From Pseudomonadota bacterium (GTDB lineage Bacteria; Desulfobacterota; BSN033; WVXP01), in NCBI GenBank assembly GCA_011773445.1, contig WVXP01000274.1:9441-44027 (forward strand): a DNA stretch of 34,587 nucleotides. Reading direction: 5' to 3'. Every line of letters begins with the position of its first letter. Position 1 is the first letter of the stretch. The notes under the pieces were generated by a model that did no database searches, was not told the origin of the DNA, and saw only the letters and a list, made by a program, of their open reading frames with translations. A program made the translations under genes and the position numbers. Below are positions 1 to 34,587 of the stretch, piece after piece.

Positions 1-315
1 TTTCCCCTCATAGAGCACGGCAGCCGCATTGAAAAGACCTTTTCCGGTTCCAGTTTGATTTCTGTCCACAAATCCACAGATCACACCGATCTTTTGGCTC
101 CAATCGGCCACCTCATCAAGTTTTCGTAGATTATCCTCAACAAAAGAGTCCTTCTCTAAAAGATCTCGGGGAGGATAGCTTGTGATTGTCATCTCCGAAA
201 AGACAACCAAGTCCGCCTTTAGAAGCTTCGCCTTTTCGATGGCTTCATGAATTTTCCTTCCGTTTCCTTCGATGTCCCCAACTGTTGTATTAATCTGCGC
301 AAGGGCAATTTTCAT
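1..315 (-). CDS. nadE: Glutamine-dependent NAD+ synthetase, N-terminal (nitrilase/glutaminase) part; truncated by window edge
   Basis: Reading the minus strand from the ATG at 313-315 gives 105 codons open to the window edge. The N-terminus MKIALAQINTTVGDIEGN is characteristic of the CN-hydrolase (glutaminase) domain of two-domain NAD+ synthetases. Glu41, in the segment VVFSEM, matches the catalytic Glu of the nitrilase Glu-Lys-Cys triad. TSYPPRDLL and the later GFVDR and LFNAAAVLYEGK segments also fit the family. The enzyme would hydrolyse glutamine and channel ammonia to amidate deaminated NAD+ (NaAD), the last step of NAD+ synthesis. The remaining glutaminase residues and the C-terminal synthetase domain lie left of the window. 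The gene is divergent from dnaA across about 800 bp. The start has only a weak purine-rich upstream stretch, but the conserved N-terminus supports it. Confidence 0.9.
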   Translation of the reverse strand, partial: MKIALAQINTTVGDIEGNGRKIHEAIEKAKLLKADLVVFSEMTITSYPPRDLLEKDSFVEDNLRKLDEVADWSQKIGVICGFVDRNQTGTGKGLFNAAAVLYEGK

Positions 316-593
316 CGGCAATTTACTCTCTTTAGGGGATTTCTGGGGTTCTGTTTTTCAAGAGGCATTTCTGTGGGTGATCGACTCCTCGGTACTGGAA
401 TCATACGAGACGAAACACTGCCAGGACCACTTCAAGGATACCCTATCACTTTGAGCACACTGAATCAATTTGGGAATCCTTACTTTCCCATTAGAATCCA
501 CTGGATCCTCATCCGCTATCTCGGACGTCGTAGGACCTCCCAGTCTATAATCAAAGAGAAAACCTTCAAAAGGACTTCCCCCATTTTTGAGGA

Positions 594-835
594 AGGACCT
601 GCTGTCTCGAGCGAGGTTGCGGAAGCGGTGGGGACCGCTCGAGGATGCGCAGGAGGGGGAAAGCCGAGCCTTCAGAGCGCGGAAGGGGTAGGAATTCCCC
701 GCCTGCCCTGCCAAAGGCGGGGATAGGGTCACCGCGTAAGCCTGGGAGTGAAGGGACAGGAGGCTTCGGCTTGAGGAATTGAAAATATCTAAAGAAATAT
801 GTAGCATGTTAGACATATCCTTCGGGAAATGGGAG
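594..835 (+). repeat. Degenerate copy of a dispersed repeat (copy A)
   Basis: Two blocks match the reverse complement of the 13.1-kb element. Positions 651-705 match 13157-13211 at 44 of 55 ungapped positions, and 724-756 match 13114-13146 at 27 of 33. The blocks are 18 bp apart here and 10 bp apart there. Between them 697-704 (CCCCGCCT) pairs perfectly with 715-722 (AGGCGGGG) to form an 8-bp hairpin. No transposase gene is present. The hairpin and the GAATTCCCC context resemble right ends of IS200/IS605-type elements, but that resemblance is only suggestive. The outer limits are approximate because similarity fades. Confidence 0.6.
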
Positions 836-881
836 AACTCCTCAATCCTCTATGCCTTGACGAGGGGCAACGAAAAAGTGC

Positions 882-910
882 TTGAATTTTCCTTTTTGTA
901 CTGTTATATT
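882..910 (+). promoter_or_regulatory. Probable sigma70-type promoter for dnaA
   Basis: A -35 box TTGAAT (882-887), a 17-bp spacer and a -10 box TATATT (905-910) lie in an AT-rich stretch upstream of dnaA. The implied transcript would have a leader of roughly 210 nt across the origin-like sequences. Confidence 0.55.
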
Positions 911-959
911 ATATTTTGATCCTATCCGATTGTTTTTGAAGTGGCTCACTTCAGAGGGA

Positions 960-1130
960 AATTCCTTAAGCAGTTTTTATTCCCCACATTTTCCTATTTA
1001 CCCACAGAAGTGGACATCTCTTTTCCTAAATCGAGTAATGGGGAAAGCTTCATAAGTCAGGAGTATCTTTACCTAATTCTACCCCTCTAGCTAAAAACTC
1101 CAGAAATCACCGATCCCCTAGGCTGAAATC
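960..1130. other. Candidate origin segment upstream of dnaA (DnaA-box-like words)
   Basis: TTACCCACA at 998-1006 differs from the DnaA box TTATCCACA at one base. A second word, TTCCCCACA, at 980-988 differs at two. Together with the promoter, the adjacent dnaA gene and the AT-rich dnaA-dnaN gap these suggest oriC is at or near this locus. No tight cluster of perfect boxes is visible, so the exact origin is not established. Confidence 0.35.
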
Positions 1131-2468
1131 ATGAACCCAATGTGGCAAAAAGTCTTGCAATCTCTGAGAGAAAAGGTGAATCCCCAGAGCTTTGAGACTT
1201 GGATAAAACCAATCAAGCCCCTCTCTATCGACAATAATGAAATCCAGATCCAGGTCCCGAACCGATTCTTCCAAGACTGGATTCAGGACAATTATCTCTC
1301 CCTCATACAGACATGTTTACTGGAAGAGTGCGAGCAGCACTTGACTGTCAGCTTTGTGATCAATCCACCGACAGAACATGTTCCCTCCCCTGGGGCTCAG
1401 TCGAATCAACCGATAACGGCGTCTTCCACCTTATGGAAATCACCCTTTAATCCGAAGTACACCTTCGATAGCTTTGTTGTCGGACCAAGTAATCAGTTTG
1501 CAAATGCAGCGTGTCTAGCGGTTGCCAATCTTCCTGGCAAAAACTATAACCCCTTATTCATCTATGGTGGTGTGGGACTCGGAAAGACCCACCTTCTTCA
1601 TGCAATCGGAAGCCATGTGCTTCAAAAAAGCATCATTCCCGATTCGAGTTCTGTCTCCTATCTGTCGTCAGAAGATTTCACGAATGAATTGATCAACTCC
1701 ATTCGCTATGAACGAATGGACGAGTTCCGAAACCGATTCAGACGTATCAATATCCTCCTCATCGACGATATCCAGTTTATCGCAGGAAAGGAAAGGACCC
1801 AAGCAGAGTTCTTCCATATTTTCAACTCTCTCTATGAGAATAGGAAACAAATTGTTGTGACGAGTGACAAATTCCCGAGAGACATCCCAAATCTTGAGGA
1901 ACGTCTTTCTTCGCGATTCGAGTGGGGGCTCGTCGCTGATATCCAGGCACCCGACGTGGAAACCAAGGTGGCCATTCTGAAGAAGAAGGCCTTCGCTGAG
2001 AGAATTAATCTCCCGAACGACGTCGCTTTTTTTCTGGCTACGAACATCGATTCTAATATCCGGATCTTGGAGGGCTCACTGACCCGAATTGGTGCTTTCG
2101 CGTCTCTGACCAACATAGAAATCACACTGGAAATGGCCAAAGAAGTTCTCAAGAATATGGTGCGAGAGGAGAACCAAACGATTCCTGTCGAAGCCATTCA
2201 GAAAACCGTCGCTTCGTTTTTCAACATTCGTTTTGCAGACCTTAAGGCCAAGAAAAAGAACAAGAGCTTCGTTCTTCCGAGGCAGGTAGCCATGTATCTC
2301 AGCCGAAAGCTCACGGGGCTTTCCCTTCAGGAGATCGGCGAGAAGTTTGGGGGAAAAGACCACACGACCGTGCTTCACGCAATCAAAAAAATTGAACAAA
2401 AAAGCGTCGAAGATCCTGCTCTCAAAGAGAATCTGGGCAAATTGACCCGCAACATAAGAAATCAGTGA
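1131..2468 (+). CDS. dnaA: Chromosomal replication initiator protein DnaA
   Basis: DnaA is the AAA+ ATPase that binds DnaA boxes at oriC, melts the adjacent AT-rich DNA and recruits the helicase. The 445 residues show the full domain order. The N-terminal protein-interaction domain reads WQKVLQ...NPQSFETWIKPI. The AAA+ core has Walker A GGVGLGKTH at about 146-154 and a Walker B region LLIDDIQF near 213. The C-terminal domain IV carries the box-recognition signature GGKDHTTVLHAI. Length is normal for the family. The ATG at 1131 is chosen because MNPMWQKVL matches usual N-termini; the ribosome site is weak. dnaN follows after about 205 bp, the classical origin-linked order. Confidence 0.97.
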   Translation: MNPMWQKVLQSLREKVNPQSFETWIKPIKPLSIDNNEIQIQVPNRFFQDWIQDNYLSLIQTCLLEECEQHLTVSFVINPPTEHVPSPGAQSNQPITASSTLWKSPFNPKYTFDSFVVGPSNQFANAACLAVANLPGKNYNPLFIYGGVGLGKTHLLHAIGSHVLQKSIIPDSSSVSYLSSEDFTNELINSIRYERMDEFRNRFRRINILLIDDIQFIAGKERTQAEFFHIFNSLYENRKQIVVTSDKFPRDIPNLEERLSSRFEWGLVADIQAPDVETKVAILKKKAFAERINLPNDVAFFLATNIDSNIRILEGSLTRIGAFASLTNIEITLEMAKEVLKNMVREENQTIPVEAIQKTVASFFNIRFADLKAKKKNKSFVLPRQVAMYLSRKLTGLSLQEIGEKFGGKDHTTVLHAIKKIEQKSVEDPALKENLGKLTRNIRNQ

Positions 2469-2673
2469 TAAGTCTGGGGACAAGATCGTTAGAAAGCTGG
2501 GGATAGCCTTTCCACTTCTCTCTTTTTACAATCTATTGCGTATTTTTCAACGTCCCAGAATCAAGAAATATCTCAAAAATTCAGTTACATGTCTTCATTT
2601 TGAACAAATCGACTGAGGCTATTAATATTACTAAATGATTTATTTAATTACTATTAGTTAATAGGAGGCTTTA
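2469..2673. other. AT-rich dnaA-dnaN spacer, possible DNA-unwinding part of the origin
   Basis: The spacer begins with two TGGGGA words (TGGGGACAA near 2475 and TGGGGATAG near 2500), each 7 of 9 to the reverse DnaA box. It ends in a very AT-rich tract of about 45 bp (2620-2664) made almost only of A and T. That arrangement would suit a DNA-unwinding element, but it rests on composition and weak box matches alone. Confidence 0.3.
2600..2628 (+). promoter_or_regulatory. Candidate promoter for dnaN
   Basis: TTGAAC (2600-2605), a 17-bp spacer and TAATAT (2623-2628) lie about 45 bp upstream of the dnaN start, which itself has a good AGGAGG ribosome site. The -10 match is moderate. Confidence 0.35.
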
Positions 2674-3807
2674 ATGGAATTCCGAATTAACAAAAAAGAC
2701 TTCCTAAAAGGACTCGCAATGGTCCAAACGATTGTTGAACGGCGAAGTACGATTCCTATTCTCTCAAATACACTCATCCAAGCAGCTGAAGAGGGAATTA
2801 CCTTGACTGCAACAGATTTAGAGACCGCCATTAAGGGATGGTTTCCAGCTTCGGTAAGCTTAGAAGGCCAAGCGTCTGTTTCCGCGCGCAAGCTTTTTGA
2901 GATCGTCAGAGAACTTCATGAATCGGAAATACATCTCCAAAAAAAGGAGAACAATTGGGTAACCCTTATAAGTGAAAAATCTGTCTTCAATATTGCAGGT
3001 ATCAATCCAGAGGAGTTTCCACCCCTTCCTAAATTCAAAGAAGAAGACTTTCGTCCCTTTCCAACAGGACAGTTCACAGAAATGATTGAGAGGACGGTCT
3101 TTGCAGCTTCCACAGAGGAATCTCGATATAATTTGAACGGCGTATTCTTTAAGGGAATTGAAGTTGACGGTCAGCCAACCCTGCGAATGGTCGCTACTGA
3201 CGGGCACCGCCTCTCTCTTATCGACAAAACAGGGGTGGAATTCTCGAGTCTGGAAAAGGGGATAATCCTTCCGAAGAAAGGTCTTCTCGAAATCAAGAAG
3301 CTGATCGGAGATGGGGCCCAGAAAGAAGGAGAAAAGGAGGAGGTGATTCACCTCTCACTCTCTGAGAGCAACTTTGTTGCGAAGAAAGAAGGAGTTATTG
3401 TCGTGACCCGTTTAATTGAGGGGGAATTCCCAGACTATGAATCAGTTATCCCCAAGGAGAATGACAAAACGGTGCGTTTGTCTAGGGAACGTTTCATCTC
3501 CTGCCTGAAAAGGGTCTCAACGATGGCGAGTGATAAAGGGGAAGGCGTTGTTTTTGAATTTCGAAAGGGATCCATGGCACTCTCCTCATCGAGTCAAGAC
3601 TTTGGAGATGCAAAGGAGGAAATCGAGGTTGACTATAGTGGGGAGGATTTGGTTGCAGGCTTTAATGCTCGATATCTACTGGATGCATTGGCTGTGATGG
3701 GCGCTGAAGAGGTCCTTTTTGAGCTTAAGGATAATACAACGGCTGGGATTCTAAAACCCGTTGGACAAGAGGAGCATCTCTGCCTCGTTATGCCGATGAA
3801 GCTGTAG
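2674..3807 (+). CDS. dnaN: DNA polymerase III beta subunit (sliding clamp)
   Basis: The beta clamp is a ring-shaped dimer that tethers DNA polymerase III to DNA and serves as a docking platform for repair and replication factors. The 377-residue protein has the typical N-terminus MEFRINKKDFLKGL. It also has family segments such as ERRSTIPILSNTLI, RYNLNGVFF with the following ATDGHRLSLID, and the C-terminal HLCLVMPMKL close to the usual clamp ending. Three clamp folds of roughly 120 residues each fit the length. The ATG at 2674 is preceded by AGGAGG at a good distance. gyrB follows after 15 bp, so the two are probably co-transcribed. Confidence 0.97.
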   Translation: MEFRINKKDFLKGLAMVQTIVERRSTIPILSNTLIQAAEEGITLTATDLETAIKGWFPASVSLEGQASVSARKLFEIVRELHESEIHLQKKENNWVTLISEKSVFNIAGINPEEFPPLPKFKEEDFRPFPTGQFTEMIERTVFAASTEESRYNLNGVFFKGIEVDGQPTLRMVATDGHRLSLIDKTGVEFSSLEKGIILPKKGLLEIKKLIGDGAQKEGEKEEVIHLSLSESNFVAKKEGVIVVTRLIEGEFPDYESVIPKENDKTVRLSRERFISCLKRVSTMASDKGEGVVFEFRKGSMALSSSSQDFGDAKEEIEVDYSGEDLVAGFNARYLLDALAVMGAEEVLFELKDNTTAGILKPVGQEEHLCLVMPMKL

Positions 3808-6204
<2,397 letters not shown>

Positions 6205-6342
6205 ATCTTTATTCAAGGGAATTCTCCTTTGGCGTGATGGTTGCAAGGAGATCGAAAGGGAGCAAGGGAGTATATCTGGGTCAGAATTCGGACGAGGATT
6301 CTGGCGTATCCAGATGAGCTATCAAACCGATTCGAGGAAGTC

Positions 6343-7593
6343 ATGAACCTTAAGGAGTTGAAACAGAAGAAGATCGCAGAACTTAACACCATTGCAAAGA
6401 ACCTGAATGTTGAGGGAGCGAGCGGTCTAAGAAAGCAGGAATTGATTTTCTCCATACTCCAGGCCCAACAGGATAAGAATGGGCTGATCTATGGGGAGGG
6501 AGTATTAGAGATTCTCCCTGACGGATTTGGATTCCTCAGGGCACCAGACTACAACTATCTACCGGGTCCGGATGATATTTACATCTCTCCTTCTCAAATT
6601 CGAAGATTCAATCTGAGGACGGGAGATACTGTTTCAGGACAGATTCGACCTCCAAAGGATACGGAAAGGTATTTTGCAATGCTCAAGGTTGAATCCGTGA
6701 ATTATGAGGATCCGGAGAGTGCACGGGATAAAATCCTATTTGATAATCTGACACCCTTCTACCCACAGAGAAAGATCAACCTGGAAACGAATGACGGAGA
6801 AAACTATTCGGCCCGCGTCATGGATCTCTTGACACCTATTGGGATGGGACAACGAGGGCTGATTGTTGCTCCTCCAAGGACCGGCAAGACTATGCTTCTT
6901 CAGAATATTGCGAACAGTATTACGGGGAATCACTCTAAAATAACCCTTATTGTTCTTCTCATCGACGAGCGACCTGAAGAGGTGACCGATATGGAGCGTT
7001 CTGTTCGGGCAGAAGTCATTAGTTCCACTTTTGACGAACCTGCGCAGCGCCACATTCAGGTTGCAGAGATGGTCAGTGAGAAGGCAAAGCGTCTTGTCGA
7101 GAATCAGGTGGACGTCGTGATCCTGTTGGACAGTATCACGCGATTGGCGAGGGCTTATAACGCTGTTGTACCTCCCAGTGGAAAAGTCCTTTCTGGAGGT
7201 GTTGACTCCAACGCCTTGCATCGGCCCAAGCGGTTCTTCGGGGCTGCAAGGAACATCGAGGAGGGTGGTAGTTTCACCATTATTGCAACTGCCCTGGTTG
7301 ATACCGGTAGCCGAATGGATGAGGTGATCTTCGAGGAGTTCAAGGGCACAGGCAATCTCGAAATCCACCTGGATCGGAGGTTAGTCGACAGGAGAGTGTT
7401 TCCGAGTATCGACATCCAAAAATCTGGAACGAGAAAGGAAGAACTCCTTCTTGACCCACAGACGTTGAACCGAATCTGGCTCCTCAGGAAGGTTCTCCAA
7501 CCGATGAATACGGTTGAGAGTATGGAGTTTCTCCTCGAAAAGTTACGGGGGACTTCTAACAATCAGGCATTTCTAGACTCCATGAATCAGTGA
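6343..7593 (+). CDS. rho: Transcription termination factor Rho
   Basis: Rho is a hexameric RNA helicase that loads on untranslated RNA and releases RNA polymerase. The start at ATG 6343 (preceded by GAGGAAG) gives 416 residues beginning [15 protein letters not shown], the usual N-terminus. The open frame extends upstream to 6241, but those 34 codons have no Rho-like sequence. The N-terminal helical domain is followed by the cold-shock RNA-binding domain ([23 protein letters not shown]). Then come Walker [11 protein letters not shown], the Q-loop region [12 protein letters not shown] and [13 protein letters not shown]. Family length is about 420. rpmE follows, as in many Deltaproteobacteria-like genomes. 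Confidence 0.96.
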
Positions 7594-7673
7594 GAGAGTA
7601 TGATAATTATGTTGAAAATATCGTGGAATCTAGGTAGTTTTACTCCCGGAATCTATGATCGGGGGGTGGGATC

Positions 7674-7889
7674 GTGAAAAAGGACATTCATCCGAAGCTC
7701 TATGAGACGGTTATCACCTGTGCTTGTGGTGCGACTTATGAGACAGTCGATACAAAGGAGAAGATTCGTGTAGAAATCTGTTCTAGCTGTCATCCGTTCT
7801 TTACTGGAAAGCAGAAACTGGTAGATAGCGCTGGTAGGATAGACAAGTTCAAAAAGAAATACGCACGAAGGGACAAAAAGGAACCCTAG
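7674..7889 (+). CDS. rpmE: 50S ribosomal protein bL31, zinc-binding (C+) type
   Basis: bL31 is a small large-subunit protein that contributes to an intersubunit bridge. The 71-residue product begins [10 protein letters not shown] and has the four cysteines of the zinc form: C16 and C18 (CAC) and C36 and C39 (CSSC). It also has the family segment [20 protein letters not shown]. The start is a GTG at 7674, preceded by a G-rich run. The zinc-binding form is the usual housekeeping version; a zinc-free paralogue, if any, lies elsewhere. Confidence 0.95.
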
Positions 7890-7940
7890 GTTACCCTCCT
7901 GACATACATCCCTCTACCCTCTTTGACTGAGAATCGTAAT

Positions 7941-8225
7941 ATGAGGACTTCTCGCCCGTTGAGAGGATTTCCCCGAATTACCGACACTCATGACATTCTT
8001 GGATAGCTCCTCTTTTCCAAGGGGAATATCTGGCAGTTCAAAGACGCTGTCCCGTTCCCTCAAAATCGGTTGTCGGTGGGTCAATTGGGGGAGTACGCTG
8101 GAGGAAACGATTCATCGATTATCGAAGAACCCGCGAGAGAACAAAACAAAAAGGCCTTGCTCGGCGAAATCTTGAGGAAGGCACATTTTGGGGAAGATGA
8201 TGTTAAACAAGCTGGAAGAAATTGA
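7941..8225 (+). pseudogene. Possible broken small gene (one in-frame TAG) between rpmE and prfA
   Basis: From ATG 7941 one frame runs 21 codons to a TAG at 8004-8006. It then continues in the same frame for 72 more codons to a TGA at 8223-8225, overlapping the start of prfA. The part after the TAG reads like a real soluble protein: GNIWQFKDAVPFPQNRL and, near the end, KKALLGEILRKAHFGEDDV, with balanced hydrophobic and charged residues. An overlapping shifted frame (7990-8175) is serine-rich and less convincing. I do not recognise the family. Options are a decayed gene, a short gene starting internally (TTG 8070 or GTG 8076), or read-through of UAG. Nothing here proves any of these. Confidence 0.3.
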
Positions 8226-9300
8226 AGATCGGTATGAAGAGCTCAACAGGCTTCTCAGCGAGCCAGAAATAATGGAAAATCTGGAGACGTATCAGAAACT
8301 CGCAAGAGAGTTTTCTGAACTGGAGAAGACGGTTGTTTCCTACCGTAAGTACAAGAAGATGGGTGAGGAGATTGAAGAGAACAAAAAACTCCTGAGGGAG
8401 TCGGATGAAGAAATCCGCCGACTGGCCAGAGAGGAGATCGGGGAGCTTGAGAAAAGAATGGCTGATGTTGAGCATGCTCTGAGGATTCTACTCATTCCTA
8501 AGGATCCTAATGACGACAAGAACATTTTTCTTGAAATTCGCGCAGGAACTGGGGGTGAGGAGGCGACCCTTTTTGCGGCTGATCTCTTTCGCATGTATGC
8601 CAAATATAGTGAGCTACAGAACTGGAGAATCGACATTATGAACCAGAACGAGACGGGGGTCGGAGGTTTCAAAGAGATTATCGCCTTGATTGAGGGCCGA
8701 GGTGCATATAGTCAGCTGAAATATGAGAGTGGCGTTCATCGTGTGCAACGGGTTCCCACGACCGAATCACAGGGGCGAGTTCATACTTCCGCCGTGACGG
8801 TCGCGGTCTTGCCGGAAGCTGATGAGGTCGAAGTGGATATCGATCCAGGAGATCTCCGAATAGACGTTTTCCGGTCTTCTGGGCCTGGCGGGCAGAGTGT
8901 CAATACCACCGATTCGGCAGTGAGAGTGACCCACATTCCGACGGCTTTGGTGGTAACTTGCCAGGATGAGAAATCGCAACATAAAAACAAGGCAAAGGCC
9001 TTAAAAGTCCTCCGATCGAAATTGCTTGATTTGCAGGTCTCAGAGCAACAAATGAAGATTTCAGAGAAACGAAGGTCGATGGTTGGGACGGGAGACCGGA
9101 GCGAGAGGATTCGGACATACAATTTCCCTCAAAACCGCGTGACAGACCACCGGATTGGGATGACGCTTTATAAGCTCAATGAGATCCTCGAGGGCAACAT
9201 TCAAAGAATCATCGATGCAGTGAGTGCTCATTTTCAGGCCGAAGCATTGAAAAAGCAAATGGGTAACGAAAATTGGCCAAAGAACGCTGGACCGTCTTGA
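8200..9300 (+). CDS. prfA: Peptide chain release factor 1
   Basis: RF1 recognises UAA and UAG stop codons and triggers peptidyl-tRNA hydrolysis. The 366-residue product shows the stop-codon-reading P-x-T motif as PTT at residues 186-188, within RVQRVPTTESQGR. The catalytic GGQ is at 230-232 (SSGPGGQSVNTTDSAVR), where PrmC methylates the Gln. The ATG at 8200 is chosen because MLNKLEEIEDRYEEL matches family N-termini and GGGGAAG lies upstream; 8197 and a TTG at 8188 are alternatives. prmC overlaps its 3' end by 28 bp, so the methyltransferase and its substrate are coupled. UAG reading by this factor bears on the interrupted frame just upstream. Confidence 0.96.
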   Translation: MLNKLEEIEDRYEELNRLLSEPEIMENLETYQKLAREFSELEKTVVSYRKYKKMGEEIEENKKLLRESDEEIRRLAREEIGELEKRMADVEHALRILLIPKDPNDDKNIFLEIRAGTGGEEATLFAADLFRMYAKYSELQNWRIDIMNQNETGVGGFKEIIALIEGRGAYSQLKYESGVHRVQRVPTTESQGRVHTSAVTVAVLPEADEVEVDIDPGDLRIDVFRSSGPGGQSVNTTDSAVRVTHIPTALVVTCQDEKSQHKNKAKALKVLRSKLLDLQVSEQQMKISEKRRSMVGTGDRSERIRTYNFPQNRVTDHRIGMTLYKLNEILEGNIQRIIDAVSAHFQAEALKKQMGNENWPKNAGPS

Positions 9301-10157
9301 GGGTTCTCGATTGGACCCAGAAGTATCTGCAGGAGAAGGGTATTTCAGGTGCTCGATTGGAGTCAGAACTGCTGTTATCACAAATTCTGGAACTCGATCG
9401 GGTTGGGCTCTATCTTAATTACGACATGGCCCTCTCCTCAAATGAACTGAGCCGCTTGAGGGGCTTTATTCAGAGGAGAATCAAAGGTGAGCCACTCCAA
9501 TACATCACGGAACATCAGGAATTCTGGTCGATCCCTTTCAAAGTTGGCCCCCAGGTATTGATCCCTCGGCCGGAAACAGAGATTCTCGTTGAGGAGGCTC
9601 TCCGTGTAATCGAACTGGAAAGATGGGATGAGCCCAGAATCGTTGAGGTGGGAACCGGGTGTGGAGCCATTGCGATTTCGATCGCTAAGTCCGTTCCCTC
9701 TGCGAGGGTGATGGCAACGGAGTTGTCTTGGGAAGCAATTGCTTTGGCCCGAGAGAATGCCACAACTCAAGACGTGAGTTCCAGAATATTTTTTGTTAGA
9801 GGAGACCTGTTGTCCTTCGGAAAGGCTGGGAAGACGGGGAGATGGAACTTGATTATCTCGAACCCTCCATACATTAAACGGGGCGACATAGGCAGTCTCC
9901 AACGGGAGATCCGGGATTTTGAACCTCGGGAGGCCATTGATGGTGGCATCGACGGCCTCGATTTTTATCGGAGGTTTTTCGTTGATGCCCCCCCCTGTCT
10001 CGGGAAGGAGGGATGGCTGATCCTTGAAATCGGGGCGGATCAGGGAGAAGATGTCCTTCAAATGATGGAACAATTAGGAGGATTTAAAGAGAGGAGAATT
10101 GTCTCAGACTACTCAGGAAAAAGCCGGGCCATCATCGCCCAGAAAGCAGGGCAATAG
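9273..10157 (+). CDS. prmC: Release factor glutamine methyltransferase (N5-glutamine, HemK family)
   Basis: PrmC methylates the GGQ glutamine of RF1 and RF2 using S-adenosylmethionine. The 294-residue protein has the N-terminal helical domain (ARLESELLLSQILELDR). It is followed by the signature PQVLIPRPETEILVEEAL, the SAM site EVGTGCGAIAISIA near 125-138, and the catalytic NPPY at 197-200. It starts at a TTG inside the end of prfA, a translational-coupling arrangement often seen for this pair. The conserved N-terminal segment begins a few residues after that TTG, which supports the start. Confidence 0.95.
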   Translation: MAKERWTVLRVLDWTQKYLQEKGISGARLESELLLSQILELDRVGLYLNYDMALSSNELSRLRGFIQRRIKGEPLQYITEHQEFWSIPFKVGPQVLIPRPETEILVEEALRVIELERWDEPRIVEVGTGCGAIAISIAKSVPSARVMATELSWEAIALARENATTQDVSSRIFFVRGDLLSFGKAGKTGRWNLIISNPPYIKRGDIGSLQREIRDFEPREAIDGGIDGLDFYRRFFVDAPPCLGKEGWLILEIGADQGEDVLQMMEQLGGFKERRIVSDYSGKSRAIIAQKAGQ

Positions 10158-10225
10158 TCTTGCCATGAGGACCAGATGGTTATAAGAAATGAGGGGCCAA
10201 GAATTTCAGGGAATGGAGGGAGGTT

Positions 10226-11476
10226 TTGAAGAAGATCATCATCGAGGGTGGTACCCGCCTCATCGGAGACGTTTCCATTAGCGGGTCGAAAAACTCGGCG
10301 CTCCCGCTATTTGCCGCCAGCATACTCTGTCAGGGTTTCAACTTCTTTTACAATGTTCCGAATCTAAGGGATGTTGTGACGATACAGAAGGTCCTTGAGA
10401 ATCTGGGTGTTCAATTAACCAGGAAGGGTGATGGTTCTGTGCGAGTGGACAGCTCCGGTTTGAGTGGAGACGAAGCCCCTTACGACCTCGTTAAGACAAT
10501 GCGGGCATCCATTCTCGTTCTGGGGCCGCTGGTTGCAAGAAGGGGAAAGGCCGTTGTCTCGCTACCTGGTGGATGTGCCATTGGGGCGCGTCCGGTCAAC
10601 CTTCACCTGAGAGGGCTTGAGGTTCTGGGGGCCAAAATTGAATTGAAACACGGGTATATCTTTGCCAAAGCCGATCGTTTGAGAGGAGGCCACATCTACC
10701 TTGATATCCCAACAGTCACAGGAACAGAGAATCTGATGATGGCAGCCACACTCGCCCGTGGAGTGACGATTATCGAAAATGCTGCTCAGGAGCCTGAGAT
10801 AACAGAGCTTGCGATCGTTTTAAAGAGGATGGGAGCGAAGATTTCTGGTGAGGGAACGAGCGTGCTCCGCGTTGAGGGTGTTGACGAGCTTCACGGTGGG
10901 GAGCACACCATTATGCCTGATCGTATCGAGGCCGGGACTTTTATGGTGGCCGCAGCACTGACGCAAGGGAACCTTCGCCTCTTAAATTGTCCTCTGTCAA
11001 ATCTTGAGGCGCTTGTGAACAAGCTGCGTGAGGCCGGCATTGAAATCTACTCTGATGGAAAGGCTGTAAAGGTCATTGGTAACAATCGCATCCGGAGTGT
11101 AGACGTAAAGACGCTCCCTTACCCAGGCTTTCCGACGGACATGCAGGCGCAAATTATGGTTCTTATGTGCCTCGCGCGAGGACTGAGTGTGATTACGGAG
11201 ACGATTTTCGAGAACCGCTTTATTCATGTAAGTGAATTGAGGCGAATGGGAGCGGATATAAAGATCGAATCGAATAGCGCGATCGTGACAGGCGTCAAAC
11301 AGTTGAGTGGGGCTCAGGTCATGGCAACGGATCTCAGGGCAAGTGCCTCTCTTGTGCTGGCAGGGCTCGCCGCTGAGGGGGTCACTGAGGTTGCCAGGGT
11401 ATATCATTTAGATCGGGGATACGAAAACCTAGAGAGTAAGTTGTCTCAGGTAGGCGCAAAGATCAGGAGAGTCTGA
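10226..11476 (+). CDS. murA: UDP-N-acetylglucosamine 1-carboxyvinyltransferase
   Basis: MurA transfers enolpyruvate from PEP to UDP-GlcNAc, the first committed cytoplasmic step of peptidoglycan synthesis. The 416-residue protein has the conserved K22-N23 pair (SGSKNSALP). The active-site loop Cys is at position 117 in [15 protein letters not shown], the residue alkylated by fosfomycin in Cys-type enzymes. DMQAQIMVL and [15 protein letters not shown] also match. The start is a TTG at 10226 with a GGAGGGAGG ribosome site just upstream. It sits in the prfA-prmC-murA block common in Deltaproteobacteria-like genomes. Confidence 0.96.
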
Positions 11477-11578
11477 GAGGCACAGAAGGTTAGGTGGGTT
11501 GCGTTTTTTTGGCCAGTGAGAGAAGCTGAAGGATTCTGGAGAGTTCCATTCAAGGGTTGTTGACAGAGAGGGAACGGG

Positions 11579-12277
11579 ATGAACAGGAGCAGAAGACTCT
11601 GCTTACCGATTTTTGCATGGGCGGTTGGAATTTTGCTCATGACCTGCAATGGGCCGAGAACCTTACAAGAGAGTGAGTCGGTATCTCCAACCCTTAGGGA
11701 CCCCGGGGTTATCGCTCTGGTTCCTTTTTTTGTGAGCCGCCCAGATACACCCGGCCAGCAGTTGGTTCGTTGTCCGAGATGTGAAGGATACATGACGGTT
11801 GGGGAAATTGCCCCAGAGGCTCCTCAGGTGATTACGAGCCTTTTTAGGCGGGCGTTGAGTCGTGATGGATATACCTTGATCGCTCCCGAAATGGTCGATA
11901 AGTTGCTACCTGCACTGGTGAATCTCGAGGAAAATCCTGAAGTTTTGGCCAAGACGCTTGCCTCGCCAGTCAAGGCTAACACCGTGCTCATGGGGTGGAT
12001 TTTTAGATATAAAGAGAGAATCGGCAGTGACTGGGGCGCCCGAGAGCCGGCGTCTGTTGCTTTCGCTGTTTTTCTGTTTGATGGGCAGAACGGAAGAATG
12101 CTATGGCGCACGAAATTTGACGAGACCCAAAGGCCTCTCTCTGAGAATGTTCTTGGCTTACCTGCGTTTCTTAGACGAGGTGGAAGGTGGGTCGATGCGA
12201 GCGGGTTAGCATCGGATGGAGTCAACGTTGTCCTAATGAAATTTCCAGGTAGAGACCAGATAAGAGTGAATCGCTAA
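11579..12277 (+). CDS. Putative exported protein or lipoprotein of unknown function
   Basis: I do not recognise this 232-residue protein with confidence. The N-terminus has a basic start (MNRSRRLCL), a hydrophobic stretch (about 8-21) and a Cys at about 23 after LLMT. This is a non-ideal lipobox, so lipidation is possible but uncertain. The rest alternates beta-like segments (DPGVIALVPFFV; ANTVLMGWIFRYKER; SVAFAVFLFDGQNGRMLWRTKFDETQRPLSENV). That pattern recalls the LpoB/CsgG-type periplasmic lipoprotein fold, where a variable domain reports 'mode of gene expression in dose'-like sequences. The resemblance is structural intuition, not a motif match. A CPRC pair (RCPRCEGYM) near residue 64 could bind metal or form a disulfide. 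It lies between murA and pgpA, so an envelope role is plausible. Confidence 0.6.
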   Translation: MNRSRRLCLPIFAWAVGILLMTCNGPRTLQESESVSPTLRDPGVIALVPFFVSRPDTPGQQLVRCPRCEGYMTVGEIAPEAPQVITSLFRRALSRDGYTLIAPEMVDKLLPALVNLEENPEVLAKTLASPVKANTVLMGWIFRYKERIGSDWGAREPASVAFAVFLFDGQNGRMLWRTKFDETQRPLSENVLGLPAFLRRGGRWVDASGLASDGVNVVLMKFPGRDQIRVNR

Positions 12278-12344
12278 GGGCAATGCGGTCAGGAATCTTA
12301 GGGGAGGGGATAGGCACGAATCGACAGGAGGATTGAGGAGATCA

Positions 12345-12857
12345 TTGTCCAGCGCCACGGAAGATCCACGGGGAGACCGCTTTACTCGCCACTTCATCAT
12401 ATTCCTCTCGACAGGTATCTATTCTGGCTATGCTCCGTTTGCCCCGGGTACGGCCGGAACTATGGTGGCGGTGCCCCTGTATATCGTCTTTTGCAGGCTT
12501 CCTCATATTGCCTATGGAGTGACGGTAGTCGCCTTCTTGTTCATGTCCTGTTGGCTTTGTAGGGCAGCCGAGTCGATTCTCCTGAAGCGCGACAGCGAAC
12601 GAATTGTGATTGATGAGATTGGCGGGTTCCTGGTAGCAATGGCATTTTTGCCTCCGGCCCCGTTGTATATACTCCTGGGATTCCTGCTGTTTCGTTTCTT
12701 CGATATTGTGAAGCCTTTTCCTGCTAGGCGGCTTGAGGCCCTGAGATGGGGATATGGAGTTGTGGTTGATGACGTCGTCGCAGGGATTTACACGAATCTC
12801 CTACTCCAGGGTTTTATTCTCCTGATCGAGCGTAAACCTCCCCTCTCATTTTTCTGA
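12345..12857 (+). CDS. pgpA: Phosphatidylglycerophosphatase A
   Basis: PgpA removes the phosphate from phosphatidylglycerol phosphate at the inner membrane, giving phosphatidylglycerol. Family hallmarks are STGIYSGYAPFAPGTAGT, the acidic motif IVIDEIGGFLVAM, FRFFDIVKPFPARRLE and the C-terminal DDVVAGIYTNLLLQG. Several hydrophobic spans (around LYIVF, YGVTVVAFLFMS, LYILLGFLLF, LLLQGFILLI) fit an integral membrane enzyme of about 170 residues. The start is uncertain: TTG 12345 has GAGGAG four bases upstream. TTG 12333 would put AGGAGG only one base away, which is too close. No cinA or recA follows; instead 720 bp of non-coding DNA separates it from the acetyl-CoA island. Confidence 0.9.
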   Translation: MSSATEDPRGDRFTRHFIIFLSTGIYSGYAPFAPGTAGTMVAVPLYIVFCRLPHIAYGVTVVAFLFMSCWLCRAAESILLKRDSERIVIDEIGGFLVAMAFLPPAPLYILLGFLLFRFFDIVKPFPARRLEALRWGYGVVVDDVVAGIYTNLLLQGFILLIERKPPLSFF

Positions 12858-13019
12858 TATGGTTTGTGCTCTGCCGCGTGCTTCTCCACTGGAGTTGCCC
12901 GAGTCTCCCCCAAAGAGTTCTCCCGTCCAAAAATTGAGAAATCTCTTCAAGATTACCTGATACCATTCGTTTCAATGCTGGCCAACTGGCTTCTCTAGGC
13001 CCGAAGGCGTCCACTAGGG

Positions 13020-13324
13020 GTAACTCGTGGAGTTTCCTGAGCCTTACAAGCAAGAAATTCTCAACCTTCTGATGTTTCGCGACAATTTTGAACCTTTTGA
13101 TTGGACCCTCATATCCCTTCGCTCCCTTGCTTTCGCGTTGACCCTCGCGGGGCTCACAGGTGGGGAATTCTTGCCCTTTCCCCGCTCTGAAGGCGGGGTT
13201 TTCCCCTTACGTTCGGCTGAGCTCACGTCGAAGCCTGCTCGCCCTCAATAGGTCCCCCAACACTTCCGCAAACGTCCCTCAGGGACATGAGCGTCCACAA
13301 AACTCAGGAAACTCGACGGGTAAC
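13020..13324 (-). mobile_element. MITE-like non-autonomous element (copy B) with 22-bp imperfect terminal inverted repeats
   Basis: The left end 13020-13041 and the right end 13303-13324 are inverted copies matching at 19 of 22 positions. The shared core is GAGTTTCCTGAG and its complement. The 305-bp body holds the repeat blocks shared with 594-835 and a CCCCGC/GCGGGG hairpin (13180-13185 with 13193-13198). No transposase frame is present and no clear target-site duplication is visible. A further partial copy of the end motif (GGAAACTCCAAGAGTTT) occurs at about 13357-13374, where it also forms the terminator-like hairpin. Confidence 0.6.
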
Positions 13325-13359
13325 TCTCATCGACAACCGGTTTTTCCTGGAAAATCGGG

Positions 13360-13379
13360 AAACTCCAAGAGTTTTTTTT
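13360..13379 (+). terminator. Candidate intrinsic terminator upstream of the fhs promoter
   Basis: AAACTC (13360-13365), a 3-nt loop and GAGTTT (13369-13374) are followed by five more T residues. The stem is short and AT-containing, so strength is doubtful. Its position directly before the fhs promoter would insulate the pathway genes from upstream transcription. It is also a copy of the nearby repeat-end motif. Confidence 0.4.
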
Positions 13380-13380
13380 C

Positions 13381-13409
13381 TTGACAAACAATGGTCGATA
13401 CTTTAACAT
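13381..13409 (+). promoter_or_regulatory. Sigma70-type promoter for fhs
   Basis: A perfect -35 TTGACA (13381-13386) and a 17-bp spacer lead to -10 TAACAT (13404-13409, four of six consensus bases). The start site would fall near 13416, about 160 nt before the fhs ATG. Confidence 0.6.
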
Positions 13410-13425
13410 TGTGCACATTATCACA
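13410..13425. promoter_or_regulatory. Palindromic operator overlapping the fhs transcription start (Rex- or CRP/FNR-like)
   Basis: TGTGC-ACATTA-TCACA matches the CRP-type pattern TGTGA-N6-TCACA at 9 of 10 fixed bases. Extended by one or two bases it also matches the Rex pattern TTGTGAA-N4-TTCACAA at 11 of 14. It sits at the -10 edge and the predicted start site, where a bound protein would be expected to repress. Rex, an NADH/NAD+ sensor, would make sense for a redox pathway. The regulator itself is not in the window. Confidence 0.45.
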
Positions 13426-13577
13426 TACTCCCGGCATTGAAAGTCTGTGGCTGGCTGCTAGAGGACACGATAAAAGGAGTACATTTTGGATGAATGAGAA
13501 CGGGGATCGATTTGCGTAATTTCTGAGGAACTCGTGGTTAATGGACAAACCGACAATCGTGAGGGAGGAGGACATCA

Positions 13578-15350
13578 ATGGCGCTGAAAGGTCTTGATCC
13601 AACAAAAATGGCAGATTGGCAGATTGCGGAAACTGTCGAGAAGGACATGAAATCTGTTTTCCAGTTGGCTGAGGAGATGGGTCTTGAAAAAGACGAATTG
13701 ATTCCCATGGGGCATACACTGGGCAAGATCGATTTCATGAAAGTTCTGGACCGGTTGAAAGATCGGCCAAATGCGAAATACATCGAGGTAACGGCCATCA
13801 CGCCCACACCTCTGGGCGAGGGCAAGACCACCACATCGATGGGGTTGGTACCAGGACTCGCTCTCAGGGGTAAGAATGTCACAGGCGCGATCCGGCAACC
13901 CTCTGGCGGACCGACATTTAATATCAAGGGAAGCGCCGCCGGTGGCGGGCTGTCACAGTGTATCCCCCTGACAGCCTTTTCCCTAGGACTGACAGGTGAC
14001 ATAGACAACGTAACCAATGCCCACAATCTGGCCATGGTAGCCGTAACTTCACGGCTTCAGCATGAGTTCAACTATGACGATAAAACACTTGCCAAGAAAG
14101 GCCTGAAGCGACTGAATATCGATCCGCGAAACGTGGAGATGAGGTGGATCATGGATTTCTGTGCCCAGGCGCTCAGGGATATTATCATTGGAATTGGGGA
14201 AAAGATGGACGGGTTCATGATGCAGTCGGGTTTTGCCATCTCGGTAAGCTCCGAAATCATGGCGATTCTCTCCGTCTTCAAAGACCTGAAGGATCTTCGG
14301 GAGCGGATTGGTCGGGTTGTGGTCGCCTACGATAAACAGGGTAAGCCTATCACGACCACGGATCTTGAGGTGGCAGGTGCTATGACCGCTTGGATGGTGA
14401 AAGCCATGAACCCCAATCTACTTCAATCTCTGGAGGGTCAGCCCGTCTTGGTCCATGCAGGTCCGTTTGCCAATATTGCCGTGGGCCAGTCTTCTATCGT
14501 AGCCGATGAGGTCTGCCTGAAGCTGTCTGACTATCACGTCACCGAGAGCGGTTTCGGTGCTGATATTGGTTTCGAAAAATTCTGGAACATCAAATGTCGA
14601 TTCAGTGGTCTGATCCCTCACTGTTCGGTTATTGTTTCGACCATCCGGGCTCTTAAGATGCATGGTGGTGGCCCCAGAGTTGCACCAGGGCAGCCTTTGG
14701 ATCCGGCCTATACAAGCGAGAATCTTGAACTGCTAGAAAAAGGTATACCGAATGTGATTACCCACATTGAAACCGTCAAGAAGGCAGGGATCAACCCGGT
14801 GGTCTGTATCAACAGCTTCCATACCGATACGAAGGATGAGATTGCTCTGTTAAGAAAGCATTGTGAGGCGGCGGGGGCAAGGGTGGCTGTCTCCGAACAC
14901 TGGTTGAAAGGGGGTGAGGGCGCTCTTGAGTTGGCCGATGCTGTCGTCGAGGCGTGCGATGAAAAGTCCAACTTCAAATTCCTCTATCCCGATGAAATGC
15001 CCCTCCGTCAACGCATCGAAACAATCGCCAAGGAGGTATACGGGGCCGGCGGAGTGAGTTACACAACTATGGCTGAGGGGAAGGCCAAGCGCATGGAAGC
15101 CGATCCTGAGTTGAGCAAGCTTGCGACCTGCATGGTGAAGACCCATCTGAGCCTTACCCATGACCCAACAATCAAGGGAGCACCCAAGGGCTGGACCCTT
15201 CCGATTCGGGATATTCTGACCTATCGAGGAGCGGGTTTTGTTGTACCCGTAGCGGGGGATATTCGTCTGATGCCTGGAACCGCCTCTGATCCTGCCTTCC
15301 GAAGAGTTGATGTCGATGTCAAAACAGGCAAGGTAAAGGGACTCTTTTAG
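13578..15350 (+). CDS. fhs: Formate-tetrahydrofolate ligase (10-formyl-THF synthetase)
   Basis: Fhs joins formate to tetrahydrofolate with ATP hydrolysis, the entry of the methyl branch of the Wood-Ljungdahl pathway; it can also run in reverse. The 590-residue protein has the P-loop [10 protein letters not shown] at 77-86 and family segments [36 protein letters not shown] and RRLNID-like [14 protein letters not shown]. The C-terminus ends [14 protein letters not shown], close to usual bacterial endings. The ATG at 13578 has GGAGGAGGA upstream. It has its own promoter and is followed by a hairpin and a second promoter, so it may be transcribed apart from cooC-folD-acs. Confidence 0.97.
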
Positions 15351-15378
15351 ATAAAAGCGTTAAGGATCGATGATGGCT

Positions 15379-15406
15379 GGTTAGCCCGCCCTAGGGCGAG
15401 GTAACC
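15379..15406 (+). terminator. Inverted repeat after fhs, possible terminator or attenuator
   Basis: Two 13-nt arms (15379-15391 and 15394-15406) pair at 11 of 13 positions around a tight CTAG-type loop, followed by CGTTTTCC. The T-run is short, so termination may be partial. A promoter follows within 10 bp. Confidence 0.4.
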
Positions 15407-15414
15407 CGTTTTCC

Positions 15415-15444
15415 TTGAAAAGGTTGCACCGGAACAGATATAAT
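15415..15444 (+). promoter_or_regulatory. Sigma70-type promoter for the cooC-folD-acs genes
   Basis: TTGAAA (15415-15420), an 18-bp spacer and a perfect TATAAT (15439-15444) lie just after the post-fhs hairpin. The leader to cooC would be about 210 nt. I see no recognisable riboswitch in it. Confidence 0.55.
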
Positions 15445-15661
15445 TAATTGTGTTCTCGATTCCGTGTATTTGACTGCCTGGATGCCATCATCGCTCTGCT
15501 CTTATTCCCCTCCTATGGACTAGCACACGAAGATCCTAAGCTTCTTTATCTCGCCTTCCGATCGGGGCGTGCGTAATACGAGGGAGAAAATCGAGGTTAC
15601 AAGACGGGTAAATGTCCGTTAACTAGGGGCATTGGGACGCAATTTAAGAATAGAGAAAACC

Positions 15662-16408
15662 GTGTCTTTCACGATTGCTGTTTCAGGAAAAGGGGGAACC
15701 GGAAAGACTACCATTGCAGGATTGCTGGTCAGATACCTCTTGGAAGAAGGGAAGAAACCGGTTCTCGCTGTAGATGCGGATGCCAATGCAAATCTCAACG
15801 AAGTATTGGGTGTTCAGATTGGGCCAACAATCGGCGAAGCCAGGGATCTGATGAAAAAAGACGTCCCTGTGGGAATGACGAAAGACGTCTGGTTTGAATA
15901 TAAGATCCAAGAGGCTTTGGTCGAGAAACAGGGATTCGATCTGATTGCGATGGGCAGACCCGAGGGACCCGGGTGTTACTGCGCTGCCAATACTCTGGCT
16001 CGGAAATGCATTGATCTTCTCGCAGGGAACTATCCCTATGTAGTGATCGACAATGAAGCAGGGATGGAGCACTTCAGCCGGATGACGACTCGGACCGTGG
16101 ATCTGCTTTTTATCATATCTGACCCGACGGTCCGTGGGGTCATTACCGCGGCGCGAATAAGAGATCTCATAGAGGAACTCAACCTCGAGGTCCAGCAATC
16201 CTTTCTCGTGGTGAATCGCGTCCAAAATGGTTTGCAGCCTGAGATTACCGCTCAGGCCAGTAAGCTGTCTTTGCCTCTTGGGGGATTGATTCCTGCTGAC
16301 CCGGTCGTATACGAATTCGATCTGGAGGGAAAACCTACCTTCACACTTCCTCAGGATTCAAAAGCCCTTCGATCGTCTTGGGAGATATTCGAAAGACTGG
16401 TTCCATAG
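15662..16408 (+). CDS. cooC: CO dehydrogenase nickel-insertion ATPase CooC
   Basis: CooC is a MinD/NifH-type ATPase that matures the nickel C-cluster of CO dehydrogenase. From GTG 15662 the 248-residue protein begins MSFTIAVSGKGGTGKTT, with the deviant Walker A at 9-17 as in CooC. The adjacent C105 and C107 (GCYCAAN) are the CxC pair that binds metal at the dimer interface. VDADANANLNEVLG and VIDNEAGMEHFSRMTTR are further family segments. The open frame extends to a TTG at 15632, but those ten codons lie before the conserved start and its ribosome site is too close. It sits upstream of cooS, its probable client, separated by folD and acsD. Confidence 0.92.
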   Translation: MSFTIAVSGKGGTGKTTIAGLLVRYLLEEGKKPVLAVDADANANLNEVLGVQIGPTIGEARDLMKKDVPVGMTKDVWFEYKIQEALVEKQGFDLIAMGRPEGPGCYCAANTLARKCIDLLAGNYPYVVIDNEAGMEHFSRMTTRTVDLLFIISDPTVRGVITAARIRDLIEELNLEVQQSFLVVNRVQNGLQPEITAQASKLSLPLGGLIPADPVVYEFDLEGKPTFTLPQDSKALRSSWEIFERLVP

Positions 16409-16549
16409 GGCGGCACGGGTAAATAAAGCGACCGAGTGACCTCGGGCTTGAATAGATTTCGTGTTGCAGAGTTCGAAAAATCCAGAAGCTTATCCGGCAA
16501 GTTGATAACTGGGTCAAAAGAGGCTAGATCTCGAAAAGGGGAGTAGGCA

Positions 16550-17437
16550 ATGGTAGCAAAGATTATCAGCGGTAAAGAAGTCGCCAAACAGATTCGAGAA
16601 GAGCTCAAAGCTGAAGTCGAAAAACTGAAAGAAACTCATGATGTGGAGCCCGGCCTCGTCACGATTCTGGTCGGTGAAAACCCGGCGTCGGTAAGCTACG
16701 TAACCGCCAAACAGAAAACCGCCCATGAACTTGGTTTTCACTCAGTCCAGGACAATCAGCCCGAGAATATGACGGAGCATGATCTTTTGGCACTTATCGA
16801 GATGTATAATAAGGATCCCAAGATTCACGGCATTCTGGTTCAGCTACCCCTGCCCAAGCATATCAACGAGAATAAGGTTCTCTACGCTATCGATCCGAAA
16901 AAGGATGTGGATGGATTTCATCCGGTCAATGTGGGTAAATTGATGATAGGAGAGCCCGATTATCTGCCCTGCACGCCAGCCGGCATTCAGCAACTTCTGG
17001 TTCGCTCAGGTGCGCAGATAGAGGGAGCCGAAGTGGTGGTGGTAGGCAGGAGTAATATTGTTGGGAAACCGATCGCCAACATTCTGCTGCAGAAAGCCGA
17101 AGGAGCAAATGCCACGGTAACCATTTGCCACACAAGAACCAAGGATATGGCCTTCCACACTCGAAGAGCGGATATTCTGATTGTAGCTGCAGGAAGACCC
17201 AAGGCGATCACTGCCGACATGGTGAAGGAAGGGGTGGTGGTTATTGATGTGGGGGTGAATCGCATCGGGAAGACTCCCGAAGGAAAGGCCAAACTCTGCG
17301 GCGATGTGGATTTCGAAGCTGTCAAAGAAAAAGCGAGCATGATTACCCCGGTTCCGGGAGGCGTCGGGCCCATGACGATCACTATGTTAATGATGAATAC
17401 CGTCAGGGCAGCAAAACTTGCCGCCGAAGCTGCATAG
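16550..17437 (+). CDS. folD: Bifunctional methylene-THF dehydrogenase/methenyl-THF cyclohydrolase
   Basis: FolD interconverts 10-formyl-THF, methenyl-THF and methylene-THF, the middle steps of the methyl branch, with NAD(P). The 295-residue protein has catalytic Tyr50 and Lys54 in VSYVTAKQK and the cyclohydrolase segment GILVQLPLP. It also has KDVDGFHPVNVG, the dinucleotide-binding VVVGRSNIVGKP and C-terminal ITPVPGGVGPMTITML. The ATG at 16550 follows GGGGAG. Because it covers both activities, no separate cyclohydrolase (FchA) is needed. Confidence 0.96.
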   Translation: MVAKIISGKEVAKQIREELKAEVEKLKETHDVEPGLVTILVGENPASVSYVTAKQKTAHELGFHSVQDNQPENMTEHDLLALIEMYNKDPKIHGILVQLPLPKHINENKVLYAIDPKKDVDGFHPVNVGKLMIGEPDYLPCTPAGIQQLLVRSGAQIEGAEVVVVGRSNIVGKPIANILLQKAEGANATVTICHTRTKDMAFHTRRADILIVAAGRPKAITADMVKEGVVVIDVGVNRIGKTPEGKAKLCGDVDFEAVKEKASMITPVPGGVGPMTITMLMMNTVRAAKLAAEAA

Positions 17438-17504
17438 ACCAGGGGTGGCCGATCGGAGAGGTTCTTGGACTCGGTTTGTGAAAGATTATACAAGAGGAGG
17501 CGTT

Positions 17505-17717
17505 ATGAAGGAGAAGCTCGAGGAGAAGAAGAGTTTTGATGGGAAGAAGGTCAAGGTTGTCGGGGCCACGTTTGATAAGGGGAAGCCGGATTCACCCTAC
17601 TATTGGCGAAAGAAACTGAGATCGCGAGATGAGATCCTTGAATATCTTAGAACTGGAGAGAGGTACTGGTTTAACGAAGAATGGTATGGCAGTGAGAAAC
17701 GAAAGACGCCAGCCTAA
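17505..17717 (+). CDS. Small conserved-looking protein of unknown function inside the acs cluster
   Basis: The ATG at 17505 has a strong AGGAGG site four bases away and gives a 70-residue, highly charged soluble protein with no cysteines, signal peptide or membrane span. The first 25 residues are Lys/Glu/Asp-rich. The C-terminal half is aromatic-rich (PYYWRKKLRSRDEILEYLRTG, then YWFNEEWYG). The frame is open upstream to 17418, but that part overlaps folD and lacks a ribosome site. It ends 28 bp before acsD and is co-oriented with it. Position suggests a role with CODH/ACS or the corrinoid protein, but I recognise no family and assign no function. Confidence 0.7.
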   Translation: MKEKLEEKKSFDGKKVKVVGATFDKGKPDSPYYWRKKLRSRDEILEYLRTGERYWFNEEWYGSEKRKTPA

Positions 17718-17745
17718 TATCCTATGAGCGGGGGAGGTGATGAGC

Positions 17746-18696
17746 GTGGCTTTTGAAACACCGAAAATCACGTATACGGGAAAAATCAAGAGTATCGCAA
17801 TCGGAAAGGGCGACCAAGCCATCCTTCTCGGAGATGAAAGCTCATATCCCTTTCATCTATTTGAGGGTGAAATGCCAAATACCCCTCGGATAGCCATGGA
17901 GGTGTACGATGTGGCTCCTGAGGATTGGGCAGAGGCTGCCCTGAAGCCCTTTACTGGTGTGACAGAGGATCCTGTGGCTTGGGCAAAGAGAAATGTAGAG
18001 GAGTACAAAGCCGACATGGTCTGCCTTCATCTGATCAGCACCGACCCCAATGGTCTCGATCGCCCGGCCGACGAAGCCGCCCAAACAGCGAAAAAGGTAG
18101 CCGATGCCGTTGATGTCCCACTGATTGTTTGGGGTGTAGACAATGATGATAAGGACGCTGAGGTGCTCCGAAAAGTGGCTGAGGTCTGTGAGGGCAAGCA
18201 TCTGATAATTGGTCCAGTGGTGGAGGGGAATTACAAGCAAGTGGGAGCCGGCGCCATAGGATACAAACACACAGCCATTGCCTCTACCCCGATTGATATT
18301 AATCTAGCCAAACAACTCAACATTCTCTTGGGTAATCTCGGTGTTCCCGATGAACAGATCATTGTCGATCCAACCACGGGTGGACTGGGATATGGAATCG
18401 AGTACACCTATTCGGTGATGGAGCGAATACGAATGGCTGCGCTCACTCAGCAGGATGAGCGTCTTCAGTTCCCGATGATCTGTAATCTTGCGAGAGAGGT
18501 CTGGAAAACGAAAGAGGCAAAATTGACTGCAGAGGAAGCTCCAACCATGGGGGATCCTGAAAAGCGTGGAATACTCATGGAGGGGGTGACTGCGGTTGTT
18601 CTCCTTCTTGCCGGTGCCGACATTTTGGTCATGCGACATCCAGAGGCGGTTAAACTGGTCAGAGAGATGATCGGCGAATTGATGGCAGCCGCGTAG
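17746..18696 (+). CDS. acsD: Corrinoid iron-sulfur protein small (delta) subunit
   Basis: AcsD (CdhD family) pairs with AcsC to form the corrinoid iron-sulfur protein that carries the methyl group from methyl-THF to acetyl-CoA synthase. The 316-residue product has the TIM-barrel family segments PFHLFEGEMPNTPRIAMEV, IDINLAKQLNILLGNLG, IVDPTTGGLGYGIEYTYSVMERIR and the C-terminal ADILVMRHPEAVKLVREMI, all close to the Moorella-type subunit. GTG 17746 is preferred because GGGGAGG lies eight bases upstream; ATG 17740 and GTG 17737 are nearer and less well spaced. It lies upstream of cooS, acsB and acsC. Confidence 0.94.
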   Translation: MAFETPKITYTGKIKSIAIGKGDQAILLGDESSYPFHLFEGEMPNTPRIAMEVYDVAPEDWAEAALKPFTGVTEDPVAWAKRNVEEYKADMVCLHLISTDPNGLDRPADEAAQTAKKVADAVDVPLIVWGVDNDDKDAEVLRKVAEVCEGKHLIIGPVVEGNYKQVGAGAIGYKHTAIASTPIDINLAKQLNILLGNLGVPDEQIIVDPTTGGLGYGIEYTYSVMERIRMAALTQQDERLQFPMICNLAREVWKTKEAKLTAEEAPTMGDPEKRGILMEGVTAVVLLLAGADILVMRHPEAVKLVREMIGELMAAA

Positions 18697-18732
18697 TCGT
18701 CACAAAAGACGGAAGTGAGTAGGAGGCTTACT

Positions 18733-20685
18733 ATGGCAGAGAAAGAAACGAAGAGTGTGGATCAGGCCAGTGTGGAAATGATCGAGAAGGCAGCGGCTGA
18801 CGGGGTAACGACCGTCTTCGATCGGGCTGCTAAGATGAAGCCTTGCCCTATCGGGGCAGAGGGAAGCTGTTGTAAGCATTGTTCGATGGGGCCTTGCCGT
18901 GTTCAGGTTCCAAAGAAAGAGGGTGTTCCGAGGCCTGTCGGTGTCTGTGGTGCGACGGCTGAGACGATTTCAGCAAGAAACTTCGCCCGCATGGTCGCTG
19001 CTGGAGCGGCCTCTCACGGGGATCACGCCCGGAGTGTCGCGGAGCTCTTCCTGGCGACCGCGAAGGGCGAGGTTTCAGACTTTGAGATTAGGGATGAGCA
19101 AAAACTCTACCAGATAGCCATGGATTTTGGAGTGGAGATCGGCAACCGTGACCTCAAGGATATTGCTATTGAGGTAGGAGAGATGGCCTTGGCGGAGTTC
19201 GGCCGTCAAGAAGGAGAAATTCTCTTCGCCAAGCGGGCCCCTTTGAAACGCCAGGAACTGTGGCGTGAGACGGGGACCATGCCCCGGGGAATTGACCGGG
19301 AAGTGGTTGAGCTCATGCATCGGACCCATATGGGGGTGGATCAGGATTACCAGAGCCTGCTCAATGCAGCTGCTCGGTGTGCATTGTCTGACGGCTGGGG
19401 AGGGTCCATGATATCCACGGAGCTTCAAGACGTTCTCTTTGGGGACCCCGTGCCAGTGGCAAGCCAGATCAACCTGGGAGCGCTCAAGGAGGATCATGTC
19501 AATGTGGTGGTTCACGGCCATGAGCCGCTCCTTCCAGAGATGATGGTTCTGGCATCGCAGGATCCCGAGCTCCAGAAGTATGCGCAGTCGAAAGGGGCCA
19601 AGGGGCTCAATCTCGCCGGAATGTGCTGCAGTGCCAATGAGATCCTCATGCGTCATGGAATTCCGGTGGCCGGTAACTTCCTACAGCAGGAGCTTGCCAT
19701 TATTACCGGAGCAGTCGAAGCGATGACTGTGGATGTTCAGTGTGAAATGCAGTCACTGGTCGACGTGGCCAAATGCTATCACACCAAACTCATCACGACC
19801 GACCCGAGGGCCCATATTGAGGGGGCCACGCACATTGAATTCAGCCATGACGATGGCCTCAATGTTGCCAAAAGAATAATCCGTGAAGCAATCGACAACT
19901 TTTCAAACCGAAAAGCCGAGGTTCAAATACCTTCCCAAACCGTTGATACAGTGGTCGGATTCAGCCACGAAACCATCAACTATCTGCTAGGAGGGCTCTA
20001 CCGGGCCTCTTATCGTCCTCTCAATGATAATATCATCAATGGTCGGATTCGGGGAATTGCCGGTGTTGTTGGGTGTAACAATGCTCGGACAGTTCACGAT
20101 GACGACCACCTTAAGATGATTCTCGAGTTGGTCGGAAACGATGTGATTGTCCTCACCACCGGCTGCAGTGCCATGGCTGCTGGAAAGTACGGCCTCTTAA
20201 CACCTGAGGCAGCCCATAAGCACGCCGGTAAGGGACTCGCCTCAGTCTGTGAAGCTGTTGGGATCCCACCGGTTCTTCACATGGGAGCGTGCGTCGATAA
20301 TAGCCGCATACTCATGGCTGCCACGGCCGTCGTCAAGGATGGAGGCCTCGGGGACGACATCAGCGACCTCCCCGCAGCTGGTGCTGCGCCAGAGTGGATG
20401 AGCGAGAAGGCGATTACGATCGGCCAGTACTTTGTTTCGTCGGGTGTCTATACGGTGTTCGGCGTCACCTGGCCTACCCTCGGCAACGAGGAGGTCACAA
20501 AGCATCTCTTCGAGGGATTCGAAGAGATCTTCAAGGGTAAATGGGATTTTGAGGCAGATCCCGTCAAAGCAGCTGGAAAGATGATCGAACATATCGATTC
20601 GAAGCGAAAAGCCCTGGGAATCGACAAAAAGAGAGAACGTGTTCTCTATGACATGGCCAAACGGCGTGAACTGGAGGCCGCCTAG
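18733..20685 (+). CDS. cooS: Nickel-iron carbon monoxide dehydrogenase catalytic subunit
   Basis: This enzyme (AcsA/CooS) interconverts CO2 and CO and, bound to AcsB, feeds CO through a tunnel to acetyl-CoA synthase. The 650-residue protein has the N-terminal cluster-binding cysteines C38, C46, C47, C50 and C55 (CPIGAEGSCCKHCSMGPC) and C72. Probable C-cluster ligand motifs are AGMCCSANE, VQCEMQS, VGCNNARTVHDD, TTGCSAMAAGK and MGACVDNSR. The segment THMGVDQDYQSLLNAA resembles AcsA of acetogens. ATG 18733 is chosen for the AGGAGG six bases upstream; the frame extends to GTG 18715. acsB follows after about 30 bp, consistent with a CODH/ACS complex. Confidence 0.96.
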   Translation: MAEKETKSVDQASVEMIEKAAADGVTTVFDRAAKMKPCPIGAEGSCCKHCSMGPCRVQVPKKEGVPRPVGVCGATAETISARNFARMVAAGAASHGDHARSVAELFLATAKGEVSDFEIRDEQKLYQIAMDFGVEIGNRDLKDIAIEVGEMALAEFGRQEGEILFAKRAPLKRQELWRETGTMPRGIDREVVELMHRTHMGVDQDYQSLLNAAARCALSDGWGGSMISTELQDVLFGDPVPVASQINLGALKEDHVNVVVHGHEPLLPEMMVLASQDPELQKYAQSKGAKGLNLAGMCCSANEILMRHGIPVAGNFLQQELAIITGAVEAMTVDVQCEMQSLVDVAKCYHTKLITTDPRAHIEGATHIEFSHDDGLNVAKRIIREAIDNFSNRKAEVQIPSQTVDTVVGFSHETINYLLGGLYRASYRPLNDNIINGRIRGIAGVVGCNNARTVHDDDHLKMILELVGNDVIVLTTGCSAMAAGKYGLLTPEAAHKHAGKGLASVCEAVGIPPVLHMGACVDNSRILMAATAVVKDGGLGDDISDLPAAGAAPEWMSEKAITIGQYFVSSGVYTVFGVTWPTLGNEEVTKHLFEGFEEIFKGKWDFEADPVKAAGKMIEHIDSKRKALGIDKKRERVLYDMAKRRELEAA

Positions 20686-20715
20686 TGACAATATCGTGTC
20701 GAAGGAGGAGCTAAA

Positions 20716-22923
20716 GTGTCGAAGATAATCTGTTCAGCTGCTATCAGAGGAGCCCACAAGGTTGTTGAGAAAGCCGAGAAAGAGTGGAAAGAGGCCATGG
20801 ATAAATGGGGGGCCACTGAACCGGTCGGGTTTCCCAACACCGCATATTACCTGCCGATTGTCTACGCCATCCTCGGCATCCCTGTGGAGAAGCTGGGGGA
20901 TATGGAGCCGGTCCTCGATCGGTGTCGAATCCTCTTACCACCTCTGGTCAAGGAGAACTCACCCCTTCCATACCTGGCTCCAGCCCTTGATGCCGGTATG
21001 GCCACCTTTTTTGCTGAAGAAATCATCGAGGCAATTCGGTATCTAAAAGAGCCAAATTTTTATACAAAGCAGGAGGACCCGACAGATGATAACCTCTGGC
21101 TCGGAGCTGCTGACGACGTGATTTTGAGGAAGCGGGGAATCGAGTTTGTCGATGGAACGGCTCCCGGGTTTGCAGCCATCGCCGGTGCGGCTCCGGATCC
21201 TGAGACGGCAAAGAATATAGCTATCGAGCTACAAGAGAAGAACCTCTACGTTTTCATGTGTGCGGAGAACGAGGGGAAACGGTTCAGTGAACAGCTTATA
21301 GAGGCAGGTGTCCAGATTGGATGGCCCACGAGGCTGGTCTCCTTTGGCCCGGACATCAGCGCCGCAGTTTTTGCTATGGGGTTCGCCTGTCGGGTCGCAA
21401 TGTCCTTTGGTGGGGTGAAGCCCGGTCAGTTCCGGAGGAACCTCATTTACAACAAAGACCGAACATTTGCCTTTGTGATGCCCCTCGGTTTTGTATCGGA
21501 CGAGTGGTATGCTAACGCGGCCGGTGCCATCAACTGGGGTTTCCCGACCATTGCCGATACACCAATCCCCGAGGTACTTCCGACAGGTATTTGCACGTAC
21601 GAACACGTCGTTTCCAATGTGCCCCACGACCAGATTGTTCGGCGGTCCGTCGAGGTGAGGGGACTCAAGGTCGCTGTCTCGGAAGTTCCCGTTCCTGTCT
21701 CATATGGCCCTGCTTTCGAGGGGGAGCGGGTCCGGGGAGACGACATTCACCTCGAAATGGGCGGTGGGAAAACCCACGCTGTCGAATGGATCACAACCCA
21801 AGAAATGGACCAAGTGGAAGACGGGAAGATTGAAGTGATTGGACCCAATATCACCGATGTCCAGGCTCCAGGCCAGCTACCGATTGCTATTGTTGGTGAG
21901 GTTGCAGGGCGGAATTTCGAGGAGGATTTCGAGCCTATCCTGGAACGACAGATTCACCACCTCATCAATTATGCTCAGGGGGTGATGCACATTGGTCAGC
22001 GGGATATCGCCTGGATCCGGATCAGTAAGCAGGCCGTCGAGAAGGGCTTCAAACTAGAGCACCTGGGTAAGATTCTCCATGCCAAACTCCACCAGGACTT
22101 TGGGGTCACCTTCGACAAGATTCAGGTGAAGATCTACACCGAAGAGGAGAGGGTGAATAAGATTCTGGAGGAGGCCCGGGCAGTCTATGCCAAGCGGGAT
22201 GCGCGGATTGAAGGCATGACCGATGAGACGACGGATATTTTCTACTCCTGCACCCTGTGTCAGTCCTTTGCCCCCAATCATGTCTGCATCATCAGTCCTG
22301 AGCGAACCGGACTCTGCGGCGCCTATAACTGGATGGACTGTAAGGCCTCGTACGAGATCAACCCCACAGGTCCTAACCAACCCGTAGAAAAGGGGGAAGT
22401 TATTGATGAGAACCTAGGTCAATGGAAAGGATGCAATGAATTTTTGCACAAGGCATCTCGGGGGACCTTCGATCATTACAACTTTTACAGCATTGTCAAT
22501 GATCCCATGACGACATGCGGGTGCTGTGAGTGCATTGCGGCAGTCCTTCCGATGTGCAATGGGATCATGACGGTGAACCGCGACTATCTGGGAATGACCC
22601 CCTGCGGCATGAAATTCACCACGCTTGCCGGTTCCGTCGGCGGTGGCGTCATTACGCCCGGGTTCGTTGGGCATGGAAAGTACAACATCACCCAGAGAAA
22701 ATTTCTCCGTGCTGAAGGGGGAATACAGCGAATCGTGTGGATGCCCAAGATGCTCAAGGAGGAGATCAAAGAGCGGTTCGACAATCGGGCTGAGGAAATG
22801 GGTATCCCTGATCTTATGGAAAGGATCGCCGACGAGACGATTGGTGAGACAGAAGAGGATATCCTTCCCTTTCTTGAGGAAAAACAGCATCCTGCTCTAA
22901 CCATGGATCCCATCCTCGGATAA
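20716..22923 (+). CDS. acsB: Acetyl-CoA synthase catalytic subunit of CODH/ACS
   Basis: AcsB condenses CO, a methyl group from the corrinoid protein and CoA into acetyl-CoA at the nickel-iron A-cluster. The 735-residue protein is the full-length bacterial form, keeping the N-terminal domain that docks to CODH. The A-cluster cysteines are C512, C515, C524 and C534 for the [4Fe-4S] part and the C601-Gly-C603 pair for the distal nickel. They sit exactly six residues beyond the Moorella numbering (506, 509, 518, 528, 595, 597) as I know it. The start is GTG 20716 after GGAGGAG. It follows cooS directly and precedes acsC. Confidence 0.97.
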   Translation: MSKIICSAAIRGAHKVVEKAEKEWKEAMDKWGATEPVGFPNTAYYLPIVYAILGIPVEKLGDMEPVLDRCRILLPPLVKENSPLPYLAPALDAGMATFFAEEIIEAIRYLKEPNFYTKQEDPTDDNLWLGAADDVILRKRGIEFVDGTAPGFAAIAGAAPDPETAKNIAIELQEKNLYVFMCAENEGKRFSEQLIEAGVQIGWPTRLVSFGPDISAAVFAMGFACRVAMSFGGVKPGQFRRNLIYNKDRTFAFVMPLGFVSDEWYANAAGAINWGFPTIADTPIPEVLPTGICTYEHVVSNVPHDQIVRRSVEVRGLKVAVSEVPVPVSYGPAFEGERVRGDDIHLEMGGGKTHAVEWITTQEMDQVEDGKIEVIGPNITDVQAPGQLPIAIVGEVAGRNFEEDFEPILERQIHHLINYAQGVMHIGQRDIAWIRISKQAVEKGFKLEHLGKILHAKLHQDFGVTFDKIQVKIYTEEERVNKILEEARAVYAKRDARIEGMTDETTDIFYSCTLCQSFAPNHVCIISPERTGLCGAYNWMDCKASYEINPTGPNQPVEKGEVIDENLGQWKGCNEFLHKASRGTFDHYNFYSIVNDPMTTCGCCECIAAVLPMCNGIMTVNRDYLGMTPCGMKFTTLAGSVGGGVITPGFVGHGKYNITQRKFLRAEGGIQRIVWMPKMLKEEIKERFDNRAEEMGIPDLMERIADETIGETEEDILPFLEEKQHPALTMDPILG

Positions 22924-23027
22924 TCTTTTTCATCTTGGGGATTCCCGTATGATGCGGGTCAGCCCCGGGGGGTCATTTGTGAATAAGGCGGGGTCGTCTT
23001 TCTTATAGAGGAAAAGGAGGAAAAGGT

Positions 23028-24371
23028 ATGGCACTCACCGGAATCCAGATATTTAAACTGCTTCCAAAGACCAACTGCGGCGAGTGTGGAGTTCCTACGT
23101 GTCTGGCTTTTGCCATGGCCTTGGCGGCAGGGAAGGCAGAACTGGCATCGTGCCCGTATGTTTCAGACGAGGCAAAGGCGCAGTTAGCAGAAGCCTCAGC
23201 ACCTCCCATCAGGCCCTTGGCAATCGGTACGGGTGACAATGCAGTGAAGATCGGGGGCGAGACCGTTCTGTTTCGTCACGAGAAGACCTTTGTTAATCCA
23301 CCTGGCCTTGCCGTTCTTGTCAGTGATGGAATGGATGATGCGGAAATCAGTGGTAGGCTGAAACGTTTCAATGAGTTGAAGTTTGAACGAGTGGGTCTCA
23401 CGCTGAGGCCTGAACTCGTGGCTGTGAAGGATGAATCTGGGGATGCAACCAAATTTGTTGGACTGATCGAGAGGGTGAAAAAAGAAACCGATGCATGTCT
23501 GATTTTGATGAGTGAAAAGACCGATGTCTTGGCTGCCGGAGTTAAAGCGTGTGCCGAACGTGTTCCGCTGATCTACGCAGTGACCGATGGAAACGTTGAT
23601 GCCCTTGCTGGGTTGGCCAAAGAACACAATTGTCCCCTGGCTGTGAAGGCGAAGGATCTCGATGAACTCTCTCAACTTACAGCCAAACTCGATCAGGCGG
23701 GCATCAAGGATATCGTGCTGGACCCAGGGTCCAGGGGGTTCCGAAAGGCATTTGAGGATGAGGTTTTCATCCGTCGAGCGGCTCTTCAACAGAAGTTTCG
23801 GCCACTCGGATACCCCACCATCACTTTTCCCTGTGAAATGACCGACGATCCGATGAAAGAAACACTCTATGCAGCGGCATTTATCGCCAAATATGGGGGC
23901 ATCATTGTCCTTTCCGATTTTCATGGGTATGGCCTCTTCCCCCTGCTGGTGGAGCGCATGAATATCTACACCGATCCACAACGGCCCATGACGATGAAGC
24001 AGGGGATCTACGAGGTTGGAAATCCGGATGAGAATTCCCCTCTCATGATCACCACAAATTTTGCGCTCACCTACTTTATCGTATCGGGTGAGATCGAAGC
24101 GAGCCGTATTCCCAGCTATCTCTTGGTGATGGATACAGAGGGTCTTTCCGTCTTGACTGCCTGGGCGGCAGGCAAGTTTGTGGGAGACGCCATGGGGATG
24201 TTCATCAAAAAGTCGGGAATTGAGGAGAAAGTCAAAAAGAAGCGAATCATCATTCCCGGCCTCGTTGCGGCAGTCAGTGGTGATCTGGAAGAGGAGTTGG
24301 GTTCGGATTGGGAAGTGGCCATCGGACCGAGAGAAGCCGCCCACATTTCAGCTTTCCTGAAGGCAAAATAA
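23028..24371 (+). CDS. acsC: Corrinoid iron-sulfur protein large (gamma) subunit
   Basis: AcsC binds the cobamide and a [4Fe-4S] cluster used to reactivate oxidised cobalt. The 447-residue protein has the N-terminal cluster motif at C17, C20, C25 and C42 (TNCGECGVPTCLAF...ASCPY), typical of the family. The rest includes the TIM-barrel body (LDPGSRGFRKAFEDEV, PTITFPCEMTDDP). The C-terminal cobamide-binding domain has FALTYFIVSGEIEASRIPSYLLVMDTEG. ATG 23028 has AGGAGGAAAAGG upstream. A 104-bp gap after acsB contains a weak nested GC hairpin (about 22937-22971) but no clear terminator, so co-transcription is likely. Confidence 0.96.
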   Translation: MALTGIQIFKLLPKTNCGECGVPTCLAFAMALAAGKAELASCPYVSDEAKAQLAEASAPPIRPLAIGTGDNAVKIGGETVLFRHEKTFVNPPGLAVLVSDGMDDAEISGRLKRFNELKFERVGLTLRPELVAVKDESGDATKFVGLIERVKKETDACLILMSEKTDVLAAGVKACAERVPLIYAVTDGNVDALAGLAKEHNCPLAVKAKDLDELSQLTAKLDQAGIKDIVLDPGSRGFRKAFEDEVFIRRAALQQKFRPLGYPTITFPCEMTDDPMKETLYAAAFIAKYGGIIVLSDFHGYGLFPLLVERMNIYTDPQRPMTMKQGIYEVGNPDENSPLMITTNFALTYFIVSGEIEASRIPSYLLVMDTEGLSVLTAWAAGKFVGDAMGMFIKKSGIEEKVKKKRIIIPGLVAAVSGDLEEELGSDWEVAIGPREAAHISAFLKAK

Positions 24372-24548
24372 GTTCCCGGGCGTTGGGAGCCCCATACCAG
24401 TCATCCAATCACTTCAATGTTTGGCGACGAGTGCCTACGGACAACCGACACCCTGAGATCTGGCCCTTGAGCAGAAACTCGCGACTTTTCAAAAGGATGG
24501 GTAGATTTCCATGGACATTTAGAATGGCCGTATTAAAGGAGGGACATG

Positions 24549-25445
24549 ATGGAACTCATCGGTGAAAACGTCAATGTCATGGTCACAAAGATCGGAACAG
24601 CCATGAAGGAGCGTGACGCAAAGACGATTCAGGATCTCGCTGTTGCCGAGGCCGAGGCGGGGATGGATTATCTGGATATCAATCTGGGACCAGCCCGAAA
24701 GGGAGGGGCTGAATTGATGGAGTGGATGGTGAAAACCATCCAGGAGGTCGTCGATCTTCCGCTCTACCTAGACACAACCAACGTCGAGGCGATTGAGGCT
24801 GGGTTAAGGGTTTACAAGAATAAGAGGGGGAAGGCCGTGATCAATTCGATCATGGCTAGGCCCGAAAGGATGGAGGCAGAGCTTCCTCTGGCCAAGAAGT
24901 ACGACGCAGGCTTTGTGGCTCTTCTGTGGGGTCCCGAAGGGATGCCTAGAGATGAGGCTGAAAGAGGGGTTCTCGCAACAGAGCTGATGAACAAGGCGGC
25001 CGAATATGGAATTCCCAACGAGGACGTCTGGATTGACCCCATCGTGACACCTGTGACGAGTCAGCAGGATCAGGTCAAAAGCATGATTGAATTCATGAAG
25101 ATGTTCAGGGACCTCCAGGAGATGGCACCGGGATTGAAATCGACCTGCGGACTCTCGAACGTTTCCAACGGCGCGCCCAAGGATCTGCGACCGATCCTCA
25201 ATCAAACCTACCTCCTCATCCTGGAAAAATATGGTATGGCCTCGGCGATTGTTGATGCTTTCGATGAAGATCTGAAAACCTTTGCCAGAGGCGAGAGACA
25301 GGATATCACGAATGTCGTCCGTGGGGTCGTAAGCGGTGAGGAACCGGATTCGGGGTCCCTTCCCAAAGAGCAAGTGGACTATGTCAAAACGGCGAAGATT
25401 CTTTTAGGACATTCCCTCTACTCCGATTCATGGCTTCAGCTGTGA
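24549..25445 (+). CDS. acsE: Methyltetrahydrofolate:corrinoid iron-sulfur protein methyltransferase
   Basis: AcsE moves the methyl group from 5-methyl-THF to the cobalt of AcsCD. The 298-residue protein has the pterin-binding TIM-barrel pattern: LIGENVNVM, DYLDINLGPARKGG, LYLDTTNVEAIEAGL, INSIMARPERME, IDPIVTPVTSQQDQ and CGLSNVSNG. It is longer than the roughly 262-residue acetogen enzyme. The extra length is an insertion near the C-terminus, around ARGERQDITNVVRG and EEPDSGSLPKEQ, before the conserved ending TAKILLGHSLYSDSWL. ATG 24549 lies five bases after GGAGGG; ATG 24546 is the alternative. A 177-bp gap from acsC carries no obvious signal. Confidence 0.93.
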   Translation: MELIGENVNVMVTKIGTAMKERDAKTIQDLAVAEAEAGMDYLDINLGPARKGGAELMEWMVKTIQEVVDLPLYLDTTNVEAIEAGLRVYKNKRGKAVINSIMARPERMEAELPLAKKYDAGFVALLWGPEGMPRDEAERGVLATELMNKAAEYGIPNEDVWIDPIVTPVTSQQDQVKSMIEFMKMFRDLQEMAPGLKSTCGLSNVSNGAPKDLRPILNQTYLLILEKYGMASAIVDAFDEDLKTFARGERQDITNVVRGVVSGEEPDSGSLPKEQVDYVKTAKILLGHSLYSDSWLQL

Positions 25446-25515
25446 CTGGATGGGCTTTTGAAGTCAGATGTTTACCAAGAATTCGTCCGACAACTGACGA
25501 CTGACAACCGATAGC

Positions 25516-25538
25516 GGCCCCTCTGGGAGAGGGCTTTT
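25516..25538 (+). promoter_or_regulatory. Hairpin overlapping the ribosome site of hdrA-like gene 1
   Basis: CCCTCT (25519-25524), a GGG loop and AGAGGG (25528-25533) form a perfect 6-bp stem, extendable by G17-C34, followed by TTTT at 25535-25538. The AGAGGG arm is the only good ribosome site for the TTG start at 25537. The structure could be a weak terminator or attenuator between acsE and the hdr genes, or could mask translation. Confidence 0.4.
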
Positions 25539-26649
25539 GAGCAAGAAACAAGGACTTGTTTTTTCAGAGACCTCTATGATTGAACCAAACAAGGCAGTTA
25601 CGGTTGGACAGAGGCCGGGTGTGGCAGACCAGAACGTTTTGATTCTTGGCAGTGGAATTGCGGGGATAACAACTGCCCTTGAGCTATCGGAAATGGGGAT
25701 CTCCTCCACAATCTTGGAGAGACGAGATCGTTTAGGAGGACAAGCCGCCGTTTTTGCCTGCAAGGCCTCCGAAAAATGTAATAAGTGCTTTGCCTGTGTT
25801 GTGGACAATCAGATACAGGAAGTGAGCCGAAGATCCGGAATCAGAATTCTGACGGAAAGCACATTGGGGAAGATATCCGGTGATCCTGGCCGATTCAAAG
25901 TCCAGATTCAGTCGGGAGGTAACGAAAGTCGACTTGAAGCCTCTGTGATTCTCGTTGCAACGGGTGTTGACTTTTTCAATGCGAGGCAGAAGCCGGAGTA
26001 TGGCTATGGGCTTTTTCAGAATGTGATCACAGCTCAGGACCTGGATGAAATGCTCCACGCCAAAGGGAGAGTCCTCCGACCCTCTGACGGCCAAGTCCCC
26101 TCGAGGATTGCTTTCTTCCAGTGTGTGGGGAGTCGGGACGAAACGATTGGCCACCTATGGTGTTCCAAGGTTTGTTGTGCTTATGCGCTCCGGTTCATGA
26201 AAGCGATCAGACATCAATACCCAGAGATCGAGACGAGCTTTTTCTATATCGATATCCAACCTCTTGGGAGATCCTTCGAATCGCTCCTGGAGGCCTGCCG
26301 TCAAGACGAGAGGATGCACCTTATTCGTAGTCTTCCCTCCAAGGTCTACGGGCATCGGACATCCACTGACCTTCGCATCAGATTTATTGATCCTGTCTCT
26401 GGAGGGATCACCGAAGAGGGTTTCGATTTAATTGTCTTGTCCATTGGGATGACGCCACGGGAGGATGCGGATCAGGTCGCCGATCTTCTCCACGTCCCGA
26501 AAAATGAGGAGGGATTCTATCGTTCGCCTCCGCCTGACTCAGGGATCTTCGTGTCAGGAGCGTGTAAAGGTCCCAGAGACATCGGAGGTTCCATAATTGA
26601 CGCCAAGGCCACGGCCCGAGAAATCGCTCAGTACCTCGGAGGTGTTTGA
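25537..26649 (+). CDS. HdrA-like FAD protein 1 (short, QmoA-like; no ferredoxin domains)
   Basis: This 370-residue flavoprotein resembles the FAD domain of heterodisulfide reductase HdrA and QmoA-type proteins. It has the dinucleotide fold VLILGSGIAGITTALE (G38-G43) and LGGQA. A four-Cys run (C75, C81, C84, C87) follows. C196, C209, C213 and C214, in FFQCVGSR and WCSKVCC, have exactly the spacing of the HdrA FAD-domain [4Fe-4S] ligands (386, 399, 403, 404 in the methanogen enzyme as I recall it). It ends with the GIFVSGACKGPRDI segment typical of HdrA. It lacks the N-terminal and ferredoxin modules of full HdrA. The TTG start at 25537 is uncertain; ATG 25576 also precedes the conserved fold. 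The next gene starts 3 bp on. Confidence 0.85.
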   Translation: MSKKQGLVFSETSMIEPNKAVTVGQRPGVADQNVLILGSGIAGITTALELSEMGISSTILERRDRLGGQAAVFACKASEKCNKCFACVVDNQIQEVSRRSGIRILTESTLGKISGDPGRFKVQIQSGGNESRLEASVILVATGVDFFNARQKPEYGYGLFQNVITAQDLDEMLHAKGRVLRPSDGQVPSRIAFFQCVGSRDETIGHLWCSKVCCAYALRFMKAIRHQYPEIETSFFYIDIQPLGRSFESLLEACRQDERMHLIRSLPSKVYGHRTSTDLRIRFIDPVSGGITEEGFDLIVLSIGMTPREDADQVADLLHVPKNEEGFYRSPPPDSGIFVSGACKGPRDIGGSIIDAKATAREIAQYLGGV

Positions 26650-26652
26650 CCC

Positions 26653-28377
26653 GTGAGATCTTCGAAGGAATGCCGCATCGCGATTGTGATCGATCACTGC
26701 GAAGGGACCCTTTCCCATATCTTCGATGAGGCGATGGTCCGATACTTCTCCGGACTTCCCTGTGTGGTTTCTTGTTATCAGGACGACAATCTCTCCTCCC
26801 CCCGCAGGCTTGAAAAGCTCGTTGCCAAATTGCGGAAGGGGAAGGCAGATCGGGCAGTTATTGTGGGCGGTAGTCCGAAACGCTATGAAGCGTCCTTCCG
26901 TCGTCTGGATTTGGGCACCGGATTTAACCCATATATGTTTCTTGTGGCCAATGTTCGGGAACAAGCTGTTTGGACAATTCCAGATGTCGAGAGGGCAAAA
27001 GAGAAGACCAAGACTATTGTGGCAAAGAGAATTCGGGAGGCCACTTGTCTGAGTCCGATTGGAGAGGAAAAATTCGAGCTGTCAAAGAATGCCATTGTCC
27101 TGGGCGGAGGTGTCGTTGGAATGCGGGCGGCGCTTGCTCTGGCCGATGCCAATATTCAGGTCACCCTGCTATCTCGGGCAAAAGATATTGGTGGAAAGGC
27201 GATCCAGCTTACGCATTTCTATGATCGGCCTGGTGAAGTTTCCTCTTGGTTCAAAGATCAGGTCAAGAAGGTCAAGAAACATCCGAATATCGCAGTAAAA
27301 ACATCGGTCGAGCTCAAGGGCCTTGAGGGATCTTTGGGGGATTATCGCGTCAAAGTAGAAGACCCGTCTGGAAAAAGAAGAGAGGTAGAGGGTTCGGCCG
27401 TGATTCTCGCCATGGGAAATGATGTGATCCCCAATACTGAGGGGATTTTTGGCCATCAACGGTTCATCTCTCCTCCTCAGATGGAGGCCATGCTTGCGGA
27501 TGGTGGAAAATCCCTTGTGACCGATAAAGAAAGGCCCCTTCAGACCGTGACTTTCATTTTGGATTTGGTCAATGAGACCATCAAAATCGATTCGGCCAAT
27601 GCCATCAAAAATGCAATACTTTTGAGAGAGAATCACGACCGTGCAGTATATGTGATCTGCCGGGATGTGAAGGTATCTCTGGATGGGATGGAAAAACAGT
27701 ACCGGAAAGCCAGGGAGATGGGCGTTATTTTCATCAAGTATGATGATCCCCCGAAGTTCTCTCTGGTTAATGGTCAAATCAATGTCGAGGTCAAGGAGGT
27801 TTCCATTCAAATGCGGGGAGATGATTACTCCCTTTCGATTCTTTCGGATCTCGTGGTCGTGAGTGAGCGTTTTGTGCCCTCAAAGGATAACCAAATGCTA
27901 GCCGATGTCCTGGGTATCCCTCTTGCTGAAGAGGGGTTTCTCATGGATGAGAACCCGCAGTTCGCCCGTGTCAGGACGAACCGTCGGGGAGTCTTCATCG
28001 CCGGAGGTTGCCGATACCCCCAGACTCTGGATGAGTCCCTCGTGGAGGCGGAGGCTGCCGCTGCTGGTGTGACTGAACTACTGTCCCAGGGGTTTTTCGG
28101 CTATGACTTAGCTGTTGCTGAAATCGACCCGGCAAAATGTGCTGCTTGCCTGACTTGTCCGAGGGTTTGTCCCCATTCAGCTATTGTGGTAGAGAGGTAT
28201 GCTGAGGGGAATGTCTATGTAACCGGTGGTTACGAGAAAGATTTTCGGTGGAAGGCAGCCAGGGTTCTACCGATGCAATGTTATGGTTGCGGTATCTGCG
28301 TCAGCTCTTGCCCAACCAAGGCCATTACACTCAAACATCTGACAGATGACGAAATCTCCCTGCAGGTGGGGGTATAG
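26653..28377 (+). CDS. HdrA-like FAD protein 2 with C-terminal 2x[4Fe-4S] ferredoxin domain (QmoB/HdrA-like)
   Basis: This 574-residue protein has an HdrA-type N-terminal domain (about 1-140; FNPYMFLVANVREQAVW is typical), an FAD fold (AIVLGGGVVGMRAAL, 148-162) and a C-terminal ferredoxin module. The module's cluster cysteines are C496-C499-C502-C506 and C543-C546-C549-C553. Where HdrA has the [4Fe-4S] ligands of its FAD domain, this protein reads FILDLVNETIKIDSANAIKNA, with none of the four cysteines. The Cys usual in the N-terminal C-S-P motif is also replaced (VGGSPKRYE). It is therefore complementary to the preceding short HdrA, which has those cysteines but no ferredoxin module. GTG 26653 start; mvhD follows after 19 bp. 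Confidence 0.87.
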   Translation: MRSSKECRIAIVIDHCEGTLSHIFDEAMVRYFSGLPCVVSCYQDDNLSSPRRLEKLVAKLRKGKADRAVIVGGSPKRYEASFRRLDLGTGFNPYMFLVANVREQAVWTIPDVERAKEKTKTIVAKRIREATCLSPIGEEKFELSKNAIVLGGGVVGMRAALALADANIQVTLLSRAKDIGGKAIQLTHFYDRPGEVSSWFKDQVKKVKKHPNIAVKTSVELKGLEGSLGDYRVKVEDPSGKRREVEGSAVILAMGNDVIPNTEGIFGHQRFISPPQMEAMLADGGKSLVTDKERPLQTVTFILDLVNETIKIDSANAIKNAILLRENHDRAVYVICRDVKVSLDGMEKQYRKAREMGVIFIKYDDPPKFSLVNGQINVEVKEVSIQMRGDDYSLSILSDLVVVSERFVPSKDNQMLADVLGIPLAEEGFLMDENPQFARVRTNRRGVFIAGGCRYPQTLDESLVEAEAAAAGVTELLSQGFFGYDLAVAEIDPAKCAACLTCPRVCPHSAIVVERYAEGNVYVTGGYEKDFRWKAARVLPMQCYGCGICVSSCPTKAITLKHLTDDEISLQVGV

Positions 28378-28396
28378 GGTCACAGGAAGGGAATAC

Positions 28397-28807
28397 TTGG
28401 TGGAGTCTTTTAGTCCGAGAATTGTTGCTTTCTGTTGTGATAAGTCGGGTTATGTAGCCGCGGATATGGTGGGGAAGCTCCGTTTGTCGTTGCCGGAGAG
28501 TTTGGATATTGTTCGGGTCCCCTGTGCAGGACGGATCGACGCCCTTCACCTACTTCAGGCCCTCGAGAAAGGAGCGGATGGTGTTCTGATCTTTGCCTGT
28601 CATGAGGAAAACTGTCAGTCCCTTACGGGTAATATTAGAGCAAAAGCTCGGATGGGTTACTTACATGGGATTATGGAAAGAATCGGACTTGAGAAAGAGA
28701 GGCTGGATCTCTGCAATTTGGCCACGAACAACGGGGCGAAATTTGCTGAGACGGTCCTTCAGAAATTTGATGAACTCAAGAAACTGGGTCCCAGTCCCGT
28801 TGAATAA
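28397..28807 (+). CDS. mvhD: MvhD-type [2Fe-2S] electron-transfer subunit
   Basis: MvhD/FlpD-family proteins carry a [2Fe-2S] cluster and pass electrons between HdrA and a partner dehydrogenase or hydrogenase. The 136-residue product has the family pattern: C13 and C14 (AFCCDKSGYVAADMVG), C43 (VPCAGRID), then GADGVLIFACHEENC (C68, C73) and GN. TTG 28397 follows GGAAGG by six bases; GTG 28400 is also possible. The open frame extends to 28346 inside the previous gene, but without conserved sequence. In QmoB and some HdrA proteins this domain is fused to the flavoprotein. Here it is a separate gene directly after HdrA-like 2. Confidence 0.9.
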   Translation: MVESFSPRIVAFCCDKSGYVAADMVGKLRLSLPESLDIVRVPCAGRIDALHLLQALEKGADGVLIFACHEENCQSLTGNIRAKARMGYLHGIMERIGLEKERLDLCNLATNNGAKFAETVLQKFDELKKLGPSPVE

Positions 28808-28972
28808 CGCGGGACCCGAGGGTTTCTGATTTCCTGGCCAGGGTTGCTGGTTCACAAGAGGCAAAAATAGCGGGATGGTCAATAAAACGAGAGAATTCTT
28901 ATGTAGGAACGCAAACGTTACCTCAGAGCGAATGGACTTTCCAATCTGCCATGCTGGAAGGAGTCTCGATCG

Positions 28973-29644
28973 ATGATTAAAGCTGAGCAGAAACCGGTCG
29001 ATGAAATCCTCGACTTCCTCAAACCCCACAGGAAGATTCTTCTCGCAGGGTGTAATGCCTGTGTAGCGGTGTGTCACGCGGGTGGAGAGAAAGAGGTTGG
29101 GATCCTTTCTTCTGCCTTGAAAATGGCTCGAAAAAAAGCAGGCCAAAAAATCGAAATCCTCGAGGACTGCTCAACCCGGCAGTGTGAGCCCGAATTTGTT
29201 CAAGAGTTGAAAGAGAAAGCGGAGGAGGTTGAAGCTGTTTTATCCATCGCCTGTGGAGTGGGTGTTCAGACCGTGGCCAGAATGTTCTCCGATATCCCAG
29301 TTTATCCAGGTCTCAACACCACATTCATGGGAGAGACCGACGAACTGGGCGTCTGGATCGAAAGATGCCAGGCCTGTGGCAACTGTGTGCTCCATGTGAC
29401 GGGCGGTGTCTGTCCTGTGGCCCGTTGTGCCAAGCAACTTCTTAACGGTCCCTGTGGCGGCTCTCAAGACGGAGAATGCGAGATTGGCAATGACGTTCCA
29501 TGTGCCTGGCAACAGATATATGACCGATTAAAGACCATTGGTCAATTGCACAGGATGGAGGAGATCATCCCGGTCAAGAAATGGGGTAGAGAGAGCCGGG
29601 ATAAAGGGCCGAGAACCATCAGCAGGGAGGATCTGAAGTTATGA
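28973..29644 (+). CDS. metV: MetV, iron-sulfur/zinc partner of methylene-THF reductase
   Basis: MetV is the small cysteine-rich subunit required with MetF in acetogen-type methylene-THF reductases. The 223-residue protein has an N-terminal cluster motif C27, C30, C34 (GCNACVAVCHAGGEKEV), more cysteines near STRQC, and a C-terminal cysteine-rich domain. That domain, with CQACGNC, TGGVCPVARC and LLNGPCGGS, is typical of the MTHFR C-terminal domain family. ATG 28973 follows GGAAGGAG. Its last four bases (ATGA) overlap the metF start, so the two are translationally coupled. A 165-bp gap from mvhD shows no clear promoter. Confidence 0.92.
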   Translation: MIKAEQKPVDEILDFLKPHRKILLAGCNACVAVCHAGGEKEVGILSSALKMARKKAGQKIEILEDCSTRQCEPEFVQELKEKAEEVEAVLSIACGVGVQTVARMFSDIPVYPGLNTTFMGETDELGVWIERCQACGNCVLHVTGGVCPVARCAKQLLNGPCGGSQDGECEIGNDVPCAWQQIYDRLKTIGQLHRMEEIIPVKKWGRESRDKGPRTISREDLKL

Positions 29645-30564
29645 AATCCGGAAGTAATCTGGAAAAGATTCTGGAAAAGGGACTTTTTGCCGTAACGGGC
29701 GAGTTGGGTCCTCCGAAGGGGAACGATATCGAGGTTGTCAAGAAAAAAGCAGAGTTTTTGAAAGGATATGTTGATGCCATCAACATCACAGATAATCAAA
29801 CAGCCATTGTCCGGATGTCCAGCATCGCGGCCGGGGCGCTCCTGGTTCAGATGGGCCTAGAGCCCGTCATCCAGATGGTGACACGAGACCGGAACCGCAT
29901 TGCCATGCAGAGCGACATTTTTGGAGCCACCGCTCTGGGCGTCAAAAACATCCTCTGCCTCACAGGGGACCACCAGAGCTTCGGAAATCAAGTGGATTCC
30001 AAGAATGTCCACGATATGGATTCGATTCAACTGATCGACTGTGTCCGCATCATGCGGGATGGGGGAACCATTCTCGGTGGGGAAGAACAGATCGAAGGGC
30101 AGATCAAGATGTTCATTGGAGCGGCAGCCAATCCATTTGGTGATCCTTTTGAATTCCGTGTGATCCGTCTTGCGAAAAAGATCAATGCCGGCGTCGACTT
30201 TATCCAGACACAATGCATCTACGACATGAAACGTTTCAAGGAATGGATGAGGATGGCCGGAGATATGGGACTGATCGAAAAGGTCCACATCCTGGCAGGG
30301 GTGACTCCCTTGAAGTCAGCGGGTATGGCCCGATACATGAACAAGAATGTGTCGGGAATAACCATTCCCGACGAATTCATAAACCGGATGGCCAAGGCAC
30401 AAAAACCTGCGGAGGAGGGGATCAAAATCTGCGTGGAGCAGATTGAAGAGTTGAAAGAGATGGATGGGATCCACGGCGTCCATATTATGGCGATTGAATG
30501 GGAACACAAAATGGGTCAGATTACCGAGATGGCGGGACTCCTGCCCAGACCTGCGGTTTCCTAA
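29641..30564 (+). CDS. metF: 5,10-Methylenetetrahydrofolate reductase (MetF, MetFV type)
   Basis: MetF is an FMN- or FAD-containing TIM-barrel enzyme that interconverts methylene-THF and methyl-THF, the last folate step of the methyl branch. The 307-residue protein has LFAVTGELGPPKGND near the start (the catalytic Glu lies in that segment), AINITDNQTAIVRMSS, QMVTRDRNR, NILCLTGDH, GVDFIQTQCIYD and a C-terminal GIHGVHIMAIEWE. Its four-base overlap with metV supports a MetVF complex. In Moorella the equivalent genes are linked to hdrCBA and mvhD; here Hdr genes lie on both sides. The electron donor cannot be read from the sequence. Confidence 0.95.
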   Translation: MKSGSNLEKILEKGLFAVTGELGPPKGNDIEVVKKKAEFLKGYVDAINITDNQTAIVRMSSIAAGALLVQMGLEPVIQMVTRDRNRIAMQSDIFGATALGVKNILCLTGDHQSFGNQVDSKNVHDMDSIQLIDCVRIMRDGGTILGGEEQIEGQIKMFIGAAANPFGDPFEFRVIRLAKKINAGVDFIQTQCIYDMKRFKEWMRMAGDMGLIEKVHILAGVTPLKSAGMARYMNKNVSGITIPDEFINRMAKAQKPAEEGIKICVEQIEELKEMDGIHGVHIMAIEWEHKMGQITEMAGLLPRPAVS

Positions 30565-30594
30565 AGGCGCGAGAAGGAGCTGGTGTGGACATAG

Positions 30595-30752
30595 TTTTAC
30601 CACAGAGACACAGAGAAAACCGAGATATGTGTTTTTCGTTTGCCGGGAGCCAGCGGCAAACGAAAAGGATGGCTATTTTTGCCCATCGCCGTCTCCCGAT
30701 GGGCAAAAAATAGAGAATCCTCTGTGGCCTCCGCGTCTCCGTGGTTCGTAAA
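30595..30752. repeat. CACAGAG-type palindromic repeat with two internal hairpins
   Basis: The ends are imperfect inverted repeats. TTTAC followed by CACAGAGACACAGAG (30596-30615) faces the complement of CTCCGCGTCTCCGTG with GTAAA (to 30752), differing only by A/G transitions and a small insertion. Inside are a perfect 13-bp hairpin (30633-30645 with 30654-30666, loop of 8) and a 16-bp hairpin with one bulged A (30673-30688 with 30697-30713, loop of 8). It has no gene of its own and lies between metF and hdrC. Repeats with ACCACAGAGGCACAGAG-type ends are widespread in bacterial genomes to my knowledge. Confidence 0.7.
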
Positions 30753-30823
30753 TGCTATTCAAAATACATCAAATGCAATCATGGATTGGACCACTGAGGT
30801 CGGAAGAGATTGAGGCGAACATG

Positions 30824-31390
30824 ATGAAAATCGAACTGACAGAAGATACTCAGAAACTCTCCAGGGAGATTCAGTCTCTCACGGGAGAGAATGTGAATCT
30901 CTGCTATCAGTGCCGAAAGTGTTCAATCGGCTGCCCGGCGGTCTATGAAATGACCCTTAAGCCCCATGAAATGATGCGAGCCATTCAGCTCGGATTGGAA
31001 GAGGAGGTTTTTCAGTCCGGAACCGTTTGGATCTGTCTATCCTGTGAGACATGTAACACCCGATGTCCTCAGGATATCAATATTGTGAGAGTGATCGACG
31101 GTCTCAGAGAACTCGTGATGAGCGGACACGTCGACTACTTCAACCCTCATCCCGAGATCCCCTCTATGCATCGTCTTTTTCTGAAGTTGGTGGAGAGATA
31201 CGGCAGAATCTATGAAATGGGTCTGGCGTTGATCCTCAATCTGAAGATGGTCGATCCGTTTAAGGACATCGATATGGCGTGGCCCATGTTGTCAAGAGGC
31301 AAGTTGAAGCTTCTGCCGCACAAAAGCGGTGGCGTGGAGGAACTTCGTCGGGTAATGTCCAAGATTCGAGAGATTGAAGGAGAGAGCTGA
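30824..31390 (+). CDS. hdrC: HdrC-like [4Fe-4S] ferredoxin subunit
   Basis: HdrC relays electrons between HdrA and HdrB through two [4Fe-4S] clusters. From ATG 30824 the 188-residue protein has the two motifs C27-C30-C33-C37 (CYQCRKCSIGCP) and C71-C74-C77-C81 (CLSCETCNTRCP), followed by helical segments HEMMRAIQLG and NPHPEIPSMHRLF. The upstream open frame to 30752 lies in the end of the palindromic repeat and is unlikely to be translated; ATG 30821 is an equally good start. A GAGG lies about eight bases before. It overlaps the hdrB start by one base. It has no membrane anchor (HdrE/QmoC type), so the complex is probably cytoplasmic. Confidence 0.92.
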   Translation: MKIELTEDTQKLSREIQSLTGENVNLCYQCRKCSIGCPAVYEMTLKPHEMMRAIQLGLEEEVFQSGTVWICLSCETCNTRCPQDINIVRVIDGLRELVMSGHVDYFNPHPEIPSMHRLFLKLVERYGRIYEMGLALILNLKMVDPFKDIDMAWPMLSRGKLKLLPHKSGGVEELRRVMSKIREIEGES

Positions 31391-32262
31391 TGCGATATGC
31401 GTATTTTCCCGGATGTTCTCTGAGTGCCTCAGCTCAGGACTACGACATGTCTTTGAAATGGGTTTGCCGGTTCCTCGGGATTGAGCTCCAAGAAGTGAGG
31501 GACTGGGTCTGCTGTGGGGCTTCTTCGGCGCATGCGACCTCTCATCTTCTTTCGGTAGCGATACCTGCCATAAGCCTTTCCCATGCTGAGCAGAGTGGTT
31601 TTGATCAGTTGACTGCACCGTGCCTTGCCTGTCTGTCTCGGATGAAGACGGCCAACCAACAGATGGGAGCTGACCAGGCCCTCAAGCAGAAGATCAATGA
31701 TCTTCTCGAGGATGAATATCAGGGGACAGTCCAGGTCCTTCACCCTCTGGAGGTGATTCTCAAAGACGTTGGCCTTGATTCCCTCGGCAAAGGAGTCCAG
31801 AAACGTCTGTCCGGTCTGAAAGTAGCTTGCTACTACGGCTGCGTTCTGACCCGTCCTCCGAAGGTCTGCCAATTTGACAACACCGAGTATCCGATGAGCA
31901 TGGATAATATCTTACGGTCTGTTGGTATGGAAACACTGGACTGGGCTTACAAGACAGAGTGCTGTGGTGTAAGCATGACCCTGACCCGGGCAGACATGGT
32001 GGTTCATTTGGCACACAAGATTCTTCGAGCAGCAAAAGAGGTTGGAGCCGATGTCATTGCCGTTTGCTGTCCCCTCTGCCATGCCAACCTGGATATGCGC
32101 CAAAACCAAATCGCTGACAGGTACGGCGAGCGGTTTGATATTCCGGTCCTCTACTTTACACAGTTTCTGGGTATTGTGTATGGAGCCTATTCGAGGGAAC
32201 TCGGCTTCCACCGACTGATGGTTTCGCCCGAAAGAGCACTTGAGAATTACGGTATCCTCTAG
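31390..32262 (+). CDS. hdrB: HdrB-like subunit with two CCG domains
   Basis: HdrB carries the noncubane iron-sulfur clusters that reduce disulfides in methanogen heterodisulfide reductase; in bacterial complexes its substrate varies. The 290-residue protein has two CCG-domain sets. The first is PGCS (C9), WVCCGASS (C41, C42) and APCLACLSRM (C78, C81). The second is YYGCVLTRP, TECCGVSM and VCCPLCHANLD. ATG 31390 shares its A with the hdrC stop codon, a tight coupling. It is the last gene of the plus-strand island and converges with the PilZ gene 16 bp away. Whether it reduces a disulfide or only conducts electrons near MetVF cannot be told from sequence. Confidence 0.93.
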   Translation: MRYAYFPGCSLSASAQDYDMSLKWVCRFLGIELQEVRDWVCCGASSAHATSHLLSVAIPAISLSHAEQSGFDQLTAPCLACLSRMKTANQQMGADQALKQKINDLLEDEYQGTVQVLHPLEVILKDVGLDSLGKGVQKRLSGLKVACYYGCVLTRPPKVCQFDNTEYPMSMDNILRSVGMETLDWAYKTECCGVSMTLTRADMVVHLAHKILRAAKEVGADVIAVCCPLCHANLDMRQNQIADRYGERFDIPVLYFTQFLGIVYGAYSRELGFHRLMVSPERALENYGIL

Positions 32263-32278
32263 CTCCGGGTCGATAATG

Positions 32279-32773
32279 TCAGGCAAAATACCGGGTTTCC
32301 AGTTGATCTTCTGAAATCTCTCTCAAATAATGGTCTAGAATCTCGTCATGGCCCTTGTCGAGAGATTCAAAGAAAACTCCCAGGGTGAATCTTTCATCAA
32401 TGACGCCCTGTCTCACATGGACCACCCTAGCCTTGACCCGGATTCGAGTACCCCTGATGGGGAAATCCAAATCAACGACCTCATCACGGAATAGGCGGAG
32501 TAAAGTCTTGAACTTCGCTCCTCTCTGACACAAGTCGACGAATTCACCCCGAAAGCATTCATTGAGAACGATCTGTCCCTGGAAGTCATATCGGGGATAC
32601 TTTCGACGCTCTCTGTTCTGTGATGCCGGATTTTTCTGGGGCAAGCATATCTCGAAAGCGGGCTCTTTTTCTCTTGGATTTCGTCCACAGACATGGCACT
32701 CGAAGTCTGTCCAATGGACGGTCGCTCCGCAGTTAAGACATGTGAGTCGATTGGTCCACCCCCTCGTTTCCAT
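32279..32773 (-). CDS. Zinc-ribbon and PilZ domain protein
   Basis: PilZ domains commonly bind cyclic di-GMP and act as output modules for motility, surface or envelope control. The 164-residue protein has an N-terminal zinc-ribbon-like part, C12-x2-C15 and C26-x2-C29 (CLNCG...CHVCG). A PilZ domain begins with R57-x3-R61 (RRKYPR), one of the two c-di-GMP signature motifs. The second motif, usually D/N-x-S-x-x-G, reads D80-L-C82-Q-R-G85, with Cys for Ser, so binding may be altered. The ATG at 32771-32773 is preferred because GGGAGGGAG lies just upstream. The frame extends to 32830 without a ribosome site. The target is unknown. Confidence 0.82.
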   Translation of the reverse strand: METRGWTNRLTCLNCGATVHWTDFECHVCGRNPREKEPAFEICLPQKNPASQNRERRKYPRYDFQGQIVLNECFRGEFVDLCQRGAKFKTLLRLFRDEVVDLDFPIRGTRIRVKARVVHVRQGVIDERFTLGVFFESLDKGHDEILDHYLREISEDQLETRYFA

Positions 32774-32830
32774 AGGTCTCCCTCCCCGGTCGGCTGTGAT
32801 CGTGTCTGTGAGCTGTAGGGCAAGTTTCAT

Positions 32831-33053
32831 ACCACAATGATCAAGCCGAAAAACGGCTGATTTTCAATGAGATTAAATAAAATTCGACGAGAATACGCCT
32901 AAGGGCTTAGCAGACGATCAGAATTGCTTCTTTTTCCTCCTAGAGTCATCAGACGTGACTTTCTAAATAATTCAGGTGAGCGGTAAAACGGAGGTGTAAC
33001 CAGAATTTCAGAATTGAAATTCCACTGACACTTTTTGGCAAGTCGGTTGCCTT
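32831..33053. other. Intergenic region between mlaA and the PilZ gene
   Basis: A 223-bp AT-rich gap with no gene. It contains the short hairpins AGCCG-aaaaa-CGGCT (32844-32858) and a perfect 8-bp inverted repeat GAATTTCA/TGAAATTC (33003-33022). Neither is followed by a clear T-run on the minus strand, so I do not call a terminator. Confidence 0.5.
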
Positions 33054-33905
33054 CTATTCGTCTATTTTGGTCTCGCGGAATTGATGATAGGCATCTCTGA
33101 GGGCGACATATGGATCGAGGGCAGCTTCTTTGAGATCCTCATATTCACCCAGAGTCAGAGACGTGTTGTTGACCCGTTCGTATCCGCCGATGGCAATATT
33201 GACAAGGACGGGAGACTTGAACAGATAGTTCCAGGGATCGAGAAAAAAGTCTCCAAAGATACCGACAACATCACGCAGACTCGAAGGTCCGAAGAAGGGC
33301 CAGTTAATATAGAAAATGGGTCCGATTCCGTAAAATCCCAATGTTTGGCCAAAATCTTCCTCCCGCCTGTCGATATTAAACCCCTTCTTTGCGATGTCAT
33401 AAAAACCGACCACACCAACGGTTGTATTCAAGACAAAACGAACAGTCTCGGTCGCCGCACCCTTAAATTTAAGCTGCAACAGGCAGTTGGCCACACGAAT
33501 TGGTGCGCTCGCATTGGAAAAAAAATCGCGAACCCTCAGCCGTATAGGCAAAGCGATGACCGTTCTGTAACCAGTGGCCACCGGTTTGAGGGCCCAAAAA
33601 TAGATTCTGTCGTTGACATGGAAAAAGACCCGATTGATGGGCTCCAACGGGTCGGGAATGGTTGGGATGGGTTCCTCGAAACTGGGGGCGTCGTTGTCTG
33701 TTCTGACCTCGGCGAATTGAACCGCCGGGTCCACCTGTAGAATAGAGATGGAGGCGCTGGATCGCCTGAATGATGGGAGCGTCCCAGCTAGACTCAAATT
33801 AGAAACGAAGAGGAATCCGATAATAAGAAGGGGGACCGTCCAACATCTGATAGGAGAGGATCGGCTTACCGAACCGGGTGATCTCTTTCGATAGGATTCA
33901 GTCAT
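33054..33905 (-). CDS. mlaA: MlaA (VacJ) family outer-membrane lipid-asymmetry protein
   Basis: MlaA extracts misplaced phospholipids from the outer leaflet of the outer membrane and hands them to MlaC. The 283-residue protein has an N-terminal basic stretch and a hydrophobic signal (about 24-40, PLLIIGFLFVSNLSLAG). Family segments are DPLEPINRVFFHVND, NNTVGVVG-like LNTTVGVVGFYDIAKKGF, EEDFGQTLGFYGI, NWPFFGPSSLRDVVG and DPWNYL. Escherichia coli MlaA is a lipoprotein; here no Cys follows the signal, so a signal-peptidase I form is likely. The start at 33905 has a weak ribosome site. mlaC lies 49 bp upstream in the same orientation. Confidence 0.93.
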   Translation of the reverse strand: MTESYRKRSPGSVSRSSPIRCWTVPLLIIGFLFVSNLSLAGTLPSFRRSSASISILQVDPAVQFAEVRTDNDAPSFEEPIPTIPDPLEPINRVFFHVNDRIYFWALKPVATGYRTVIALPIRLRVRDFFSNASAPIRVANCLLQLKFKGAATETVRFVLNTTVGVVGFYDIAKKGFNIDRREEDFGQTLGFYGIGPIFYINWPFFGPSSLRDVVGIFGDFFLDPWNYLFKSPVLVNIAIGGYERVNNTSLTLGEYEDLKEAALDPYVALRDAYHQFRETKIDE

Positions 33906-33954
33906 TCAACACCAACACTCAGATGAGCCTGTGCACCGTTTCGATCCGAACCTT

Positions 33955-34557
33955 CTATCTTTGCGCGACCTTCGCTTTCAGCCTGCCCACAAGATCTTCG
34001 TAGGATGATTTCAGAATAATGCTGTTGAACTGGGTCCGGTAGTTATTGACCAGACTGACACCGTTGACAGAGATGTCGTAGATAAACCAGCCGTTCTCCT
34101 TCTTCTTTACCCTGTACTCTGCCGGAATCTCGGTATTCCTTTCGGTTACGATCTTGATGTTGACCACCCCGTAATTCCCATCAACAGTTTCTCCCATGTA
34201 GAAAACTGTCTCTCCAGAATAGGAGTCGACCTTGTCCATATATGTCTTTTCCAGAAGATCGCTGAAGAGGGAGACGAATTCCCTTTTTTCCTCATCTGTT
34301 CTCCCAGACCAGTGTCTTGCAAGGGATCGGCGAGCCAATTCCTCCCAATCAAATCGTTCATCCACCGCCTGGCGAATCAGCTTCTTCTTCTCCTCGTTCC
34401 TTGCAGAATCCTTGAGGTCCGGGTCGGTCAGAATCGAGATAATCTTATCGGTGGTCTCTTTAATCTGGTCCGTAGGCTCTCCAGCCATCGCAGAAACCGC
34501 GACACCAACAGCCAAAAGAAAGAGAATGAACCTCTGCAAGTAAAAAGTACCCCTCAT
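33955..34557 (-). CDS. mlaC: MlaC family periplasmic phospholipid-binding protein
   Basis: MlaC shuttles phospholipids across the periplasm between MlaA and the inner-membrane MlaFEDB transporter. The 200-residue protein has a clear signal peptide (hydrophobic LFLLAVGVAVSAMAG, cleavage after about residue 25). The Ttg2D/MlaC fold follows, with FDWEELARRSLARHW, EEKREFVSLFSDLLEKTYMDK and NGWFIYDISVNGVSLVNNYRTQF, the last two being diagnostic. The ATG at 34557 follows AGGGGG at a good distance. The transporter genes are probably just past the right edge. The co-oriented mlaA follows. Confidence 0.95.
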   Translation of the reverse strand: MRGTFYLQRFILFLLAVGVAVSAMAGEPTDQIKETTDKIISILTDPDLKDSARNEEKKKLIRQAVDERFDWEELARRSLARHWSGRTDEEKREFVSLFSDLLEKTYMDKVDSYSGETVFYMGETVDGNYGVVNIKIVTERNTEIPAEYRVKKKENGWFIYDISVNGVSLVNNYRTQFNSIILKSSYEDLVGRLKAKVAQR

Positions 34558-34587
34558 AAATCCCCCTAGATTTTTCCAAAGACAAAA

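Follow-up and report, generated by a model that had tools for sequence, protein, structure and literature searches.

A gene-split HdrA pair with a putative electron-transfer role in a MetVF-type methylene-THF reductase

The closest described counterparts of the locus reported here are the Hdr-type reductases of Moorella thermoacetica and Sporomusa ovata. In S. ovata, MetVF physically contacts HdrABC and MvhD, and in the literature both this association and methylene-THF reductase activity have been shown for S. ovata and Moorella only (PMC9430772). A second study gives the canonical HdrA electron-flow scheme, in which an interface cluster is held by three N-terminal cysteines together with Cys197 in trans, and it also proposes heterodimeric HdrA proteins built of complementary parts, including that of the Moorella MetVF complex, where complementary loss was likewise noted (PMC9012536). 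In both acetogens, HdrA is a single polypeptide with two TrxR-like FAD domains. A further point of comparison is Thermacetogenium phaeum, whose reductase activity is described as NAD-independent and largely membrane-associated (PMC6895022).

In the window, which here denotes the entire 34,587-nucleotide stretch of DNA analyzed, metV and metF are adjacent and share one cluster with hdrA, hdrB, hdrC and mvhD, the same gene set as in Moorella and S. ovata. All genes discussed lie on the plus strand. The two TrxR-like FAD domains are likewise present, but they are supplied by two polypeptides instead of one. HdrA1 (25537..26649; 370 aa from a TTG start) carries a FAD domain, and its relatives start near residue 28 of the window reading frame; HdrA2 (26653..28377; 574 aa) follows after a gap of 3 nt and combines an HdrA N-terminal domain, a FAD-like domain and a C-terminal two-cluster ferredoxin domain, with the coordinates of both reading frames verified. 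MvhD (FlpD) comes next and ends at 28807, its longest open reading frame beginning at 28346; the TTG codon at 28397, preceded by GGAAGGG, is the more likely start. It has C-x2-S in place of C-x2-C, and C31, C60, C85 and C90 (numbered from the longer frame) are likely to be the remaining [2Fe-2S] ligands. Downstream lie MetV, the iron-sulfur subunit of methylene-THF reductase (28973..29644; PF12225), MetF, the methylene-THF reductase itself (29641..30564; PF02219), found as a single copy in the host assembly, a soluble HdrC with two [4Fe-4S] motifs (30752..31390, although its true start may be 30821) and HdrB, which contains both CCG motifs of the non-cubane cluster (31390..32262). Upstream, Wood-Ljungdahl genes with syntenic homologs occupy 13578..25445, and these we name fhs, cooC, folD, acsD, acsA, acsB, acsC and acsE, based upon homology and established knowledge. 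We consider it probable, at roughly 70%, that HdrA1 and HdrA2 are unequal halves of a heterodimeric HdrA, which together with MvhD and HdrCB would make up the module that transfers electrons for a MetVF-type methylene-THF reductase encoded within a Wood-Ljungdahl operon. This reading draws upon domain content, cysteine presence and loss, clade membership, co-occurrence and fusion, as well as linkage to metVF, each of which is established at the level of sequence.

The division of cofactor residues between the two flavoproteins is evident from alignment and domain search, both of which bear out what a preliminary description of this DNA had read from the individual letters. The cysteines of HdrA1 are found at positions 75, 81, 84, 87, 196, 209, 213, 214, 254 and 343, and its C196-x12-C209-x3-C213-C214 reproduces exactly the spacing of C386-x12-C399-x3-C403-C404 in the HdrA of M. 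thermolithotrophicus; domain and alignment comparison found no ferredoxin domain in this protein. HdrA2 has a gap at the second of the four equivalent positions and D304, D313 and S314 at the others. Its C-S-P cysteine is replaced by G73 and two further N-terminal cysteines by D14 and S48, leaving C16 as the sole N-terminal survivor, whereas the C-terminal ferredoxin cysteines are intact (496/499/502/506 and 543/546/549/553). Among the 71 HdrA1 and 66 HdrA2 relatives compared, the four FAD-domain cysteines occur in 71/71 of the former and 0/66 of the latter, while every one of the 66 HdrA2 retains the full set of eight ferredoxin cysteines, so this pattern is not a product of chance. AlphaFold2 models likewise resemble HdrA, with 5odc_A HdrA being the top PDB match of HdrA1 (pLDDT 91.8) and HdrA chains the top matches of HdrA2 (pLDDT 82.0).

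That the two flavoproteins are complementary and belong together, as the preliminary description also held, is now supported by the recovery of 66 pairs. A recognized HdrA2 shares the gene cluster of 66 of the 71 HdrA1, and for the remaining five it is either cut by a contig end or, in L116, located upstream of metV. Fused HdrA1-HdrA2 proteins adjoin metVF at five loci (L110, L207, L214, L216 and L217). The distance matrices of the two proteins are correlated as well (r=0.91), albeit in a manner confounded by the species tree. HdrA2 could in principle be a decaying remnant, leaving HdrA1, with MvhD, as the only flavoprotein to work with MetVF, and its fast evolution, lost clusters and frequently lost flavin motif are what such decay might look like. 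However, the invariant ferredoxin cysteines, the fusions and the adjacency of the two genes in at least four phyla all argue against a remnant, which we regard as very improbable. The proposed service to MetVF is similarly supported by linkage, since by our own count metV is present on the retrieved piece at about 51 of the 71 HdrA1 loci. At about 20/71 it is not, so the pair serves other enzymes as well.

Phylogeny places the pair next to the double HdrA of MetVF clusters. In a mixture-model tree of 87 FAD domains, among which the Moorella and Sporomusa sequences were not included, the HdrA1 and HdrA2 sequences fall into one clade apiece (both 100/100). The sister group of HdrA1 is the N-terminal half of this double HdrA (95/84), and HdrA2 groups with the C-terminal half (split 100/99). 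The window pair thus appears to be an unfused, diverged sister of the double HdrA in Moorella-like MetVF complexes. As in the double HdrA, the complementary parts are shared out between the partners, with C87 on HdrA1 and the N-terminal domain plus eight ferredoxin cysteines on HdrA2, whose N-terminal domain has lost the ligands of its cluster. Comparisons with the acetogen proteins, made by description, reveal both likenesses and differences. The S. ovata protein is described as having 942 aa, close to the combined 370+574=944 of the window pair, and its C-terminal part similarly has no inserted ferredoxin domain; its N-terminal half carries E160/K216, whereas window HdrA1 has D/R at these positions, and due to this mismatch we dropped length alone as proof that the pair is a split S. 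ovata HdrA. The Moorella protein (about 1490 aa) contains a GltD insert, binding NAD(P)H, with no counterpart in the window pair.

The same tree bears upon a suggested kinship with Qmo, in which the locus would encode a soluble complex of QmoA and QmoB whose MvhD part has become a separate protein and whose QmoC has given way to HdrCB. The parts lists are indeed similar: QmoAB also comprises two HdrA-like flavoproteins, an MvhD domain resides on QmoB, and QmoA likewise has no N-terminal domain. Nevertheless, QmoA and QmoB form a clade of their own (100/100) apart from HdrA1 and HdrA2, the compared QmoA have an inserted-ferredoxin region (189 residues vs 108), and the FAD-domain cluster is mostly kept in both Qmo subunits, including 6/9 QmoB. 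Furthermore, Qmo includes the membrane protein QmoC, whereas the 82%-complete host assembly yielded only HdrC-level matches, with no true QmoC and no dsrA. A Qmo-like complex is accordingly extremely improbable.

How electrons would pass through such a complex depends upon which flavin is functional. We propose that HdrA1 would hold the working flavin and the cluster feeding HdrC, while HdrA2 would provide a docking site for MvhD and a two-cluster ferredoxin relay. The resulting path would be linear and reversible, leading from MvhD through the HdrA2 ferredoxin to the HdrA1 FAD and cluster, and onward via HdrC/HdrB to MetVF. A linear conduit with effectively one flavin and no ferredoxin bifurcation is to be expected because the window pair no longer has the ligands of the N-terminal cluster, an inserted ferredoxin domain or E356/K409 on the clustered flavin, and we judge this mechanism to be somewhat favored. 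The preliminary description had instead envisioned a bifurcating or confurcating hybrid with two working FADs, one linked to a cluster on HdrA1 and the other, on HdrA2, not. A bifurcating role for the HdrA2 flavin is conceivable because E278 and K319, marks of a bifurcating flavin by the standard given in PMC9430772, are retained alongside GGGVVG; moreover, E and K occur in both halves of related double HdrAs, and in L199-L213, among other relatives, E, K and the N-terminal cysteines are all preserved. On the other hand, HdrA1 has D170/R219 and hence not the methanogen-type E356 and K409 on its cluster-bearing flavin, and three of the four N-terminal cluster cysteines are gone. Both window proteins also lack the inserted ferredoxin domain that serves as exit to ferredoxin (C197-C386 interval of 108 and 105 residues vs 188). 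With these parts of the low-potential branch missing, bifurcation is less likely in the window lineage. The case for a second working flavin suffers in turn from decay at the flavin site of HdrA2: of 46 HdrA2, 10 have lost GxGxxG and 25 lack the acidic FAD residue, the window protein (S174) among the latter. Overall, we view the two-flavin hybrid as unlikely. The K-to-R change coincides with N-terminal cysteine loss, but K/R changes just once on the tree, and with no independent pairs K409R was set aside as covarying evidence for lost bifurcation.

An additional feature of HdrA1, overlooked in the preliminary description, is the motif C75-x5-C81-x2-C84-x2-C87, which is kept in 71/71 relatives and whose C87 corresponds to Cys197 of methanogen HdrA. 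It might coordinate one more [4Fe-4S] cluster where HdrA1 meets HdrA2, at the site of the shared cluster of the canonical dimer. Tentatively, these four cysteines may hold a new cluster built partly on Cys197, such that the interface cluster would have moved wholly onto one subunit, leaving the N-terminal domain free to decay along with the second flavin. The outcome would be a rewired single-flavin HdrA, used mainly for methylene-THF reductase in Wood-Ljungdahl anaerobes. The motif is not a simple replacement of the lost N-terminal ligands, as 17/66 pairs carry both it and intact N-terminal cysteines.

The pair branch is widespread; when 300 genomes from a single Firmicutes phylum were sampled, about 30 gave full-length HdrA1-like matches. 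A relative that we take to be T. phaeum (L199) has CCKATDECNRCAAC in its HdrA1 and a 675 aa HdrA2-MvhD protein. In the T. phaeum acs operon (Tph_c15090-Tph_c15190), a similar pair flanks metVF in a gene order different from that of the window: AcsE, Hdr/MvhD (Tph_c15120), MetV, MetF and Hdr-like (Tph_c15090). There, MvhD is fused to HdrA2, HdrB/HdrC are encoded elsewhere, and the N-terminal cysteines as well as E/K on HdrA1 are kept, whereas in the window MvhD is free, HdrCB belongs to the cluster and these residues have been lost. The T. phaeum literature mentions the two as separate Hdr/hydrogenase-like genes and not as a pair. ANME HdrA5/6, 12/13 and 3/4, both tandem and fused (PMC9012536), and type II HdrA (PMC12054007) similarly distribute the N-terminal domain, Cys197 and C-terminal ferredoxin in complementary fashion, but within other gene clusters, and the available parts of both sources make no mention of the four-cysteine motif or of FAD-domain cluster loss in one partner. 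As a principle, then, the arrangement is not undescribed as initially supposed, since complementary heterodimeric HdrA (PMC9012536) and MetVF-HdrABC-MvhD (PMC9430772) have both been published, and the fused form of the pairing is known. The gene-split branch and the cysteine motif do appear to be undescribed despite being common in anaerobes; the literature searched, a scope that excluded the HdrA(BC) review PMID 33460586, contained neither the sister branch nor the motif (71/71), the HdrA2 FAD-domain cluster loss (66/66) or the C-to-S change of MvhD.

The coupling of methylene-THF reductase to energy conservation is a long-standing question in both acetogenesis and syntrophic acetate oxidation. 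Published accounts have either treated the HdrA part as one protein or taken the second flavoprotein for an oxidoreductase or hydrogenase subunit with no relation to it. If HdrA1 and HdrA2 constitute one heterodimer common in Wood-Ljungdahl operons, they would present a concrete complex to purify. Furthermore, the family offers a natural series of cofactor losses, encompassing the N-terminal cluster, the inserted ferredoxin and K409, which could be used to ask what HdrA needs for bifurcation.

On the plus strand of the window, a Wood-Ljungdahl run (fhs, cooC, folD, acsD, acsA, acsB, acsC, acsE) is followed by genes for two adjacent HdrA-like flavoproteins separated by 3 nt, HdrA1 (25537-26649; 370 aa) and HdrA2 (26653-28377; 574 aa), and then for MvhD (PF02662; start probably 28397), MetV (PF12225), MetF (PF02219), HdrC and HdrB, the last two with Pfam and NCBIfam matches. 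The linkage to metVF given in the preliminary description is borne out. HdrA1 and HdrA2 match the HdrA models of Pfam and NCBIfam partially and far below cut-offs, and the best solved-structure matches of both AlphaFold2 models (pLDDT 91.8, pTM 0.87 for HdrA1; 82.0, 0.76 for HdrA2) are methanogen HdrA chains. Between metF and hdrC (30598-30709) lies the dispersed repeat ACCACAGAGACACAGAG, found in 12 copies in the assembly at ≤1 mismatch (0 for its reversed control); it carries two perfect 13-nt hairpins (30633-30666 and 30676-30709) and is a small insertion into the operon that resembles a mobile element. About 10 kb from this operon, consecutive genes at 1131-6204, which we take from their translations to be dnaA, dnaN and gyrB, mark a probable replication-origin region.

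Alignment to methanogen HdrA upholds the earlier cysteine observations. C196, C209, C213 and C214 of HdrA1 align with C386, C399, C403 and C404 at identical spacing; HdrA2 has none of these four; three of its four N-terminal cysteines are gone as well, and the eight C-terminal ferredoxin cysteines remain. However, the preliminary description missed a motif of HdrA1, C75-x5-C81-x2-C84-x2-C87, whose last two cysteines align with methanogen C194 and C197. This motif (CX4-6CX2CX2C) and the FAD-domain cluster cysteines are both present in 71/71 HdrA1 sequences, and four cysteines occur in the motif region in just one of 90 rows among QmoA, QmoB and canonical, small and double HdrAs; we consider this invariant motif the most interesting point of the case. 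GxGxxG and the acidic FAD-site residue are kept in all 51 HdrA1 examined, and an inserted ferredoxin domain occurs in HdrA1 of some Desulfobacterota and is missing from that of the window. All 66 HdrA2 have lost the FAD-domain cluster and Cys197 and retain the eight ferredoxin cysteines; of the 46 compared at the FAD site, 10 lack GxGxxG and 25, including that of the window (S174), lack the acidic residue. The N-terminal domain is absent in 36 of the 66, present without cysteines in 13 (the window among them) and has intact cysteines in 17. MvhD of pair modules reads C-x2-S where other MvhDs mostly read C-x2-C, leaving four conserved cysteines.

In a tree of 87 FAD domains (LG+C20+F+G4), QmoA and QmoB, to whose parts list the preliminary description likened the locus, together form their own clade (100/100), apart from the HdrA1 and HdrA2 clades (each 100/100). 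The double HdrAs included, single polypeptides of 930-1530 aa with two FAD domains, came from the genomes sampled here, Moorella and Sporomusa sequences being left out; their N-terminal half is sister to HdrA1 (95/84) and their C-terminal half groups with HdrA2 (split 100/99). This placement argues that the pair is a half-for-half counterpart of double HdrA, yet not inside it but on a branch of its own. Nor is the pair merely a broken double HdrA, since both are present in clusters L129, L153 and L218. In these Clostridial clusters (L129 14391, L153 14526, L218 11816) the pair is accompanied by a complete double HdrA of 1465-1505 aa with MvhD, which suggests one MetVF system with two HdrA modules. 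In other double HdrAs (L054, L055, L057) an in-frame TGA codon occupies precisely the position of Cys197 (NDCAI-TGA) and likely encodes selenocysteine. A further HdrA-like family of about 350 aa, with the motif CVGSRDRQIGNE[FY]CSKVCC (L125, L132, L136, L138, L140, L141, L168), adjoins an HdrC-like protein of 420-450 aa in Chloroflexi, Bacteroidota, Actinomycetota and Deltaproteobacteria.

Relatives of the protein P0002, themselves about 570 aa long, have the same neighbours in seven genomes of the host's class, at 44-60% identity, and more distant relatives occur within its phylum. With the HdrA1 alignment as query, a scan of 84,980 species genomes yielded 80 loci, including Deltaproteobacteria, Syntrophaceae, Actinomycetota (Ca. 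Oleimmundimicrobium), Chloroflexi, Clostridia and a Kiritimatiellae bin. In a second sample, 300 genomes from the phylum of one Firmicutes match, 73 had a match to HdrA1 at E <= 1e-40, about 30 being full-length HdrA1-like by listed lengths and the remainder other HdrAs; the usual order in 20 regions from this sample was acsE-hdrA2(-mvhD)-metV-metF-hdrA1. An HdrA2 partner was found for 66 of 71 HdrA1 loci, the other five lying at a contig border or having HdrA2 upstream of metV (L116), and metV is on the fetched piece in about 51 of the 71. HdrA1-HdrA2 fusions adjoin metVF in L110, L207, L214, L216 and L217. Six Desulfobacterales loci (L102, L103, L107, L115, L117, L127) carry HdrA1-HdrA2(MvhD)-HdrC modules without metVF, and the pair therefore also serves some other enzyme; in L102, L103 and L107 a protein of 167-186 aa with similar N-termini precedes hdrA1. 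In L118, L142 and L167, HdrA1-HdrA2-MvhD fusions of 824-874 aa, with N replacing E356, precede a roughly 400-aa QmoC/HdrC-like protein and are possibly a membrane-linked relative.

In canonical HdrA, as set out in PMC9012536, electrons pass from MvhD through the C-terminal ferredoxin to FAD. One branch then leads over the FAD-domain cluster to HdrBC; the other reaches the inserted ferredoxin domain through an N-terminal cluster that takes one ligand, Cys197, from the partner subunit. For tandem or fused HdrAs whose parts complement each other, the same paper proposes a heterodimeric arrangement, and it assigns the Moorella MetVF complex to this kind, such that a complementary heterodimeric HdrA in a MetVF complex has already been proposed. 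Contacts among MetVF, HdrA, HdrB and MvhD have been shown in S. ovata (PMC9430772). In T. phaeum, two Hdr-like genes were noted in the acs operon, and the activity is NAD-independent and largely membrane-associated, with a quinone-linked model (PMC3551663, PMC6895022); L199, T. phaeum-type by gene order, has HdrA1 and HdrA2-MvhD around metVF.

The host assembly (82% complete) encodes a single MetF, and neither a true QmoC nor DsrA was found in it; the host is probably not a sulfate reducer but an acetogen or syntroph. The earlier cysteine observations are confirmed, and their interpretation as a hybrid bifurcating or confurcating complex is supported in part. HdrA1 and HdrA2 would form a heterodimer, with electrons passing from MvhD to the HdrA2 ferredoxin clusters, the HdrA1 FAD and cluster, HdrC/HdrB and finally MetVF, possibly in either direction. 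Since T. phaeum-type relatives have retained more of the low-potential branch than the window has, their behaviour need not match that of the window lineage. In that lineage the exit to ferredoxin has been dismantled, which makes a linear conduit likelier than bifurcation.
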